NCBI GenBank assembly: GCA_023511295.1
Contig: JAIMBT010000018.1
Location: forward strand, 1 to 64,000
Origin: Alicyclobacillus sp.
GTDB taxonomy: Bacteria; Bacillota; Bacilli; Alicyclobacillales; Alicyclobacillaceae
DNA: 64,000 nt
Direction: 5' to 3'
The position numbers and the translations under genes were made by a program. Each line of letters begins with the position of its first letter. Position 1 is the stretch's first letter. Below the pieces are notes generated by a model. That model ran no database searches and was not told the DNA's origin. It saw only the letters and a program-made list of their open reading frames with translations. Of this stretch, positions 1-64,000 are shown piece by piece.

Positions 1-2
1 CC

Positions 3-848
3 GGCGAGTCGGCGGGAGCCGCAGGCGGCGCCTGCGCCGCAGGCAGCACAGGCGGCACAGGCGGCACAGGCGGCACAGGCGGCACAGGCGGCACAGGCAA
101 CCCCGGCAACCCCGGCAACCCCGGCAACCCCGGCGACAGCCGCGGCGGACACAGCGAAGTCGCAGTCGATTGCCGTAACCTGTGCAAGCGTTACGGCCGT
201 CAGTTCGCGTTGAACGAATTGACGTTGAGCATCCCGCGCGGTCGGACGGTGGGTATTCTCGGTCCAAACGGATCCGGCAAGTCCACCCTGTTCCGCATCC
301 TGGTCGGGCTGACCCGGGCGGACAGCGGCACGGTCACCGTACTCGGCGAGAAACCGGGATGGCGGGGAAACCAGCAGATTGCCTACCTGCCGGACAGGGC
401 CCGATGGTACCGCGAGCACACCGTGCAACAGGCGTTCACGTGGGCCGAGAACCTGCTCACCGGATTCAATCGAGAAGTCGCAAACCAGATGGCGGAGTTC
501 ATGCGGATTTCGCCGACGATGCAGGTGAGCGGCATGTCACGCGGTCAGGAAGCGCGCTTGATGCTCATCCTGTGCATCGCCCGCCGGGTCCCGCTCATCA
601 TCCTCGACGAGCCGTTCGCTGGCATCGATGTGATGTCCCGCGAGCGCATCATCGAGGGGTTGATTGAGCACATGAGCGAGATGGACGCGACCGTCCTCAT
701 CAGCACCCACGAACTGCACGAGGCGGAGCCGCTCTTAGATCACGCTATCTACCTCGACGAAGGACACGTTCGCCTGTCCGGCGATGCGGATGAACTGCGG
801 CGGCAACACGGGTCACTGGAATCCATCATGAAGGCACTGTATCGGTAG
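3..848 (+). CDS. ABC-2 type transporter ATP-binding protein (5' end outside window)
   Basis: ATPase subunit of an ABC exporter that works with the permease encoded immediately downstream. Walker A (GPNGSGKST), Walker B (LIILDEPFAGID) and the H-loop (LISTHEL) are clear. The signature loop is degenerate, SGMSRGQ instead of LSGGQ. An internal TTG at 210 would give a 212-residue protein, but it would lack the first beta strands and A-loop of the fold (VAVDCRNLCKRYG), which are encoded just upstream in the same open frame. The frame is open to the window edge through a Gly-rich triplet repeat, so the true start is probably further left. The upstream part may be a linker to another domain, such as the GntR-type regulator often found beside such ABC pairs; that is inference. 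The stop is 12 bases before the permease start. Confidence 0.85.
   Translation, partial: GESAGAAGGACAAGSTGGTGGTGGTGGTGGTGNPGNPGNPGNPGDSRGGHSEVAVDCRNLCKRYGRQFALNELTLSIPRGRTVGILGPNGSGKSTLFRILVGLTRADSGTVTVLGEKPGWRGNQQIAYLPDRARWYREHTVQQAFTWAENLLTGFNREVANQMAEFMRISPTMQVSGMSRGQEARLMLILCIARRVPLIILDEPFAGIDVMSRERIIEGLIEHMSEMDATVLISTHELHEAEPLLDHAIYLDEGHVRLSGDADELRRQHGSLESIMKALYR
51..131 (+). repeat. 9-bp coding tandem repeats, collagen-like Gly-X-Y
   Basis: Five copies of GGCGGCACA (51-95) run directly into four copies of GGCAACCCC (96-131). In the frame of the following ABC ATPase they encode Gly-Gly-Thr and Gly-Asn-Pro triplets, a collagen-like pattern. The frame stays open from base 3 into the ATPase, so the repeat is probably translated as a flexible linker in front of it. 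What precedes it lies outside the window. Confidence 0.8.
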
Positions 849-860
849 GAGGGATGGCAC

Positions 861-1628
861 GTGGCATCCAATCGTGGGTTTTGGCAGCTGGTTCGGCACG
901 ACTCCAAACTGCGCCCGAACCGACGCAGACCCCTTCCGCGCAGATGGAGGGTGGCCTACGGGGTGGTGGTCGCCATCGTGGTGTTGGTTGTGACGACGTA
1001 CGAGAGCGCGCACAATCGGGTTCCCATCACGGCGTTGAACTCGGCCTGGTTCATCACATTCTACTTTCCGATTGTCGCGTTCGGGTTTGGAGCGGGGGTC
1101 ACGGCACACGAGTGGCGGCAGAACACAGTGGGATGGTGGTTGACGCTGCCGGTCTCGCGCTCATGGTTGGTGGGTGCAAAAGTGCTGGCTGCGTGGCTGA
1201 AGTCGTCGCGCCTGTTTCTCTACGTATATGCGATTGGCGCCGTACTCGGGCTGTACTCCATCTTCCTCAGCACACACGCGCTGTCCGGTTCAGCGGTCGG
1301 CCCATTCCTGCTGACGGGCCTCTGGTGGAACGGTGTCCTGCTGCTTGTGAGCCCAGCCACGACAGCCTTCGGTGTGCTGTTCAGCACGTTGCGTTACTCG
1401 CAACTGCGGCCAGCCCTCCCGATTGTGTGGATTGTCATCGGGGGCGGTTGGTGGTTGCTGTCCAGTCACTTGAAGGTTGCTGCGTCGTTCGTGCCGAGCA
1501 TCACTTCGTCCCCCGCCGCCACACCGCACTGGCCATGGATGTTTTGCGCTGTGGCGGCGAGTTGGGTGCTCGCGCTCCTGTTCACAGGTATCGCCTCTCT
1601 GGTACTGCGGGAGCAGGTGAATCTCTGA
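861..1628 (+). CDS. ABC-2 type transporter permease
   Basis: Integral membrane partner of the preceding ATPase, 255 residues with about six predicted hydrophobic segments, as usual for small ABC-2 permeases. GTG start at 861 preceded by TAGGAGGG with good spacing. After a basic N-terminus come segments near residues 32-46, 64-85, 105-145, 150-172, 182-200 and 228-248. The motif around residues 85-105 (GVTAHEWRQNTVGWWLTLPVSR) is typical of ABC-2 permeases of the bacitracin or antibiotic efflux type, where host components are rearranged during assembly. The substrate cannot be read from the sequence. Confidence 0.8.
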   Translation: MASNRGFWQLVRHDSKLRPNRRRPLPRRWRVAYGVVVAIVVLVVTTYESAHNRVPITALNSAWFITFYFPIVAFGFGAGVTAHEWRQNTVGWWLTLPVSRSWLVGAKVLAAWLKSSRLFLYVYAIGAVLGLYSIFLSTHALSGSAVGPFLLTGLWWNGVLLLVSPATTAFGVLFSTLRYSQLRPALPIVWIVIGGGWWLLSSHLKVAASFVPSITSSPAATPHWPWMFCAVAASWVLALLFTGIASLVLREQVNL

Positions 1629-1644
1629 CGGCCGACCCAAACGC

Positions 1645-1661
1645 GCGCCCGAAGCGGGCGC
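1645..1661. terminator. GC-rich inverted repeat between permease and CcdC-like gene
   Basis: GCGCCCG-AAG-CGGGCGC is a perfect 7-bp stem with a 3-base loop, 17 bases after the permease stop. No T-tract follows, so it may be an attenuating or mRNA-stabilising hairpin rather than a true terminator. Confidence 0.35.
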
Positions 1662-1728
1662 TTGAACGCGGTGGTGGCCCTGGCCGTGCTGCGCACTGTC
1701 CAACAAAACACGTCGGAGGTGTTCAACC

Positions 1729-2289
1729 GTGTCACCACACGCTGTATCCCTCGTTGTCCTTGTCCTGTTGATTCTCTTTGGGCTGTACCGCCGGATGCGG
1801 CGGACGATTGGGTTTCAACCGCTGCGCGACCGGCGGATGGTCACCAGGTCTGTCCTGCTCGGCGCCGTCGGCGTGCTGCTGCTCGTTTCGGGGATTGCGT
1901 ACCCCGTCAGCTATCTCTACGACGCCGTCGGAATTGCCTGCGGCGGCGTGCTCACGTACTACGCCATCCGGACCACCACGTTTGAGCAGCGCGGCGGCCA
2001 GTGGTACTATCGGCCTCACCCGTGGATTGGAGCCATTCTGTTGGTGCTGTTTGTCGGCAGAATCGCCTACCGCCTCTACGTCGGCTACGCAGCCATGGAG
2101 ACGCCCGGCGCCGCGATACAGCCGTCCAGCCCCGCGGCGAGCAATGCGGCCCTGAGCTCGTATGCACACGATCCGCTGGCTGCCGCCGTCCTGTTCGCCA
2201 TTGTCACGTATTACGCTGCGTACGCGACCTGGCTCATCCGCGCCGAGCGCAGCGGCCGCCTGAACCAACCCAACGCACCTTCCAAGTAA
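1729..2289 (+). CDS. CcdC-like multi-spanning membrane protein
   Basis: Small integral membrane protein of 186 residues with about five hydrophobic segments (roughly residues 4-20, 40-60, 62-80, 100-118 and 148-166). The arrangement, with LFGLYRRMRRTIGFQPLR near the N-terminus and a short basic tail, resembles the CcdC/DUF1453 family encoded near cytochrome c maturation genes in bacilli; that assignment is tentative. GTG start with GGAGGTG seven bases upstream. It sits between two ABC systems in the same direction, so it may be part of the same transcription unit. Function unknown. Confidence 0.6.
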   Translation: MSPHAVSLVVLVLLILFGLYRRMRRTIGFQPLRDRRMVTRSVLLGAVGVLLLVSGIAYPVSYLYDAVGIACGGVLTYYAIRTTTFEQRGGQWYYRPHPWIGAILLVLFVGRIAYRLYVGYAAMETPGAAIQPSSPAASNAALSSYAHDPLAAAVLFAIVTYYAAYATWLIRAERSGRLNQPNAPSK

Positions 2290-2364
2290 TGTCTGTTGGC
2301 ACCCAAGCAACCGGAAGCGAATGGCCCGCACGCGAAGCTTCATCCACTCGACGGGGGGAACGAG

Positions 2365-3297
2365 ATGAACGACACGGTTCTCGAAGTACAGGACTTGCAC
2401 AAAACCTACGGCAAGACGGCCGCCCTGCAAGGAGCGACGTTCTCCGTGCAGGCGGGCAGCTGCTTCGGCCTGCTCGGGCCGAACGGCGCCGGGAAATCGA
2501 CCACGATGAAGGTGTTGACCGGGATCATCCAGCCAGACCGGGGCGAGACCCGCGTGCTCGGCCTGCGCCCAGACCGAGAGCCAGGGGCGGTCCGCAAACG
2601 AATTGGGTACGTGCCTCAGGAGATCACCCTGTACGACAAGCTGAGTGCAAGGGACAACCTCGCGTTCTTCGGAGAACTGTACGGGGTGCCGCGGGCGCAG
2701 CTGCCACAGCGCATCCGCGAGGTGCTCCGGCAAATCGGATTGGAGAACCGCGGCGGGGACTTGGTCGGCAGTTTTTCCGGCGGGATGAAGCGGCGCGTCA
2801 ACATTGCGGCCGCTCTGCTCCACCATCCACAGCTGTTGATCCTCGACGAACCGACGGTCGGGATTGACCCGCAGTCGCGCAACCACATCTTCGGCATCAT
2901 CCGGTCGCTGAAACAGGACGGCGTTACGGTGATCTACTCGACCCACTACATGGAGGAAGTCGAATCGTTGTGCGACCACCTGGCGATTTTGGACCACGGT
3001 CGCGTGATTGCGGAGGGATCATTGCACGACGTGCTCGCCCTGCAGACCGGTCAGGCCGTGTACGTGGAATTCGACGCGGCTTCCGCTTCTCGACCCTTGC
3101 CGTCCCTGCCAGGCGTCCGACGGACCACGTCTCAGGGCGGCGGTTTCCTGCTGGAGACAGATGACCCGGTGCAGTGCATTCGCGCGTTGCTGGACTGGGC
3201 TGCGGGGCAGGCGGTGAATCTCTGCGCCATCGAGATGGTCCGACCGTCGCTCGAGTCGGTGTTCCTATCGCTCACGGGCACGAACCTGCGCGACTGA
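2365..3297 (+). CDS. ABC-2 type transporter ATP-binding protein (drug-export type)
   Basis: ATPase subunit of about 310 residues belonging to the DrrA/CcmA-like class of ABC-2 exporters. Walker A is GPNGAGKST, signature FSGGMKRR, Walker B LLILDEPTVGID, and the H-loop YSTHYM. A C-terminal regulatory region of about 90 residues follows the nucleotide-binding domain, as in DrrA-like proteins. The frame is open from 2296, but the ATG at 2365 has a strong Shine-Dalgarno (GGGGGGAA) five bases before it, so that start is preferred. It pairs with the permease 87 bases downstream. Substrate unknown; lipophilic drug, lipid or peptide export is usual for the class. Confidence 0.88.
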   Translation: MNDTVLEVQDLHKTYGKTAALQGATFSVQAGSCFGLLGPNGAGKSTTMKVLTGIIQPDRGETRVLGLRPDREPGAVRKRIGYVPQEITLYDKLSARDNLAFFGELYGVPRAQLPQRIREVLRQIGLENRGGDLVGSFSGGMKRRVNIAAALLHHPQLLILDEPTVGIDPQSRNHIFGIIRSLKQDGVTVIYSTHYMEEVESLCDHLAILDHGRVIAEGSLHDVLALQTGQAVYVEFDAASASRPLPSLPGVRRTTSQGGGFLLETDDPVQCIRALLDWAAGQAVNLCAIEMVRPSLESVFLSLTGTNLRD

Positions 3298-3384
3298 CTC
3301 CGGACGCAGCGTCCGCGTCAAGCCGCAGACACCGGCCCCTTCTGCGAAGCGGTTCAGGGTACGAGAAACGGGGGAACGACACAG

Positions 3385-4542
3385 ATGCTCAGCATTGTTC
3401 GCAAGGAACTCAAACTCCTGCTCAAAGGCAAGGGGAACTTCTTCTTCCTGATACTGATGCCGATGATCTTCATCTGCCTGTTCGGGTCCGTGTTCTCATC
3501 GGTCGGGAAATCGACCGTCAAGGTGAACTACGTCGATTTGGACCACACAGCCACATCCCAGCAGTTCGTACACGCCATCGGTCAGGTCAAGGGCTTCGCA
3601 CTGCGCGCCCAGCCAAGCTCCAACCTCACTTCCGACATCCAACAGGTGGCCGACGGAAAGCTGGATTCGCTGCTCGTTATCCCGTCTGGATTTGGGACCA
3701 CGCTGCGGGCTGGGGAGAAGCCTGCCGAGCTGCGCTTCTACGTAGATCCGACCGCCGCATCCGTTACTGGGCCGATTGAGTCGGTGGTCAACGAGATCGC
3801 CAATCAATACCAGACCAAGCGAGTCGCCGCCGCGCTGGCCGCGACCGGAGCCGGGCCCGCGAAGGTGCAGCGGATCTTGCAGCCGTCCGTACAGGTCCAG
3901 GAGATTCAGAGGATTGGAAACCAGCCGTCCAGCTTCAACATGGTGGACCAGGTGGTGCCGGGCTACACCGTGATGTTCGCGTTCTTCATCCTCATGAGCA
4001 TGATGCGCAGCTTCATCGGCGAGAAGGAGTCGGGCATGCTGACGCGGCTGCTCAGCACGCCGCTGCGTCCGCTCGCGTACCTGGTTGGGATGTGGATCCC
4101 CTCCCTGATTGCTGTACTGGTCCAGTGCGTCGTGCTGCTCGGTTTCGGCCACGCAGTCTACGGGGTGCACCTGGGTGATCTCGGTGCGATGGCAGCGGTC
4201 GTGCTCTGTCTCGGCATCTGCGGCACTGGGATTGGCCTGGCCATCTCGCTCCTGGTGCGCGGCGAGAACCAGGGCCGCTCCATCTCGATGCTCATCTCCA
4301 TCGGCGGCGCCGCCGTCGGGGGGCTTTGGCTGCCGACGCAGTTGATGCCGCACGCCGTGCAGGTCATTGGGCGCGTCACCCCGCAGTACTGGGCACAGCA
4401 GGCCTTCCAGAACGTGATGATGCGCAGCGCCCACATCGGGGACATCTGGCAGTCCCTCGCCATCCTGTTGGCCTTCGGCGCAGCCGGACTGCTCGTCGCC
4501 GTCTGGCGCTTCCCGCACTTTGTCCGCTCCGCCACACACTGA
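3385..4542 (+). CDS. ABC-2 type transporter permease (ABC2_membrane_3-like)
   Basis: Membrane subunit of 385 residues for the ATPase encoded just upstream. It has the classical layout: one N-terminal transmembrane segment (FFFLILMPMIFICLFGSVFSS), a large extracytoplasmic region of about 160 residues, then five C-terminal transmembrane segments from about residue 190. The GEKESGMLTRLLSTPLRPLAYL stretch, split here as GEKESGMLTRLLS and TPLRPLAYL, is the usual coupling-helix motif of YhgE/LinR-type permeases. ATG start with GGGGGAAC upstream. The two genes form a complete exporter. Confidence 0.85.
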   Translation: MLSIVRKELKLLLKGKGNFFFLILMPMIFICLFGSVFSSVGKSTVKVNYVDLDHTATSQQFVHAIGQVKGFALRAQPSSNLTSDIQQVADGKLDSLLVIPSGFGTTLRAGEKPAELRFYVDPTAASVTGPIESVVNEIANQYQTKRVAAALAATGAGPAKVQRILQPSVQVQEIQRIGNQPSSFNMVDQVVPGYTVMFAFFILMSMMRSFIGEKESGMLTRLLSTPLRPLAYLVGMWIPSLIAVLVQCVVLLGFGHAVYGVHLGDLGAMAAVVLCLGICGTGIGLAISLLVRGENQGRSISMLISIGGAAVGGLWLPTQLMPHAVQVIGRVTPQYWAQQAFQNVMMRSAHIGDIWQSLAILLAFGAAGLLVAVWRFPHFVRSATH

Positions 4543-4821
4543 CTGGCGCGCGTGGTACTGGGTCGTGAGGTGCGCCGAGGGTGTTGCGGCGCACCTTTGC
4601 GGTCCCATCCGCCTGAGACCCATGCCCGCAGTCCCTCCAATCTTCGGTCGCGCCAAACCATTTCGTGTGGCAAAACGAGTCCGAATCCGCTACCATCGTG
4701 TCCAGTACCGATGGCAGTGACCCCATCCGCGGTTCCGGCGCGATGGAAAAGCAAACCCTGCCCCAGCCACGCTCGGCGAGACAGGACACCTACCACTGCC
4801 ACACTTCGCGGAGGCGATGCG
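4543..4821. other. Gap between exporter genes, nothing specific seen
   Basis: About 280 bases between the ABC-2 permease and the half transporter. The half-transporter frame is open through this stretch, but it has no plausible start there. No clear hairpin, promoter or RNA motif was recognised. Confidence 0.4.
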
Positions 4822-6678
4822 ATGAGCATGAGAATGGGTATGGGCGGCGGCCGCGGGATGCAGTTCCGCGAGTTGGACAAGAACAGCCGCATCCCACTAA
4901 AATCGGTTCCTTGGCGCCGCATCTTGCGCTACTTCCGGCCGTACGGAGCGGCCCTTATCGGGGTCATCTTCATTATCGCAGCGACGGCCAGCCTCAACGC
5001 GTACCAACCCGTTTTGATGCAGCGCATTGTCGACGACGCCCTGATGAAGCACAACCTGCCGCTCCTCAATCAGCTGACTGCCGCCATCCTTGGACTACTC
5101 GTCGTCAGCGCGCTGCTCGGCGTCTTGCAGACGTACGTCAACGCGTGGATTGGCGAGTCGGTGATGAACGACCTGCGGGTGACCCTGTATGCTCATCTGC
5201 AGGAGATGCAGATCGACTTTTTCACCAAGACCAAGACGGGCGACATCCTCTCCCGCATGACCAACGACGTCCAACAGCTGCAGAGTGTGGTCACGCAGAC
5301 CTACGGGCAAACCATCAGCAACCTGTTCACGGTCGCGTCGACCGTGATTGTGATGTTCACCATGAGTCCCAAACTTGCGACGGTCTCCCTCGTCATCGTC
5401 CCGCTGTTCGTGCTTCCGATGCGCCGCGTCGGACGAGCCACCTATCGCATCCGCCGGCAGACCCAGGAGAAGATTGGCGAGATGTCCGCGCACATGGGCG
5501 AGACCCTGTCCCTGAGCGGCGCACTCCTCATCAAGCTGTTTGGCCGCCAGGCACAGGAAGTCGCGGCCTTCCGCCAAATGAGTGGCGAAGTGAAGCAGCT
5601 TGATCTCCGCCAGACCCTCGTCGGCCGCTGGTTCTTCATGTTCATCAGCATCGTCTCAGGCGCAGGTCCCGCCATCATCTATTTCGTCGGTGGCCACCCG
5701 TTCTTCGGCCACCCGGTATCCATCGGGACGATGGTCGCCTTCACCGTGTTCCTCACGCGACTGCTGCAGCCCATCTCCTCCCTCTCCGGCATCGGTGTCA
5801 GCATCTACAGCAGCGTGGCGCTGTTTGACCGGTTGTTCGAGTACCTCGACTTGCAGCCCGCGATTGCGGACAGACCACAGCCCGTCCACCTCCCAACGGC
5901 GCGCGGCCATATTCAATTCCAATCGGTCGGTTTCGCGTACACGGACAGTCGGCCGGCCTTGGAAGACATCAACCTGGAGGCACAGCCGGGGCAGTTGATT
6001 GCCCTCGTCGGGCCGAGCGGTGCTGGGAAGACCACCATCAGCTACCTCATCTGCCGGCTGTATGATCCCCTGGCTGGCCGCATCCTTCTCGACGGCGTGG
6101 ACCTGCGAGATATCGCCCTGTCGTCCATTGCCGCGAATATCGGCATGGTAACGCAGGACACCTTCCTGTTCCACACGACCATTGCCGAGAACCTCCGCTT
6201 TGCAAAACCAGACGCGTCGGACGAGGAGCTGGTGGCAGCAGCGAAGGCCGCCTATATCCACGACCTGATTGTCTCCCTGCCCGACGGGTACGACACCGTC
6301 GTGGGCGAACGCGGGCACAAGCTCTCAGGGGGCGAGAAACAGCGGCTGTCGATTGCGAGGGTGATCTTGAAAAACCCCAGGGTGGTTGTGCTGGACGAAG
6401 CGACCTCGGCCCTCGACTCGGCCTCCGAGCACGCCGTACAAGAGGCCCTTTCCAGTCTGTTGCACGGACGCACGGCTGTCGTCATCGCCCATCGCCTCAG
6501 TACCATCCTAAACGCGGACCGGATTTACGTTATCGAGAGCGGACGCGTGCGCGAGTCGGGGACTCATTCGGAACTGTTGCGACAGCGGGGGCTGTATCAA
6601 CAACTGTTCGAGCAGCAGTTCGCCCGGGCATTGCAGGACGCGGCAGACAGCGGAAGCGGTGTTTCCGGGGAACCGTGA
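4822..6678 (+). CDS. ABC half transporter, fused permease and ATPase (MsbA/YfiB-like)
   Basis: Type IV ABC exporter half molecule of 618 residues. The transmembrane domain covers about residues 25-320 with six segments, beginning RILRYFRPYGAALIGVIFII. The nucleotide-binding domain follows from about residue 370: Walker A GPSGAGKTT, Q-loop MVTQDTF, signature LSGGEKQRL, Walker B VVVLDEATSALD and H-loop IAHRLST, all intact. The open frame extends upstream to 4552, but the ATG at 4822 has GGAGG at normal spacing and starts a Met/Gly-rich leader (MSMRMGMGGGRGM) common in this subfamily. It probably works as a homodimer exporting lipids or hydrophobic drugs. No partner half transporter is adjacent. 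Confidence 0.9.
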   Translation: MSMRMGMGGGRGMQFRELDKNSRIPLKSVPWRRILRYFRPYGAALIGVIFIIAATASLNAYQPVLMQRIVDDALMKHNLPLLNQLTAAILGLLVVSALLGVLQTYVNAWIGESVMNDLRVTLYAHLQEMQIDFFTKTKTGDILSRMTNDVQQLQSVVTQTYGQTISNLFTVASTVIVMFTMSPKLATVSLVIVPLFVLPMRRVGRATYRIRRQTQEKIGEMSAHMGETLSLSGALLIKLFGRQAQEVAAFRQMSGEVKQLDLRQTLVGRWFFMFISIVSGAGPAIIYFVGGHPFFGHPVSIGTMVAFTVFLTRLLQPISSLSGIGVSIYSSVALFDRLFEYLDLQPAIADRPQPVHLPTARGHIQFQSVGFAYTDSRPALEDINLEAQPGQLIALVGPSGAGKTTISYLICRLYDPLAGRILLDGVDLRDIALSSIAANIGMVTQDTFLFHTTIAENLRFAKPDASDEELVAAAKAAYIHDLIVSLPDGYDTVVGERGHKLSGGEKQRLSIARVILKNPRVVVLDEATSALDSASEHAVQEALSSLLHGRTAVVIAHRLSTILNADRIYVIESGRVRESGTHSELLRQRGLYQQLFEQQFARALQDAADSGSGVSGEP

Positions 6679-6778
6679 GGGGGAATCGGGACCATCACAC
6701 CCGCATTCGAGGCAGCTCGCCACGACGCCAGACCGCCCAGCGGCACGCCCAGACATATCCACCCGAACCCAAGAGGGG

Positions 6779-7462
6779 TCACCCTACACCCAACAACCGC
6801 ACCAACTCCGGCGCAATCGAGATGGTGAGAAACGACGCCGTCACCATCGACAGGCTCGCACATGTGCCTTCCATCTGGCCCATCTCGAACGCGCGCGACG
6901 TTCCGAGCCCGTGGCAGCCCATGCCGAACATCGCACCCTTTGCAATCGCCGACTCGATGCGGGCCAAGCGGATCACCAGCGGCCCCACAATCACCCCCGT
7001 CACACCGGTGATGATGACGAATACCGCCGTCAGCGTTGGACTCCCGCCAATCGTCTCTGAGATGTCCATGGCAATCGGCGTCGTGACAGACCGCGGCGCG
7101 ATGCTCGTGGCAATCTGGCCGCCCAACCCGAGCGCGCGCGCCAACAACACAGACGATACCACGGCGACCGTCGCGCCCCCCGCAAGGCTCAGCAGGAACT
7201 CCGCCACATGCGCCTTGAGGACTTCGAAGTGGCGATAAAGCGGGATTGCCAGCGCCACCGTCGCAGGGTTCAACAGTTCCGTGAGCAGCCTCCCGCGCGC
7301 GAAGTACGTGCTGTAGGAGATGTGCGTGCAGAGCAGGAAAGTGACCAGTATCACGAGGCAAGTGAGAATGGGGTTGAAGAGCACGAAATGCACCCGCTGG
7401 TACAACCTCTTGCAGCCCCAATAACACAAGATGGTGGCGACAAAGCCTATCCATATCAGCAT
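6779..7462 (-). CDS. lrgB: LrgB/CidB family membrane protein
   Basis: Partner of the LrgA-like holin family protein. The LrgB family is associated with murein hydrolase control, programmed lysis and, in several bacteria, pyruvate or glycolate transport. About 227 residues from MLIWIGF with some seven hydrophobic segments and the family motifs LNPATVALAIPLY, SIAPRSVTTPIAM and GCHGLGTSRA. The frame extends 30 codons further upstream inside lrgA, but the ATG at 7462 overlaps the lrgA stop by seven bases, which suggests translational coupling. The conserved SVTTPIAM and GTSRA motifs are intact, so the protein should be functional. Confidence 0.9.
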   Translation of the reverse strand: MLIWIGFVATILCYWGCKRLYQRVHFVLFNPILTCLVILVTFLLCTHISYSTYFARGRLLTELLNPATVALAIPLYRHFEVLKAHVAEFLLSLAGGATVAVVSSVLLARALGLGGQIATSIAPRSVTTPIAMDISETIGGSPTLTAVFVIITGVTGVIVGPLVIRLARIESAIAKGAMFGMGCHGLGTSRAFEMGQMEGTCASLSMVTASFLTISIAPELVRLLGVG

Positions 7463-7887
7463 GTCGATGCGCCCCCACTGCCCGTCTTTGCCCCGGCGCC
7501 GCGGTGTTTCTTCGCCTTCCAAATTCCGTCCGCCACCGCGCCGGTCAACCACATGACCAGCGCCGTGCTGATGGCGACGGTGGCGACCATCTGCAAGCCC
7601 TGGTGCATCAGCAGATGGGCGTAGGACAGGACGCCGACCGCAGAGGGCACGAAGAACAGCAGCATCTCCCGCACCAGCCAGTCACCACCCGCAGCGACCC
7701 ACTCCAGCTTGACGACACCCAACTTCAACAGGAGGAACAATCCAATCAGCCCCAGGATGCTCCCTGGAATGGGCAGGTGAGCGAACCTCGAAATCAACCC
7801 GCCGATGTCGGCGAGGCCAAACAATACCGCTACCTGGACAACCACTCGTGCGAGGTCCGCGCCTTTCGCGCGTAGCATCGAACCCAT
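7456..7887 (-). CDS. lrgA: LrgA/CidA holin-like protein
   Basis: Small integral membrane protein of 143 residues, four transmembrane segments, with the family motifs LPIPGSILGLIGLFLLL and LLFFVPSAVGVL. LrgA/CidA proteins act with LrgB/CidB in the cytoplasmic membrane in a holin/antiholin-like role or in metabolite export. Start at 7887 with GGGGAG upstream; a second Met three codons later is also possible. First gene of a two-gene operon transcribed away from a LysR regulator gene, the same arrangement as cidABC with cidR. Confidence 0.9.
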   Translation of the reverse strand: MGSMLRAKGADLARVVVQVAVLFGLADIGGLISRFAHLPIPGSILGLIGLFLLLKLGVVKLEWVAAGGDWLVREMLLFFVPSAVGVLSYAHLLMHQGLQMVATVAISTALVMWLTGAVADGIWKAKKHRGAGAKTGSGGASTC

Positions 7888-7978
7888 CGTGCATCTCCCC
7901 TCAACGCTCGATGTCGTCTGTCATGTGGCGATCACTGCCAGGGCCTCCTTTCGCCACACTGCAACATTCAGGGTACAT

Positions 7979-7993
7979 GCACAGAAGCTGTGC
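7979..7993. promoter_or_regulatory. Dyad operator candidate in lrgA-lysR divergent region
   Basis: Perfect inverted repeat GCACAG-AAG-CTGTGC between the divergently transcribed lrgA and LysR genes. LysR-type regulators commonly bind dyads in such positions, and an AT-rich TAATATATAA follows on the plus strand. The assignment rests on position and symmetry only. Confidence 0.45.
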
Positions 7994-8064
7994 GTCTAAT
8001 ATATAAATGAGACCGGATTCAGTCGACATGCGACTTGATCTCGTTGAATGGGAGGCGCGGACAC

Positions 8065-8955
8065 TTGGAGTTGCGACAACTGGCGTATTTCGTCGCCGTG
8101 GCAGAGGAACTGCATTTTGGGCGAGCGGCCGAGCGCGTTGGCATGACCCAACCGCCCCTGAGCCAACAGATACGGAAGCTCGAGGAGGAACTCGGCGTCC
8201 GCCTGTTTGAGCGGAGCAGCCGCCGCGTGGAGCTGTCGGACGCGGGGCGCGTCTACCTGGAAGGCGTGCGCCGCGTCTTTGAGGACCTGCGGCACGCGGA
8301 GCAGATGGCGCGCAAGGCCCAGACTGGCGACGTCGGCCGATTGGAGGTTGGGTTTGTCGGGTCGGCCACGTACGATGTGCTCCCGAACGTCATCCGCCAG
8401 TTCCAGGAGCGTCACCCGCAGGTCGAACTGGTACTGCGAGAGATGGCCACACCGGCGCAGGTGGAGGCGTTGCTGGAGGGCGAGATCGATCTCGGCTTCC
8501 TCCGCCCCCCCGCTGCCCACCCGGCGCTGGACGTGAGGACTGTGCGACGAGATCAGTGCGTGGCGGTCGTGCCAGCGACCCATGGATTGGCCCGGCACCA
8601 AGCGGTCCGGATGGAGGATCTGCGCGACGAGCGGTTGGTGCTGGTGTCTCGCAGCATTTGGCCGGGACTCTATGACAGCATTGCAGATCTCAGCCGCGCA
8701 GCCGGCTTCCAACCGCAGGTCCGCCTCGAAGTGACCGAGGTGCAGACGGCCGTCGGGCTCGTCGCTGCCGGCCTCGGGGTGAGCATCCTGCCTGGGTCCA
8801 CCCAGCACGTTCACACCCGCGACGTCCGCTACCTGCCCATGGTTGACCCGGCACCCGAGGTGGAGATGGCGCTCGCGTGGCGGCGGGATAACCTCTCCCC
8901 CGCGCTTGCACGTTTCCGCGAAGTGGTGCGGGAAGGGGTGGTGGCGCACACGTAG
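8065..8955 (+). CDS. LysR family transcriptional regulator, likely regulator of lrgAB
   Basis: DNA-binding regulator of 296 residues. The N-terminal winged helix-turn-helix is typical (MELRQLAYFVAVAEELHFG, AAERVGMTQPPLSQQIRKLE), followed by a substrate-binding domain from about residue 90 (VGRLEVGFVGSATY). The TTG at 8065 has GGAGG nine bases before it and gives the canonical N-terminus, so it is preferred over the upstream start at 8035. It is divergent from lrgAB, matching the CidR-cidABC arrangement in which the LysR protein responds to acetate or pyruvate overflow. The ligand here is unknown. Confidence 0.9.
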   Translation: MELRQLAYFVAVAEELHFGRAAERVGMTQPPLSQQIRKLEEELGVRLFERSSRRVELSDAGRVYLEGVRRVFEDLRHAEQMARKAQTGDVGRLEVGFVGSATYDVLPNVIRQFQERHPQVELVLREMATPAQVEALLEGEIDLGFLRPPAAHPALDVRTVRRDQCVAVVPATHGLARHQAVRMEDLRDERLVLVSRSIWPGLYDSIADLSRAAGFQPQVRLEVTEVQTAVGLVAAGLGVSILPGSTQHVHTRDVRYLPMVDPAPEVEMALAWRRDNLSPALARFREVVREGVVAHT

Positions 8956-9016
8956 GTCGCCACACTGCTACCGGGCATCCGCACAGACGGTATCTTCGGA
9001 CCGACAACGGAAGCGA

Positions 9017-9055
9017 CCCAGAGGGTGCCTTCGTGTTCTGAAGGCACCCTCTGGG
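9017..9055. terminator. Strong hairpin between convergent LysR and amidohydrolase genes
   Basis: 15-bp perfect stem (CCCAGAGGGTGCCTT paired with AAGGCACCCTCTGGG) with a 9-base loop. It lies between the ends of two convergent genes and probably ends transcription from both sides, although neither side has a clear T-tract. Confidence 0.65.
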
Positions 9056-9139
9056 TATCGGTGGTCCATCCCGCTCCAGGTCGCGCGGTGTGCCCCTGGT
9101 GGGATGGTCCTCCAAGACGCTGCGCGCCGCGCACGCAGA

Positions 9140-10411
9140 CTACGCCAACACCGGCGATGCCACGGACGCCAGGAGGTTTTTCACCACCACGCCGTCTTTC
9201 AGGACGACGGCAATATTGTCCGTGTCCTCGAGCGAGCGGATGTCCTCGAGTGGATTGGTGCGGGTGACCACCACATCGGCCAGCTTGCCGGCCTCCAGGG
9301 TGCCGACCTTGTCGTCCCAACCCATGCACTCTGCGGCGACGCGGGTTGTTGCGACAATCGCCTCCATCGGGCTCATGCCGATGTCGCACATGAGGCCGAG
9401 TTCGCGGAGGTTGGTCCCGTGCGGCATGACCGCCGCGTCCGTACCCATCGCAATCTTGACACCCGCCTCGTAGGCTCGGGCGATACTCCGTTGGTGGGCC
9501 TCAATCGACTCCTTGGCCTTGCGCACGCCGTACTCCGGCATGCTCCCGCTCGCCTCCGCTTGTTCGAGCACCGCCACGGGTGCGAGCAAGGTCGGCACGA
9601 GGTACGTGCCGTGCTTGACCATCAGCTCAATCGCCTCGTCGTCGAGGAAGATGCCGTGCTCGATGGAGTGGATACCCGCCCGGACGGCATTCTTGATGCC
9701 TTCCGCGCCCTGCGCGTGCGCCATCACCTTGCGGCCGCGTCGGTACTCTGCTTCCTGCACCATCACACGCAGCTCTTCAAACGAAAACTGCGTGAACTCC
9801 GGATGGTCTGTCGGGCTCAGCACGCCGCCCGTGGCGTGTACCTTGACGATGTCCGCGCCCGCGCGCAGGATTTCACGCACCTTCTTGCGCACTTCCTCAA
9901 CCCCGTCACAGATGCCGTCCGGATGACCCGGGTACCCTGGTACGTTCATGTTCGCGCCAGAGAGCATCCACGAGTCCCCGTGTCCGCCCGTGATGGTCAG
10001 CGGCGTGATGGAGATCATCATCCGCGGCCCTTGGACGAGCCCCATCTCGACGGCGGTCTTCACGCCGAGGTCCGCACCTCCCGCGTCGCGCACAGTGGTG
10101 ATGCCCGCGTTGAGCGTCTTCTTCATGTGCTCCGCCGCCCGGTAGAATTGCAGCGAGAACGGCTCCGTGAGCCGCTGCTCCAGCTTCTTGATCTCAAACA
10201 TGATGTGGACATGCGCGTCAATCAGGCCGGGCAGGATGAAGCCGCCTTCCGCGTCTATCCGCTCCGTCCCCTCCGGCACCTGAATGGTATCGAGCGGCCC
10301 GACGGCAGCAATCCGGTTCCCTTCCAACAACACGGCGCCGTTCGAAACGGGCTCGCCGCCGTTGCCGTCTATCAGTGTCCCGTTGTAGATGAGGGTGAAC
10401 GTCTCCGCCAT
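9140..10411 (-). CDS. Metal-dependent amidohydrolase (imidazolonepropionase/prolidase-like)
   Basis: 423-residue member of the amidohydrolase superfamily, group with Xaa-Pro dipeptidase and imidazolonepropionase-like enzymes. Metal-binding features are present: LIDAHVH near residue 60, a KVHATGG carrying the bridging Lys, MAHAQG and IEHG histidines in the middle, and MGTDAA with the final catalytic Asp. The start at MAETFTLIYNG (10411) has AAGGAGT about ten bases upstream. The frame continues 19 codons further but without a ribosome site. Such enzymes cleave cyclic amides or dipeptides in the cytoplasm; the true substrate is unknown. Monocistronic by position. Confidence 0.85.
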   Translation of the reverse strand: MAETFTLIYNGTLIDGNGGEPVSNGAVLLEGNRIAAVGPLDTIQVPEGTERIDAEGGFILPGLIDAHVHIMFEIKKLEQRLTEPFSLQFYRAAEHMKKTLNAGITTVRDAGGADLGVKTAVEMGLVQGPRMMISITPLTITGGHGDSWMLSGANMNVPGYPGHPDGICDGVEEVRKKVREILRAGADIVKVHATGGVLSPTDHPEFTQFSFEELRVMVQEAEYRRGRKVMAHAQGAEGIKNAVRAGIHSIEHGIFLDDEAIELMVKHGTYLVPTLLAPVAVLEQAEASGSMPEYGVRKAKESIEAHQRSIARAYEAGVKIAMGTDAAVMPHGTNLRELGLMCDIGMSPMEAIVATTRVAAECMGWDDKVGTLEAGKLADVVVTRTNPLEDIRSLEDTDNIAVVLKDGVVVKNLLASVASPVLA

Positions 10412-10478
10412 CCAACTCACACTCCTTCGAAAGATGATGGTCCGAAATATGTACGGGCCCAATTTCATTGTACCGCAA

Positions 10479-10967
10479 TCACTTTGACTTTTCTGTCGAT
10501 TTTCGTCGGCTCAGACCATCGATCATCCAAAACAAGAGCAGTGCAAGGGTACCGTAGCGGATGGCCACATCCGACAGGTTGAATACGAAGTGCTGGCCGG
10601 GGTATTGAAACATGTCGATGACGTAGCCGTACACCATCCGGTCGAACACGTTGCCGACAGCACCCCCAGTGAGCAACCCCCACCCCGCCCAGAACCCGGC
10701 AGACAGAATGTCGGATGTCCATAAGGTGTACACCAGTGCAGAGATGACGGCCAGACCGACGACGACGAGGAGGATCCGCTGCCCTTGCAAGATCCCCCCT
10801 GCCGCGCCGTAGTTGTGCAGGTGCGTCCAGCGCAGGCGACCGCCGAACAGCGTACCGCGCACGTGGTAGACATCCGTCAGCACCTTTGTAACCCGGTCCA
10901 CAGCGACGGTGACGAGACAAAGGAGGATGCCAATCCACTTGGCGCCGCGGATGTTTGGTGTCTTCAT
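10479..10967 (-). CDS. lspA: Lipoprotein signal peptidase (signal peptidase II)
   Basis: Membrane aspartyl protease that removes signal peptides from diacylglyceryl-modified prolipoproteins. 162 residues, four transmembrane segments. The conserved boxes are recognisable: HNYGAAGGI, GGAVGNVFDRMVYGYVIDMF with the first catalytic Asp, and FNLSDVAI with the second. The ATG at 10967 fits the family length better than the upstream in-frame start at 11075. The following rluD or pyrR genes usual in bacilli are not next to it. Substrates in this window include the two lipobox binding proteins and the NlpC-like lipoprotein. Confidence 0.92.
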   Translation of the reverse strand: MKTPNIRGAKWIGILLCLVTVAVDRVTKVLTDVYHVRGTLFGGRLRWTHLHNYGAAGGILQGQRILLVVVGLAVISALVYTLWTSDILSAGFWAGWGLLTGGAVGNVFDRMVYGYVIDMFQYPGQHFVFNLSDVAIRYGTLALLLFWMIDGLSRRKSTEKSK

Positions 10968-11037
10968 GGTTCGATGGTAGCACAAATGCGGTTCCACCGC
11001 GTGTGCGAGGGCCCTGGGCTCTGCGAGGGAACCACCG

Positions 11038-12741
11038 TCAACTGCGCGGCTGCGCCAAGAATCCCTGCACGGCACTCCAGGATGCGGCGTCCTCCAAATC
11101 CATGTGCCAGATGGAGATCCCCTGCAGGTGGTACGTGTTGACCAGTGCCAGTTTCGCTTGCAGGCTCTGCGCGTCCTCGAAGTACACGGTGTGCGCCGTG
11201 CCGTTGCTGGTGTACGTGAAGTATGGGGCTTCGTCCTTGGCGTCCCAACTCGCGGTCGCCTGCTCTGCCTGAAGCAAGCTGTTCACGGCCGGCAGGGATA
11301 GTGCGCGTGTCTTGCCGCCGCTCCAGTCGTAGCCGTAAAAAGGCACGCCGAGTAAGATTTTGGACGCGGGCACGTACTGGGTCGTGTACTTGAGCACCTG
11401 CTCGACCCACCACACCGGAGCGATGGCGCCAGCGGGTCCGCCAGGATAGCTGTAGTCGTACGCCATGACGAGGACCGTGTTGCTGACGTCGGCGATGCTC
11501 GCCAGGTCATACGCACTTCCGCCCGCCGTCACCCCTGGGACTGCGACTTGCAACTGCTTGCCAGCCGCGGACAGCTGCTGCGACAGTTGGGTGAGAAATG
11601 CCGTGTACGCAGACCGGTCCGCACTGGACAGCATCTCAAAGTCGATGGTCACGCCTCGAAACGGAGATCCCGCCACCAACCCCACAATGCCGCGAATCAG
11701 CTTGCTCGTCGCGGCGGGGTTGGACAGCAGCTGGTGGGACATGTCAGGGTCAAACTCGCCCGTCTGGTCGTTGATGTTCGCGACAGTCACGTAGGCACCC
11801 ATCGGGGCCGACGCCGCATCCGCCGCCTCCTCTGCATCCGGTTCGCCATACAGGTTGCCCGCTGCGTCAATCACGCTGGCAAAGGTGCTGAAGGCGTTCA
11901 CCTGCGTGTGCGCCTCGAGGTCTTGCAAGGACGTGTCGGTCCCGTCGAAGTTGGTGACGAAGCCGAGGACCGTCATCGGGCTCGCGGCCAACTGGATGGA
12001 CCAGCGCTGGCCGTCCCAGGCCGACGGGATGCCGGCTGCTCGCAAGATCTGCTGGATGTAGTAGATAGGCATGTAAGTGGTCGGAGCCGCGTTCGGACCT
12101 GCCGCCGGATCTCGGTGCACTGCCATCGGCAAGTTCTTCACGAGTTGACCGTTCACGACGATATGAGCTGGACCCGTGCCGACCGGCACACCGGAAAAAT
12201 CCCCGTGTGTAGGGGTTCCGAGGACCCAGGTGTGGGTTGCAGCTTGCCACGACTCGGTGTATCCCGCTGCGCTCAACGCCTGGCCGATGTACCAGATGGG
12301 CATGTACGCCGTGAGGTGCCCGTTGTCCGGCAAGTCCAGCGCAAACGGCTGCGTCAGCAGTTGGCCGTTCAACCAGATGGATTTCCGAGCCGTGTCGACG
12401 GCAGCGTTCACGGGCCCGGCGACGCCACGCAGGCCGACCCTCCCCGTGGCTGCGCCAAACCACGCCGCCAACGCAGCGCTCGCCAAGACCGCAGCGCCCA
12501 GCGCTCGCCGGCGGCGCCTTCTTCGTTCAACCTCCGCCCACGTTTCAGCGCCGGACGTTGGGCCGGTGGCAGCCCCCGTTCTGGTTCTGAGGCGGGCGCA
12601 CCAGCGGGAGGCTTTGGCATGCTGGGCACGCTTGCCCCGCTTCGCGTGCTTGCCCCTCGCTCGGGGACGAGACGGGCCGGTCGCCAGGGAACTGTCGGGC
12701 GGTGTCGAGGATGGGGGTTGGGTTGGGCGAATCGGATCCAA
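11038..12741 (-). CDS. GH18 family glycosidase with paired CuAO-N-like surface modules
   Basis: 567-residue, membrane-anchored or secreted protein. A basic N-terminal tail of about 85 residues leads to one hydrophobic segment (ALGAAVLASAALAAWFGAA). Two copper-amine-oxidase-N-like repeats follow, recognised by YMPIWYIGQAL and YMPIYYIQQIL, each ending in a WxG/W motif. The C-terminal half is a GH18 barrel of the SleL/YaaH type: GFVTNFDG start, catalytic motif GVTIDFEML with the acid Glu, then MAYDYSYPGG and GVPFYGYDW. Enzymes of this type cut spore cortex or wall glycans. Three more proteins in this window carry the same paired modules with other effector domains. Confidence 0.85.
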   Translation of the reverse strand: MDPIRPTQPPSSTPPDSSLATGPSRPRARGKHAKRGKRAQHAKASRWCARLRTRTGAATGPTSGAETWAEVERRRRRRRALGAAVLASAALAAWFGAATGRVGLRGVAGPVNAAVDTARKSIWLNGQLLTQPFALDLPDNGHLTAYMPIWYIGQALSAAGYTESWQAATHTWVLGTPTHGDFSGVPVGTGPAHIVVNGQLVKNLPMAVHRDPAAGPNAAPTTYMPIYYIQQILRAAGIPSAWDGQRWSIQLAASPMTVLGFVTNFDGTDTSLQDLEAHTQVNAFSTFASVIDAAGNLYGEPDAEEAADAASAPMGAYVTVANINDQTGEFDPDMSHQLLSNPAATSKLIRGIVGLVAGSPFRGVTIDFEMLSSADRSAYTAFLTQLSQQLSAAGKQLQVAVPGVTAGGSAYDLASIADVSNTVLVMAYDYSYPGGPAGAIAPVWWVEQVLKYTTQYVPASKILLGVPFYGYDWSGGKTRALSLPAVNSLLQAEQATASWDAKDEAPYFTYTSNGTAHTVYFEDAQSLQAKLALVNTYHLQGISIWHMDLEDAASWSAVQGFLAQPRS

Positions 12742-12950
12742 ATGCGGTTACTCCTATCTGCGTTCCGCGGGACTTGGTTTCGCGCGCCTCGCTTCTGTGG
12801 TTGGTTGAAGTTTACCAGAGAATTGGAAGACAGACCTTGCGCAAATTGCACCAGTGAAGGGAAAACAAACCTGTCCCTGTGCGTTTGTACGCGACGAACC
12901 GCCCTTGGCCAGCATATCGTGGACCATCCGAGCCAACGGAGGTGACAGTC
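12742..12950. other. Divergent spacer before small sporulation-type gene
   Basis: About 210 bases between the GH18 gene start and the 39-residue membrane protein gene. It should hold both promoters. No hexamer pair with good spacing was found by eye. Confidence 0.35.
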
Positions 12951-13070
12951 ATGTACGGAGTCTTTGGGGGTTACACCCGGTGGGCGGTTGTGTTTCTGAT
13001 CATTTTCGTGCTGTTCATCCTGCTGGTACCGTACACTGTAACCACCTGCACCACCACGCCCGTCGCGTAA
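12951..13070 (+). CDS. Micro membrane protein, YjcZ/tiny-TM sporulation family-like
   Basis: 39-residue peptide with a Gly/Tyr-rich start (MYGVFGGYTRW) and one hydrophobic helix (AVVFLIIFVLFILLVPY). This layout matches the YjcZ-type small sporulation proteins common in bacilli, for which no biochemical role is firmly known. ATG at 12951 is preceded by ACGGAGGTGACAGTC, a strong ribosome site, so the gene is likely real despite its size. The tail after the helix is Thr/Cys-rich (TVTTCTTTPVA), which is unusual for the family. Confidence 0.65.
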   Translation: MYGVFGGYTRWAVVFLIIFVLFILLVPYTVTTCTTTPVA

Positions 13071-13253
13071 TGCGGCGCAGATCCCTCGGCCCGGCCCGTT
13101 TCCGCGAAGTGGCAACGGGATCGGGCCGCCTGCGTGCTAGGAAAACGCGTGAGTCCCGCGTGGACGCCTAGTCCAGCACGACCCTGCCATATACCGTGTT
13201 CACGAGCTAGGACGTCAGGCGCGCCTCGTGGCGTTTCCATCAGTACTACCGGG

Positions 13254-13557
13254 CCCACCGCTGCCCGCTCCATAACGGAACGCTATTCCCTTGTTCATCC
13301 ACTTCCGAGCCACTTCGCGCCCAATAGCGGAACGCCGTTCCGCTGCGAGGCCTCCAGGCCCGCAAAAACCCGCCTGGGCCAGACGCCGTCCGCTCCATAA
13401 CGGAACGCCGTTCCCTTGTACATCCGCTCCCGAGCCACTTCGCGCCCAATAGCGGAACGCCGTTCCGCTGCGGGGCCTCCAGGCCCCCCAAAAACCCGCC
13501 TGGGCCAGACGCCGTCCGCTCCATAACGGAACGCTATTCCCTTGTCCATCCGCTCAA
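13254..13557. repeat. Tandem repeat, 125-126 bp period, about 2.3 copies, with GGAAC/GTTCC palindromes
   Basis: GCTCCATAACGGAACG recurs at 13267, 13392 and 13518. Each unit also holds an AGCGGAAC-GCC-GTTCCGCT hairpin and a GGCCTCCAGGCCC segment. ORFs through it (for example on the minus strand) are repeat translations with no sign of being genes. Related elements occur at 40.74-41.59 kb and 44.83 kb. It lies between two convergent genes and fills the gap 13071-13553. Confidence 0.85.
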
Positions 13558-15368
13558 TAGCGCGGAACCCGCCCCAACCCCTCCACCGCCTGAGCACTGT
13601 GCGCCGACAGGCTCCCGCTGCGATGGTCTTCATACCCCCGCATCGTCAACGCCAGTACACTCGGTGTCGTGAACACGAACTTCCGGCCCACCCGTTGCCC
13701 GAATTCCGTCAGTTGCTGCGCGATGCGGTACTCGTCCGTCGGCGTGATGTGCCACGCGTCGAGGAGGGGTTCCAGGAAGATGGGCCGTTGACTCTGCCCG
13801 CCCCCGCCCTGCGCGTTCGCGACCTGCCGCTCGATGGTCTGGAGCAACTCGTCCGCTGACCCGATGTACCCGCTCGTCTGCCCGCTGACGACCGTGCCTG
13901 CCAGATGGCGGTCCGGCAACGGATGATAGTACGAGATGACGGGCACGTGGGAGAAGCGCGCGAAGGTGTCCAGTTGATTGACCCCGCCCCAGTAATCGAC
14001 CGCGTACAGATCTCCGCGGCGCATCCACGCGCCGGACATCTGCGCGAACGCTGCCAGGTCGCGCCCGGTCTCTGCCGTCGCGTAGCCAACACCGGACGGG
14101 CCAGCCAACAGTTCGCTGTTTTTCGGCAGATGGTCGTAGAAATACGCCATGAGCGTTGGGGCAAAGCAGATCATCCCCGGTGCAATCGTCCACCCCGTCG
14201 GCACGGCGCCGAACTTCGGGTCCTGCCACAGCTGCAACATGCGGTGCTGCACGTATTGCGCGTTGTCGCCCTCGCTGGCGATGAAGGCCACGTAGACCGT
14301 ATCGGGGTCTACGCGGAGCGGAATCGGCTTGCTCTGGTGAAAACGCTGCGGCCCGGGCAGCGACGCCCACACCGAGGCGTTCGTCAAATCATCCGACGCG
14401 TTCAGGAAGTGACCGTGCCGGCTCAGTTCGGCGACGTCCGCATCTTCGTGGGCGATGTACCCTAAAACCGGCGTGTTCGCGGCGGAGTGCTGGAAGATCT
14501 CGTTCAGGAGGCGCCGTTCATCCGGACGGGTCGACGTCAGATAGCACACGAACGACTTCGTCGCCATCGCGTAGTCGCGAAGACAGCCCGCAATGGCGGG
14601 ATCTAGCAGGACCAGGTCCTTCGTCGTCGTCTTCGGCAACAGGTGATCGACGGCCCATCGATAGGTGGCGACCGTCCCTTTCAGGTGGTCGTCGCGAAAG
14701 TCGTGAAGGATGTGCATCCCGCTGCCGCTCACGAGGCCCACAAGGCGCGGTGAGATGACCATCGCGCCTTCGATGCCGGCCAAGGTCGTGGCGAGGTTGA
14801 CCGTATCTGGGTTTGCCGGGTCTGTCACGATGGCCCCGCTGATCTCCGGGCCGTACCTGGTGAGCAAGGCGCGCAAGGTCGCGTCTGGGTCGCGTGCCGC
14901 GCCGCTAACAGGCGTGACGCGGACCGTCGGCGGAACGGCGTGTTGCAGCCAGAACGGGTCCTCTGCCGTCTGGGTCAGGTAGATGCGGGTGCTGCGCTGC
15001 TGTTGGTTGAAGGCCCCCTGCAGTGTGACCGCGGCGAGTTGAACGTCGGCACGGGCGTGTCTGATGTCCCCGACGACCAGCTGCTTTGGCGGATGAAACG
15101 TAATCCACAGGCCACTGGCGGGCGAAGTGTCCCATGTGCCAGCCTGCGCTGCCATCGGCCAAGACAGCGCCGTATCCGCGTGGGCCGACTCGGGCCACAG
15201 CGCAGCGGCCACGGCCATCCAGCAGGCCAAGGCGCGGGTCATCCAGATTTCCCGCCACGCGCGACGAACGTTCCAGCGGAGCTGCCGTTGGGTCGACGAA
15301 CGAGATCGGCAAGACAAGCGCACCGTCATCCCCTCTTGATTTCCGGATTTATCCACTCCCAGTAGCAT
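13554..15368 (-). CDS. Secreted GxGYxYP-type putative glycoside hydrolase
   Basis: 604-residue extracellular protein. A signal peptide ends at AHA-D (WMTRALACWMAVAAALWPESAHADT). The rest resembles the GxGYxYP family, an alpha/beta-barrel group proposed to act on polysaccharides: IASEGDNAQYVQHRM and the name-giving motif, here GPSGVGYATA, so the final Tyr-Pro is replaced by Thr-Ala. Start at 15368 follows CGGGAGGACGGC; shorter starts at 15329 or 15242 (MTRALACW) would still include the signal peptide. Convergent with the small membrane-protein gene, divergent from gabD. Function unproven; extracellular polysaccharide processing is plausible. Confidence 0.75.
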   Translation of the reverse strand: MLLGVDKSGNQEGMTVRLSCRSRSSTQRQLRWNVRRAWREIWMTRALACWMAVAAALWPESAHADTALSWPMAAQAGTWDTSPASGLWITFHPPKQLVVGDIRHARADVQLAAVTLQGAFNQQQRSTRIYLTQTAEDPFWLQHAVPPTVRVTPVSGAARDPDATLRALLTRYGPEISGAIVTDPANPDTVNLATTLAGIEGAMVISPRLVGLVSGSGMHILHDFRDDHLKGTVATYRWAVDHLLPKTTTKDLVLLDPAIAGCLRDYAMATKSFVCYLTSTRPDERRLLNEIFQHSAANTPVLGYIAHEDADVAELSRHGHFLNASDDLTNASVWASLPGPQRFHQSKPIPLRVDPDTVYVAFIASEGDNAQYVQHRMLQLWQDPKFGAVPTGWTIAPGMICFAPTLMAYFYDHLPKNSELLAGPSGVGYATAETGRDLAAFAQMSGAWMRRGDLYAVDYWGGVNQLDTFARFSHVPVISYYHPLPDRHLAGTVVSGQTSGYIGSADELLQTIERQVANAQGGGGQSQRPIFLEPLLDAWHITPTDEYRIAQQLTEFGQRVGRKFVFTTPSVLALTMRGYEDHRSGSLSAHSAQAVEGLGRVPRY

Positions 15369-15507
15369 GCCGTCCTCCCGAACGGGTATGCGCGATGCTG
15401 GAAAATCCGCCCGAAATGGCGCATCATGATACATAGACCGCCGCCTGTGCGGCATACCAACTGTGGCGCAGGGCGGCATTGCAGCACGTGCGAGGAGGTC
15501 GAACCGT

Positions 15508-16986
15508 TTGACGACGACAACCACCCCATCCCTCTCGGATACCTACCTTTCGTATATCGGCGGGCAGTTCACCAAGGGCCAAGCAACGTCCACCTTCGAC
15601 GTCATCAACCCGGCGACGGGCGAGCGACTGGTGACGCTGCCCGACGCGACACCGGCCGATATGCAAGCAGCCATCGACGCAGCCGTGCAAGCGCAGCCCG
15701 CCTGGGCGAACACGACGGCGGCGGAACGGGCCGACGTCCTGCGTAAGGTCGCGGCGAAGATGCATGCGGAGGTAGATCGGCTTGCGCGCATCATGACCCT
15801 GGAGGAGGGCAAACCGCTGGCGGAGGCGCGGACGGAGGTGGCGTACGCCGCGTCGTTCTTCGAGTGGTTCGCGGAAGAAGGACGCCGCATCTACGGTGAC
15901 ACCATCCCGTCGAGCTCGCCCGACAAGCGAATTTTGGTCATCAAGCAAGCCGTCGGGGTGACGGCGGCCATCACGCCGTGGAACTTCCCTGCCGCGATGA
16001 TCACGCGCAAACTCGGCCCTGCCCTGGCGGCGGGCTGCGCGATGGTGGTCAAGCCGTCCGAACTGACCCCGCTCTCGGCCCTTGAGATTGCGCGGATGTT
16101 CGACGAGATTGGCCTTCCCAAAGGGTTGCTCTCGGTCGTCTGCGGCACGGATGCGCCGGCACTCGCGAAGGTCATCATGGACGACGCGCGCGTGCGCAAG
16201 ATCTCGTTCACGGGCTCCACCGAAGTCGGCAAGATCCTCATGCGTCAGGCGGCGGACACGATGAAGCGGGTGTCACTGGAGCTCGGCGGGCACGCGCCGT
16301 TCATCGTGTTCGCAGATGCAGACCTCGACGCGGCCATCGACAACGCGGTGGCGTGCAAGATGCGCGGCATGGGCGAGACCTGCGTCTCAGCGAACCGGTT
16401 CTACGTGGAGCGCCCGGTGTACGACGCGTTCGTCGAACGACTGGCGCAGCGGATGGGCGGCATGCGCATGGGCAACGGCTTGGAGGAGGGGGTCACAGTC
16501 GGCCCGCTGATTGAACCGGCTGCCGTGGACAAGGTGCGCCGGCACGTGGCGGATGCGCTTGCGAAGGGTGCCAAGCTGCTGCTCGGCGGCGAAACTTCCG
16601 GGGAGGGGGTTGCCGAGCGTGGCTGTTTCTACCCGCCGACGGTGTTGGTCGACGTCAACCACACGATGTTGGTGACCCAGGAGGAGACCTTCGGGCCCGT
16701 GGCGGCGGTGATTCCCTTCGAGACCGAAGATGAGGTGGTTCGCTACGCCAATGATACCCCGTACGGCCTTGCGGCGTACTACTTCACCCGCGATGTCGGC
16801 CGCGTGTTCCGCCTCGCGGAACAGCTGGAGTACGGCATTCTCGGGGCGAACGACGGCATCCCGTCGACCGCGCAAGCGCCGTTCGGCGGCGTGAAGCAGT
16901 CCGGCCTCGGGCGAGAGGGCAGCCGGTATGGCATCGAGGAGTACCTGAACGTAAAGTACGTATCGCTCGGTGGCATTCAGAAGTAG
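15508..16986 (+). CDS. gabD: NAD(P)-dependent succinate-semialdehyde dehydrogenase
   Basis: Aldehyde dehydrogenase superfamily protein of 492 residues. The family landmarks are all present: WNFPAAMITRKLGPALAAGC, coenzyme motif FTGSTEVGK, catalytic Glu in SLELGGHAP, and catalytic Cys in GMGETCVSANRFYV. This set is typical of GabD, which oxidises succinate semialdehyde to succinate. Start chosen at TTG 15508 with GGAGG nine bases upstream; the frame extends to 15463 but lacks a site. No GABA transaminase gene is adjacent, so the substrate source is unclear and another semialdehyde is possible. Confidence 0.88.
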   Translation: MTTTTTPSLSDTYLSYIGGQFTKGQATSTFDVINPATGERLVTLPDATPADMQAAIDAAVQAQPAWANTTAAERADVLRKVAAKMHAEVDRLARIMTLEEGKPLAEARTEVAYAASFFEWFAEEGRRIYGDTIPSSSPDKRILVIKQAVGVTAAITPWNFPAAMITRKLGPALAAGCAMVVKPSELTPLSALEIARMFDEIGLPKGLLSVVCGTDAPALAKVIMDDARVRKISFTGSTEVGKILMRQAADTMKRVSLELGGHAPFIVFADADLDAAIDNAVACKMRGMGETCVSANRFYVERPVYDAFVERLAQRMGGMRMGNGLEEGVTVGPLIEPAAVDKVRRHVADALAKGAKLLLGGETSGEGVAERGCFYPPTVLVDVNHTMLVTQEETFGPVAAVIPFETEDEVVRYANDTPYGLAAYYFTRDVGRVFRLAEQLEYGILGANDGIPSTAQAPFGGVKQSGLGREGSRYGIEEYLNVKYVSLGGIQK

Positions 16987-17143
16987 GCGGCTAGACGGGG
17001 GTGCCTTGGGCCGCGTGCAGACACCGGGGGTATGCACCAGTAAGCAGCGACCATCCGCGGCCCGCCCAAGTGGCGAAAGCGCGGTGCAGTGGGGGGCTCG
17101 AAACGACGGTCCGCTTCTCCCGGCCCCCTCAGCCCCCCGGCTG
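16987..17143. other. Convergent intergenic stretch with imperfect hairpin
   Basis: CTTGGGCCGCG near 17005 can pair with CGCGGCCCGCCCAAG near 17056 with a 4-base bulge. It may act as a terminator for gabD and the converging DUF1648 gene. No T-tract is present. Confidence 0.35.
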
Positions 17144-18091
17144 TCACCTCGGACCGTCCACGTTTTGCCGATACACCCAGCGTGCCAGCACCACAAACAG
17201 CACCTGCAGGAGGCAGAACGGCAGGGCCGCCACCAGCGTCCCGGGCAGGCAGCTGATGCCGACGGCGAGCACGCCCATCCCGATGGCCAACACTGGCCAC
17301 AGCCGAAGCATCGCCCGTTTCGACATCGATCCGTCGACCTCTCCCCGTATCCCCCAGTGGCTGGCCACGACCTCCGGCAGGTGCGGTCCGTACCGCCGCG
17401 CGAGCCGAATCTGTACCGCCACCGCGACGACCGCCACCAGCCCGTTGACCACCACCTGCGCGACCCGCAGCACCCAGCCGAACGTCGCCACCGAGGCGCC
17501 GTTCCGGCTCGAAACCGCACTTGGGTCCGCTTGCGCCTGCGCCACCGCCTGTTGCAGTCGGGGCAGGTTCGGCGTCGACAACAGCACCACTTGGCGGTTG
17601 GCCGTGTTCGTCACGAGCAGCCAGCGAGGGTGTGCTGCAGGCCATCCCGCTGCTCCCCCTCTGCCCACAAACAAGAGCGCATGCTGACCGTTGGCCAGCA
17701 CAAAATGGCCGGCTTGGAGGTTCGCGCCTCCATACCCGCCAATCCGTTCCAACGGCCGGTACCCTGCCTCTTTGTCGACCCACTCTGTGTGGACCTGTGT
17801 CAGCGGCCAGTTCACGGAACCGAAGCCGGACGCCACCACCAAGCGACCGCCGGAAGCCGTCCAGCCCGCGCCTGCGAGCGAGATGGGCGTGAGAAAGACC
17901 AAGGCCAGCAGGATGAGTCCGACGGACCCCGTGGCAAAACTCATCATTCGGCGGACGTGCGGCTTGGCCACGAACCACATCACGGCGGCCAAACTCAAGA
18001 TGGCCAGACCGACGCCGCCGAGTCCGAACAAGGTGCCTCTGGCGTCAGCCAGGGCTTGCGCGTAGGTGAGGTGAAAACCGACGGCGGGCAC
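17144..18091 (-). CDS. Membrane protein with PH-like and DUF1648 domains
   Basis: 315-residue membrane protein. Two hydrophobic segments near residues 20-42 and 50-73 precede a soluble extracytoplasmic region of about 110 residues that resembles a bacterial PH-like domain. Two or three more segments follow. The LPEVVASHWGIRGEVDGSMSK motif, given here as LPEVVASHWG and GEVDGSMSK, is the DUF1648 signature (P-x-H-[WF]-x2-x-G-x-P/V-[DN]-G) seen in SdpI-like immunity proteins and their relatives. Function unknown; a role in envelope stress or bacteriocin immunity is possible by analogy with SdpI. Convergent with gabD. Confidence 0.65.
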   Translation of the reverse strand: MPAVGFHLTYAQALADARGTLFGLGGVGLAILSLAAVMWFVAKPHVRRMMSFATGSVGLILLALVFLTPISLAGAGWTASGGRLVVASGFGSVNWPLTQVHTEWVDKEAGYRPLERIGGYGGANLQAGHFVLANGQHALLFVGRGGAAGWPAAHPRWLLVTNTANRQVVLLSTPNLPRLQQAVAQAQADPSAVSSRNGASVATFGWVLRVAQVVVNGLVAVVAVAVQIRLARRYGPHLPEVVASHWGIRGEVDGSMSKRAMLRLWPVLAIGMGVLAVGISCLPGTLVAALPFCLLQVLFVVLARWVYRQNVDGPR

Positions 18092-18182
18092 GGTCGAACC
18101 CCCTCGCCCATCCCGAGACGGATTCCGCGCCGGGCGATGATTCTCCGCCTAGTTTATACCATATCTCGTTGCCTGCCAATCA

Positions 18183-19073
18183 TCAGATGGTCTGCAGTCC
18201 CGACGCCTGCAGCTCCATCGCCTGTAGCAGGTTGGCGAACAACTGCGCCGTGGTCACGGGGCCGACACCACCGGGTGTCGGCGACAGAGCGGCGACGTGG
18301 GAGGTGACGGCGGGATGGACATCGCCCACCACACCATCTGCGGTCTCGTTGATCCCCGCATCCACCAGTACGAGGTCTGGGTGCACCATCGCGGGTGTCA
18401 CCAGTCCAGCCCGGCCCACCGCCACGAAGGCCAACTCCGCCTGCTGCAGGTGTCTGGCCAGGTTTCGCGTGCCCGCGTGACAGACGGTGACGGTCGCGTT
18501 CTTTCGCAGCAGCAGGTGGAAGAGCGGCATCCCCACGGTCTTGCCGCAGCCCACCAGCGCGACGTGGCGGCCAGCCAGTTGGAACCCGTAGTGCTCCACC
18601 AGCCGAACGCACGCCTGCGGCGTGGCGGGGTACAGCCCTGGAGCGCCCGTCTCGTTGGCCAGGCGGTTCGCCGCCGTCAAGCCATCGATGTCCTTCTCCG
18701 GCGCAATCGCTTGAATCACGTTGTCGGCACGCATCCGCCCGGGCAGCGGCAACTCGAGCATGATGCCATGCACGGTGACATCGGCGTTGCACTTCGCAAT
18801 CTCGCGCACCAACTCCCGCTCGCTCACCGACGGTGGGAACGCGCGCAGTTCAAACGCGATACCGAGCTTTGCCGCCGCGCGCTGTTTCGCACGGGCGTAG
18901 CAAGCAGATGCCGGGTCTCCCTCGACCAGGAAGGTGACCACCTTCGGCGGCCTCCCTGCTGCAACCTGCGCCTCGACGCGCCGGGCAATCTCGGCCTCCA
19001 TCTGCCGGGCGACCGGACGGCCGCGCAGTGCCAGCGCTTGTCGGGTGTCTTCCGCGTGCGTCGTCATGGCCAT
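18183..19073 (-). CDS. folD: Methylenetetrahydrofolate dehydrogenase/cyclohydrolase
   Basis: Bifunctional cytoplasmic enzyme that interconverts 5,10-methylene-, methenyl- and 10-formyl-tetrahydrofolate. 296 residues. The Y-x3-K catalytic pair (Y59, K63) lies in ACYARAKQRAA; ELPLP, DIDGLT and PTPGGVGPVT are intact. Two motifs deviate: PATPQA replaces the usual PCTP, and VALVGCGKTVGMPL replaces the GRSxIVGxP cofactor loop, so cofactor preference may differ. ATG at 19073 is preceded by GGAGGG; the open frame extends to 19211. A ZTP riboswitch lies in the leader, linking expression to the purine/folate shortage signal ZTP or ZMP. Confidence 0.92.
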   Translation of the reverse strand: MAMTTHAEDTRQALALRGRPVARQMEAEIARRVEAQVAAGRPPKVVTFLVEGDPASACYARAKQRAAAKLGIAFELRAFPPSVSERELVREIAKCNADVTVHGIMLELPLPGRMRADNVIQAIAPEKDIDGLTAANRLANETGAPGLYPATPQACVRLVEHYGFQLAGRHVALVGCGKTVGMPLFHLLLRKNATVTVCHAGTRNLARHLQQAELAFVAVGRAGLVTPAMVHPDLVLVDAGINETADGVVGDVHPAVTSHVAALSPTPGGVGPVTTAQLFANLLQAMELQASGLQTI

Positions 19074-19181
19074 CGTGGATCCCTCCTGCGGTTGTCCGTG
19101 ATTACTGCGTCGTTCCAAACGGCTGCTCTTTGTAACTTGCAGAATCTTCAGCAACGCAAACAGGCCACCTGAGCTCCTCAG

Positions 19182-19268
19182 TGGGATGCCCAGGCGGCCG
19201 GCTGTATTCAAGCATCGCGCTCCCTTGTGGTTTCGCCCACACCTGTCCGCCAGTCACGCGATCTCATT
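19182..19268 (-). promoter_or_regulatory. ZTP (pfl) riboswitch in folD leader
   Basis: On the minus strand the leader contains CGTGACTGGCG (near 19244-19256), a GTGGG/CCAC stem with AACCAC, GGGAGCG, and the 3' element CCGCCTGGGCA (near 19186-19198). Order and spacing match the consensus of the pfl/ZTP riboswitch, which senses 5-aminoimidazole-4-carboxamide ribotide phosphates and often controls folD. A weak hairpin CCACTGAG-GAGC-TCAGGTGG then TGTTTG follows at about 19157-19183 and may be the expression platform. Folding was not computed. Confidence 0.85.
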
Positions 19269-19571
19269 GTTCACTTGTTCACCTTCTCCCCCATCATACC
19301 AGGTGAAGCGGCACGGGGGCAATCCGCTGCGCTCCGCCAAACATGGCCAAATTTTGTCGAATCCGTACCTCCGGTTGGCTGTGGCAAACCCCGCCCCGGC
19401 GAGGGCGTTCATCGCATCAGTCGCGGTGGACGATGCATAGCATAGACAGGCCGGACGAGGCAGCCGCTCTGCAATTTTGCAGCCTCCGTCCGACTCGGTG
19501 TCCCCCATATCCCGGCAGGTTTGTCCGAATCCTTTGTATACGGGGACCCAACCTAAAGGAGGTTGATCTCG
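19267..19571. other. Spacer between folD leader and S53 protease gene
   Basis: About 300 bases. It should hold the folD promoter and the protease promoter. A TTGTCGAA site (Spo0A-box-like) sits at 19354-19361. No open frame with a ribosome site was seen. Confidence 0.4.
19354..19361 (+). promoter_or_regulatory. Spo0A-box-like site upstream of S53 protease gene
   Basis: TTGTCGAA within ATTTTGTCGAATCC matches the 0A box consensus TTTGTCRAA. It is about 210 bases before the protease start. Similar sites occur at 23966, 29674 and 34156, all between genes. Confidence 0.4.
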
Positions 19572-20705
19572 ATGCGCCGCAAACTCCTCTTCCCGAGTCG
19601 GCCTGTCGAGCCGAACAACGGCCAGGGCTACTTCCCGCAAGACATCCGACGACTGTACAACTTCCCGGCGAACCTTGACGGTTCTGGTCAGACCATCGGT
19701 ATCCTGGAGTTCTCGGATGGGTACAGCTTGCGCGACGCACGGCAGTTCTGGTCGCTCCACGGCATCCCGAGCCCCAGCCTCGCCTTCGTGTCCGTGGACG
19801 GCACGCGCAACGACGGAGGGGTGCAACCCGCCGACGAAGAGGCTTCACTCGATTTACAGTGGGCTGGCGCACTCGCACCGGGCGCGCAGCTCGTCGTCTA
19901 CGAGGCGAACGCGGGCAGCACGTACGCGGAATTTGGCGACGCGATGGTTCGTACCCTGCAGTATATCCTGAACGACACCACCTATCAGCCGACGGTGTTG
20001 TCCATCTCCTACGGGGATGCGGAAGTCAACTTTCCGACCGCGACCTTGGAGCAGATTGCCTCGCTGATTCAGCAGTTGAGCAGCCGCGGAACGACCGTCT
20101 GCATCGCTTCCGGCGACCAGGGCGCGTACGGCATGCACAACCCGGACGGTCCAAAGGTCCGCCACGCGGACGCGCCGGCCACCACGCCGATGGCGGTGAC
20201 CGTCGGCGGCACCACACTTGAACCAAACGGTGCAGAGACGGCCTGGACCTACCTCGGCCCGGAGGACGGCGGCGCCACCGGCGGCGGGTTCAGCAGCCTG
20301 TTCGCCACCCCGGCCTACCAAGCCGCACTGCAAGTGCCTTCCCGCGGCATCCCGGACGTGTCGCTGAACGCCGACCCGGCCACCGGGTATCAGATCATCT
20401 TTCAGGGCCAACCGGCGGTGGTCGGTGGGACGTCGGTGTCCTGCCCCGTGTTCGCAGCGATGGTCGCCCTGGCTAACCAACAGCGGGCACAGCTTGGCAA
20501 GGGCCCCCTCATCAACTTGACGGAGGTCCTCTACGAAGCGATGGAGGGTTCGACCCGAGCGAGTGTCGGCTTCCGGGACATCGTCGCTGGCAACAACTCC
20601 TACAACGGTGTGACCGGTTACGCAGCAGAGCCCGGGTGGGACGCGTGCACGGGCTGGGGGTCCGTCGACGCTGCGCGCCTGATTGCGTTTCTCGCGACCG
20701 TCTGA
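19572..20705 (+). CDS. S53 family serine-carboxyl peptidase, kumamolisin-like, catalytic domain only
   Basis: 377-residue member of the sedolisin family (acid-active, pepstatin-insensitive endopeptidases). Catalytic residues by alignment from memory with kumamolisin: Glu90 and Asp94 in DEEASLDLQW, oxyanion Asp182 in ASGDQGAYG, Ser288 in GGTSVSCP. The calcium site FRDIVAGNNSYNGV with GWDACTGWG is present at the C-terminus. Secreted sedolisins are made with a signal peptide and a propeptide of roughly 190 residues; both are absent here. The protein begins only about 20 residues before the mature fold. AAAGGAGG lies nine bases before ATG 19572, so the short start is well supported. It may act inside the cell, in the spore, or leave by another route. 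Confidence 0.88.
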   Translation: MRRKLLFPSRPVEPNNGQGYFPQDIRRLYNFPANLDGSGQTIGILEFSDGYSLRDARQFWSLHGIPSPSLAFVSVDGTRNDGGVQPADEEASLDLQWAGALAPGAQLVVYEANAGSTYAEFGDAMVRTLQYILNDTTYQPTVLSISYGDAEVNFPTATLEQIASLIQQLSSRGTTVCIASGDQGAYGMHNPDGPKVRHADAPATTPMAVTVGGTTLEPNGAETAWTYLGPEDGGATGGGFSSLFATPAYQAALQVPSRGIPDVSLNADPATGYQIIFQGQPAVVGGTSVSCPVFAAMVALANQQRAQLGKGPLINLTEVLYEAMEGSTRASVGFRDIVAGNNSYNGVTGYAAEPGWDACTGWGSVDAARLIAFLATV

Positions 20706-20809
20706 CCACCTCCCCGCGTCTTTTGCGTTTTTGCATCCCGGTCTGCGGATTCGGTACGATAGAGAGGTTGAGTGCTGTCGTACGCCGCAGACCGGGAGGA
20801 GGGAACACG

Positions 20810-22258
20810 ATGGCCCGTTGGTCGGATACTGCAGCGGCAGCCAGATTCATCGAGCGCCGCCGCAACTGGGTACTGGTCACCATTGCGCTCGGCGTGTTGC
20901 TCAACCCGCTGAACTCTTCGATGATCTCCGTGGCGGTCGCGCGGTTCCAGGAGGTCTTCCACCTCAACTTTGCACAGGTGTCGTGGCTCATCTCGACCTA
21001 CTACCTCGCCAGTGCCATCGCGCAACCGGTGATGGGCAAGGTCGCAGACAGCATCGGGCGCAAACGCGTGTTCATCGCCGGGCTGATTCTGGTCGTCGTG
21101 ACCTCTGTCACGGCGCCGTTCGCGCCGAGCTTCACCTGGCTGATTGTGTTCCGGCTGATACAATCCATCGGCAGCGGCGCCATCTACCCGGCCGGGATGG
21201 CGATTGTCCGGCAGTGGGTGTCTGCGCGTCAGGCGCAGGCACTCGCCTTTTTGGCGGTGTTTTCGTCCGGTGCCGCCGCGTTCGGTCCGTCCATCGGCGG
21301 CTTCCTGATGCACCTCGGCGACTGGCCGGCGCTGTTCACAGCCAACATCCCCATCATCGTGGCCGCGTTTGCGATGGCGGTGACACTGTTGCCACCGGAT
21401 CGATTCGACAACACGCGCTCAAAGTCCAACTCCACGGACGGCGCGGGCGACCGAGGACCGCGCCTCATCGAACAACTGGACGTTCCCGGCATCGCTCTCT
21501 TCGCCGGCTTGGTCGTGCTGCTGCTGGTCTTCCTCCTGTCCATCGGGCCGCACACCCTCTGGTGGACCCTGCCCGGCGGCCTGGCGGTGCTCGCGGGCTT
21601 CATCTGGTGGGAGTTGCGGGCAAGGCGACCGTTTATCGACCTGCGGATGTTTGGCCGAAACCCCGGATTCACCTGGGTCGAGATTCAGTTTGTCACCGTC
21701 AACGTCATCTTCTACTGCATCTTCTTCGGGATTCCGGACTACCTGCAGGAGTCTCTGCACTTCGATGCGCAGGTGACCGGACTGCTGATGCTGTGCATTG
21801 CCGGCTCCAGTGTCGTGATTGCGCCGCTGACGGGGCGCTGGGTGGATAGAGCGGGGTCTCGCCCGCCACTCGTCCTGGCGGGCCTGTGCCTGACGGTCGG
21901 GCCCCTCCTGTTCCTCACCTTGCAGCCGACGTCGCCGATGGCTTGGATGGCGGTCGTGTTCTTCATCCTCGGCCTCAGCAACGGCTTGAACAACATCGGC
22001 TTGCAAACCGCCCTGTTCGCCGTGACGCCGGCGCAGATCATGGGGACGGCGTCCGGGCTGTTCATGACCGCCCGGTACATGGGAACCATCCTGTCTACGG
22101 TCGTGCTCGGGCTGGTGTTTCACAGCGTGATTGGCACGCCGGAACTGCACCGCCTCGGCATCATCCTGGCAGCAATGGGGCTGGTGGTGATCTTCATGAG
22201 CCTGCGCCTGCCGCTTGGCCGCCCGCGCCCAGCGAGCGGAACTTCCGGGAAGCTGTAA
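20810..22258 (+). CDS. MFS transporter, DHA2/EmrB-QacA type
   Basis: Proton-coupled drug or metabolite exporter of 482 residues with about 12-14 hydrophobic segments. Motif A is GKVADSIGRKR after segment 2, motif C-like GPSIGGFL in segment 5, and the long middle loop plus extra pair of segments fits the 14-TM DHA2 subgroup. ATG at 20810 has GGGAGGAGGG upstream; the in-frame extension to 20636 overlaps the protease gene and is rejected. Single gene ending at a bidirectional hairpin. Substrate unknown. Confidence 0.85.
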   Translation: MARWSDTAAAARFIERRRNWVLVTIALGVLLNPLNSSMISVAVARFQEVFHLNFAQVSWLISTYYLASAIAQPVMGKVADSIGRKRVFIAGLILVVVTSVTAPFAPSFTWLIVFRLIQSIGSGAIYPAGMAIVRQWVSARQAQALAFLAVFSSGAAAFGPSIGGFLMHLGDWPALFTANIPIIVAAFAMAVTLLPPDRFDNTRSKSNSTDGAGDRGPRLIEQLDVPGIALFAGLVVLLLVFLLSIGPHTLWWTLPGGLAVLAGFIWWELRARRPFIDLRMFGRNPGFTWVEIQFVTVNVIFYCIFFGIPDYLQESLHFDAQVTGLLMLCIAGSSVVIAPLTGRWVDRAGSRPPLVLAGLCLTVGPLLFLTLQPTSPMAWMAVVFFILGLSNGLNNIGLQTALFAVTPAQIMGTASGLFMTARYMGTILSTVVLGLVFHSVIGTPELHRLGIILAAMGLVVIFMSLRLPLGRPRPASGTSGKL

Positions 22259-22337
22259 CCAGCGGAGGCACCCACGTTCGCGGGTCCGCATCGGGTGCCC
22301 CGGTCCACCGTCGAAACGTCCATCCGCTCGACATGAA

Positions 22338-22379
22338 ACGGGGCTTGCGAAGGGAGGCCATCCCTTCCGCAAGCCCCGT
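22338..22379. terminator. Bidirectional hairpin terminator, MFS/htrA
   Basis: ACGGGGCTTGCG-AAGGGA pairs with TCCCTTCCGCAAGCCCCGT across a short loop with one bulged base. It lies between the convergent MFS and HtrA genes. Confidence 0.7.
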
Positions 22380-22415
22380 CGTTCACTGGGCGAATGCTGC
22401 GTCGCGCTAACGGCG

Positions 22416-23753
22416 TCAGTTTCCAAACGACCCGAACGGGTTGAGCGGGTCTTGCCCACTCTGCCCCTGGCCGCTCCCGTAACCGCCGTATCCTCCGGGC
22501 GAGCTGTTGCCCTGCGTGCTCGACTGCACGGATTGCAGGGTGGTCAGCTTCAGTTTGAGGTTCAGTTTTTTGTCGCCGCGGTACACGGTGAGGGTGACTG
22601 TCTGACCCGGTTTGTCGGCGAAGATGTAGGTCCGCAGGTCCGCGTCGTTCGCGACCGTCTTGCCGTCGAGGGCCACGATGATGTCCTGCGGCTTGAGGCC
22701 GGACGCCTTGGCTTCCGGCGAGTCGACGGATTCGACGAGCACGCCGTAGTTGACCGGCGCGTTGATGTTCCCGTAGAACCCGTAGGCCGCGCCGACTTCG
22801 TCCATGGAGACCTCCTCAATGCCGAGTGCCGGGTGCACGGCGTGGCCGGTCTTCAGGATTTCATTCGCAATCTGTACGACCTCATTGGACGGGATGGCGA
22901 ATCCCATTCCCTGCACGTCTGTCTCGACAATCTTACTGCTGTTGATGCCGACGACCTGGCCCTGGATGTTGAGCAGCGGTCCGCCGCTGTTGCCCGGGTT
23001 GATGGCCGCGTCCGTCTGAATCACGTTCTGGTAGTCGAGCACCTGGTTGTTGTCCGGGTTCTCCACGGGCATCACGCGCTTCGGCGAACTGATGATGCCG
23101 GAGGTCACGGACTCTGCGAAATCGAGGCCCATCGGCGTGCCGATGGCGATGGCTGGCTGCCCCGCCTGCAGGTTGTCCGAGTTCGCGAACGTCACCGGGG
23201 TTACACCCGACATGTTCGAGACCGGAATCTTGATGACGGCGAGGTCCGTGTACGGGTCGGTCCCGACCAAGGTCGCCTGCACCTGCTTCCCGGACTTGAG
23301 CACCACTTCAATCTTCTGTGCGTCCTGGACCACGTGGTTGTTGGTCACCGCGTAGGCGTAGTGACTATCCTTGTAGAAGTACACGCCCGTTCCGACACCG
23401 TAGGGCTGCAACTGTGGCGCTTGGCCGAAGCCGCTCGACTGGTCCTGATAATTGACCACCGCCATCACCGCGGGCTCCACCTGCTGCGCCACTGTCGAAA
23501 TCGCGCTCGTTTCGTTCACATTCACCGTGCTGACCGGCGTGCTCGGGGTGGTCGAACCACTGACCGCTCCACTCGCTGTCGCCACCGCAGCCGGGGTGCT
23601 GTTGCCAATCGTCAGCGCACCCTTGTCGACCGCAGTCAAGATGCCGACGGTGGATGCGGAGCCGACCACTGCGGCCAGGACCACCGATCCTATCCAAGCC
23701 GCCGCGCCCCGTCCGAGCCCTTGCTTTTTCGGTTTCTCCCGATAGAATCCCAT
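22416..23753 (-). CDS. htrA: HtrA-like membrane-anchored serine protease with PDZ domain
   Basis: Envelope quality-control protease of 445 residues. One N-terminal transmembrane helix (about residues 18-40) follows a short basic tail. A Ser/Thr-rich spacer leads to a trypsin-like domain with His140 (TNNHVV), Asp170 (YTDLAV) and Ser256 (GNSGGP). A PDZ domain follows at about residues 315-405, and the tail is Gly/Ser-rich and disordered. Start at ATG 23753 with GGTGGAGAG upstream; the frame extends 22 codons further. Such proteases degrade misfolded secreted proteins and are often induced by secretion stress. It lies next to the polysaccharide and surface-protein region. Confidence 0.9.
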   Translation of the reverse strand: MGFYREKPKKQGLGRGAAAWIGSVVLAAVVGSASTVGILTAVDKGALTIGNSTPAAVATASGAVSGSTTPSTPVSTVNVNETSAISTVAQQVEPAVMAVVNYQDQSSGFGQAPQLQPYGVGTGVYFYKDSHYAYAVTNNHVVQDAQKIEVVLKSGKQVQATLVGTDPYTDLAVIKIPVSNMSGVTPVTFANSDNLQAGQPAIAIGTPMGLDFAESVTSGIISSPKRVMPVENPDNNQVLDYQNVIQTDAAINPGNSGGPLLNIQGQVVGINSSKIVETDVQGMGFAIPSNEVVQIANEILKTGHAVHPALGIEEVSMDEVGAAYGFYGNINAPVNYGVLVESVDSPEAKASGLKPQDIIVALDGKTVANDADLRTYIFADKPGQTVTLTVYRGDKKLNLKLKLTTLQSVQSSTQGNSSPGGYGGYGSGQGQSGQDPLNPFGSFGN

Positions 23754-24068
23754 GGTCTCTCCACCTCTCTCGATGTGGTGTATCAGCTGAGCGCCAGGAC
23801 AGCGCTCCTCACGTTCCACTCACAGCATAGACCATGGATGTGAACCTGCTTTGAACAGGGATTGACGGATTTCTCGCGTGTATATGGAGATGTTGTGGAG
23901 AACCGGAAGGAACCGTTTATCAATTTCTCACCGAGGCATCCTTGAAAAGAGGAATTTGGCGAAAACTGTCGAATACGACGTAGATGACTGGTTGATACCG
24001 GTAAGTTCGCTGTGGTCCAATGAACGCCACGGTGCGGCCAGAACGTTCGCTGCAAGGAGTGTTGGACA
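23754..24068. other. Divergent regulatory region between htrA and the BY-kinase gene
   Basis: About 315 bases with no supported gene. It should hold both promoters. A Spo0A-box-like CTGTCGAA lies at 23966-23973. No riboswitch was recognised. Confidence 0.4.
23966..23973 (+). promoter_or_regulatory. Spo0A-box-like site upstream of BY-kinase/Wzz genes
   Basis: CTGTCGAA carries the TGTCGAA core of the 0A box and lies about 95 bases before the kinase start. In Bacillus, matrix genes are under Spo0A-dependent control, which fits the location. Short motif, so moderate weight only. Confidence 0.35.
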
Positions 24069-24773
24069 TTGTCGTTATCGGAGCGCAGCCCGCGGCCGCT
24101 CGCGCAGACCAACCCAAAGTCCCCTGTCGTGGAGGCATACCGCACGATTCGCACCAACCTCCAGTTTGCCAGTGCCGTTGAGGACGTTCAGGTGGTCCTG
24201 GCGACGAGCACCCTGCCGGCGGAAGGCAAGACGTCGACGGTTTGCAACGTCGGCGTCGTCACAGCCGAAGCGGGCCGAAACGTGCTGCTCATCGACGCTG
24301 ACCTGCGCAAACCGCAGATTCACCAGCGGTTTCAAGTCACGAACCTGCGCGGCCTGAGCTCTCTGCTGATTCGCGAGAGCACGTTTGAGGAAGCCCTTGT
24401 GGAAAGCGGGACGCCGGGTTTGACCCTGTTGCCGAGCGGACCCATTCCACCAAACCCGTCGGAGTTGCTGTCGTCCAAGCGGTTTACCGAAATCCTCGAA
24501 GCGGCTCGTCAGTCCTACGACCTCATCCTGGTTGACAGCCCGCCCGTCCTTTCGGTGGCGGACGCACTCGTGCTCTCCCGCGCAGCGGACGGTGTGCTGT
24601 TCGTCGTCGACGCGCAGAACACCAACCGCAAGCTGGCGCAAAAGGCTGTCTCTTCGTTGCGCCAAATCAACGCCCGCGTCCTTGGAACGGTGCTCAACCG
24701 CATGAAACACGAGCCGGGCGATGGGTACTACTACTACAGTTACTACAACTCCGGACCGAGCACGTCCGCCTGA
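24069..24773 (+). CDS. Bacterial tyrosine kinase, CpsD/EpsB type
   Basis: Cytoplasmic BY-kinase of 234 residues controlling exopolysaccharide synthesis. Walker A is LPAEGKTST (Lys54), Walker A' LLIDADLRKP (about 73-82), Walker B LILVDSPP (about 153-160). The C-terminus has the typical tyrosine cluster GYYYYSYYNSG that is autophosphorylated. TTG start with AAGGAG upstream. The activating membrane adaptor is the next gene, only 13 bases downstream. In most Firmicutes the adaptor gene precedes the kinase; here the order is reversed. Confidence 0.9.
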   Translation: MSLSERSPRPLAQTNPKSPVVEAYRTIRTNLQFASAVEDVQVVLATSTLPAEGKTSTVCNVGVVTAEAGRNVLLIDADLRKPQIHQRFQVTNLRGLSSLLIRESTFEEALVESGTPGLTLLPSGPIPPNPSELLSSKRFTEILEAARQSYDLILVDSPPVLSVADALVLSRAADGVLFVVDAQNTNRKLAQKAVSSLRQINARVLGTVLNRMKHEPGDGYYYYSYYNSGPSTSA

Positions 24774-24786
24774 CAACCAGAGGTGC

Positions 24787-25470
24787 ATGATGGAAGAATT
24801 GGAACTTCGAGAGTACTGGCAAATCATTCGCAAGCGCTGGCTGTTGGTCGTTCTGATTCCGGTGATTGCCGTCGTCGTGAGCGGCATCCTGTCGTTTTTC
24901 GTTATCCAGCCGCAGTACAGCGCCAGTACCACGCTCTTGGTCAACCAGAAGGCGGACAGCACCAACCCGCTGCAGTACCAAGACATCCAGGTGAGCGAGG
25001 CGTTGGTCAACACCTACACCAACATCATCAAGAGCCACACGATTGAGTCGCAAGTGGTTTCGGACCTGGGCCTGTCCATGCCTGTGTCGCAGTTGGACAA
25101 GATGATCAGCGTGACCTCGCCGAACCAATCCCAAGTGATTGAGGTCACGGTCACCGGACCGAGCCAAAGTCAGGCGGCTCGGATTGCCAACCAACTGGCC
25201 CAAGTGTTCCAAGGCAAGGCGCAAACCTTGATGGACGTGCAGAACGTCCAGATTATCGACCCGGCATTGGTGCAGTCCAACCCCGCCCCTGTGAAGCCGA
25301 ACAAGAAGTTGAACGTCTCCATCGCCCTCATCCTCGGGCTGATGGTGAGCGTCGGTCTCGCCTTTTTGCTCGAGTATCTGGACAACCGGATTCGAACCGA
25401 AGAGGACGTCCACCGCTACCTCGACCTCCCGGTTCTCGGAGCGGTCACAGACTTCAACGCGAAGAAATAG
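24787..25470 (+). CDS. Wzz-type chain-length determinant/kinase adaptor (CpsC/EpsA/YveK-like)
   Basis: Polysaccharide co-polymerase of 227 residues with two transmembrane helices (about 19-41 and 177-197) that flank an extracytoplasmic domain. The first helix follows ELREYWQIIRKRWLL, the usual Wzz start. A PVKPNKKLNV proline-rich motif precedes the second helix, and the cytoplasmic tail (about 30 residues) would activate the kinase encoded upstream. ATG at 24787 or the next codon. Transcription probably ends at the hairpin 50 bases downstream, so the pair is not joined to the biosynthetic genes further right. Confidence 0.88.
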   Translation: MMEELELREYWQIIRKRWLLVVLIPVIAVVVSGILSFFVIQPQYSASTTLLVNQKADSTNPLQYQDIQVSEALVNTYTNIIKSHTIESQVVSDLGLSMPVSQLDKMISVTSPNQSQVIEVTVTGPSQSQAARIANQLAQVFQGKAQTLMDVQNVQIIDPALVQSNPAPVKPNKKLNVSIALILGLMVSVGLAFLLEYLDNRIRTEEDVHRYLDLPVLGAVTDFNAKK

Positions 25471-25518
25471 CCGCAGGCAGCCACCCGTCACCGTGCCAAG
25501 CCCCTATCAGACAACGAC

Positions 25519-25555
25519 AAGGGCATCTCTGCTCCATCTCAGCAGAGATGCCCTT
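25519..25555. terminator. Rho-independent terminator
   Basis: 15-bp perfect stem AAGGGCATCTCTGCT / AGCAGAGATGCCCTT with a 7-base loop, followed by TTCGTTT on the plus strand. It ends the kinase-Wzz unit and may also serve the converging gene. Confidence 0.85.
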
Positions 25556-25587
25556 TTCGTTTGGGCGCGACGCACCGGTTCTTCGCC

Positions 25588-26259
25588 TCAGTGCAGGCGC
25601 TGGTACGCCTGCTCCATGTCGATAATCTCGGCCGGGGTAAAGTGCGACAAAATCTGTTCCTTGATAGCCGTCTTCTGCGCCTCGGTCAACGAGCTGCGAT
25701 GGAGATACTCCGTCATGTAGTGAGCAATCTCCGATGCCGTGAAGTGACTCATGGCGTAATCAATCAGCTGTTGGCGGCTGGTGAAGGTGGGAACCGACGC
25801 CCCTGGTGAAGATGTCCCGGTCGAACCTCCGGCGTTCCCGCCACCGCTGCCAGATGCGCCAGGCGCAGTAGAACCCGCACCACTGAACCCGTTTGACCCG
25901 GTGCGGGTCCCCGCTTCCCCGGCGGACCCGACGGGAGGTAGAGACCCGCCGGTTCCGTCCTGTCCACGCGCTTTGCCGCCTGAACTGCCTGCGGCCGTTC
26001 CGCCACTCGCGGCGCTGTTCTGGCTGCTCTGCAGACCGCTCAGACTACCCACAACGTTCACGTCGACCCCAGTCCCGTCAAGCTTATTGGCGAGCGCCGG
26101 GTCATTCGTCAGCTGGTGGAGCTCATTCTGAACGGAGGGATCATTCAGGGTCGCAATCACCTGGGCACCGACGCGCTCCTTCACAACTCGGTCGGCATAC
26201 CACCCTCCCGCCGCAAGGACACAGACGACGAGGAGTGTGTACAACGGCCACCGCTTCAT
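25588..26259 (-). CDS. Membrane-anchored protein with Gly/Ser linker and duplicated SHFTxxEI helical motif
   Basis: 223 residues, not assigned to a known family. One N-terminal membrane helix (about residues 6-22) is followed by about 40 residues of charged helix, a low-complexity Gly/Ser/Pro linker of about 90 residues, and a C-terminal helical domain. The latter carries two similar halves: YAMSHFTASEIAHYMTEYL and EQILSHFTPAEIIDMEQAYQ. ATG at 26259 is chosen because it starts the basic-plus-hydrophobic anchor MKRWPLYTLLVV. It follows the surface-protein gene upstream by 10 bases, so the two are probably cotranscribed. An adaptor or spacer role at the cell surface is a guess. Confidence 0.7.
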   Translation of the reverse strand: MKRWPLYTLLVVCVLAAGGWYADRVVKERVGAQVIATLNDPSVQNELHQLTNDPALANKLDGTGVDVNVVGSLSGLQSSQNSAASGGTAAGSSGGKARGQDGTGGSLPPVGSAGEAGTRTGSNGFSGAGSTAPGASGSGGGNAGGSTGTSSPGASVPTFTSRQQLIDYAMSHFTASEIAHYMTEYLHRSSLTEAQKTAIKEQILSHFTPAEIIDMEQAYQRLH

Positions 26260-26269
26260 GCGAACGACC

Positions 26270-27961
26270 TCACTGCGGCACTGCGGGGTTGTCCTGTGCG
26301 ACGAACCAAGACTGTCCGTCCCACTGGCTGTGCAAACCCAGTGCATTCAGGATGGGCGTCAGGTACCAGATGGGCATGTACGTCGTCAGCTTCCCGGTAC
26401 TCGGGTCTTTCGCCTGCACACCTTTCACGTTCTCCACCCGCACGCCGTTCATCAGGATGCCCATCTCCCCCTTGACGGCTGAAGCTCTAGGCAACGCCGC
26501 GGGGCCCACATTCGATGGGGAAAACGTGAGGTTCCACGTCTGGCCGTTCCAATACGGCGTGACACCGAGTGATTTGAGCAGGGACCCGACGTACCAGATG
26601 GGCATGTACGTCGTTCCACCTTGCACCACCGCCGGCACCACGTTCTGGACGTGACCGTTCAGTTGGATGTCCCGCTGATACGCCTTCATCTTGGGTGCTG
26701 CCTGCGGATTCAGCACCACCAGGGTCGTGTTGGGACCTGCGACGGACAGCGTCACGTCCGCGCTCCCTGGAGAAAGCTGAGCGTTCACGTGTTGCAACCC
26801 GTTTACGGTCAGCTGATACACGACCGACCCCGTACGGATCTGCGCGTTCTCAACGTGCACCTGCACGCGGACTGGGGCCGGAGTGGATTCTGTGCCGGCT
26901 ACCCCAGCGGTGTCCACCGCCAGCGTAAATGCGGTCAGTGGTTTGAATCCCCCTGGCAGGATGGCTTGTATCGGCGACAGGTTGTCCGCCATCGTCAGTT
27001 GCAGGGTCGGGGGTGCGCTCGAGAGTCCGCCGCTGCCGCCCGTGCCGTTCTCGGGTTCCGCTGTCACTTGCAAGGCGGTGCTTCCACTCTTCGCCTGCAA
27101 TTGGGCACCTGGATTCGCGGTGACCTCCGCCATCAGGTTCGAAATCGCGCCGAGCGCCTGCTGCACCAGCTTCGCAGCCGCGGGCGGCAAGGTGCTGACG
27201 GCGTTCCCGCCAGACGGGCTGTTAGATCCGCTCCCGTCACCGCCACCACCACCGGCCCCCCCTGAGATGGCGCCAGCCCCGCCACCGTTCGCCGCAAAAA
27301 TCGCCGCGATAGCCGGGAAACCGCTGGTGACGCTGTGGAAGGACGAGCTCAACTGCTGCTTGACGGCATCGGCCGTCACGGTGCCACCGCCGTCCTTCAG
27401 GCCAATCATCGCGGCGACGACGGATGTCTCCAGGTCGCTCAGGTACGTGAGCGCATCGCTCTCCGTCACCGCATCGCCACCGAGGGACTGCAGGTCCGAC
27501 ACCGCCTCGTTGACAGCGCTCTCCGCATCTGCCTCGTCCGTGATGCTGAGGTTGGTCATCGACTGGATGACGGGGACCAGCGTGTTGGCCGCCTGCTGCT
27601 GCGACGTCGACAGGGCGGACCCCGACGCACCGAATACGATTTGATCCCAGTCGGTACTCGTAAGCGACTGCACATCCGTGACCAGGCTCCCGCCAACGGT
27701 CTTCGCCAGGGTCGCCACGTTCACGATGGAATCGGCCACCGACTGGACCGTTGGTCCGGAGCCCGTGGCGGCGTACGCCGCTGCGGGGGTTGTGAAGGCG
27801 GACGACGCCAGGACTGCAAGCGCCGTACCCGCAAGCGCGGTCATCGGCTTCGAAAACATGCGTGATGAGCGGCCGGCATGGGACCTACGGCGGCGATGGG
27901 ATGAATCGCGGTCACTCGAAGCGTGACGGCGGTGCGTTTCCACATGGGAACCGTGACGCAT
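26270..27961 (-). CDS. Secreted surface protein with DWDxIVFG domain and paired CuAO-N-like modules
   Basis: 563 residues. A long basic N-terminal region precedes a signal peptide (MTALAGTALAVLASSAFTTPAAAYA). A helical domain of about 110 residues with the motif STDWDQIVFG comes next, then a Gly-rich linker, a beta-rich domain, and two C-terminal copper-amine-oxidase-N-like repeats (TTYMPIWYVGSLLKSLG with WNGQTW; TTYMPIWYLTPILNALG with WDGQSW). No catalytic site is visible. The helical domain is shared with the 31.9-34.0 kb surface protein, in the opposite order relative to the repeats. Start at 27961 has GAGAGGGGGAG upstream. Probably a structural component of the cell surface. Confidence 0.7.
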   Translation of the reverse strand: MRHGSHVETHRRHASSDRDSSHRRRRSHAGRSSRMFSKPMTALAGTALAVLASSAFTTPAAAYAATGSGPTVQSVADSIVNVATLAKTVGGSLVTDVQSLTSTDWDQIVFGASGSALSTSQQQAANTLVPVIQSMTNLSITDEADAESAVNEAVSDLQSLGGDAVTESDALTYLSDLETSVVAAMIGLKDGGGTVTADAVKQQLSSSFHSVTSGFPAIAAIFAANGGGAGAISGGAGGGGGDGSGSNSPSGGNAVSTLPPAAAKLVQQALGAISNLMAEVTANPGAQLQAKSGSTALQVTAEPENGTGGSGGLSSAPPTLQLTMADNLSPIQAILPGGFKPLTAFTLAVDTAGVAGTESTPAPVRVQVHVENAQIRTGSVVYQLTVNGLQHVNAQLSPGSADVTLSVAGPNTTLVVLNPQAAPKMKAYQRDIQLNGHVQNVVPAVVQGGTTYMPIWYVGSLLKSLGVTPYWNGQTWNLTFSPSNVGPAALPRASAVKGEMGILMNGVRVENVKGVQAKDPSTGKLTTYMPIWYLTPILNALGLHSQWDGQSWFVAQDNPAVPQ

Positions 27962-28196
27962 GGGCTCTCCCCCTCTCCTATGTACGCGGAGTCAATCAGC
28001 AATCCTTGTCCCTATTCTACCATTCGCACGAACCAACGGGGCTCTGACTGTCAGATCAGCCAACCGAGCGAAGAGAGTGGATAGGAGACCGCGCAGCGGC
28101 GGTGAAGTCGGCCGTACGCTGGCCAAGGCCGCGTGCCGCCCCCATCCCGCCGCCAGGCGGTCTGCCATGGAGGCCAGCTGCCTGCGTGGTCCGCGC
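27962..28196. other. Spacer between surface-protein and GT39 genes
   Basis: About 235 bases. It must contain the promoter of the surface-protein gene. No clear promoter pair or terminator hairpin was identified by eye. Confidence 0.3.
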
Positions 28197-29525
28197 TCAA
28201 ACTTCCCGCGGAGCCGTCGCCGGCGGTGCCTCCGAACGGTCTCGTCGTTGACCGGTGAATCCGGCCGACAACGCCCACACCCCCACCGGGAGGCCCAGCA
28301 TCACCAAAGGCATCAGCGGCTCGCTGTAGCGGCTGTAGACGAAGTACACACTGTAGAGGGCCGTGTAGTACAGGAAGGTCGCCAACACCAGGAGCGTGGT
28401 CCAGCGTCGTTTGCGGCCGAAGGCGAGCGCGACCAACCACCCGATGAACCCTGCCCACAGCGCCACCCGGTGCCACGCGAGAACGAGCTTCGGCGACAGG
28501 TGCAAGATCTTCAAGGTGTAAAACGGCTTGCTCCACAGCAGTATCGGCTTGAACACCAGGTACGCGTGCAGAAACGCACGTGGGTTCTCGGCATACCACG
28601 CCTTCATCCGCTGCTTCGCCACCTGAGTTTGCAGCGTCATCCACGGCACCTCGTGGTCGGCCGTCGGGCGAAGGTCCGGGTGCTGTGCCTTGAGCAGGGT
28701 GATCTCCAGGTCCGCGTTCCCCGGCGGCGGGTAGTGCTGTCCTTGAAAGGTGCCGAGCAGCAACGGGTTCCCCGTGCCGTCGGTCAGTGGCACAAAGTGG
28801 TGAAACGTCCATTCGTTGCGCACCCACCACGGGCTCAGCAACAGCGCCACCATCACCACCGATAGGACACCATGCCGAAGGAGCTTCCGGGGCGGGAAGC
28901 GGCGCACCAGCAGGTACGCCCAGGCGACCACGAGGTATGCCGAGATGGTCGGGCGAAAGTACAGGCAGACCACGTAGAACAGGGTCGCCAGATAGAGATG
29001 GAGCGGGCGATGTTCTCGACCGGCGCGGACAAGGAAGTACAGCAGGAACATCGATGCCGCAAAAAACGGCGTCTCGGTCAACAGGAGGACGTCCGTCTCG
29101 ACGCCTGGTATGTAGACCGCCGCGAGCAGCGCAGCCACGACGCCCACCCACGGCCGAAAAGCGGTGCGCGCGGTCAGATACAGGCCCCAGATGCCGACCA
29201 CACCGATGCAGCTCATCACGACCTTCGCCGCCACCACGCCGGCGGCACCCGTGCCGAAAACGCTGAACACGCCTGCGAGCAGCAACGTGATACCGGGCAT
29301 CATGTGCAGCGTCGGGTGTTCCGGCGTGTAATAACTGTACACGCCCCGCGTGAGCAGCCAACGGGCGCTGTCGGTGTATCCTTGGTCGTCGCTGTGCAGG
29401 GTCAGCTGCAGTCCGTAGTGCCAGATGACGGCAAACCGGATGACCAGCGCCAGCACCAAGATACCCCCGCACAACCCGTCCGATGCCGTCACGCGAAAGC
29501 GGCGCACACCCCGCAGCTCTTCCAT
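28197..29525 (-). CDS. GT39-like membrane glycosyltransferase (ArnT/PMT type)
   Basis: 442-residue integral membrane protein with about 11 hydrophobic segments. The first extracytoplasmic loop carries HSDDQGYTDSARWLL, matching the acidic DD/DE motif of GT-C enzymes that use polyprenyl-phosphate sugars. The family transfers a sugar from a lipid carrier to an envelope acceptor on the outer face of the membrane. ATG at 29525 follows AAGGAGAAGGCC; the frame extends 22 codons more. It is divergent from a polyprenyl-phosphate sugar synthase-like GT2 gene and a small flippase-like gene, which suggests one pathway. Confidence 0.82.
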   Translation of the reverse strand: MEELRGVRRFRVTASDGLCGGILVLALVIRFAVIWHYGLQLTLHSDDQGYTDSARWLLTRGVYSYYTPEHPTLHMMPGITLLLAGVFSVFGTGAAGVVAAKVVMSCIGVVGIWGLYLTARTAFRPWVGVVAALLAAVYIPGVETDVLLLTETPFFAASMFLLYFLVRAGREHRPLHLYLATLFYVVCLYFRPTISAYLVVAWAYLLVRRFPPRKLLRHGVLSVVMVALLLSPWWVRNEWTFHHFVPLTDGTGNPLLLGTFQGQHYPPPGNADLEITLLKAQHPDLRPTADHEVPWMTLQTQVAKQRMKAWYAENPRAFLHAYLVFKPILLWSKPFYTLKILHLSPKLVLAWHRVALWAGFIGWLVALAFGRKRRWTTLLVLATFLYYTALYSVYFVYSRYSEPLMPLVMLGLPVGVWALSAGFTGQRRDRSEAPPATAPREV

Positions 29526-29673
29526 CGGCCTTCTCCTTCCTCCACGCCTTACCGCACCGTCCTCGTGGGACGGGCGTCGAACGTTGTCCATCCCTGTCAG
29601 TGTAGCACGGGCGGTGAAGGCGCTGCACCCTTGTGCAGGCAGTTCCGCGCGCTTTGTGGTAGAGTGATCTTAA

Positions 29674-29681
29674 TTGTCGAA
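29674..29681 (+). promoter_or_regulatory. Spo0A-box-like site between GT39 and GT2 genes
   Basis: TTGTCGAA, identical to the site at 19354, lies 71 bases before the GT2 start and between two divergent genes. Confidence 0.4.
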
Positions 29682-29751
29682 GGCGGACGATCTCGGTCGA
29701 ACCATCTGGCCGAACGGCGATCCGCTCCCGCGAATGGACGGATGATTTGGC

Positions 29752-30744
29752 ATGAAGGTTGCAGTGCTCATCCCCTGCTATAACGAGGCACAGACAATCG
29801 AAAAGGTGATCCGGGATTTCCGCTCCGCCCTGCCCGGCGCCGCCATCTACGTCTACGACAACAACTCGACGGACGGGAGTGCGCGACTGGCGGAGGCCTG
29901 CGGGGCGCTCATTCGGCGCGAACGGCGTCAGGGCAAAGGCCACGTCGTGCGCACCATGTTTCGCGAGGTGGACGCCGACCTGTACGTCATGGTCGACGGC
30001 GACGACACCTACCCTGCGGACGCGGTCCATCAGTTGTTGGATCCAATTGCCTGTGGGGACGCCGATATGGTCGTGGGGGATCGGCTGTCCAACGGATCGT
30101 ACGGCAAAGAGAATAAGCGCACCTTCCACGGCGCCGGCAACCGCATCGTTCGCTGGCTCATCAACCGCTTGTTCCGGGCGTCCTTGCAGGACATCATGAG
30201 CGGTTACCGGGCCTTCAGCCGGAGTTTCGTGGAGAACTTGGCGGTGATGAGCGAGGGCTTCGAGATTGAGACGGAAATGACCCTCAACGCGCTGGACAAA
30301 CAGTTCCGCGTACTCGAGGTGCCGATTGACTACCGAGATCGGCCAGAGGGCAGCTTTTCGAAGCTGAACACCGTCCGCGACGGCATGCGCGTGTTGAAAA
30401 CGGTGTTCTGGATTTTCAAGGATTACAAACCGCTGGTCTTCTTCGGCAGCCTGGCGGCGCTGTTCTTCCTGCTCGGGCTCGCCGTCGGCCTCCCTCCGAT
30501 TCTGGAATTCATCCAGACGCACTACATCTGGAAGGTGCCGTCGGCCATCCTCGCGGTCGGGTTCATGATGCTCTCGTCCATCTCGCTGACGTGTGGGCTC
30601 ATCCTCGACACCATCGTGCGCCACCACCGCGAGCTGCAGCAGGTGCTCATCCTGCAACACACGAGGCGTGGGTTTGCGGAGAGCCCATGGCTGGCAGCGG
30701 GCGAGGCGGCACCGACATCCATCGCCCGCCGGCAGGAGGGGTGA
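29752..30744 (+). CDS. GT2 glycosyltransferase, polyprenyl-phosphate sugar synthase-like
   Basis: 330 residues. The N-terminal GT-A domain (VAVLIPCYNEAQTIEKVI, DNNSTDGS, VMVDGDDTYPADA with the metal-binding Asp pair) resembles DPM1, GtrB and ArnC enzymes that make polyprenyl-phosphate-linked sugars on the cytoplasmic side. Two C-terminal transmembrane helices (about 232-252 and 262-288) anchor it. ATG at 29752. The next gene starts seven bases after its stop and encodes a four-helix EamA/ArnE-like protein, the usual flippase partner of this type of enzyme. Confidence 0.87.
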   Translation: MKVAVLIPCYNEAQTIEKVIRDFRSALPGAAIYVYDNNSTDGSARLAEACGALIRRERRQGKGHVVRTMFREVDADLYVMVDGDDTYPADAVHQLLDPIACGDADMVVGDRLSNGSYGKENKRTFHGAGNRIVRWLINRLFRASLQDIMSGYRAFSRSFVENLAVMSEGFEIETEMTLNALDKQFRVLEVPIDYRDRPEGSFSKLNTVRDGMRVLKTVFWIFKDYKPLVFFGSLAALFFLLGLAVGLPPILEFIQTHYIWKVPSAILAVGFMMLSSISLTCGLILDTIVRHHRELQQVLILQHTRRGFAESPWLAAGEAAPTSIARRQEG

Positions 30745-30750
30745 GTTTCC

Positions 30751-31104
30751 GTGGCGAATGCGCTGAACGTCGTTCTGATTGCACTGAACATCTGCCTGCT
30801 CGTGGCGGGCCAAACGCTGTGGAAGCTGGGACTCGCCGCCCACCCGCTGCGCGGCCTAGGCAGCGCCGTGCTCGCCTTGTTCACACCGTACATCTTGTCC
30901 GGGATTGTGCTCTACGCCATCGCGACGGTGGTGTGGATCTACCTGCTGTCCCGCCTGCCCATCAGCCTGCTGTACCCGCTGCAGAGCTTGGCGTACGTAC
31001 TGACTGCTGTTGTGGCCCTCGTCTTCTTCCAGGAGCACATCTCTGCGACGCGGTGGATTGGGATTGGCGTGATTTTGGTGGGCGTCGCGCTGGTGGTGAA
31101 GTAG
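30751..31104 (+). CDS. EamA/SMR-like small transporter, ArnE-type lipid-sugar flippase candidate
   Basis: 117 residues, four transmembrane helices, like a half EamA domain. SLLYPLQSLAYVLTAVVAL and a FFQEHISATRWIGIGVILVG end (given as FFQEHIS and RWIGIGVILVG) are typical of the ArnE/ArnF and SMR group. GTG start with AGGAGGGG upstream, seven bases after the GT2 gene. By context it may carry the polyprenyl-phosphate sugar across the membrane for the GT39 enzyme. ArnE and ArnF work as two proteins in enterobacteria; only one is present here, so it may be a homodimer. Confidence 0.8.
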   Translation: MANALNVVLIALNICLLVAGQTLWKLGLAAHPLRGLGSAVLALFTPYILSGIVLYAIATVVWIYLLSRLPISLLYPLQSLAYVLTAVVALVFFQEHISATRWIGIGVILVGVALVVK

Positions 31105-31144
31105 GGCCGCGCGCGGAACACGGAAGCGTGCGAAGCGGGGAAGG

Positions 31145-31666
31145 TCAGTAGGAACCGACGAATTCCAACTCCGGTGACTGCGACAGTTCGCCTGGGGTCG
31201 GATAGGTGATGCCGGGACAGAGATCAATCCCGACGGACTGATACGCCTCCAGCCACAACGTGGTACAAATGTGCCGGCGCTTCAGCGCACACACGGGCAT
31301 CATCTCTCCAAACAGGTGCCGACACGCCAAAAAACCGAACAGCACGTAGTCGTAGCGTGTCCCGATGTGCTTCGTGACATACGCCACAATCGCCCGCCGG
31401 TCTTTCTCCGTCAGACGTGGACAGGTGAACACGTCCGACACACCCTGGTAACAGGTCAAGTCCTGGTATCCCGTCCGGCGCAGCGCCTGCGACTCAATCA
31501 ACCGGTCGTCGAAGATGGCGCCGGCCACGTGGGTGTAGGGACTCCGCGTGATCTTCTTAATGGGACCTGCGACGCCTTCTGTGCCGCGGATGAAAATCAG
31601 ATCACCCGGTTTAATCTCCAAGTGCACCGGCTGAGAGACGGGACGGACCACGGTTGCGCTTGTCAT
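31145..31666 (-). CDS. YiiX/YebB-like permuted papain-fold cysteine amidase
   Basis: 173-residue soluble protein of the circularly permuted NlpC/P60 group. The order of catalytic residues is permuted: the GDLIFIRG strand, then His in PYTHVAGAIFD, later Cys in HICTTLWLEAY. Such enzymes cut amide or ester bonds in lipids or peptidoglycan. No signal peptide is visible, so it may act in the cytoplasm or be released by lysis. Start at 31666 with GGAG upstream; an alternative is 31690. A promoter-like module at 31750-31780 matches one upstream of the O-antigen-ligase-like gene. Confidence 0.78.
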   Translation of the reverse strand: MTSATVVRPVSQPVHLEIKPGDLIFIRGTEGVAGPIKKITRSPYTHVAGAIFDDRLIESQALRRTGYQDLTCYQGVSDVFTCPRLTEKDRRAIVAYVTKHIGTRYDYVLFGFLACRHLFGEMMPVCALKRRHICTTLWLEAYQSVGIDLCPGITYPTPGELSQSPELEFVGSY

Positions 31667-31749
31667 GCGGTGATCATCTCCTCTGTCCACGATGATGCGA
31701 GACCCCGGGGTCGCGAGCGCGACACCAGCGTCCTCGGCTATGCTTCATG

Positions 31750-31780
31750 ATTATATACGGGACCTGTCAAGAAGATGTGG
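31750..31780 (-). promoter_or_regulatory. Duplicated 31-bp promoter-like module, copy 1 (amidase gene)
   Basis: Reading on the minus strand: CCACAT, 4 bases, TTGACA, 9 bases, TATAAT. The same three elements with identical spacing occur at 37049-37079. The TTGACA-TATAAT distance of 9 is too short for a normal sigma-A promoter, so TTGACA may be part of an activator or alternative sigma site. The TATAAT is about 85 bases before the amidase start. Confidence 0.6.
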
Positions 31781-31853
31781 AGGGCGGGACGGAAGGGTGG
31801 ATGTGCGGTGGAGAGCGGACGACTATCCTGACGAATTCGCCCGCTTTCATGCA

Positions 31854-31891
31854 TCCGGCACGACACTTCTCGTCGGAAGTCTCGTGCCGGA
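31854..31891 (-). terminator. Hairpin downstream of surface-protein gene
   Basis: TCCGGCACGACACTTC can pair with GAAGTCTCGTGCCGGA with one mismatch. It lies about 30 bases after the stop of the 705-residue surface protein and before the amidase promoter module, so it probably ends that transcript. Confidence 0.6.
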
Positions 31892-31922
31892 CACACACTC
31901 CGCCTTTGACGGGAGAGGAGCC

Positions 31923-34040
31923 TTACTGGACGGTCACCTGAACCCGTACCACGGTGTACCCATCGACGCTCGCCGTGAGCGTCGCGGTGCCTGCCTTGAT
32001 CCCCACCACCTGACCGTTGCTCACCGACGCGATAGTGGTGTCCAAACTCGTCCACGTCACCATCGACGACAGCACAGTGAAGCCATCGAGCCCGGCCGGA
32101 GCGTCCGAGTTGAACGTGAGCGTCGGCAGCGTCGTCGTCTCTCCAGCGGTTAAGGAAATCGGTTGAACAGGTACCAGGTACTTGCTTGCGGCCGCCTGCG
32201 TGAGGGCGTTGACGGCGTCCGTGAACGTCTGCTGGCCAATCTTCGCCTGAAGCCTTCCGTCGATAGCGGACAGGCCGGCCGCGGATACGTCCACTCCGTC
32301 ATCCCGAAGCGCACCGGCGAACGTTGTGTTGCTCGAATCGCTGATGGGAGTCCCCGCTAGCGCCATGGACAAAGCGGAGGAGACCGGACCCGAACCAGAC
32401 TGGCTGCTGGACGTCCCCGTTACAAATTCAGCAATCAAGTCGTCCTTGAACTTCAGGTAGAGGTTGTAGAGCCCATCCACGGTCACGCCGCTGTTCACCT
32501 GTTGCAGGTCGGCCACGGCCTGAAGCACTTCCGATTGCGCCTTCGTGTCGTCCGCGAAATTGGAGAACGTAGCGAGGTTCACAATATCCTTCACTGCGGT
32601 TGTCACAGAGGAGTTCGCCGAACCGGTCCCGAACACGATGGCATCCCAGTCACTGGTGGACAGCCCCTGCTCTGCCAGCTCCGCGGCCTGCACCTTAGCC
32701 AAGGTACCATTTGTCTGCAACGTCTCGTGCAACGTGTTCAGCTTCTGGACCAGCCGGTCCAGCGTCTGCTGCTCCTCGGAATTCAGTGTGTTGCTGTTTC
32801 CACCGCCACCACCGCCACCAACGACACCGCCGGCGCCACCGCCACCGCCGGTCGTCGTGCCGCCCGGCGCATTGCCCTCCGTCGTGGTCACCGTGCCAGA
32901 ACCGGAAAGCGAGACCGCATCCGAGTTACTGTTGTTGACCAATGTCGTGATGGTTCCGTTGTTGGTGATGGCCACCTTGCCGACGGTCTTGTCGACCGCC
33001 ACCTGGTTGACGGTTGCCCCCTGGTCAATCTGCAGCGTGACGTTGCTGCCGCTGATGCGCAGCGTGCCCACCTTGGAGCCAGCCGGAATCTCAATCGTCG
33101 CGCCGCCCGTGACCGTGACGCTGTCAAAGGAACCGGTGAGCGCAATCTGGCCGCTGCCGGCGACGGTCACTTCGCCTACGGAACCCGCCTGCTGCTCCAG
33201 TGTCACACTGTGCTGCTCGGTGTGCGCGACATTCGTCTGGCCAATCTGCGTGTTGCCCTGAACGACGATGTGGATGTCAGACGCGCTCGCAATCTCCAGC
33301 AGCGGCGACGTGACGCCGTCCAAGTAGACGGAGTGCGAAGCCCCCGACAGGACGACAATCGACCCAGTCGCTGTCACGTTGTCGAGGTGCACCGTGCCGT
33401 TCGCACCGGGGTTGATGTAGATGTTCCCGTCGACCTTCACGTTTTGCACCGTGACACCGGTACCGGTGATGACCAGGTTCTGATGGATCTCCTGGGTGCC
33501 GGTCGACGGCCCGTAAGACCCCGCCTTCACGGTCACCGGCGAGGTCTCCATCCAGATGTGATGCACGCCGTCCCACTTCGTCTGAATCCCAACCGCCTCC
33601 AACAGCGGCTGTACGTACCACACCGGGACGTACGTCGTGAGCACCGCGTGTTTTCCGCCAGCCGGGTCCTTGCGGGCCATCGTGTTGATCTTCTTCACGA
33701 CCTGACCGTTCACGGTGATGACCGTATTCCCAGAACCCACCTGCAACCCGGACAAGTCCGGATTCGCGTTGGCGTTGGTGATGGCCCACGTGTGTCCATC
33801 CCACTTCGCCTGATACCCCGCCTTTGCCAGCACCTGGTCGATGTAGTACATCGGCATGAAGGTCGTCAGGTTGCTCCCGTCGCTTGCGATGAAACCGTAT
33901 GGCTGGCTGACCGTTTTCCCGTCCAGCGCAATGGACGCGCGGAACGCGTGGTTCGGTGCTTTGTTGGCAGCGAAGGCCGTCGGCGTCAAGCTGCCGAGCA
34001 CGAGGCTGGCTGCAATCAGACCCGCAATCCGTCGATTCAC
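31923..34040 (-). CDS. Large surface protein: paired CuAO-N-like modules, beta-helix-like region, DWDxIVFG domain, Big2-like domain
   Basis: 705-residue secreted protein. Signal peptide MNRRIAGLIAASLVLGSLT-PTAFA. Two copper-amine-oxidase-N-like repeats come first (LTTFMPMYYIDQVL with WDGHTW; LTTYVPVWYVQPLL). A long Val/Thr/Gly-rich stretch of about 200 residues follows, with short repeating beta strands suggesting a right-handed beta-helix. A poly-Gly linker (GGGGGAGGVVGGGGGGGN) leads to a helical domain with STSDWDAIVFG, also found in the 26.3-28.0 kb protein. The C-terminus has a Big2/Ig-like domain (WTSLDTTIASVSNGQVVGIKAG, split as WTSLDTTIASVS and GQVVGIKAG). No enzyme motif; probably a surface adhesin or scaffold. 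Confidence 0.75.
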   Translation of the reverse strand: MNRRIAGLIAASLVLGSLTPTAFAANKAPNHAFRASIALDGKTVSQPYGFIASDGSNLTTFMPMYYIDQVLAKAGYQAKWDGHTWAITNANANPDLSGLQVGSGNTVITVNGQVVKKINTMARKDPAGGKHAVLTTYVPVWYVQPLLEAVGIQTKWDGVHHIWMETSPVTVKAGSYGPSTGTQEIHQNLVITGTGVTVQNVKVDGNIYINPGANGTVHLDNVTATGSIVVLSGASHSVYLDGVTSPLLEIASASDIHIVVQGNTQIGQTNVAHTEQHSVTLEQQAGSVGEVTVAGSGQIALTGSFDSVTVTGGATIEIPAGSKVGTLRISGSNVTLQIDQGATVNQVAVDKTVGKVAITNNGTITTLVNNSNSDAVSLSGSGTVTTTEGNAPGGTTTGGGGGAGGVVGGGGGGGNSNTLNSEEQQTLDRLVQKLNTLHETLQTNGTLAKVQAAELAEQGLSTSDWDAIVFGTGSANSSVTTAVKDIVNLATFSNFADDTKAQSEVLQAVADLQQVNSGVTVDGLYNLYLKFKDDLIAEFVTGTSSSQSGSGPVSSALSMALAGTPISDSSNTTFAGALRDDGVDVSAAGLSAIDGRLQAKIGQQTFTDAVNALTQAAASKYLVPVQPISLTAGETTTLPTLTFNSDAPAGLDGFTVLSSMVTWTSLDTTIASVSNGQVVGIKAGTATLTASVDGYTVVRVQVTVQ

Positions 34041-34117
34041 TGAAATCCCCCTATCCTTCCTACGCTTTCCTGCCGCAGAACGCCAGCACGCGACCCAAGC
34101 AGGTATCTATCAATCCA

Positions 34118-34147
34118 ATTCTATCAAACCGGCATAAATTGGCACAA
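34118..34147 (-). promoter_or_regulatory. Sigma-A-like promoter for the 705-residue surface protein gene
   Basis: On the minus strand TTGTGC, 18-base spacer, TAGAAT. The -10 ends about 78 bases before the start codon. A Spo0A-box-like site lies immediately upstream of the -35. Confidence 0.5.
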
Positions 34148-34155
34148 TACCTTCG

Positions 34156-34163
34156 TTCGACAA
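34156..34163 (-). promoter_or_regulatory. Spo0A-box-like site upstream of surface-protein promoter
   Basis: TTCGACAA on the plus strand is TTGTCGAA on the minus strand. It lies nine bases upstream of a candidate -35 and between two divergent genes, a position used by Spo0A in activation. Confidence 0.45.
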
Positions 34164-34328
34164 GAATCCGCGAATTTTGCCATGGCACCCCGAGCGATGG
34201 CAAAAAATCTTGCAGTCCCCAGGCCAAAGTACATATTTCCTCGACATCTCCGTCCTACAATCGCTTCGCCCCCTTCACGCGGCGGCTCGGTCGCCCAGCC
34301 ACTTTGGGGCAGTTTGCGAGGAAGAGCG

Positions 34329-35576
34329 ATGAAGAACTGGCTGACCATCGGTATGTCCAAATACGAGACGCCAGGTTTTGAGGATACGTCCCGCTTTATG
34401 ACGCGCGCGTTTCCCGGCCGTGCCGCATACGTCGAGCCGCCCCGCGCGTTTCGCGCGTGGCGCTGGCTGGAGCGGCCGGTGGCGACGTGGCAGACGCGGA
34501 CCGTCGACGAAGTCGACGTGTACACCCCGCCGTTGCCGGTTCCGGGGCGGATCGATCCGCTGCGGCTCACCCTCCGCCTTCAGGCGGCGCGGCTGCACCG
34601 TCGGCTGGCAGCCCGATGGGGCGAAAGGTGGCGCGACGAGACCATCGTCTACGTCACCAACTGGACCCCGTACCAGCAGCGGTTCATCTCCCTGCTCGGA
34701 CCGCGCTACGTGGTGTTTGATCTCGTCGACGACGTACTCTCCTTCCCCTACCAGATGGACGAGGCCGCCGTCTGGCAGGCGTGGCGGAAGCTGGCCGAAG
34801 CGGCGACGGCCGTCCTCGCGGTGTCGCCGGAACTCGTACAGATGGCCGAGACCCAGTTGGGCGTATCCGCACACCTGCTGCCGAACGGTGTCGATTTTGA
34901 GCGCTTTCAAGCGCCGGCAGGAGCCGTGCAGTGGGATGCCCAACGGGATGAGCGGGAAGGCGTTCCGGAGGACCGCGGATTGAGCGCGGGGGAGGGAATC
35001 CGAGAGGCCGCCCCGTCCGGAGAACCGCGGCACCGGCGCGTCGGTTTTGCGGGGACGTTGAACCATTGGATCGACTTTGACTTGTTGGGCGCGCTGGCGA
35101 ACGCGTTTCCCGAGGTGGAGTTTCAACTGATGGGGCGCGTGGGGACGTTTGCTTCGGATGCCCAGCGCGCCGCGTACGAAGCGCTGCTGGCCCAGGAGAA
35201 CGTGCACTACCTGGGCATGATTCCGTACGCACACTTGCCGGAGGCCCTGCACAGCGTGGACGTCTTGCTGTTGCCGCGGCGGATGACCCCCGCGAGTGCG
35301 GCGTCGAACCCGCTCAAACTGTACGAATACCTCGCGGTCGGGAAACCCATCGTCACCGCCTGCGTTCCCGTCCCTGCGGACGCGCGAACCCTCGTGTACA
35401 CAGCGACGGGAGATACAGCGGAAGCCGCCGCAGCCCTGCGGCTGGCGCTGGATGAGGCGGCAGGCCGACGTCCGAGCCGGCGCGCTGAGCGGCAGGCCTA
35501 TGCGCAGCAACACAGTTGGCGAAACCGAGTGGAGATGGTCGTGGACAGGGTCAGGGCCGCTTCGCGGGCGCGGTAG
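34329..35576 (+). CDS. GT4-type (GT-B) glycosyltransferase
   Basis: 415-residue cytoplasmic glycosyltransferase. The C-terminal half has GFAGTLNHWIDFDLL, LMGRVG, YLGMIPYAHLPEALHSVDV and the nucleotide-sugar site SNPLKLYEYLAVGKPIV, with the conserved Glu of GT4 enzymes. The N-terminal half (YVTNWTPYQQRF, VFDLVDDVLSFP, SPELVQM, LPNGVDFERF) is also typical. ATG at 34329 is preceded by GAGG; the frame is open from 34182 but has no better site. Substrates unknown. A likely step in building the repeat unit of an extracellular or wall polysaccharide. Confidence 0.87.
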   Translation: MKNWLTIGMSKYETPGFEDTSRFMTRAFPGRAAYVEPPRAFRAWRWLERPVATWQTRTVDEVDVYTPPLPVPGRIDPLRLTLRLQAARLHRRLAARWGERWRDETIVYVTNWTPYQQRFISLLGPRYVVFDLVDDVLSFPYQMDEAAVWQAWRKLAEAATAVLAVSPELVQMAETQLGVSAHLLPNGVDFERFQAPAGAVQWDAQRDEREGVPEDRGLSAGEGIREAAPSGEPRHRRVGFAGTLNHWIDFDLLGALANAFPEVEFQLMGRVGTFASDAQRAAYEALLAQENVHYLGMIPYAHLPEALHSVDVLLLPRRMTPASAASNPLKLYEYLAVGKPIVTACVPVPADARTLVYTATGDTAEAAAALRLALDEAAGRRPSRRAERQAYAQQHSWRNRVEMVVDRVRAASRAR

Positions 35577-35664
35577 GAGCCGAGCCGCAGGCGCCTGACT
35601 CCGGCTCCATGTTGCGACGGCTTGCGTCCAGATGCCCGGAGCCTCGCAGCGCCCCACCGCGCCT

Positions 35665-36966
35665 TCACGGTGCGCCGGCCGTCGCTCCGGCCGGGGCTTC
35701 TCGGCCGTCCGACTCCGCTTCCGACGCGGCGGTCGACTGCGCTGTGGAAGCCTCCTCCGCCCACAGGATGTACAGCACGGCGAGCGAGAAGTACAGTACC
35801 GTCATGGGGCCGAACTCAAACACGTTCTCGACGGTGTTGTGCAGTACCACCGCCACCAGTCCGATGAACCCGCCAATCGCCACGGTACGCCGGCGCCCAG
35901 CCACGCATTTGATGGCCCGCACGAACACCTCGCGCAGCAAGGCGATGTGCATCGCGATGAACAGAACCAGACCCAGCAGGCCCGATTCCCCGAGGACTTT
36001 CATGTAGTAGTTGTCCGAGTAAATGCCAAGGCCGAAGTCGGAAGCCACCTGCCCGCCGTAGCGGCCAATCCCCGCGCCAAACAGCGGGTTCGCCGACATC
36101 GTGTCGTAGGCCACCCCCCACCGGAACAGCCGTCCTCCTTGCTCCGCCTTCAACAGGTACACCGGCGAGAACAGGTCCATGAAGCGGTGGTGAATCGGCG
36201 GCAGGAAGAAGCCAATCACGCCGAGCACGACGACGACAATCAGCAGCCGCGGCTGGACCAACGCCGCCACAATCACAATCGCGCCGACCAGGGCGAGCAG
36301 AGATCCGCGGTCGTAGGTGACGAGGTGCGTCCCGAAGCAGACGACCGCCCCGAAACCGTACAGCAGCTTTCGCCAGCGGTTGCGCTCGTACAGACAGAGG
36401 CCGACCAGCAGCGGCACCATGAGCGCCATGTACGCACCCAGTTCGTTCGGGCTCGTGATGATGGAGAACACCCGCGTGCGGACGTGCTCCGACACATCGA
36501 CCCAGCCACTCGGAATCGGCACGGCCGCGATGTACTGGTAGATGCCGTCCACCCCGACCAGCATCGCCACCGCCACTGCGGCGTGCAGCAGCCTCGGCAC
36601 GTCCCGCGGCTCGACGACGAACGGAATCAGCAGGGCGAACACCAGGTAGAACAGGTCGGCGCGCAGCCCGTCGAACGCCACCGCCGGGTGGCTCAGGCCC
36701 GCAAACGTCAACCCGATGAGGTAGACCGTGTACCAGCCTGCGTAGCGCGTCCACGCGAACTTCGTCGGTCGATAACCCGTGAGCCACCGCAGGGCGGCGA
36801 GGACTGCGAGGATGAGCAGGTCAATCACGCTCCACACGGACCCCAACGGGCTGAGATGGGGCGTGTGGCGAAGGGCGAAGTCGACCAGCGGAAACGCCAT
36901 GATGGCGTACACGGACCAGCGGCCGAGCCGCGACGAATCGAGACCGTAACCGGTATGGAGTTGCAA
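35665..36966 (-). CDS. O-antigen ligase/polymerase-like membrane protein
   Basis: 433 residues, about 11-12 hydrophobic segments, with a large extracytoplasmic loop between roughly residues 285 and 350 that contains RLFRWGVAYDTMSANPLFGAGIGRYG (given in part: MSANPLFGAGIG). That H/NPLxGxGxG motif is typical of the WaaL/Wzy/TuaE superfamily, which joins or polymerises lipid-linked glycans. TTG start at 36966 chosen because GAGGGAG lies at good spacing and the TATAAT at 37049-37054 would overlap the upstream ATG at 37050. Transcribed from the duplicated promoter module. Confidence 0.82.
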   Translation of the reverse strand: MQLHTGYGLDSSRLGRWSVYAIMAFPLVDFALRHTPHLSPLGSVWSVIDLLILAVLAALRWLTGYRPTKFAWTRYAGWYTVYLIGLTFAGLSHPAVAFDGLRADLFYLVFALLIPFVVEPRDVPRLLHAAVAVAMLVGVDGIYQYIAAVPIPSGWVDVSEHVRTRVFSIITSPNELGAYMALMVPLLVGLCLYERNRWRKLLYGFGAVVCFGTHLVTYDRGSLLALVGAIVIVAALVQPRLLIVVVVLGVIGFFLPPIHHRFMDLFSPVYLLKAEQGGRLFRWGVAYDTMSANPLFGAGIGRYGGQVASDFGLGIYSDNYYMKVLGESGLLGLVLFIAMHIALLREVFVRAIKCVAGRRRTVAIGGFIGLVAVVLHNTVENVFEFGPMTVLYFSLAVLYILWAEEASTAQSTAASEAESDGREAPAGATAGAP

Positions 36967-37011
36967 CGGATCATCTCCCTCTAGGTCAGAGCTCTCCAAC
37001 CCGACAGAAAA

Positions 37012-37044
37012 CCGGACCGCTGGATGGCTCCTGTGACGGTCCGG
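37012..37044 (-). other. 5' leader hairpin of the O-antigen-ligase-like gene
   Basis: CCGGACCG (37012-37019) can pair with CGGTCCGG (37037-37044), an 8-bp stem at the expected 5' end of the transcript. It may stabilise the mRNA or affect initiation. Confidence 0.35.
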
Positions 37045-37048
37045 CGTC

Positions 37049-37079
37049 ATTATAGTATGAACATGTCAAGAGAATGTGG
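37049..37079 (-). promoter_or_regulatory. Duplicated 31-bp promoter-like module, copy 2 (ligase-like gene)
   Basis: Minus strand: CCACAT, 4 bases, TTGACA, 9 bases, TATAAT, the same elements and spacing as at 31750-31780. Also similar between copies is the short run TCTTGACA. The spacing suggests an activator site or unusual sigma factor rather than a plain -35/-10 pair. Confidence 0.6.
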
Positions 37080-37096
37080 ACAAGCGTCGGCGCCGA

Positions 37097-38707
37097 TTAC
37101 GTCAAGGTCACGCGCTGTACCGTGACCCCGGCCGCGCCGCCCGGCGCGATGTTCACCCAGCCCAGCGAAATGCTCCCGTCTGCGGAAAGGTTCATGTTGT
37201 TGAACGTGATGGACAGGCCGTTTGCCACCGGCACCTTCAGCTCCACAGAAGATCCTGCCACGGGCGTGGTCAGTCCGTCAAAACTCGCCGCCCGCGTCCA
37301 GGTGACGCCCCCGTCGGTGCTGTATTGGAGGTCGTCCTGGCTTCGCGCCACTGCAAACCACCGCCGATCTGCACTCACAGGCATCGTCACGACCATCGTG
37401 TCGCCTTGCAGTTGGATTTGGATACCATCGAAAAACGCGTACGTGGCCGCAATGGTCTGCTGGATGCTCGGCGAAGACGACGCAGTGTAGATAGGTGCGC
37501 CACTCGCCGTGGTATCGCCCGAGAACGTCCACGTCCACTCGTTGTGCGGCGTGTACAGGACGTGGATGACGTTGCCGCTCTGGACCATGCCCGCCTCGAG
37601 GTTCCGCACGTTTTGCACCAGTTGCTGTTCATCGGCGGTCGTCAGGAAGCCGTTGGCGGCCGTCTGCCCGTTCACGCCGGAAAGGTTATGGGTCAGACCG
37701 ACGAGCGAGGCCCAGTTGTCGAGCGTAATCCCCGGCTGGTACGCGGCCTGACTCGCGGTGATGCCGAGATCATTCCAGAAGAGCTGCTCGGCATCCTGCA
37801 GCGTGACGGCATCCCCGGCGCCGAAATGCGACGCGGAGAACGGCTGCACCAGCCCGGCTTGCACCGCGGCCTCATCCCCTGCGTAGTACGGAGACGTCGC
37901 CGGGAGATCATCGTACGGGCTGGACGCCGGCACGGACGCCGTCGACAGCTGGAGTGCCGCCGCCATATCCGACACCATCTGGGCGCGCGTCACCGCACCC
38001 GGATACTGAGACGCCTGCGGGTTGGTGTCCGCGGGCGGCGGTGGGGTTGGGCTGCCCGTCCCCGTCGAGCCGCTGCCGGAACCGCCACTGCTGCCGGTGC
38101 TGCCGCCGGGGGCAGAGCCACCGCTGCCGGTGCTTGATCCGCCGCTGCCCGTACCCGACCCCCCGGCACCGCTCCCACTCGCGGCGACGGGCTTCATGTT
38201 CCAATGGGTTCCGTCCCAATCGGTGTGGATGTTCAGGCGCTTCAGGACCTGCATGATGTACCAGATGGGCAGGTACGTCGTCGGCTTGCCGCTGGACGGG
38301 TCCGTGTACACAATCCGATCAACCTTCTGCACAACCGTACCGTTCAGGTAGATGGAAATGCTGCCCGTCCCCGGACTCACCTTCGTCAGGTCAACGTTCG
38401 CGTTCTTCGGCGCGGTGATCTTCCACGCCGTATCGCTCCACTGGTTGGTGATCTTCATCGTGTCAAGCGTCTGCATGATATACCAGATGGGCAGGTAGGT
38501 TGTATGGTTCGCCACAAACCCGTAGGGCGCGTAGACCTGCTTACCCTGCCAGGAGATGGTCTTCTTCGTCAATTGGTAGGTCGGCTTTGCCGAGGTATGG
38601 TTCTGGTTCGCTGCAAAGGCGGCCAACCCGCCCCCGCCCACCGCACTTACAACCGCAGCGAAAGCGGTCGCGGTCGCGAGCGCTGCGGCCCACGGACGTT
38701 TCTGCAC
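37097..38707 (-). CDS. Surface protein with paired CuAO-N-like modules and SLH-like domain
   Basis: 536-residue secreted protein; signal peptide ending near GLAAFA-ANQ. Two copper-amine-oxidase-N-like repeats (TTYLPIWYIMQTLDTM; TTYLPIWYIMQVLKRLN with WDGTHW) are followed by a Gly/Ser/Pro linker of about 55 residues. A region resembling S-layer homology repeats comes next (AVTRAQMVSDMAAALQL, SPYYAGDEAAVQAGLVQP, GDAVTLQDAEQLFWN). The last 200 residues form a beta-rich domain of unknown type. SLH repeats bind pyruvylated wall polymers, so this protein may be held to the wall. It starts 27 bases after the DUF4855 gene, so the two are probably one operon. Confidence 0.75.
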   Translation of the reverse strand: MQKRPWAAALATATAFAAVVSAVGGGGLAAFAANQNHTSAKPTYQLTKKTISWQGKQVYAPYGFVANHTTYLPIWYIMQTLDTMKITNQWSDTAWKITAPKNANVDLTKVSPGTGSISIYLNGTVVQKVDRIVYTDPSSGKPTTYLPIWYIMQVLKRLNIHTDWDGTHWNMKPVAASGSGAGGSGTGSGGSSTGSGGSAPGGSTGSSGGSGSGSTGTGSPTPPPPADTNPQASQYPGAVTRAQMVSDMAAALQLSTASVPASSPYDDLPATSPYYAGDEAAVQAGLVQPFSASHFGAGDAVTLQDAEQLFWNDLGITASQAAYQPGITLDNWASLVGLTHNLSGVNGQTAANGFLTTADEQQLVQNVRNLEAGMVQSGNVIHVLYTPHNEWTWTFSGDTTASGAPIYTASSSPSIQQTIAATYAFFDGIQIQLQGDTMVVTMPVSADRRWFAVARSQDDLQYSTDGGVTWTRAASFDGLTTPVAGSSVELKVPVANGLSITFNNMNLSADGSISLGWVNIAPGGAAGVTVQRVTLT

Positions 38708-38734
38708 GAGTCATCCCACCTGTTCCAAATTCAA

Positions 38735-40312
38735 TCACGGATGCTGCATGAAGCTGTAGGTCTCATCGTACACCGCGCGCTCGTTCGGGTCCGTCGCCAG
38801 AAACGACTTGACAAAGTCTTTCGATCCGGCGTAATACGCATGCGACACACTGTCCGCCATCCCGTCGGTTTCCAGTTGCGCGATGGTCTGGTTGTACAGC
38901 GTTTGCACCGAGGGGTACTGCACACCGCCGGAGAGCTCCAGTTCGATACCAAGGCCGAGTTCCTTGGCATACGCGTCCGAATTCGCAACCCGCGAGATGT
39001 CCGCAGCGTTGCCCTGCTCAGCGTAGTTCGGCTGCAGCCAGACCCCGTCAAAGCCGAGCTGTTGCCACTCGGTCAGCCCGGACGCGTCGTAGAACGGGAT
39101 CCAGTAAAAACCATACCCCGCCTGGTGCGCCAGACTCGACGCGTACTGGATGAGGGGCACTTCGCCCGGCGAACTGTAATCCACGTCCTCCTTGTCCCAA
39201 TACAGCCCCACCAGGTCCAGGTTCGCGTAGTGCGCGTTGTTCCAATCCGCAAGCAGGGTCTGCACATACCACTGCAGGGCGGCCTCCCGGGCAGATAGCG
39301 CAGCCGGATCTGCCGCGGTCGCATTGAACAGCAGCGCCTGCCCGTTGGCACTCCCCCAAGCCCCGTCCCCGAACGCTGGATACGGGATGGTCAATACAAC
39401 TTTCTCCTGTTGTCCGTATGTACCGAGCTGTTGGTTCCGCTGTCCGACCGCCGTATTGAGGGCGTCGAGTTGCTGCCCGGGCGTGAACAGGTCGGTGAGA
39501 TAGTTCTGCCAACTCTGCTGGTTATCTTGCAAGCTCCCGTAGGGAAGGAACAGGATGGTATCGAACATCGGACCCAAGCTCTGACCGTTTGGGTTGGTGT
39601 AGGTGACCATCGGCGCAAAGTCGGACGGGCTCCAGGTACCCAGACTCTGGTAGTCTCCGGTGTACACCAGCAGCATGTTGCGGATGCCGCGGCTCCGCGG
39701 GTCATACGCCTCCATCGGCTGCGTGCCCGACGACGGCACGATGCTGGCTCCGCTCGGCACGGCCGGTGCAGCGCCGGGCACGGGGGTACCATTCACCTTC
39801 AAGTTGTGTGCAAAGACCCAGACCGAAACCGGGAAGTGAATCCGGATCTCATTCGTCCGCAACCCACTGAAATGCGCGGTGAACGTCTGGGTCGTCACTC
39901 GCTTGTCCGTAATGGGGACGACGGACTGTTCCGTCGCGACCTGGTACCACTGGCCGCCGGAGTAGGCTTCGAAGTCCACCTGATGCGGGTAGTAGACGCC
40001 ACTGGACGCATCCTGTTCGAACTGGATGGACACGGTCTGAACGTCTGTCGTCTGCGGCAGGGTGACGGTGATGTCCCGCCCGATCTGGCGGCAGAACCCG
40101 CGCCACCCAACCGGCGCGGTGAGGGGCGCACTGTAGGTGGTCTCCATGTTCGAGAACTGGGCGTCCGCCGGTCCCGTGGTGGAAACGGAAATCGCAGCGG
40201 ACGTCGCGAGATTGGGTAGCGTGGCCGCAAACGCCGCGGGCGCGAACAAGACACCGACCGCCGCAGGACCGCACAGGGCGCAGGCGATGGACGCTTTGAT
40301 GCGATGGTTCAA
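38735..40312 (-). CDS. Secreted DUF4855 protein with discoidin-like N-terminal domain
   Basis: 525 residues. Signal peptide MNHRIKASIACALCGPAAVG...AFA-A. The first 160 residues look like an F5/8 type C-like sugar-binding beta sandwich. The rest matches the DUF4855 family, a predicted TIM-barrel group linked to glycosidases: MLLVYTG near residue 210, GLYWDKEDVDY with acidic residues in a likely active site, and FDGVWLQPNY. Start at 40312 has AGGAGGT about 11 bases upstream. A long leader carries a 15-bp minisatellite. Probably acts on or binds an extracellular polysaccharide; activity is unproven. Confidence 0.75.
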   Translation of the reverse strand: MNHRIKASIACALCGPAAVGVLFAPAAFAATLPNLATSAAISVSTTGPADAQFSNMETTYSAPLTAPVGWRGFCRQIGRDITVTLPQTTDVQTVSIQFEQDASSGVYYPHQVDFEAYSGGQWYQVATEQSVVPITDKRVTTQTFTAHFSGLRTNEIRIHFPVSVWVFAHNLKVNGTPVPGAAPAVPSGASIVPSSGTQPMEAYDPRSRGIRNMLLVYTGDYQSLGTWSPSDFAPMVTYTNPNGQSLGPMFDTILFLPYGSLQDNQQSWQNYLTDLFTPGQQLDALNTAVGQRNQQLGTYGQQEKVVLTIPYPAFGDGAWGSANGQALLFNATAADPAALSAREAALQWYVQTLLADWNNAHYANLDLVGLYWDKEDVDYSSPGEVPLIQYASSLAHQAGYGFYWIPFYDASGLTEWQQLGFDGVWLQPNYAEQGNAADISRVANSDAYAKELGLGIELELSGGVQYPSVQTLYNQTIAQLETDGMADSVSHAYYAGSKDFVKSFLATDPNERAVYDETYSFMQHP

Positions 40313-40361
40313 ACGCAGTACCTCCTGATGTTTGCTGCGATTGGACGGCCGGGAGCGGGAC

Positions 40362-40560
40362 GGCCCGGCTCCCGGCCGTCGAGAGCCCGGCCGTCGAGAG
40401 CCCGGCCGTCGAGAGCCCGGCCGTCGAGAGCCCGGCCGTCGAGAGCCCGGCCGCCGGGAGCCCGGCTGTTGGGAGCCCGGCCGTCGGGAGCCGGGCCGTC
40501 GAGAGCCCGGCCGCCGGGAGCCCGGCCGCCGGGAGCCCGGCCGCCGGGAGCCCGGCTCTC
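40362..40560. repeat. 15-bp minisatellite in 5' leader of the DUF4855 gene
   Basis: About 12-13 direct copies of GAGAGCCCGGCCGTC with variants (GGGAGCCCGGCCGCC, GGGAGCCCGGCTGTT). Each unit is self-complementary around CCCGGCC, so a transcript would be strongly folded. It lies between the candidate promoter at 40577-40606 and the start codon. Copy number changes by slippage are expected. Confidence 0.9.
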
Positions 40561-40576
40561 CAGAAACTATCTGCCT

Positions 40577-40606
40577 ATTATAGTAGACGGAGTAGCGAGC
40601 GCAAAA
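40577..40606 (-). promoter_or_regulatory. Sigma-A-like promoter upstream of the minisatellite leader
   Basis: Minus strand TTTTGC, 18-base spacer, TATAAT. It would give a leader of about 260 bases containing the whole 15-bp repeat before the DUF4855 start codon. Confidence 0.5.
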
Positions 40607-40739
40607 GTGGCGGTTTCTTGAAGAAAAATCGAACCTCTTGTCGATGGGGGGCGTGAATTAGCAAGCGAGGTGGCGATAGGCAGTCGTTGGGGGCACAGTC
40701 AGACGCGCCGTCTTCCGTCCGGGATGACCGGTCCGGTGC

Positions 40740-41590
40740 CGGCGGGGCGGTAAGGGAACGCCGGGCCGCTATCCCTCGTCGCAGGACCGGCGTCTGCCGC
40801 CATAAGGGAACCGTGTTCCGCTGTTGCGGCGGGATCAGGCGAAAACAGGGCGGTTTCGCACCCGCGGGAAGCGAGTAGCGGAACGCGGGGCCGCTATCCC
40901 CCGTCGCAGGCCCAGCATCCGGCGCGATAAGGGAACCGTGTTCCGCTGTTGCAGCGGGATCAGGCGAAAGCAGGGCGCTTTGGCCCCGCCGGAAGTGAGT
41001 AGCGGAACGCCGGGCCGCTATCCCTCGTCGCAGGCCCGGCATCCGCCGCCGTAAGGGAACCGTGTTCCGCTGTTGCGGCGGGATCGGGCGAATTCACGGC
41101 GCTTTGGCCCCGCCGGAAGCGAGTAGCGGAACGCCGGGCCGCTATCCCTCGTCGCAGGCCCGGCATCCGCCGGCGTAAGGGAACCGTGTTCCGCTGTCGC
41201 AGCGGGATCGGGCGAAAGCAGGGCGCTTTGGCCCCGACGGAAGCGAGTAGCGGAACGCCGGGCCACTATCCCTCGTCGTAGGCCCGGCGTCTGCCGCCAT
41301 AAGGGAACCGTGTTCCGCTGTCGCGGCGGGATCAGGCGAAAGCGGGGCGCTTTGGCCCCGCCGGAAGCGAGTAGCGGAACGCCGGGCCGCTATCCCTCGT
41401 CGCAGGCCCGGCATCCGCCGCCGTAAGGGAACCATGTTGCGCTGTCGCAGCGGGAGCAGGCGAAAACAAGGCAGGTTTGGCCCCGCCATGAAGCGAGTAG
41501 CGGAACGCCGGGCCGCTATCCCTCGTCGCAGGACCAGCATCCGGCGCCATAAGGGAACCGTGTTCCGCTGTTGCGGCGGGATCAGGCGGG
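40740..41590. repeat. Tandem array of 124-bp units, about 6.8 copies
   Basis: The anchor sequence AGCGGAACGC (or AGGGAACGCC in the first copy) recurs at 40753, 40877, 41001, 41125, 41249, 41373 and 41499. Units are 90 percent or more alike by eye and each carries GGAACCGTGTTCC and AGCGGAAC/GGGCCGCT dyads. The unit is not a multiple of three, and ORFs across it in several frames are only repeat translations. The family is related to the repeats at 13.25-13.56 kb and 44.83 kb. Confidence 0.9.
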
Positions 41591-41627
41591 ATGGGGCCAA
41601 ACCGCCCTCCGCGCCACCCGCCCCCGT

Positions 41628-41945
41628 TCATCCACCGCGGCGTGCGGCGGGAAAACGCCCAGCGAGCGGGGCTGCCAGGACCACTGCCGCCGCCAAGATG
41701 GCGACTGCCACCAGCGGATGCGCCACCGTCACCTGGACCAGCAGGGCCAGCACGATGCCACCCAGGTACCCGAACCACAAGAGGAGGCCGGTCGCTGTCC
41801 CGACGTCTGCAGCGGCTGCCCGCATTTCAGCGGTGGACAGGACCACTGGTAAATCCGCCAGCAGGAGCAGGCCGTCCAGGGTCAGCAGCAGCGCGGCGAG
41901 CCAAAACGGCCGCCCCCAGGCGATGGCTCGCGCCCCAGGTAAACG
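41628..41945 (-). pseudogene. Remnant of an MFS transporter C-terminus
   Basis: Reading on the minus strand from about 41945, the frame gives a hydrophobic stretch (RPFWLAALLLTLDGLLLLAD, LPVVLSTAEMRAAA, DVGTATGLLLWFGYLGG, VAILAAAVVLAAPLAG) typical of the last segments of an MFS permease, then a stop at 41628. The start and the first ten or so segments are missing. The in-frame GTG at 41846 gives only 72 residues and is not credible as a gene. It lies next to the tandem array. Confidence 0.6.
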
Positions 41946-42079
41946 GCGTCCGCGGCGGTGTAGGACGTCACGCCCTGGAAGGCATGGTCTGCCACGAGGC
42001 GATAGCGCAGGACGGGGAGGGAGCGGATAGACTTGCTGGCAATCCGCAGGCGGTTGGCAATTCCTTCAGGAATGGGCCT
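41933..42079 (-). pseudogene. Remnant of an alanine-racemase-fold (D-threonine aldolase-like) gene
   Basis: The minus-strand frame encodes RLRIASKSIRSLPVLRYRLV and FQGVTSYTAADAVYLG, matching the segment of D-threonine aldolase/D-serine deaminase-like proteins that follows the PLP-lysine. Sequence on either side does not continue the family. It runs directly into the MFS remnant in another frame, so the two gene pieces were joined by deletion. Recognised from memory; a database search would settle it. Confidence 0.55.
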
Positions 42080-42111
42080 ACGGACTGCCAAGCCCGGACA
42101 ACGGACGCGGT

Positions 42112-43248
42112 TTACGGCTTCAGCACCACCTTGATGCACCCGTCCGCCTTTTCGTCGAACAGGTCGTACCCCCGTCGCGCCTCTGACAGTGGGAGGACGT
42201 GGGTGATGACGTCGCCAGGATCAATCCTGCCACTCGAGATCAACTCGTACATGTACGACATGTAGTGGATGACTGGCGCCTGGCCCATGCGCACGTTGAC
42301 GTTGCGGTTCATCAGGTGGCCGAGCGGAAACAGATTGTAGCGTCCGCCGTACACGCCGGTGATCTGAATCGTCCCGCCCCGCCGCACAGCCTCGGCCGCT
42401 ATCTCAATCGGCCCGATGGTTCCGGCCTGCAACTTCATGGCGGTCTCGACCGTCTCCACGACGCTCATCTTCCCATCCATTCCGACACAGTCGCAGACGA
42501 CGTCGGCCCCGCCCTTCGTCATTTCGTTGAGGACGGCGCCGGTGTCCTCCTGGTCCTCAAAGTTCACAATCTCGACGCCGTTGGTGCGGGCGGCATGTTG
42601 GAGCCGATACGGCAGGCGGTCCACTGCAATCACCCGCTTCGCCCCTTTCAGCCAGGCGAACTTCTGCGCCAACAGGCCGACGGGGCCGCAGCCGAGGACG
42701 ACCACCGTGTCGCCGTCCCGCACACCGGCGTTGTCGATGGTCCAATACGCCGTCGTCATCGCATCCGCAAGGAGCGCCAACCGCTCGTCCTCAATCTCAC
42801 AGTCGTCGGGCAGCCGGAAGGACGTAAAGTTGGCGTACGGGACCCGTAGGTACTCGGCCTGACCGCCCGCGTACCCACCGGTCATGAACGAATAGCCGAA
42901 GAAGCCGCCCGCATCTTCGAAGCGGTTGGCGTTCTCGCACTGGCTCTCCAGGTGGTGCGTGCAGTAGAAGCACGTCCCGCAGGCGACGTTGAACGGGATT
43001 ACCACGCGGTCGCCCTTTTTCAGCTTCGTCACCTCAGGGCCGACCTCTTCCACAATCCCCATCGGCTCGTGCCCGATGATGGAGCCCTTCGGCAGATTGG
43101 GCATCCGTCCGTTTAACAGGTGCAGGTCAGACCCGCAGATAGCCGTGCTCGTGACCTTGACAATCATGTCATCGGGGTTCTCAATCCGCGGATCTGGCAC
43201 GTCCTCGACCACCACATTCCTCGGTCCTTGGTAAGTAACAGCCTTCAT
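42112..43248 (-). CDS. Zinc-dependent alcohol dehydrogenase (formaldehyde-dehydrogenase-like MDR)
   Basis: 378-residue medium-chain dehydrogenase. Catalytic zinc ligands are Cys in TAICGSDLHLL, His-Glu in IIGHEPMG and the later Cys region; structural zinc is held by CGTCFYCTHHLESQC. The Rossmann motif VVVLGCGPVGLLAQ follows at about residue 190. The long insertion and the FNVACGTC arrangement fit the glutathione-independent formaldehyde-dehydrogenase-like branch. ATG at 43248 with GGGAGG upstream; 16 further codons are open. It oxidises or reduces a small alcohol/aldehyde with NAD(P); the substrate is not determined. Confidence 0.88.
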   Translation of the reverse strand: MKAVTYQGPRNVVVEDVPDPRIENPDDMIVKVTSTAICGSDLHLLNGRMPNLPKGSIIGHEPMGIVEEVGPEVTKLKKGDRVVIPFNVACGTCFYCTHHLESQCENANRFEDAGGFFGYSFMTGGYAGGQAEYLRVPYANFTSFRLPDDCEIEDERLALLADAMTTAYWTIDNAGVRDGDTVVVLGCGPVGLLAQKFAWLKGAKRVIAVDRLPYRLQHAARTNGVEIVNFEDQEDTGAVLNEMTKGGADVVCDCVGMDGKMSVVETVETAMKLQAGTIGPIEIAAEAVRRGGTIQITGVYGGRYNLFPLGHLMNRNVNVRMGQAPVIHYMSYMYELISSGRIDPGDVITHVLPLSEARRGYDLFDEKADGCIKVVLKP

Positions 43249-43312
43249 GCGACGCCTCCCTGGGCGGGCGCGGTTTTCACAGTTCGCCCACATCCCGTCT
43301 TACGGTGTCCCA

Positions 43313-44161
43313 TTAGGCTCGAACCTTGCGAAAGGCCACCCACATGCTGCCGCCGCCAATCCCTCCGACCACGACGATGATGAGCAGCAACGCCACATTG
43401 ATGGAGTCGAGGTTGTACACGTGCAAACCCGTCGGCACGGCCCACTCCGACAACCTCGGCAGCGCCAGCTCCGCGCCGCCGACCAAGGCGAACAAGACTC
43501 CGCCGAAGAGCAGTGTGCTCCCCGCCACGAACCGGCCGATGAACGCCTTCGCCTGCGCTTCCAAGCGTCGCTTATCCATCCAGGACCCGAACGCAGCCCC
43601 TATCAGAATCTGCATCACCATCGTGCCAATCCCGTAGAACAGACCCGGCAGGAACGCCACCCAAGCGTTCGGCATGTGCGGCGAGATCACCGTGTAGATA
43701 ATCGTGGCAAACGCCCCTGTCCCCCAGCCAGCGATGAACCCGTGGACCAGGGCGAGGCGAACCGGGATGGCCGAGCCTTGCCCGGGTAGCGGAGGCATCA
43801 ACCGTTCCAGCCACGGAATCAGGTGCAACGCTTTGTTTCGGTATAATATGAAGTAACCCGACAGCAGCATGACGATGCCCACGACGACGTACACCACCTG
43901 CTCGGCGCCAGGCCGCGTGAGAAAGCCAGCCAGCGCGAAGTAGGCAAGTTCCGACGCAATCGCCCGCTGCAGCGTGAACGCCAGCGAGAACAGCAGGCCC
44001 GCCCGCATTCCGCCGCGCGTGCTGTAGCTGCCGATGGAGTAGCTGAACGTGATTGGCCACGTATGCTCATCCGGCGTGATACCGTGCACCACGCCCATCA
44101 GGAACACCGTGGCCATGTCTATCAGCCAGGTGATGTGGTGCGGATTGTACCAAAAACCCAT
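43313..44161 (-). CDS. NicO/RcnA-like multi-spanning membrane protein, metal transporter candidate
   Basis: 282 residues, about seven hydrophobic segments. In the first segment the motif GVVHGITPDEHTWP puts His26, Asp31 and His33 in a pattern like the HxxxxD signature of nickel/cobalt permeases, although the exact family differs. Acidic and aromatic residues recur in SYSIGSYSTRGG. The Fur-family regulator gene lies directly upstream (67 bases) and probably forms an operon with it, which supports a metal link. Start MGFWYNPHH at 44161; an upstream Met at 44194 is possible. Other small-molecule exporters of similar topology cannot be excluded. Confidence 0.6.
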   Translation of the reverse strand: MGFWYNPHHITWLIDMATVFLMGVVHGITPDEHTWPITFSYSIGSYSTRGGMRAGLLFSLAFTLQRAIASELAYFALAGFLTRPGAEQVVYVVVGIVMLLSGYFILYRNKALHLIPWLERLMPPLPGQGSAIPVRLALVHGFIAGWGTGAFATIIYTVISPHMPNAWVAFLPGLFYGIGTMVMQILIGAAFGSWMDKRRLEAQAKAFIGRFVAGSTLLFGGVLFALVGGAELALPRLSEWAVPTGLHVYNLDSINVALLLIIVVVGGIGGGSMWVAFRKVRA

Positions 44162-44227
44162 TGATCTCTCTCCGTTTCTCTGTCGATACACCAAGCCCCA
44201 TGGTCCGCAACAACTCCCGCTGGCCGT

Positions 44228-44665
44228 TTAGTTCGCCTCTCGGCAGTCTGGACAGGTGCCAAACACGTCGGACCGATGATCTTGCACATCAAACTCCGGC
44301 GGAACAGCGAACGTCGGACACTGGCCCTCCACATCCACCACCCGGTGACACCGGAGGCATACGAAGTGGTGATGGTGCTTCAGGCCGCAGTAGGCGTAGT
44401 ACACCTTGCCGTCCACCAGGAAGGCGGACGACACCCCAATCTTCGTCAGCACCTCCAACAGGCGGTACACCGTCGTCAGACCCACGTGTAACCCCTGTTG
44501 ATTCGCCAACTCATGCAGCTCACTCGGCGTCAACAGATACGGCGCTGCCGCAAACAACGTCAACAGTCGCTCCCGCTCATTCGTCAACCGAAAGTGTTGT
44601 CCGTTGAGTAACTCGCGAATTCGACCCATGTTCATCGCGTTGGATACGTCTGAATGACCCGCCAC
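44228..44665 (-). CDS. Fur-family metalloregulator
   Basis: 145 residues with GTG start at 44665 (GGAGAGGG upstream). The winged helix has LTNERERLLTLFA and HVGLTTVYRLLEVL. The dimer domain has GLKHHHHFVCLRCH with the metal and structural-zinc residues and a final CPDC pair. The zinc-finger cysteines are both complete. Subtype (Fur, Zur, PerR or Mur) cannot be decided; the four consecutive His are typical of Zur/Fur. It is followed by a metal-transporter-like gene and preceded by a Fur-box-like palindrome, so autoregulation is likely. Confidence 0.88.
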   Translation of the reverse strand: MAGHSDVSNAMNMGRIRELLNGQHFRLTNERERLLTLFAAAPYLLTPSELHELANQQGLHVGLTTVYRLLEVLTKIGVSSAFLVDGKVYYAYCGLKHHHHFVCLRCHRVVDVEGQCPTFAVPPEFDVQDHRSDVFGTCPDCREAN

Positions 44666-44747
44666 CGACGACTCACCCTCTCCCCGTGCCAGCGAGAGAT
44701 GCACCTGGGGGTAGAACCCAAGGTGTAACCGCGGATGCAGCACTTAT

Positions 44748-44762
44748 CGAAAATCATTTCCC
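44748..44762. promoter_or_regulatory. Fur-box-like palindrome upstream of the Fur-family gene
   Basis: CGAAAATCATTTCCC matches the 7-1-7 consensus TGATAATNATTATCA at 10 of 14 positions, and CTTAT/ATAAG flank it symmetrically. It is about 83 bases before the start codon and would fit autoregulation. Confidence 0.5.
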
Positions 44763-44827
44763 ATAAGAGCATAATGTCATCCGGGAATCTCGTCAAGATC
44801 CCCATCGTTCCGGGCTCACACGGCTAC

Positions 44828-44862
44828 CCGCGCCCAAAAGCGGAACCCCGTTCCGCTATTCC
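44828..44862. repeat. Solitary element of the GGAAC/GTTCC repeat family
   Basis: CCCAAAAGCGGAACCCCGTTC followed by CGCTATTCC resembles the core of the 13.3-kb and 41-kb repeats (CCCAATAGCGGAACGCCGTT). It is a single copy between two divergent genes. The AGCGGAAC/GTTCCGCT arms form an 8-bp hairpin. Confidence 0.65.
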
Positions 44863-44910
44863 ATCCGCGGCCACTCCCGCCCCCGCTCCGGTGCCGGAGG
44901 AACGACTATA

Positions 44911-45561
44911 ATGTACGTGTCACCAACCCACCAACACCGAAAGGGTGCGTTGCATGTGGTCTTCACCGTATTGAGTATTGTCGGCAGCGCCGCCTTTGCC
45001 CTGAGCGGTGCGCTCGTCGCCATCGAAGAAGAGTACGACGTGTTTGGCATCCTGGTCCTTGGATTCATCACGGCGTTCGCTGGCGGAATGATTCGGAACT
45101 TGGTGGTCGGCCTGCCCATTGCCATGGTGTGGCACCAGAATGCCGCGTTCACTGCTGCCTTCGTCGCGATGTTCCTCGCCATCGTCTTGCCTTCCCGCAT
45201 CCTGCAGTACCTGTTGAAGCCCATCCTTGTCTTCGACGCCCTCGGCCTGTCGACATTCGCTGTACAAGGGGCGCTGTATGCGGAGCGTGTGAACGCCCCC
45301 ATCGAGACCGTCGTGGTGGCCGCCGCGCTAACCGGGATTGGCGGCGGTGTCGTTCGCGACGTGCTCGCGCAGCGCAAGCCGACCGTGTTAAAATCTGACA
45401 CGTACGCCGTGTGGGCCCTGCTGGCTGGCGCCGTCATCGGCCTCGGCAAGATCCAGTCCAACAACACCTGGCAAATCTACACGTTGATTTGTGCCATCTT
45501 CGTCCTCCGTCTCCTATCCATCCTCTTCAAATGGCGGCTACCACACGCCCGAAAAGGATGA
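44911..45561 (+). CDS. TRIC-type (YicG/UPF0126) cation channel
   Basis: 216 residues, seven transmembrane helices in two inverted three-helix repeats. The glycine-arginine signatures are present twice: FAGGMIRNLVVG near residue 55 and IGGGVVRDVLAQRKP near residue 145. In bacteria and archaea this fold forms trimeric potassium or small-amino-acid channels in the inner membrane. ATG at 44911 with GGAGG ten bases upstream; TATAAT-like letters around it coincide with the start and are not a promoter for this gene. Monocistronic by position. Confidence 0.88.
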   Translation: MYVSPTHQHRKGALHVVFTVLSIVGSAAFALSGALVAIEEEYDVFGILVLGFITAFAGGMIRNLVVGLPIAMVWHQNAAFTAAFVAMFLAIVLPSRILQYLLKPILVFDALGLSTFAVQGALYAERVNAPIETVVVAAALTGIGGGVVRDVLAQRKPTVLKSDTYAVWALLAGAVIGLGKIQSNNTWQIYTLICAIFVLRLLSILFKWRLPHARKG

Positions 45562-45773
45562 CGTGCCCCCCATCACCCTGTCCCCTCGCCCAGCTGGAGG
45601 GTCTGCCAACCGGGTGCGCCGGCTCAACGCCCCGTCCCTCACCCACCCCCTCACCTCTTCGCTTCGGCTCTGAATCCCTCCGGCGCGGGACTGAACCCAC
45701 TGCGTCAAAAGCAGGTCTTTTCCCGTCAGAGGTCGAAGTACCCTGGCAGACGTGCCCACGAGGAGGTTTCAGC

Positions 45774-46523
45774 ATGAACAGCAAAGCAGCACTGGTTGCA
45801 CTCGCTGGACTGTCTATCTTCGTACTGGCTGGTTGCGGTGGTGGCCACGGCGGATCTGACAACGGGCAGGCCCTCGCCAACGTCATCAACCCACCCGCGG
45901 CCAACAACGCGGCGGGAAGCGGCACGGCGTCGTCTTCTCCCACCAACAGCGCAAGCAACGCGTCGAACACGGCCAACAGCACATCGCCCGAGAGCACGAC
46001 AACCTCCAATGGTACGGGCGGCAGTACGGCAGCGGCGACGACGTCTACATCGACCAACACCACCGGCGGCTCTTCCAATGGGGCCGAAAATTCGCCAGCC
46101 AACTCGTCGAATGCCGCTGGCAGCGTCAACGTGTGGACCGTGAGCCCCCCGTCGGGAACCCAGGCCGCGGCGGCTGAGAAGTCGATGGCTTCCACCATCC
46201 AGACGCTTTTGACGAATCCACCGAACGCACCGACCGACTGCTCCGCCCTCGTCCAGTACGTCTTCACCCAAGCAGGCGTGAGCGTACCGAGAACCGTGAG
46301 TCAGCAAGCGACTGTCGGGACGCGGATTGCTTCAGCGAATCAGTTACAGTACGGCGACATCGTGTTCTTTGACCTCTCGTCGCAACCGAACACGCCGACC
46401 TTCGACGGCATCTACGTAGGCAACGGGCAGGTTGTGGCCAAGACAACGCACGGCATCCAAGCAGTGCCGCTGAATGGTGGCTATTGGGCTGGAAAGTTTC
46501 TGTACGGCCAGCGCGTGCTCTGA
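45774..46523 (+). CDS. Lipoprotein with NlpC/P60-like domain, catalytic His not conserved
   Basis: 249 residues. Signal peptide with lipobox VLAGC (Cys near residue 22), then about 110 residues of Ser/Thr/Asn-rich linker, then an NlpC/P60 domain. The nucleophile motif DCSALVQYVFTQAG and the following QYGDIVFFD strand are intact. In active enzymes a His precedes VGIYVGNG; here the sequence is TFDGIYVGNGQVV, so the His is missing. A nearby His (KTTHGIQ) is not in the usual position. It may be inactive or use another residue. AGGAGG precedes ATG 45774. Confidence 0.8.
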   Translation: MNSKAALVALAGLSIFVLAGCGGGHGGSDNGQALANVINPPAANNAAGSGTASSSPTNSASNASNTANSTSPESTTTSNGTGGSTAAATTSTSTNTTGGSSNGAENSPANSSNAAGSVNVWTVSPPSGTQAAAAEKSMASTIQTLLTNPPNAPTDCSALVQYVFTQAGVSVPRTVSQQATVGTRIASANQLQYGDIVFFDLSSQPNTPTFDGIYVGNGQVVAKTTHGIQAVPLNGGYWAGKFLYGQRVL

Positions 46524-46598
46524 CACGCAGGGGCGATGGTGGAACAGGGAGCTCGAGTGTCCCAACCGTGTTGACGGAGGAATTGATTGAAGAGGAGC

Positions 46599-46624
46599 GA
46601 GGGCTGGCCGTCAGGCCAGCCCTC
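46599..46624. terminator. Hairpin at converging ends of the NlpC-like and mutarotase genes
   Basis: GAGGGCTGGCC/GGCCAGCCCTC, 11-bp perfect stem with a 4-base loop. The stop codon of the minus-strand mutarotase gene lies in the loop and 3' arm. It probably ends both transcripts. Confidence 0.65.
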
Positions 46625-47633
46625 CTTCGCGAACGTACAAACGGGCGTGTGCATCCCACGTCTCGCCTGGACGGATTGCGTAAAATCCGATTTCCTCTGG
46701 CGGCAGCGCGACGTTTGGCGCATTGACGACATTCACCTGGGGCTCCGCGCAGAAGAACCCGGGCTTGGCGTAGTGGTTCCAGACCATCCACTGGCGGTAC
46801 ATCGGCCCGACATCGTACACAAGTGTAACGTCTCGCCGCATATCCCAGAGTTCCATCCGATTGGACCCCTGCCGCGGGTGAGCTGTATAGTGGTGGTCCA
46901 TAGGCTCCGAGAACGGGTACACGCCGACGTTACGCAGGTCTTGCTCCAACGGGCGCAACCGCAGGCGGTTTCCGGTCGGCAGGCCGCGGTCATCCAGTTC
47001 CCACCGCTCGCCGATGGAGATGCGGCACCGATAGTCGGCCGCATCTCCATCGGGTGCGAACGGCGCGTTGATGGCGGTGTGGAACCCGATGAGACACGGC
47101 ATGGGACCGGGCCCGTCGTTTCGGACCAGGACGTGTTGACTGAGCCCGAACGCGCTGAGCGAGTAGCGCAACGCCATCGTGAACCGGAACGGCCAATGCG
47201 CGTACACCGGGTGTCGTTCATCCACACGTACGGACAGCGTGACGAACGCCTCGGCGTGGTTGTTCCCGAACGCCTGAACGTCCCAGGCAGTGTCGTACAA
47301 CACGCCGTGCAGATGGGTACGCGTCTGCGGTTCGTTCACCGGCAGCTGGACCCGCTTTCCGGCGAACGAAAACGTACCGCCGTCATATCGGTTGGGTGGC
47401 ATCAAGACGGGGATGCCGTAGAGGTACGGTGTCTGCCGGAAGACGTCCATCTCGTCGGCGCGCGGTTCGTGCAACAACTGGAACCTGTTGTCACTGTCTC
47501 GAAGACTGATGAGGTTTGCCCCGACCGCGGGGAGCACGGTCGCCTGCAGGGGACCCCACTGCAGGACGACGGCGTACTCCCCGTGAAAGGTCGCTTCGAA
47601 AGCCTTCGCGACCAGTTGGCTCGCCGTCTCCAT
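46611..47633 (-). CDS. Aldose 1-epimerase family protein (mutarotase)
   Basis: 340-residue GalM-superfamily protein, last gene of the xylose operon. It converts alpha and beta anomers of sugars, here probably xylose. Visible landmarks: RQTPYLYGIPVLMPPNRYDGG, given as YGIPVLMPPNR, the catalytic His region THLHGVLYDTAW, then CLIGFHTAINAPF. A glutamate near EPQVNV is the likely general base. ATG at 47633 overlaps the xylA stop by one base (TGATG); a GTG three bases earlier is also possible. Coupled translation with xylA is likely. Confidence 0.8.
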   Translation of the reverse strand: METASQLVAKAFEATFHGEYAVVLQWGPLQATVLPAVGANLISLRDSDNRFQLLHEPRADEMDVFRQTPYLYGIPVLMPPNRYDGGTFSFAGKRVQLPVNEPQTRTHLHGVLYDTAWDVQAFGNNHAEAFVTLSVRVDERHPVYAHWPFRFTMALRYSLSAFGLSQHVLVRNDGPGPMPCLIGFHTAINAPFAPDGDAADYRCRISIGERWELDDRGLPTGNRLRLRPLEQDLRNVGVYPFSEPMDHHYTAHPRQGSNRMELWDMRRDVTLVYDVGPMYRQWMVWNHYAKPGFFCAEPQVNVVNAPNVALPPEEIGFYAIRPGETWDAHARLYVREGGLA

Positions 47634-48943
47634 CACAGGGTCGTCAGGTACTGGTTGAGGATGGACTTCAGCATCTCCTGGCGGCCTGATTGATTGACAA
47701 TCGGACGCTCGGCCGCGTAAGCGGCCAGTGCCTTGAAATCCGCCGTCCCCGCGACAATCTCTGCGCCGACGCCGTCGCGGTAGGTGCTGTAGCGTTGCGC
47801 GATGAAGTCTTCCAGTACGCCGTCCTCCACCAGTTTCGCAGCTACCTTGAAGCCCTTCGCAAAGCTGTCCATCCCAGCGATGTGCGCGTGGAACAGATCC
47901 ACCGCCTCAAACGAACCGCGCCGCGGTTTGGCGTCGAAGTTCAAGCCCCCGCGATGCAAGCCGCCGTTCTGGATGATCTCGTACATCGCCAGCGTCGTGC
48001 TGTAGAGGTCCGTCGGAAACTCGTCCGTATCCCAGCCGAGCAACGTGTCGCCTTGGTTCGCGTCGACAGATCCCAGCACGCCGTACGTGCGGCACACGCA
48101 GAGCTCGTGCTCAAACGTGTGGCCCGCCAAGGTGGCGTGGTTCGCTTCAATGTTCAACTTGAAATGGTCGATGAGGCCGTACTTGTACAAGAAGGCGATG
48201 GCGCTCGCCGCGTCGTAGTCGTACTGATGCTTCGTCGGCTCTTTCGGCTTTGGCTCAATCAGGAACTGGCCAGTGTAGCCAATCTCCTTCGCATAGTCGA
48301 TGGCCATGTGGTAGAAGCGCGCCAGGTTGTCGAGCTCCAACCCCATGTCCGTGTTGAGCAGCGTCTCGTAGCCTTCCCGGCCGCCCCAGAACACGTAGTT
48401 TTCAGAACCGAGCTGCTTGCCAATCTCGAGGCTCTTCTTGACCTGTCCTGCCGCGTACGCAAAAACGTCCGCGTTCGGAGACGTGGCTGCACCGTGGACA
48501 AAGCGCGGGTTGGTGAACAGGTTGGCCGTGTTCCAGAGCAGTTTGACCGACGACGTCTTCATGTAGTCCGAGATCATCGAGACAATCACGTCGAGGTTGC
48601 GGTTGGTCTCGGCCAGCGTGTCGCCTTCCGGCGCGATGTCTCGGTCGTGGAAGGCGAAGTACTTCAGTCCCAACTTGTCGATGAATTCAAACGCCGCCTC
48701 CACGCGCGCCTTCGCCAAGTCCATGCCCGTATAGCCGCTCCACGGCCGTTGCATCGTACCAACCCCGAACGGATCGCTTCCGTCCGCCACGAACGTGTGC
48801 CAGTACGCGACGGAGAAACGCAGGTAATCTTCCATCCGCTTCCCCAGGACGACCTCGTCCGGATTGTAGTACTTGTATGCGAGCGGGTTTTTCGACTGCG
48901 GGCCCTCGAACGAGATCTTGTCAATACCTTCAAAGTAGGTCAT
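47633..48943 (-). CDS. xylA: Xylose isomerase
   Basis: Converts D-xylose to D-xylulose. 436 residues, near the 440 usual for group II enzymes. Active-site motifs are present: [13 protein letters not shown] with the catalytic His, [19 protein letters not shown] (in part [10 protein letters not shown]), [16 protein letters not shown], the metal-binding [28 protein letters not shown], and DANQGD. A group II N-terminal extension of about 40 residues is included. It lies 18 bases after the GH3 gene and is followed without gap by the mutarotase gene. Expected to be induced by xylose through the XylR operator upstream of the operon. Confidence 0.96.
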
Positions 48944-48962
48944 GGTTCGTCTCCTCCCTCAG

Positions 48963-51296
48963 TTAGAACGCCTCGGTTGTGTACGCCCGGTCTGGCAAGA
49001 CGGTTGCTTCGCCGTTGACCTCGAAGGACCCGGTCAGCCGAATATCCTCCGAGGAACTCCCGACCATCACCTCAAAGCTCCCTGGTTCGACGACGTAGTT
49101 CAGCCCGACATCGTGGAAACCGAGCGATGAGATGGGCAGCACGAACGTCACGGTCCTCGTCTCCCCGACTGCGAGCGAGACCCGCCGAAAGCCTTTCAGT
49201 TCCTTGACGGGCCGCGTCACGCTCGCGACTGGGTCATGGACGTACAGCTGCACCACTTCGTCCCCCGCGACCGATCCGGTGTTCGTAACGTCCACCTGAA
49301 TCGTCACCTGGTCATGCACGGTGAAGGGTGCACCGGAAATGACCAGGTTCGCGTACGAGAAGGAGGTGTAGCTGAGACCGTACCCAAACGGATAGAGCGG
49401 CTTCGCGCTCATTTCCACGTAATCGCCTTTCCAGTGAGATCTGCCCCCGGAAGGCTTGTGGTTGTAGTACACAGGCACCTGCCCGACAGATCTCGGCACG
49501 GACATCGGCAGCCGGCCGCCGGGGTTGTAGTCGCCAAACAGCACGTCGGCAATCGCGGCGGCACCTTCCTCGCCAGGCAGCCACGCCTCGAGGATGGCCG
49601 GGACGTGATCAGTCATCCAACCGATGGAGAGCGGACGGCCGTTCACGAGAACGGCCACCACAGGCGTGCCCGTCGCGTGCACCGCGCGGACCAGCGCTTC
49701 CTGCAGGCCCGGCAGTTGGAGGCTGGCGCGGTCGAGTGACTCACCGGACGAGCACCCGTCGATGAGACCGGCCTTATCACCCACGACGAGAATCGCCACG
49801 TCCGCCTGCTTCGCCACGGCGACGGCGGCGTCAATCCCGGCTTGCGACCCTGTCAGGGTGTCCGTCCCCTGCGCATAGAGTACCCGCGTCCCCGGTGACA
49901 CCTTGTCGCGGATGGCCTGGAGGACGCTGATGATGGAGACAAAGTTCGCGTCGAGCTCAATCTTCTCCGGAACGGCGGTGTCAAACGTGTTGGTCATGTC
50001 CTGAAGCGTCTCAATGTGGCACGGGTAGGCGTAGTCACCGAGCAGGTGCCGAACGCTGTCCGCGTTGGGGCCAATCACCGCAATCGTCCCAACGTCCTTT
50101 CTGAGCGGCAGAAGGTTCCCTTCGTTCTTGAGCAAGGTCATCGACTGTTGTGCGACGGTCCGCGCCAGCGCGCGCTGCTGCGCGTTGTCGAACACCTCTG
50201 CGACACGCGACTCGTCGACATACGGGTGCTCAAACAGCCCCATCCGAAACTTCGCCGTCAGCACCCGCCGGACTGCCGCGTCAATCAGCGCCATGTCGAC
50301 GGCACCTTCCGCAATCAAGGCGAGTAACGGAGCCCCGTAGCAGTCCGTACTCGGCAGCTCCACGTCTACGCCGGCTTGCAGCGCCACGCGCGCCGCCCGC
50401 GACTTCCCTTCAACCAAATGGTGATAACCCTGCAGCATGTCGACCGCGAAGTAGTCGGACACCACAAGGCCGTCGAACCCCCACTCTCGGCGCAGTACAT
50501 CGACGAGCAGTTCGGTCGAAGCGTGGCACGGAACGCCGTCCAACTCGTGGTACCCTGGCATGATGGCGCCAAGTCTTCCGGCACGTACCACCGCCTCAAA
50601 CGGCTGCAGGAACACATCCCGCAGTTCCCGCGGTGCGATATGTGGCGGTGCCCAGTTCATGCCGCCCTCCGAGACGCCGTAACCGACGAAGTGCTTGCCG
50701 GTTGCGATCACGCCGTTGCGGACGTCGTCAGTCTGCAGCCCGCGCACGTAAGAGAGCCCCATCTGCGTCACCAGGTACGGGTCTTCGCCAAACGTCTCTT
50801 CCACACGGCCCCAGCGGGCATCGCGAGTGACGTCGAGGAGTGGCGCCAACGCCTGGTGAGCGCCGACCGATTTCATCTGGGTACGGATGACCTCTCCCAT
50901 TGCCTCCGCCAACTCCGGGTTCCACGTGCTCGCGACGCCGATGGTCTGCGGAAACAGCGTGGCCCCTTTCGCCATGTAGCCGCTGCACGACTCCTCGTGG
51001 ACCAGCGCCGGAATCCCGAGGCGTGTGTGCTCCACGAGGTAGCGCTGAATACGATTCGCCATCTTCGCACTTTCCTCAGGCCCGAGGCTGCTTGCGCCCC
51101 CAATCCGAGTGACCTGGCCAATGCCGCGCTTCATACGCCCATCTGCCTTGACCGGGGAGAATTCCGAGCCCTCCAGCACCTCGTACACCCACAGGCTGCC
51201 GAGCTGAGCGCACTTCTCCTCGGGCGTCATCAAGGACAGCAGATGTTCGACGCGTTCTTCCACAGAAAGGGTCGTATCTTTGTACCGCTCACTCAT
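48963..51296 (-). CDS. GH3 beta-xylosidase/beta-glucosidase
   Basis: 777-residue family 3 glycoside hydrolase without a signal peptide, so cytoplasmic. Domain order: TIM barrel (KHFVGYG, nucleophile Asp in VVSDYFAVDML near residue 280), alpha/beta sandwich (acid-base candidate Glu in SSGESLDRASLQLPG), and a C-terminal fibronectin-III-like domain (from about residue 655). ATG at 51296 overlaps the xylB stop by four bases, so the genes are translationally coupled. In this operon it most likely cleaves xylo-oligosaccharides to xylose after import. The long open frame upstream of 51296 is ignored because no ribosome site supports it. Confidence 0.9.
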   Translation of the reverse strand: MSERYKDTTLSVEERVEHLLSLMTPEEKCAQLGSLWVYEVLEGSEFSPVKADGRMKRGIGQVTRIGGASSLGPEESAKMANRIQRYLVEHTRLGIPALVHEESCSGYMAKGATLFPQTIGVASTWNPELAEAMGEVIRTQMKSVGAHQALAPLLDVTRDARWGRVEETFGEDPYLVTQMGLSYVRGLQTDDVRNGVIATGKHFVGYGVSEGGMNWAPPHIAPRELRDVFLQPFEAVVRAGRLGAIMPGYHELDGVPCHASTELLVDVLRREWGFDGLVVSDYFAVDMLQGYHHLVEGKSRAARVALQAGVDVELPSTDCYGAPLLALIAEGAVDMALIDAAVRRVLTAKFRMGLFEHPYVDESRVAEVFDNAQQRALARTVAQQSMTLLKNEGNLLPLRKDVGTIAVIGPNADSVRHLLGDYAYPCHIETLQDMTNTFDTAVPEKIELDANFVSIISVLQAIRDKVSPGTRVLYAQGTDTLTGSQAGIDAAVAVAKQADVAILVVGDKAGLIDGCSSGESLDRASLQLPGLQEALVRAVHATGTPVVAVLVNGRPLSIGWMTDHVPAILEAWLPGEEGAAAIADVLFGDYNPGGRLPMSVPRSVGQVPVYYNHKPSGGRSHWKGDYVEMSAKPLYPFGYGLSYTSFSYANLVISGAPFTVHDQVTIQVDVTNTGSVAGDEVVQLYVHDPVASVTRPVKELKGFRRVSLAVGETRTVTFVLPISSLGFHDVGLNYVVEPGSFEVMVGSSSEDIRLTGSFEVNGEATVLPDRAYTTEAF

Positions 51297-52834
51297 CCCT
51301 GCCACCTCCCGGCCAACGTGTTCAAGTCGTGCATCAGGTCCTTCGTCGCTCGATACCCCTTTTGGAAGAGGGGGTACAGCCGGTTGTACCGCTCCATCCA
51401 GTCGGTGCGCGGCTCCACGTTCGTCCCAGACCCTAGCCAGCGCTGAATGGACGCCGCGTCCTGCGACAAGGCACCTACCCCTTGGGCAGCCAGGATGGCT
51501 GCGCCGAGCGCCGGGCCGTGGCTCGCCTGTAGGACCTGCACGGGATGGCCCATCACGCTCGCGAACACTTCCATCCACAGCCGCCCGTTGGCACCGCCCC
51601 CGGAAGCCCGCCAGTCAGACGGCGTCACACCCATCTGTCGCATGACCTCCCAGCAGTCCCGCAGGCTGAACGACACCCCTTCGAGGATTGCGCGAACCAG
51701 GTGGGCAGCCGTGTGCTGCCACTGCAGCCCCATCCAGGCACCGCGCGCCTGTGGATCAAGATGCGGGCTGCGCTCACCGAGCAGGTACGGCAGAAACAGC
51801 AACCCATCCGCCCCCGGCGGCACCGTCTCGGCTTCCTGCATCAGCAGCGTGTAGACATCGTCGCCTGCGCGCGCCGCAACCGCCTGCTCCATTTGGCCAA
51901 GTCGGTTTCGGTACCACTGCAACGAGCCCCCGGCCGCCTGAGTGACGCCCATCACAAACCACCGGCCACGGCTGGCATGGCAGAAGGTATGCAGCCTGCC
52001 GCCAGGGTCCCGCAACGACCGGTCTGTGACCGCCAGCACGACACCCGACGTTCCGAACACCGCTGACACCGTGCCCGGTTCGACAATGCCGAGGCCGGTG
52101 GCGCCCGCCGCTTGGTCCCCAGCCCCCGCCACCACCGGTACGCCGGGCGGCAAACCCAGCCGCCTGGCTGCGTCCGCCGAGAGGTGACCCACGACTTCGT
52201 TCGATTCGTATACCGGTGGCAGCCAGTCCAGCGGAACGTCTGCAGCGGTACACATGTCCTCCGACCACGCGCGCTTGGCGACGTCGAGCATCAAGGTGCC
52301 CGACGCATCCGATACATCCATCGCGAACGTATCGGTCAATCGATAGCGGACGTAATCCTTCGGCAACAGCACCTTGTCAATCCGGCCGTACAGGTCCGGC
52401 TCGTGCTTGCGCATCCAGAGGAGTTTCGTGAGCGTAAAATTCGGAAGCGGCGGGTTTTCTGTGAGCCGAATCACCGTATCCCGGCCAATCCTGCGTTCCA
52501 GCTCCGCCGCCTCCGCCGCAGATCGAAGGTCGCACCAGATGATGGATGGGCGGATCACGCAGCCATCCTTGTCGAGCGGCACCAGACCGTGCATCTGCCC
52601 AGACAATCCAATACCCGCCACCGCAACGTCCCCTGCTTGCGCCAACACGTCGCGAACCGCCGTGACTGTAGCAACCCACCAATCCTCTGGGTCCTGCTCC
52701 GCGTATCCCGGTTTCGGGGTTTCCATCTCGTAGCCCGCGGATGCGACGGCCGCAATCGTCCCGTCCAAACGGACGGCAACCACTTTTGTGCCCGAGGTGC
52801 CCACATCAATGCCCAACACGACTTGTCTATCCAC
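51293..52834 (-). CDS. xylB: Xylulokinase
   Basis: 513-residue FGGY-family sugar kinase that phosphorylates D-xylulose to feed the pentose phosphate pathway. Phosphate-binding GIDVGTSGTKVVAV lies at the N-terminus; LSGQMHGLVPLD (about residue 75) is the xylulokinase signature; GAGDQAAGATG and the ASGGGANGRLWMEV C-terminal motif bind ATP. The GTG at 52834 is chosen because it gives the family-typical N-terminus MDRQVVLGIDVGT; a GGGGG run lies upstream. It overlaps the GH3 start downstream and follows the permease genes by 68 bases. Confidence 0.93.
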   Translation of the reverse strand: MDRQVVLGIDVGTSGTKVVAVRLDGTIAAVASAGYEMETPKPGYAEQDPEDWWVATVTAVRDVLAQAGDVAVAGIGLSGQMHGLVPLDKDGCVIRPSIIWCDLRSAAEAAELERRIGRDTVIRLTENPPLPNFTLTKLLWMRKHEPDLYGRIDKVLLPKDYVRYRLTDTFAMDVSDASGTLMLDVAKRAWSEDMCTAADVPLDWLPPVYESNEVVGHLSADAARRLGLPPGVPVVAGAGDQAAGATGLGIVEPGTVSAVFGTSGVVLAVTDRSLRDPGGRLHTFCHASRGRWFVMGVTQAAGGSLQWYRNRLGQMEQAVAARAGDDVYTLLMQEAETVPPGADGLLFLPYLLGERSPHLDPQARGAWMGLQWQHTAAHLVRAILEGVSFSLRDCWEVMRQMGVTPSDWRASGGGANGRLWMEVFASVMGHPVQVLQASHGPALGAAILAAQGVGALSQDAASIQRWLGSGTNVEPRTDWMERYNRLYPLFQKGYRATKDLMHDLNTLAGRWQG

Positions 52835-52902
52835 ACACACACCCCCAATCCATCTGTCTTCTCGGACCACGCACGTCCTCCGGTCCGTCCGTCTCGCGGC
52901 GG

Positions 52903-53790
52903 TTACTTGCCGAATCCAGCCAACATACCGCGCCGCAGGTACTTCCCGGCGAAGATGTAAGCGAGGATGAGGGGCAGTGCGGAGAACAGCACGACCGCCA
53001 TCGTCACGGGTACGTCGATGGTGTGCTCCCCTTGAAACTGCACGATGGCCAGCGGAAGCACCTGCACGGAGCGGCTTTGTGTGAGAACCAGCGGGAACAA
53101 GAAGTTGTTCCACGACTGGATAAATTCATAGATTCCGACCGACACCAACGCCGGCGCCGACAGCGGCGCCACAAGGTATCGGACTATCTGGAAGTCGGTC
53201 GCCCCTTCGAGCCCCATGGATTCGTACAGTTCGTTCGGAATGTCGCGAACGAAGTTGACGAGGATGAGCAGCGACAACGGTAACCCGAACGCCACCATCG
53301 GCAAAATCATGCCGATGAGCGTGTCGTACAACCCGAGTTTGTTGATGAGGATGTAAACCGGAATGATTGCCGCCTGTATCGGCAGCGCGAGTCCGACCAA
53401 GAACACGTTGAACACCGTGCGCACCGTGCGACTCTGTGAGCGAACGATGACATACGCGAGCAAGAGAGCGAACAAGACAATCAACACCACTGAACACACC
53501 GAGACAATGGCGCTATTGAGGAAGTAGTGAAAGAACCCAGACTGCAGCACCTGCGCGTAGTTGCTCAAGGTCGGGTTCGCCGGCGGCAGCCACGGCTTGC
53601 CCGTCAAATACCCGTTTTGCGTCCGAAAACTCGTCATCAACATGTAGAGCAGAGGGTACGCCGCGATGATGAGCCAGATTGTACCGAAGGTCGTAAACGC
53701 AATCCCGTGGCCAGTGATTCTCCGCTTCCGAGCGCGGTGTCTTGGCGGCATCTGCTGAACACCTGAATTCTGTGATCCCATCGTGGTCAC
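52903..53790 (-). CDS. Sugar ABC transporter permease, MalG/AraQ type
   Basis: 295 residues, six transmembrane helices, binding-protein-dependent transport family. The EAA loop that contacts the ATPase is ELYESMGLEGATDFQIVRYL. The GTG start overlaps the stop of the upstream permease gene by four bases. It pairs with that protein and the lipoprotein binding protein for xylose or xylo-oligosaccharide uptake. Confidence 0.92.
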   Translation of the reverse strand: MTTMGSQNSGVQQMPPRHRARKRRITGHGIAFTTFGTIWLIIAAYPLLYMLMTSFRTQNGYLTGKPWLPPANPTLSNYAQVLQSGFFHYFLNSAIVSVCSVVLIVLFALLLAYVIVRSQSRTVRTVFNVFLVGLALPIQAAIIPVYILINKLGLYDTLIGMILPMVAFGLPLSLLILVNFVRDIPNELYESMGLEGATDFQIVRYLVAPLSAPALVSVGIYEFIQSWNNFLFPLVLTQSRSVQVLPLAIVQFQGEHTIDVPVTMAVVLFSALPLILAYIFAGKYLRRGMLAGFGK

Positions 53791-54680
53791 GACCCCTCCA
53801 TCTGGCTTTCCATCCTGTTGAAGCCGGTAAACTTCAAAATCAGGATGGATAACAGCAAACCAGCTGCCGCGAGAATGACGGCGATGACGCTGCCCGCACC
53901 GATGTTGAGGTTGGTAAACGCCTCTTTGTACATGTGCATCGCCAGCACTTCCGTCGCGTCACCCGGTCCACCGTTGGTCACCACGTAAATCAGGTCGAAG
54001 TACGTGAGCGTGCCCGTCAGGATGAGGACGGTCGTCGTGATGATGGTGTATTTCAGCTGCGGCAGCGTGATGTGAAAGAACGACTGCAACGGGCCAGCGC
54101 CATCCAGCATCGCAGCCTCATACAGCGAGGCTGGAATCTGCCGTACGCCGCTCTGGTACAACAGCGAATTGAACGGGATGAACTGCCACGCGATGATACA
54201 GGCAACCACAAACATCGCCAGGTGCGGATTTCCCAGCCAATTCTCCGTGCCGTTGCCGATGCCGACAGCCTTCAGCAGCGAGTCAATCAGGCCGAACTCC
54301 GGATCTAGGATGTAGGACCAGGTGATGCCGATGGCGACAGCCGAGAACAGCAGCGGAATGAAGTACACCACGCCGTACACGGTGCGGTGCCGCTGCTTAC
54401 CGGCCATGAACACCCCGAGCACCAGACTCAGCGGGTTCTGCAACAACCAGCACAGCACCATCAACTCCACGGTCAGCCACAAGGAATGCACCGCCTGGCC
54501 GCTGGCAAACGCGTGAGTCCAGTTGAACAGACCGACCCAGGTGGCCTTCGAGACACCATCCCATCTCAATCCGCTGTAGTACACGGCCACCAACATGGGC
54601 ACCAGCGCAAAGGCACCGAAGAAGATGATGGCTGGCAGCATCATCACCCAACGCTGCCAATTCATGCGGGAGCCCAGCAT
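53787..54680 (-). CDS. Sugar ABC transporter permease, MalF/AraP type
   Basis: 297 residues, six transmembrane helices. EAA loop: SLYEAAMLDGAGPLQSFFHI. The partner permease overlaps its end by four bases. It belongs to the xyl operon. The ATPase is not encoded nearby, so a shared MsmK/MalK-type ATPase encoded elsewhere is presumably used. Confidence 0.92.
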   Translation of the reverse strand: MLGSRMNWQRWVMMLPAIIFFGAFALVPMLVAVYYSGLRWDGVSKATWVGLFNWTHAFASGQAVHSLWLTVELMVLCWLLQNPLSLVLGVFMAGKQRHRTVYGVVYFIPLLFSAVAIGITWSYILDPEFGLIDSLLKAVGIGNGTENWLGNPHLAMFVVACIIAWQFIPFNSLLYQSGVRQIPASLYEAAMLDGAGPLQSFFHITLPQLKYTIITTTVLILTGTLTYFDLIYVVTNGGPGDATEVLAMHMYKEAFTNLNIGAGSVIAVILAAAGLLLSILILKFTGFNRMESQMEGS

Positions 54681-54707
54681 ACGCGAACACTCCTTACCGG
54701 CCCGAGA

Positions 54708-54731
54708 GCCGGGAGGAGCAACCCTCCCGGC
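54708..54731. terminator. Intra-operon hairpin after the xylose-binding-protein gene
   Basis: GCCGGGAGG / CCTCCCGGC, 9-bp stem, 6-base loop, between the binding-protein stop and the first permease start. It probably stabilises the binding-protein mRNA or partly terminates so that more binding protein than permease is made. Confidence 0.6.
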
Positions 54732-54738
54732 CGCCGAT

Positions 54739-56082
54739 TCACTTGTTGAGGTACGAATTCATGTCGGATACAAACTGGCTCGCCGTCATCTGGCCGACCA
54801 TGAACTTGCCGAGATCTGTGTCGAGCTCATTGCCCTCTGCCGCAGGCAGCGCGGTATCCCACGACTGCTGGAAGTAGGGAGCGTTTTTCGCGAGATTGTA
54901 ATAGAACGTCTCGTAATCCGCTTCCTTCGACTGCTTCAGCTGCGCGTCGATGCCGTTGACTGCCGGCACGTAGCCGATATTCAGCAGGTCCTGGATGTTT
55001 TGGCTGTCCAGGTTGTAGTTCTTCAGAAAATTAATGGCCGCCTTTTGCTGAGCAGACGACGCAGACGCCGCAATGGAGTAGAAGTCGCTCGGGTTACCTG
55101 CGACATCCGCCGGGTCACCCTTGCCGCCCGACACGGCGGGGAACGGGAAGTACCCCAACGACGGGATGAACTGGCTGTCACTCGTCAGGATAGATCCGTA
55201 TCCCCAACTGCCCATCAACCACATCGCGGCTTTGCCGCTGTAGAAGAGCGCCGCATCCGATCCGTCGTTGGACCCGACCGAGCTGAAGCCTGGCTCGAAG
55301 GCGCCCGCCTTCACGAGATCTTGCATCATGTTCAGCGCCTTGAGGATGTCGGGGTTGTTCCACGCGTTGGCCTTACCGGCTGCGACGTCGTTGTACGGCT
55401 GTTGCCCGCCGATGCGGTCCACGAGGTACTCGAAGTACATCAAGTCCGGCCAGTTGTCCTTGCCGCCGAGCGCGATGGGGATGATGCCGTGCGACTTGAA
55501 CACCTGAACGTCCGACAACAGCTGGTCCCAGGTGGTCGGCGGCGTGAGGTGGTACTGTTGGAACAGAGTCTTGTTGTAAAAGAAATTCACGGGCTGCATG
55601 TTCCCAAACGGAACCCCGTACACCTTGCCGTTAAAGGTGACGGATTTCATCACGGATGGCAGGTACTTGTTCTTCCAGGACGGGTCGGCATTCAATGCCG
55701 ACGTCAGGTCGACGACCTTGCCAGGTGTCACATAGTTCTCCAGCCGGCCGCCGCCCCAGTTCATGAAGATGGTCGCTGCCTGGTTGGCGCCCATCGCAAT
55801 CTGCAATTTTTGTAGGTACGGCGTGGACTCAAAGTACTGCGCCGTGATGGGAGCATTGGGATTGTCCTTGTTGTAACGGGCAATCAGGTTGTTGTCGGTC
55901 TTTTCGGCGACACCACTGTCCACACTCCACAACGTCAACTGCGTCTTGGCACCGGAAGTCGCCGTTTGATTGGACGAGTTCGACGTTCCGCCTCCACCGG
56001 AGGAAGATCCACAACCAGCGACCAGTCCCGCCATTGCGAGAGCGCTTACACCAGCGACCAAGGCTTTGCTCGCTTTCTTCAC
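54739..56082 (-). CDS. Sugar ABC transporter substrate-binding lipoprotein (xyl operon)
   Basis: 447-residue extracellular binding protein of the family 1 (MalE/UgpB) type. Lipobox LVAGC in the signal peptide; Ser/Gly-rich linker; mature domain with LTLWSVDSG start and typical YGVPFGNMQPVNFFYNK and GKAAMWLMGSWG motifs. GTG at 56082 is preceded by GGGG at normal spacing; the frame also has a GTG at 56091. First gene of the xyl operon, under a sigma-A promoter and XylR operator. Ligand inferred from context: xylose or xylo-oligosaccharides. Confidence 0.9.
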   Translation of the reverse strand: MKKASKALVAGVSALAMAGLVAGCGSSSGGGGTSNSSNQTATSGAKTQLTLWSVDSGVAEKTDNNLIARYNKDNPNAPITAQYFESTPYLQKLQIAMGANQAATIFMNWGGGRLENYVTPGKVVDLTSALNADPSWKNKYLPSVMKSVTFNGKVYGVPFGNMQPVNFFYNKTLFQQYHLTPPTTWDQLLSDVQVFKSHGIIPIALGGKDNWPDLMYFEYLVDRIGGQQPYNDVAAGKANAWNNPDILKALNMMQDLVKAGAFEPGFSSVGSNDGSDAALFYSGKAAMWLMGSWGYGSILTSDSQFIPSLGYFPFPAVSGGKGDPADVAGNPSDFYSIAASASSAQQKAAINFLKNYNLDSQNIQDLLNIGYVPAVNGIDAQLKQSKEADYETFYYNLAKNAPYFQQSWDTALPAAEGNELDTDLGKFMVGQMTASQFVSDMNSYLNK

Positions 56083-56100
56083 ATTTGTCACCCCAGTTTC

Positions 56101-56126
56101 TTAAGTTTGGATGCCCAATAAACTAA
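56101..56126 (-). promoter_or_regulatory. XylR operator
   Basis: On the minus strand TTAGTTT, about 11 bases including TTGGGCA, then AAACTTAA. This closely matches the Bacillus XylR (ROK family) operator TTAGTTTGTTTGGGCAAC with its AAACTAA second arm. It covers the expected transcription start, just downstream of the -10, where a repressor would block initiation. No xylR gene is in the window. Confidence 0.88.
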
Positions 56127-56131
56127 CACCG

Positions 56132-56160
56132 AGTGTAAACCCTTTCTCTCTGGTTGACAA
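56132..56160 (-). promoter_or_regulatory. Sigma-A promoter of the xyl operon
   Basis: Minus strand TTGTCA, 17-base spacer, TACACT. The -10 ends 5 bases before the XylR operator. Within the spacer TGTAAACCCTTTCT on the plus strand resembles a CcpA cre box with two mismatches, so catabolite repression is possible. Confidence 0.8.
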
Positions 56161-56206
56161 TAGAAATGCGCAGAATTTGTTCGTCGCCCCTCCTACCTAT
56201 CAACCC

Positions 56207-56836
56207 TTATGCATCCACGTCATCCAATCTGACAAAGCGGTACCCGAGCCGTAGGCACAGCTCGATTTCGTACGGAAGTGCATCCACCGTTCCTGCCACA
56301 TGGCCGGCGCTGTGGTGCAGGAGGATGGCGCCGTTCTGCAGTGACGGCACGACATTCGCGACAATCTGCGGTCCAGGGATCCCGGACCAGTCGAGCGAAT
56401 CCACGGACCAGAACGCAATCCGGTAGCCAGCCGCGGCAACCTCTCGTGCCTGTTCCGTCAGCAATTCCCCATACGGCGGACGAAACCAGCGCGGGCGCTC
56501 GCCCGTCACCCTGTGGATGGTTTCTGTGGTCTGCGCGATTTCGCGGAGCAGTTCCGATGGTGTGACGTCTTCGGCGTGCGGATGACTCCAAGAGTGGTTC
56601 GCGATTTGGTGGCCAGCGAACACGATTCGCCTTGCCACGGACGGGTTCGCGTCCACCTGCGCACCGAGACAGAAGAAGGTCACACGGACTCCGTAGCGTT
56701 CCAGGATATCGAGTACCTTCGGTGTAAACTCCGCATCTGGCCCGTCGTCAAACGTCATTCCGAGCAGGCGGTCGGATGTCGGCAACACCCGTATCCCTGG
56801 GATTGCCTCGTGATGCCACCTCGCGCCGTCTTGCAT
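56207..56836 (-). CDS. NodB-type polysaccharide deacetylase
   Basis: 209-residue carbohydrate esterase family 4 protein without signal peptide. Metal and catalytic motifs: MTFDDGPD (catalytic base Asp plus metal Asp), HSWSHPH (metal His pair), RPPYG (motif 3), and a C-terminal HHS region (LLHHSAG). ATG at 56836 has GAGGGGGACGGG before it; the long upstream frame is not supported. It removes N-acetyl groups from chitin-, peptidoglycan- or chitosan-like glycans. It is the last gene of the oligosaccharide operon, so it may deacetylate an imported N-acetylated oligosaccharide. Confidence 0.87.
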   Translation of the reverse strand: MQDGARWHHEAIPGIRVLPTSDRLLGMTFDDGPDAEFTPKVLDILERYGVRVTFFCLGAQVDANPSVARRIVFAGHQIANHSWSHPHAEDVTPSELLREIAQTTETIHRVTGERPRWFRPPYGELLTEQAREVAAAGYRIAFWSVDSLDWSGIPGPQIVANVVPSLQNGAILLHHSAGHVAGTVDALPYEIELCLRLGYRFVRLDDVDA

Positions 56837-56876
56837 GTCCCGTCCCCCTCGTCCGTCGACTGTGGGTACAATCGGC

Positions 56877-58259
56877 TCAACGGTTCTCGTGCGCCGCTCG
56901 GCCCACAGCGTTCTCCGCGATGACGCGCTGGTACCAATAAAAACTGTCCTTCGGAATTCGAACTTGGCTGTCGTAATCCACGTAAACCAGGCCAAATCGC
57001 TTGGTGTAACCGAACGACCACTCAAAGTTGTCGAGAAGCGACCATACGTAGTAACCTCGTAAGTCGCCGCCCTCTTCGATAAATTGGTGCGCCGCTTGCA
57101 GGTGAGCGTGCAGGTACTCAATTCGGTCGCTGTCGTGCACTTGCCCTCCCACCACGACATCCGGACTCGCTGCGCCGTTTTCGGTGATGTACAAAGGCAC
57201 CTGTGTGTACGCCGCCTGAAGACGCTTCAGGAGGTCGTACAGAGCGGACGGATAAACCTCCCAGCCCATGTCGGTAACCTTGTTCCCGGTCTGCACGTGA
57301 CAGACCTCGAGCAAAGATCCGTCCGCATGGTGTTGGACGACCGACCGGCTGTAAAAGTTGACGCCCAGAAAGTCGATGGGTTGTGAGATGGTCCGCAGAT
57401 CTCCGTCCTGAACAAAGTCCAGTGGGCCGATGTGCTTCTCCAATCGTTCGATGAACGCGCTCGGATACCGGCCTGTTAAAATCGGATCGAGAAACCAGCG
57501 GTTTGCAAAGATGTCCTGCCGGCTGGCGGCTTCCACATCCGCGGGGTCGCCGCTTGCTGCGTACGCCGGCGTCAGGTTCAACGTGATGCCGATGTCCCCG
57601 CCCAGCCCCATCTGCCGAAACAACCGAACCGCTTCGCCATGCGACAACAAGAGGTGATGCGCCGCCCTGTACGCCCGGCGCCAATCCTTCAGGCCCGGCG
57701 CATGTTCCCCAAGGCCGTACCCCAGCATCGACGCGCACCAGGGTTCGTTGTGGGTGATCCACAGTGGCACCTGGTCGCCCAGCGTGAGAAACGCAGCTTC
57801 CGCGAACTCCAGGTAGTGATTGACAATCTCCCGGTTCGACCACCCGCCTGCATCCTCCAACCACTGTGGCAGGTCCCAATGGTAGATGGTCACCGCCGGT
57901 TGAATGTTGTAGTGGTGTAACTCGTCCAGGAGGCGCTTGTAGAAGTCGAATCCCTCCCGTTGCTTCCGCCCCTTCTCAGGGTACACCCGCGGCCATGCGA
58001 GGGAAAACCGGTATGACTGGACGCCGAGGTCGGCCATCCGCCGCACGTCCTCCGGATACCGGTGGAAGTGGTCGCACGCGACGTCTCCTGTGTGACCTGA
58101 CACAACTTTTCCCGGGGTCCGCGAGAACGTGTCCCAGATGGACGCACCGCGACCTCCTTCGCTGACCGCCCCTTCGATTTGGTACGACGCGGTTGCGGTC
58201 CCCCAGACGAACCCATCCGGAAACTTCCTGTATCGATGTTGGATGGCGGTACTCACCAT
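56877..58259 (-). CDS. GH1 beta-glucosidase
   Basis: 460-residue, cytoplasmic family 1 beta-glycosidase. Acid-base Glu lies in WITHNEPWCAS (TxNEP motif), nucleophile Glu in LYITENGAASP, and the N-terminal signature FVWGTATASYQIEGA is complete. Length is typical. GGGAGGG precedes ATG 58259. It sits directly after the ATPase genes of an oligopeptide-type ABC transporter, a combination seen for cellobiose and other beta-glucoside uptake systems. It should cleave imported cello- or related oligosaccharides to glucose. Confidence 0.95.
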   Translation of the reverse strand: MVSTAIQHRYRKFPDGFVWGTATASYQIEGAVSEGGRGASIWDTFSRTPGKVVSGHTGDVACDHFHRYPEDVRRMADLGVQSYRFSLAWPRVYPEKGRKQREGFDFYKRLLDELHHYNIQPAVTIYHWDLPQWLEDAGGWSNREIVNHYLEFAEAAFLTLGDQVPLWITHNEPWCASMLGYGLGEHAPGLKDWRRAYRAAHHLLLSHGEAVRLFRQMGLGGDIGITLNLTPAYAASGDPADVEAASRQDIFANRWFLDPILTGRYPSAFIERLEKHIGPLDFVQDGDLRTISQPIDFLGVNFYSRSVVQHHADGSLLEVCHVQTGNKVTDMGWEVYPSALYDLLKRLQAAYTQVPLYITENGAASPDVVVGGQVHDSDRIEYLHAHLQAAHQFIEEGGDLRGYYVWSLLDNFEWSFGYTKRFGLVYVDYDSQVRIPKDSFYWYQRVIAENAVGRAAHENR

Positions 58260-58271
58260 CTAATCCCTCCC

Positions 58272-58285
58272 TGTAGCGCTTTCAA
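58272..58285. promoter_or_regulatory. cre/LacI-type operator-like site before the GH1 gene
   Basis: TGTAGCGCTTTCAA lies just upstream of the GH1 ribosome site. The core AAAGCGCT (other strand TTGAAAGCGCTACA) resembles cre and LacI-family operators, but one base is missing from the standard spacing. Might repress expression of the last two genes only. Confidence 0.35.
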
Positions 58286-58306
58286 CTTGCGCTGGATGCC
58301 GGCGGT

Positions 58307-59305
58307 TCATGGACTGTGGTGGCAGGCGACCAAGTGTTCGCCGACGGCGGCATCTGAAGTTTGATGTTTCAGCGGTGGCATCTCTTCGCGGCAGACGTCT
58401 GTCGCGAGCGGACAGCGAAAGGCGAACGGGCATCCTCTGCGTCCTGCATCCAAATTGGGTGCCTCGTTGAATGGATTGGTCAGATTCACACGGCTGCGAC
58501 TCCCTGGCGTCGCAGCCAGCAAAAGGCGGGTGTACGGATGGAGCGGATTGCGAATCAGTTCCTTCGATTCCGCGAGTTCCATCACCTTACCGCCGTACAA
58601 CACCATAATCCGGTCGCCGAAGTAACGGGCGGAGGCCAAATCGTGCGTGATGTACAGGTAGGACAAGCCCACCTCCCGCTTCAGTTGGTTCATCAGCTCG
58701 AGGATGCCGGCCCGGATGGACACGTCGAGCATCGAGATTGGCTCGTCCGCAACGACCAACTTGGGATTTACCGCCAGCGCCCGCGCAATCGCCAGGCGCT
58801 GACGTTGACCTCCGGACAACTCATGCGGAAACTTGGCGCGCATCTCGGGCACAGGTGTCAGACCAACCTGCTCCAGCAGTTCTCCGACCTTCTGGTCCAA
58901 GACCCTCCCACGGTACCCGCGGTGTTTGCGCAGCGGAAAAATCAGATGCTTTTCGACCGTTTTCACTGGATTCAGGGACCCGAACGGATCTTGGAACACC
59001 ATCTGCACGTTCTTGCGGTACGCTTCCAACGCCGAACCGCGGATTGCGGTCACCTCACGACCTTCAAAGCGGATGACGCCGCCACTCGGCTGGTTGATGC
59101 GTACGAGCGTTCGACCAATGGTGCTTTTGCCGCTTCCCGACTCGCCGACGAGTGCCAGCACTTCGCTGCTTCCTATCGCGAAACTCACGTGGTCGACGGG
59201 GACAATCGTGCGTTTCCCGGCGCCGCCACGGACGCGAAATCGCACGACGAGGTCTGAGACCTCCATCAGGGGTGCATGGCCCGCCTGAGGCTCCGTACAT
59301 GCCAT
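58307..59305 (-). CDS. Oligopeptide-type ABC transporter ATPase, DppF/OppF-like
   Basis: 332 residues. Walker [10 protein letters not shown], signature LSGGQRQRLAIARAL, Walker B LVVADEPISMLD, H-loop YITHDLA; the Ser replacing Thr in the D-loop neighbourhood is common in DppF. The C-terminal oligopeptide-transporter extension with cysteines (CPFAFRCPLATDVC) is present. ATG start is directly after the DppD-type stop. It drives uptake with the DppD-type ATPase as a heterodimer. Confidence 0.9.
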   Translation of the reverse strand: MACTEPQAGHAPLMEVSDLVVRFRVRGGAGKRTIVPVDHVSFAIGSSEVLALVGESGSGKSTIGRTLVRINQPSGGVIRFEGREVTAIRGSALEAYRKNVQMVFQDPFGSLNPVKTVEKHLIFPLRKHRGYRGRVLDQKVGELLEQVGLTPVPEMRAKFPHELSGGQRQRLAIARALAVNPKLVVADEPISMLDVSIRAGILELMNQLKREVGLSYLYITHDLASARYFGDRIMVLYGGKVMELAESKELIRNPLHPYTRLLLAATPGSRSRVNLTNPFNEAPNLDAGRRGCPFAFRCPLATDVCREEMPPLKHQTSDAAVGEHLVACHHSP

Positions 59306-60292
59306 CTACTTCACCACCTCGTCTGCATACAGATGACACGCAATGGTCCTTCCCTCGACATCCACCTCGTTGGGGGGCACCGTCTGGCACAGCTCGGTCG
59401 CGTACTTGCACCGAGGGTGAAATGCACAGCCTGCGGGCAGGTGGACGAGGTCTGGCGGATTACCTGGAATGCCTTCAATCGTCACGGTTTCCGCCGTCAG
59501 TTCAGGAATCGCCCGGAGTAGCCCCTCCGTGTACGGGTGGTGCCGAGTGTCCATCTGCAGATCTCTGCCGTCCGTGACCTCCACGACGCGTCCCGCATAC
59601 ATGATAGCGACCTTCTCAGCCAGTTCCGCCACCAAACTGAAATCGTGGCTGATGAACAGGACCGCGAATCCCTTTGCCTTTTGCAACTCTTGTATCTTAT
59701 CGAGGATGGATTTTTGAACCACGACGTCCAAGGCGGTCGTCGGTTCGTCCATGATGACCAGGTCTGGTTCCAGCGCGATGGCGATGGCAATCACCACCCG
59801 CTGCCGCATGCCACCCGAAAGCTCATGTGGGTAACTTCGCAAGTGTTTGGGATGAATGCTGACCAATTCCATCAGCGAGACGGCTTTGTTGTGAACCTCC
59901 TGTTTGGACATCCGCGGGTGATGCGCGCGGAACACGTCCACAATCTGTTCCTCAACGGTCAGCACTGGGTTGAGTGCGTTCATCGCACTCTGAAACACCA
60001 TCGACATCCGTTTCCAGCGAAACTGTTTGAGTTCTTTATGACTCAAATCGTACACGTTCTGCCCCTGGACGATGACCTCCCCACCCATCAAAAACGCGTT
60101 GTCTCGAAGCAACCGCATGACCGCGTTGGCCAACGTGCTTTTCCCTGACCCGGACTCTCCAATGAGGCCGACGATCTCGTTTGGATAGACATTCAGCGAT
60201 ACATTTCGAACGGCTTGAACCACACCGTGGGTAGATTCGTAACCAACCGACACATTCCGAAGTTCAAGCACGGGTTGCCTGTTGGTGGACAC
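59306..60292 (-). CDS. Oligopeptide-type ABC transporter ATPase, DppD/OppD-like
   Basis: 328 residues. Walker [10 protein letters not shown], signature [15 protein letters not shown], Walker [14 protein letters not shown]-loop FISHDFS. The C-terminal Cys-containing extension ([14 protein letters not shown]) that binds an iron-sulfur cluster in some DppD proteins is conserved. GTG start, overlapping the DppC-type gene by 29 bases. Confidence 0.9.
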
Positions 60293-61223
60293 GTCGACGC
60301 CTCCTCCTTCTCGCGTTCAGACGGGGATTGGTGATTCCGTCGATGGCGAAGTTCATCAGGACGAGACTGAGGCCGACGAGGCCAATCCCGACACCGGGCG
60401 GAACAAACCACCACCAAGCCCCCGTCAGCAGCGCGCCGTTCTGGCTGGCCCAGTACAACATCGTACCCCAGCTGATGGAGCTCACGTTTTCAAACCCGAG
60501 GAACGCGAGGCCCGACTCTGCCAGAATCGCCCCCAATGTCGCGTAGATGACGTTGGCGGCAATGATGGACATCATATTGGGTGCAATCTCCGTGAACATG
60601 ATCTGAAGAGACGTTTTCCCTGACATCTTTGCCGCCGCAACAAAGTCCCGGTGCGCCAGCGACATCGTCTGCGCGCGGAACACCCGGGCCCCCCAGGCCC
60701 AACCCGTCAGGCCGATGATCAAACCGTTCATATAGGGCGTCGAATTCTTCACGTATGACTCGATGACAATCAGAAGTGCCAACCCGGGCAAGACGAGAAA
60801 CAGGTTCATCAAGAAGGTCAAGATGGAATCCACCCATCCCCCTCGGTACCCGGCCGCGATGCCAATCAACAACCCCAGGAGGGTCGCTAGGATTCCAGCG
60901 CCAAATCCGACCGTCATGGTGGTGCGCGCCCCGAAGAGAAATTGCGAAAAGATATCCTGGCCCGTGTTGGTCGTGCCCAGCAGGTGCGCCCCGCCCGGCG
61001 GCAAACTCATCGGGAAGATGGTCGCCGTCGGATTGTCCGGCGCTATCAGGGGTGCAAGGAGGGCCACGAGAAGGAAGACCACAAAAATCACCAAACCCGT
61101 GAGGGAGCGGCCGTTCCGCAAAAAGGCTCCGAAAAATCCAAGCCGGTCAATCCGTCCGCGCCGCCGGCGGCGGTACGCCGTCGGTTGCCCGTCGAACGTG
61201 GGTTTTGCAGCGTTAAGACTCAT
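60264..61223 (-). CDS. Oligopeptide-type ABC transporter permease, DppC-like
   Basis: 319 residues, basic N-terminus, about six transmembrane helices; BPD transport motif DFVAAAKMSGKTSLQIMFTEI. ATG at 61223 overlaps the DppB-type stop by 11 bases. The upstream in-frame extension is not supported. Pairs with the DppB-type permease for substrate passage. Confidence 0.9.
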   Translation of the reverse strand: MSLNAAKPTFDGQPTAYRRRRRGRIDRLGFFGAFLRNGRSLTGLVIFVVFLLVALLAPLIAPDNPTATIFPMSLPPGGAHLLGTTNTGQDIFSQFLFGARTTMTVGFGAGILATLLGLLIGIAAGYRGGWVDSILTFLMNLFLVLPGLALLIVIESYVKNSTPYMNGLIIGLTGWAWGARVFRAQTMSLAHRDFVAAAKMSGKTSLQIMFTEIAPNMMSIIAANVIYATLGAILAESGLAFLGFENVSSISWGTMLYWASQNGALLTGAWWWFVPPGVGIGLVGLSLVLMNFAIDGITNPRLNARRRRRRRVHQQATRA

Positions 61224-62208
61224 GGGCAAGCCCTCCCGTCCTGACACGCGGGTCGAGTCGGCTGTACAGCATGTCGACGATGAAGTTGGCGACCAAAACA
61301 GACACCGCAATGATGAGGAACGCCGCCTGAATCAACGGGTAGTCCTCGAGGAGCACCGCATTGGTCAACTGGTTCCCAATGCCGGGGTAAGAGAACACTT
61401 GCTCGGTCAGAATCGATCCGCTGACGACATTCCCGATGGCGATGGCGAAGCTGGTCAACTGCGGCAGAATCGCGTTGCGCGCAGCGTAGGTGAACATCAG
61501 ACGGCCCGTGCTGACGCCTTTCGCTTCCGCAAACACCACGTAGTCTTCTCCGAGCGTGTTGATCATGTTGTTGCGCATGCCCACGAGCCAACCGCTGAGG
61601 GACCCGAGCAGAATGGTAACGCCGGGGAGGAATCCGTGGTACAGCGCGCTTGCGATGAACGGCCAGTTCAACCCAGACGTCAAGTCTGCGGAGTATCCGT
61701 GATTCATTGGGAACCAGTTCAACTTAAAGCCGAAAATGAAAAGCAGTAACAGCGCAACCCAAAAATAAGGCAACGCCTGAACCGCCATCGTCAGAATCGG
61801 CAGTGTGTTGTCGAGGATGCCCTGCCGCTTCCACGCGATGTAGATCCCGGCGAAGGTGCCAATCGACACAGCAAGGACCGTCGAGATGCCGACCAACCCG
61901 ATGGTCCACGGCAGACTGTGGCGAATGATTTCGATGACAGGTGTCGGGAAGTTCGCGTACGACAAACCCCAATGCCCGGACAACAAGCCTCTCAGATATT
62001 CAAAATACTGGACGACGATTGGCTTGTCCGTCAGCCCAAACGCCTTCTTCATCGCGTCAATGGCCGCTGGACTCAATTGGCCTTGAAATTTTGCAAACAT
62101 GATTTCTGCAGGGTTTCCAGGCATCAACCGGGGGAGAATGAAGTTGATGGTAATGGCCGCCCAAAGAGACAAAAAGAAAAATCCCAGTCGCCTGAGCAGG
62201 AATCGCAA
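61213..62208 (-). CDS. Oligopeptide-type ABC transporter permease, DppB-like
   Basis: 331 residues, six transmembrane helices. Typical N-terminus MLRFLLRRLGFFFLSLWAA (TTG start), FGLTDKPIVVQYFEYLRGLL loop motif (in part), and C-terminal EAKGVSTGRLMFTYAARNAILP transport motif. The TTG at 62208 has AAAGGAGAGG upstream; the frame extends into the leader to 62400 but without a ribosome site. It overlaps the next permease gene. Confidence 0.88.
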   Translation of the reverse strand: MRFLLRRLGFFFLSLWAAITINFILPRLMPGNPAEIMFAKFQGQLSPAAIDAMKKAFGLTDKPIVVQYFEYLRGLLSGHWGLSYANFPTPVIEIIRHSLPWTIGLVGISTVLAVSIGTFAGIYIAWKRQGILDNTLPILTMAVQALPYFWVALLLLFIFGFKLNWFPMNHGYSADLTSGLNWPFIASALYHGFLPGVTILLGSLSGWLVGMRNNMINTLGEDYVVFAEAKGVSTGRLMFTYAARNAILPQLTSFAIAIGNVVSGSILTEQVFSYPGIGNQLTNAVLLEDYPLIQAAFLIIAVSVLVANFIVDMLYSRLDPRVRTGGLAHES

Positions 62209-62250
62209 TACAGCCCTCTCCTTTAGCCACAGAAATCCCTTGCCAAGAGC

Positions 62251-62283
62251 CGAGAGGGGGAAAAGACGCCTCTTCCCCTCTCG
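62251..62283. terminator. Intra-operon hairpin after the oligosaccharide-binding-protein gene
   Basis: CGAGAGGGG-GAA pairs with TTCCCCTCTCG with one bulge. It lies between the binding-protein stop and the DppB-type start, the same place as the hairpin in the xyl operon, and likely sets the ratio of binding protein to membrane parts. Confidence 0.65.
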
Positions 62284-62306
62284 TGTCCGCACCGACCCCG
62301 CCGCGG

Positions 62307-63983
62307 TTAGTGAACCGGTTTCAGTTGCGAGATGACGTACGCAGCCGACGGCCAGGTAAAGATGGCGGGACTGTCGTAAGGATGGCTCGCATCCGGCCAA
62401 CCGGTGTAATCCTTGGTGCTGTACTCATACCATGTCTCGCCGTAGAACAGAGGCATCGCAGGCAGCTGGTTAATCATGACACCTTCGATGGTCGCCATCG
62501 CCTGCTTCTGGGTATTGAGGTCCGTCGTACTCTTGTAGAGGTTGAACGCGGCGTCTGTGGTCGGGCTGCTCCAACCTTCCGGATTCCAGGCACCGTGCGA
62601 ATCGAGCATATCGTAGAACGTCTTGTAAGATGTCGCAGCGGTGTTCGTCCAGCCAATCGCCAGGTCGAAGTTGTGGTTCTGCAAATCACTCTGGTAGGCG
62701 CCGTACTGCAGTTGCTGCACCTGAACTTGAATGCCAATCTTGGCCAAATCGTCGGCAATCAACTGGCACGTTTGCACCCAATCCGACCACCCGGACACAA
62801 CCTGGATGGTAAAGCTCAACTTCTTGCCGGAGGGCGACACGAGGATGCCGTCGCTGCCCTTCTTGTACCCGGCGTTCGCCAAAATCTGGGCTGCTTTCGC
62901 CAAGTCCTGGTGGTACGTGAGGTTGGCATACTGCGGCGCGATGAGGTCTTTATCGCGCGGCTGTACACCTGTTGGGTTGAGCGGCGCCACATAGCCGTAT
63001 TCGGCTTGGGTCGCAATCTGGTTTCGGTCAATCGCCAGGTTGATGGCCTTGCGGACGTTCAAGTCGGAAAGAATGGGGTTTTTGAGGTTCGGATAGAGCA
63101 TGATAGCCGAGCCTGGTGGGAACCAGTAATGGAAATCCGGATTCTTCGAAGCGTAGACTTTCTGAACATCCGGGATAAACATGCCGGCCCAGTCCAACTG
63201 TCCACTCACCAGTGCCAACTGCGCACTTTGATTGGAATTGTACGCGTTGAAATCAATCTCGGGAACATGGTAGTCCTTCACGTCGTAGAAGTTCGGATTG
63301 AGCTTCAGTTTGAACACCTGCGGCGTGAAACTCTCCAAGACATAAGGCCCCGTTCCAATCGGATTGGTCACGTTCACCTTGGTTGGGTCCCCCAGGCTCT
63401 TCCAAATATGCTCTGGTACGATGCTCGCCTGCAGCACGTACTCTTGGAATGGAATGTTTGGCGCATCAAAGTTAAAATCGACCACATTGTCGGATTTCTT
63501 GACCACGGATGTAACCACTTTCATAATGCCTGAGGTATCCGCGTCCGGGTATTTCTTCAGTTCGTCAAACGTGAACACGACGTCATCTGCGGTGAACGGC
63601 TGTCCGTCCGACCACTTTACGCCCTGCCGAAGTGTGACCTCAAGGGTCTTGTTGTGGTTTATCCACTCAAATTTGGTGCCAAGCGCAGGGTAGATGTCGT
63701 GACTGACGGTGCTGAACATGAACAGTGGCTGATAAATCAGGCCATTCGTGCCATACAGGGCGGCGGTGGAGAATGGGTTAAAATTCTCCTGCCAGTTGCC
63801 GTTTGGGGCGCCGCCTACAAGCGGCTTCCCCATCTCGGTCGACGTCGAGGTTGCATTTGCGGCCGTCGGACCGGTTGCGCCGGCCGTGTTGTTCGATGGT
63901 GTCGCCCCCTTGCCACAGCCAGCCAGCAGTGCCGCCATCGCCAAAACAGACACAGCGATACTGGAGACCCTCACCGTTTTCAT
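62307..63983 (-). CDS. Oligopeptide/oligosaccharide ABC transporter substrate-binding lipoprotein (SBP_bac_5)
   Basis: 558-residue extracellular receptor. Lipobox LLAGC at about residues 19-23, then a Thr/Ala/Asn-rich spacer. The cluster-C binding-protein signature appears: GVKWSDGQPFTADDVVFTF and NPIGTGPYVLESF. Family 5 binding proteins bind peptides, nickel or, in some thermophiles, cello- and manno-oligosaccharides. The GH1 and deacetylase genes in the same operon favour a sugar ligand here. ATG at 63983, with the promoter probably just beyond the window's right edge. Confidence 0.9.
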   Translation of the reverse strand: MKTVRVSSIAVSVLAMAALLAGCGKGATPSNNTAGATGPTAANATSTSTEMGKPLVGGAPNGNWQENFNPFSTAALYGTNGLIYQPLFMFSTVSHDIYPALGTKFEWINHNKTLEVTLRQGVKWSDGQPFTADDVVFTFDELKKYPDADTSGIMKVVTSVVKKSDNVVDFNFDAPNIPFQEYVLQASIVPEHIWKSLGDPTKVNVTNPIGTGPYVLESFTPQVFKLKLNPNFYDVKDYHVPEIDFNAYNSNQSAQLALVSGQLDWAGMFIPDVQKVYASKNPDFHYWFPPGSAIMLYPNLKNPILSDLNVRKAINLAIDRNQIATQAEYGYVAPLNPTGVQPRDKDLIAPQYANLTYHQDLAKAAQILANAGYKKGSDGILVSPSGKKLSFTIQVVSGWSDWVQTCQLIADDLAKIGIQVQVQQLQYGAYQSDLQNHNFDLAIGWTNTAATSYKTFYDMLDSHGAWNPEGWSSPTTDAAFNLYKSTTDLNTQKQAMATIEGVMINQLPAMPLFYGETWYEYSTKDYTGWPDASHPYDSPAIFTWPSAAYVISQLKPVH

Positions 63984-64000
63984 CCATTTGCACCCCTCGT

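What the first reader, a model, noticed from the sequence alone, without database searches (positions are those of the whole stretch)
26270..34040. Undescribed helical domain with DWDxIVFG motif in two surface proteins
The proteins at 26.3-28.0 kb and 31.9-34.0 kb share a domain of about 110 residues with STxDWDxIVFG, followed by similar leucine-rich helices (QAVADLQQ, EAVSDLQS). In one it is N-terminal to the paired modules; in the other it is C-terminal. Shuffled order points to an independent domain that I do not recognise.
Basis: seen in the sequence. Interest (0 to 1): 0.7.

Follow-up and report, generated by a model that had tools for sequence, protein, structure and literature searches.

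The report
Uncatalogued helical domain of surface proteins
Two neighbouring bacterial surface proteins share a real, so far unnamed helical domain; relatives sit in wall-anchored proteins across many Bacillota, mostly beside the genes that control export of sticky sugar polymers, so it probably helps hold that coat on the cell.

Summary
P0001 (26270-27961, -) and P0002 (31923-34040, -) share a domain (here HD) of ~160 and ~205 residues, not ~110. Homology is beyond chance: BLASTP 1e-6; profile-profile P 1.7e-11; cross-profile scores 37 and 28 bits against at most 8.4 for 500 shuffles. Both AlphaFold2 models are confident and all-helical with the same helix order. No Pfam-A or NCBIfam family covers HD, and no PDB structure matches at E<=1e-3. 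HD is portable: it follows the signal peptide in stalk/PG-binding, CWB2 and SLH wall proteins, and occurs in CelB-type GH51 endoglucanases. In Alicyclobacillales two ancient forms (A and B) lie side by side in 7 of 9 genomes. My reading: HD is the wall-distal working module of a surface protein partnered with Wzy-type exopolysaccharide export, probably holding polymer or matrix at the cell surface. The domain and its linkage are shown; the binding role is inferred.

The parts
27287..27766 (-). HD domain, A-type, of P0001 (aa 66-225); N-terminal, after the signal peptide
   Evidence: BLASTP, HMM with shuffles, hhalign, AlphaFold2
26270..27961 (-). P0001, 563 aa: signal, HD-A, Gly-rich linker, beta region (ZU5-like, by eye), paired PF07833-like stalk modules (aa 425-563)
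32172..32786 (-). HD domain, B-type, of P0002 (aa 419-623)
31923..34040 (-). P0002, 705 aa: signal, paired stalk modules (aa 30-170), beta-helix-like repeat region, Gly linker, HD-B, Big_2-like C-terminus
   Evidence: the Big_2-like end is called by eye and by analogy with L006/L085, where Pfam calls Big_2
25588..26346 (-). conserved small one-TM protein, 252-aa ORF, downstream of P0001; found beside the HD gene in seven loci
   Evidence: no Pfam or NCBIfam hit
24721..25470 (+). Wzz chain-length protein (PF02706 63.6 bits, GNVR), the only Wzz in the genome
24069..24773 (+). BY-kinase-type ATPase (CapB/CpsD-like; AAA_31) paired with Wzz
35665..37050 (-). Wzy_C / O-antigen ligase family protein of the same polysaccharide locus
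37097..38707 (-). third stalk-pair surface protein of the locus (aa 44-174), without HD

Best explanation
HD is an undescribed secreted all-helical domain of about 160-205 residues. In wall-anchored proteins it sits at the end away from the anchor (paired stalk modules, PG_binding_1, CWB2 or SLH), usually joined to an Ig-like Big_2 domain. Its genes are a conserved companion of the Wzz / tyrosine-kinase / CpsB-phosphatase unit that controls Wzy-type exopolysaccharide (EPS) export. Most likely mechanism: the anchor fixes the protein to the wall, the beta domains act as spacer, and HD makes the contact that keeps newly exported polysaccharide or matrix on the surface. In CelB-type enzymes the same module would keep a secreted endoglucanase at the surface. 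Shown by computation: the domain, its fold class, its portability, its place in the protein and its gene linkage. Inferred: that HD itself does the binding, and that the ligand is EPS.
For: Homology. SLH-type and CWB2-type HDs align over the full length with the Alicyclobacillaceae B-type: P 7.2e-16 and 8.5e-19. AlphaFold2: pLDDT 87.9 and 85.6, pTM 0.81 and 0.82, matching helices. Architectures. Operon linkage: 19 of 31 non-GH51 regions have Wzz within 10 kb, and the four SLH families found at 1e-6 or better by a profile without any SLH member (f3, f8, f21, f22) all have Wzz, kinase and phosphatase adjacent. All 17 named Paenibacillus loci have phosphatase-[HD-SLH]-Wzz-kinase, co-directional. 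Genomes carry only 1-3 Wzz genes, so chance proximity is roughly 0.6-2% each. The window genome's single Wzz ends less than 1 kb from the P0001 ORF. GH51 fusion; CelB is a characterised extracellular endoglucanase (PMC5901876).
Against: No ligand, phenotype or localisation data. Twelve of 31 regions lack Wzz nearby (f2, f20, f28, f38, f72, f100, f111, most of f12; one contig is only 7.5 kb). CelB-type fusions are not in EPS loci. In the window Wzz and kinase are convergent with P0001, so not one operon there, and no CpsB phosphatase was found in the window. The Paenibacillus f5 group is divergent: the A3 profile reaches only 9e-4, and not every member is re-hit by the A6 profile at ORF level.
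Confidence: 0.45

Rival explanations
1. HD is a protein-protein assembly module: HD-HD contacts (A with B in Alicyclobacillales, self-contacts elsewhere) build a surface lattice or pair two surface proteins, and the EPS linkage only reflects shared expression.
For: A- and B-type genes are neighbours in 7 of 9 genomes with A-type, across two families; both are clades in the HD tree (support 0.99 and 0.78), so the pair is old and kept. SLH and CWB2 anchors are typical of S-layer proteins.
Against: Most SLH-type genomes, and GH51-only genomes such as G026, have a single HD, so a heterotypic partner is not required.
Confidence: 0.3
2. HD binds a wall polymer (peptidoglycan or secondary cell wall polymer) and is a second anchor rather than a displayed module.
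For: It is secreted and near wall-binding modules; in CelB no other wall anchor was recognised.
Against: Proteins with SLH, CWB2 or PG-binding modules already have an anchor; the link is to the EPS export unit, not to wall-polymer genes.
Confidence: 0.15
3. HD is only a structural spacer or folding aid at the N-terminus of secreted proteins.
For: CelA4, a GH51 glucanase 42-44% identical to CelB, is active with its catalytic domain starting at residue 39, so the region is not needed for catalysis (PMC2880286).
Against: In P0002, L005 and L022 it is internal or C-terminal; it is strongly tied to one kind of locus.
Confidence: 0.1

Closest known systems
PF07833 (Cu_amine_oxidN1; 'stalk' domain proteins)
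   Same: The paired TTYMPIWYV...WDG modules of P0001, P0002 and P0003 resemble it and share the polypeptide with HD
   Different: HD is all-helical, separate, and not covered by this family; P0001 and P0003 score below the gathering cut-off
SLH-anchored surface proteins of Bacillota (PF00395), e.g. SlhA of Paenibacillus alvei
   Same: The same plan: signal, exposed N-terminal part, C-terminal SLH domains; SlhA is needed for swarming and biofilm formation (PMC3776848)
   Different: SlhA is described with an N-terminal CBM6, not HD, and lies beside wall-polymer genes
CpsB/Wzz/BY-kinase EPS phosphoregulatory unit (EpsAB of Bacillus subtilis, PepA/PepB of Paenibacillus polymyxa)
   Same: The neighbours of HD genes are members of these families
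   Different: The pep clusters tabulated for P. polymyxa (PMC7911366) were searched for S-layer or SLH terms and hold none
CelB (Aaci_0048), GH51 endoglucanase of Alicyclobacillus acidocaldarius
   Same: The G026 homologue, also 959 aa, has HD at aa 41-238
   Different: HD there is fused to an enzyme; a published account calls CelB's N-terminal domain carbohydrate-binding-like (PMC5901876), which Pfam did not reproduce

Membership tests
Any existing Pfam-A family for HD | Score above the gathering cut-off in the HD region | tested here: not met
   20 members scanned: every weak hit is to one member only; full proteins of the main architectures show no HD-covering family above its cut-off
Any NCBIfam family for HD | Score above cut-off in the HD region | tested here: not met
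   hits are only to SLH, CWB2, PG-binding or GH and other non-HD regions
Any fold with a solved structure | Foldseek E<=0.001, or a consistent sequence-profile hit | tested here: not met
   None at E<=0.001 for either model; the best PDB profile hit is FIS at about 1e-3, a short helical DNA-binding protein, not supported by fold. Foldseek is weak on helical bundles
HD family (this report) | Full-length profile homology between subtypes | tested here: met
   A1-A2 1.7e-11, A1-A4 7.2e-16, A1-A5 8.5e-19; A2-A4 alone is not significant, 0.09
HD family (this report) | DWDxIVFG motif | tested here: inconclusive
   W is at least 90% conserved in the B-type set, but not all members keep it: SLH-type members have other versions, L028 has DLEQVMF
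PF07833 | Gathering cut-off 24.2 bits for the paired modules | tested here: inconclusive
   17.8 and 18.1 bits in P0001 and P0003, none listed for P0002, 27.4 in the relative L006
GH51 (CelB-type partners) | Homology to GH51 arabinofuranosidases | tested here: met
   PDB 3s2c at 4.5e-13, 3ug3 at 7.3e-13; NCBIfam ArfA partial
Polysaccharide-binding module (function) | Measured binding to EPS or wall polymer | not testable with these tools
   needs a binding assay

The most novel reading that the evidence does not exclude
HD defines a new, widespread class of wall-anchored proteins encoded with the Wzz/tyrosine-kinase/CpsB unit that tether Wzy-type exopolysaccharide to Bacillota cells, a protein route for capsule retention distinct from covalent attachment to peptidoglycan.
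Probability: 0.3. Interest if true: 0.75.

Novelty: new variant of a known kind. Interest (0 to 1): 0.55.

Why it matters
How Gram-positive bacteria without an outer membrane keep Wzy-type exopolysaccharide on the cell is only partly understood. A recurring, unannotated surface-protein domain encoded beside the chain-length and tyrosine-kinase regulators gives a concrete candidate for that link. It also gives function-poor S-layer-homology proteins in Paenibacillus and relatives a testable context, and accounts for the extra N-terminal region of a characterised enzyme (CelB).

Tried and rejected
Known-family explanations: Pfam, NCBIfam, PADLOC and PDB sequence and fold searches gave nothing consistent. 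FIS (about 1e-3) and DUF2408 (5e-4 in a single member) were judged chance matches to helical or compositional sequence. Weak single-sequence hits in chemoreceptors, dehydrogenases and others (E 0.01-0.1) were dropped after reading the proteins. The first genome-contig scan with P0002 alone found no relative. An obligatory A-B heteromer was rejected as a general model because many genomes have one HD only. The CelB primary paper is not held. SlhA and the P. polymyxa pep clusters were checked as possible literature precedents and do not match.

Full report
Observation. Both ORFs exist as stated. The DWDxIVFG pattern occurs only in these two genes of the 3.43-Mb genome. BLASTP aligns the two segments at 1e-6, and a whole-genome search with the P0002 segment returns, besides itself, only P0001 (2.7e-5). 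With HMMs from which the tested copy's subtype was left out, the real segments score 37.1 and 27.7 bits while the best of 500 shuffles reach 8.3 and 8.4; Smith-Waterman is 112 against a shuffle maximum of 84. Profile-profile comparison of the two subtypes gives P 1.7e-11 over 140 columns. The domain (HD) is longer than described: about 160 residues in P0001 and about 205 in P0002.

Fold. AlphaFold2 gives confident all-helical models: pLDDT 87.9, pTM 0.81 for P0002 HD and 85.6, 0.82 for P0001 HD. The helices correspond in order (B: 3-25, 29-40, 44-52, 59-73, 80-97, 103-124, 133-145; A: 7-24, 26-33, 37-45, 54-71, 78-99, 102-125, 132-148) and the DWD motif lies in the third helix of both. B-type has further C-terminal helices that A-type lacks. 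Foldseek against the PDB found nothing at E<=0.001 for either.

Not a catalogued family. No Pfam-A model covers HD in 20 members or in full proteins, and no NCBIfam model does. InterPro member databases and UniProt could not be searched.

Relatives. A profile of HDs from the window's order (A3) finds HD in 16 of 41 genomes of the family and in 3 genomes of a second family of the order. Without any SLH protein in it, the profile also finds SLH proteins of four further families at 2.4e-13 to 9.7e-7. Profile-profile comparison confirms full-length homology of these (P 7.2e-16) and of the CWB2 type (8.5e-19). The shorter A-type alone does not reach the SLH type significantly (0.09); it is linked through the B-type. 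A wider profile reaches further families and classes of Bacillota. That the window comes from the Alicyclobacillaceae is inferred from its relatives, not from a name given by a tool.

Architectures. (i) signal-HD-A-beta region-paired stalk modules, as in P0001; (ii) signal-stalk pair-beta-helix-like region-HD-B-Big_2-like, as in P0002, L005, L022; (iii) signal-HD-Big_2 or beta region-stalk pair-PG_binding_1 (L006, L020, L023); (iv) signal-HD-Ig-like-CWB2 repeats (L081-L083); (v) signal-HD-Big_2-SLH (L085-L088 and others); (vi) signal-HD-GH51. The last matches A. acidocaldarius CelB: the G026 homologue has 959 aa with HD at 41-238, the length reported for CelB/Aaci_0048 (PMC5901876). CelA4, a glucanase of Alicyclobacillus sp. 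A4 with 42-44% identity, has its catalytic domain starting at residue 39 (PMC2880286), so the extra N-terminal region is not needed for catalysis. In the HD tree GH51-fused HDs form a clade inside the B-type (support 0.999 for the clade, 0.78 for B, 0.99 for A), as expected of a module that moved once into an enzyme. The joint A+B node is poorly supported (0.24).

Context. The window is a polysaccharide locus: tyrosine-kinase ATPase (24069-24773), Wzz (24721-25470), small one-TM protein (25588-26346), P0001, glycosyltransferases, P0002, Wzy_C protein (35665-37050) and another stalk-pair protein (37097-38707). A- and B-type HD genes are neighbours in 7 of 9 genomes with A-type. Of 31 non-GH51 HD regions taken without regard to context, 19 have Wzz within 10 kb: f1 6 of 7, f5 7 of 7, f3, f8, f21, f22 and f62 1 of 1 each, f12 1 of 3; f2, f20, f28, f38, f72, f100 and f111 none. 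Genomes carry 1-3 Wzz genes, so about 0.6-2% would be expected per gene; the loci within one genus are not independent, hence the count by family (8 of 15). In all 17 named Paenibacillus loci the order is CpsB-type phosphatase, HD-SLH protein, Wzz, kinase on one strand. The Paenibacillus HDs are the most divergent; they rest on the wider profile, position after the signal peptide, and shared context. CelB-type genes are not in such loci.

Mechanism. Shown: a secreted helical module, usually at the wall-distal end of anchored proteins, tied to the EPS export-control unit and portable into a secreted glycosidase. Inferred: HD contacts exported polysaccharide or matrix and keeps it, or the attached enzyme, at the surface. 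The best rival is a self-assembly role, favoured by the kept A-B pair but not required by single-HD genomes. No tool here can measure binding.

Novelty. The domain appears absent from Pfam and NCBIfam, and limited paper searches found no description of it or of its link to EPS operons (open-access library only). It is a new domain within the known kind 'wall-anchored surface protein', hence a new variant rather than a categorically new system.

Noticed in passing
window 25588-26346 (-): Small one-TM protein with a low-complexity middle and a conserved C-terminus (FTSRQQLIDYAMSHFTASEIAHY...ILSHFTPAEI), seen beside HD genes in seven loci including another family (L139:1528-2127); no Pfam or NCBIfam match.
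   Followed up: partly
window 11038-12741 (-): A further protein with the paired stalk modules (aa 117-253, E about 1e-37), outside the HD cluster; the window has four such proteins.
   Followed up: no
window 38735-40312 (-): DUF4855 protein (301 bits) with a weak F5/8 type C domain, next to a stalk-pair protein at the edge of the polysaccharide locus.
   Followed up: no
L131-L133 (second family of the order): The B-type partner carries CW_binding_2 repeats and resembles clostridial S-layer SlpA in NCBIfam (partial), yet stays next to an A-type HD gene: the anchor differs while the pair was kept.
   Followed up: partly
L137:4518-7397 and L135:5949-9326: CelB-type GH51 endoglucanases have HD after the signal peptide and beta-sandwich-like C-termini without a recognised anchor; the literature calls the N-terminus carbohydrate-binding-like, which Pfam did not reproduce.
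   Followed up: partly
P0002 aa ~175-395 (about window 32850-33520, -): Beta-helix-like repeat region (short repeats of the NVxVxGxIxI kind) between the stalk modules and HD; no Pfam hit.
   Followed up: no
L007:2-784 (G029, contig end): HD protein preceded by a long GST repeat linker, at a contig end, grouping with GH51-type HDs; the upstream part is missing.
   Followed up: no
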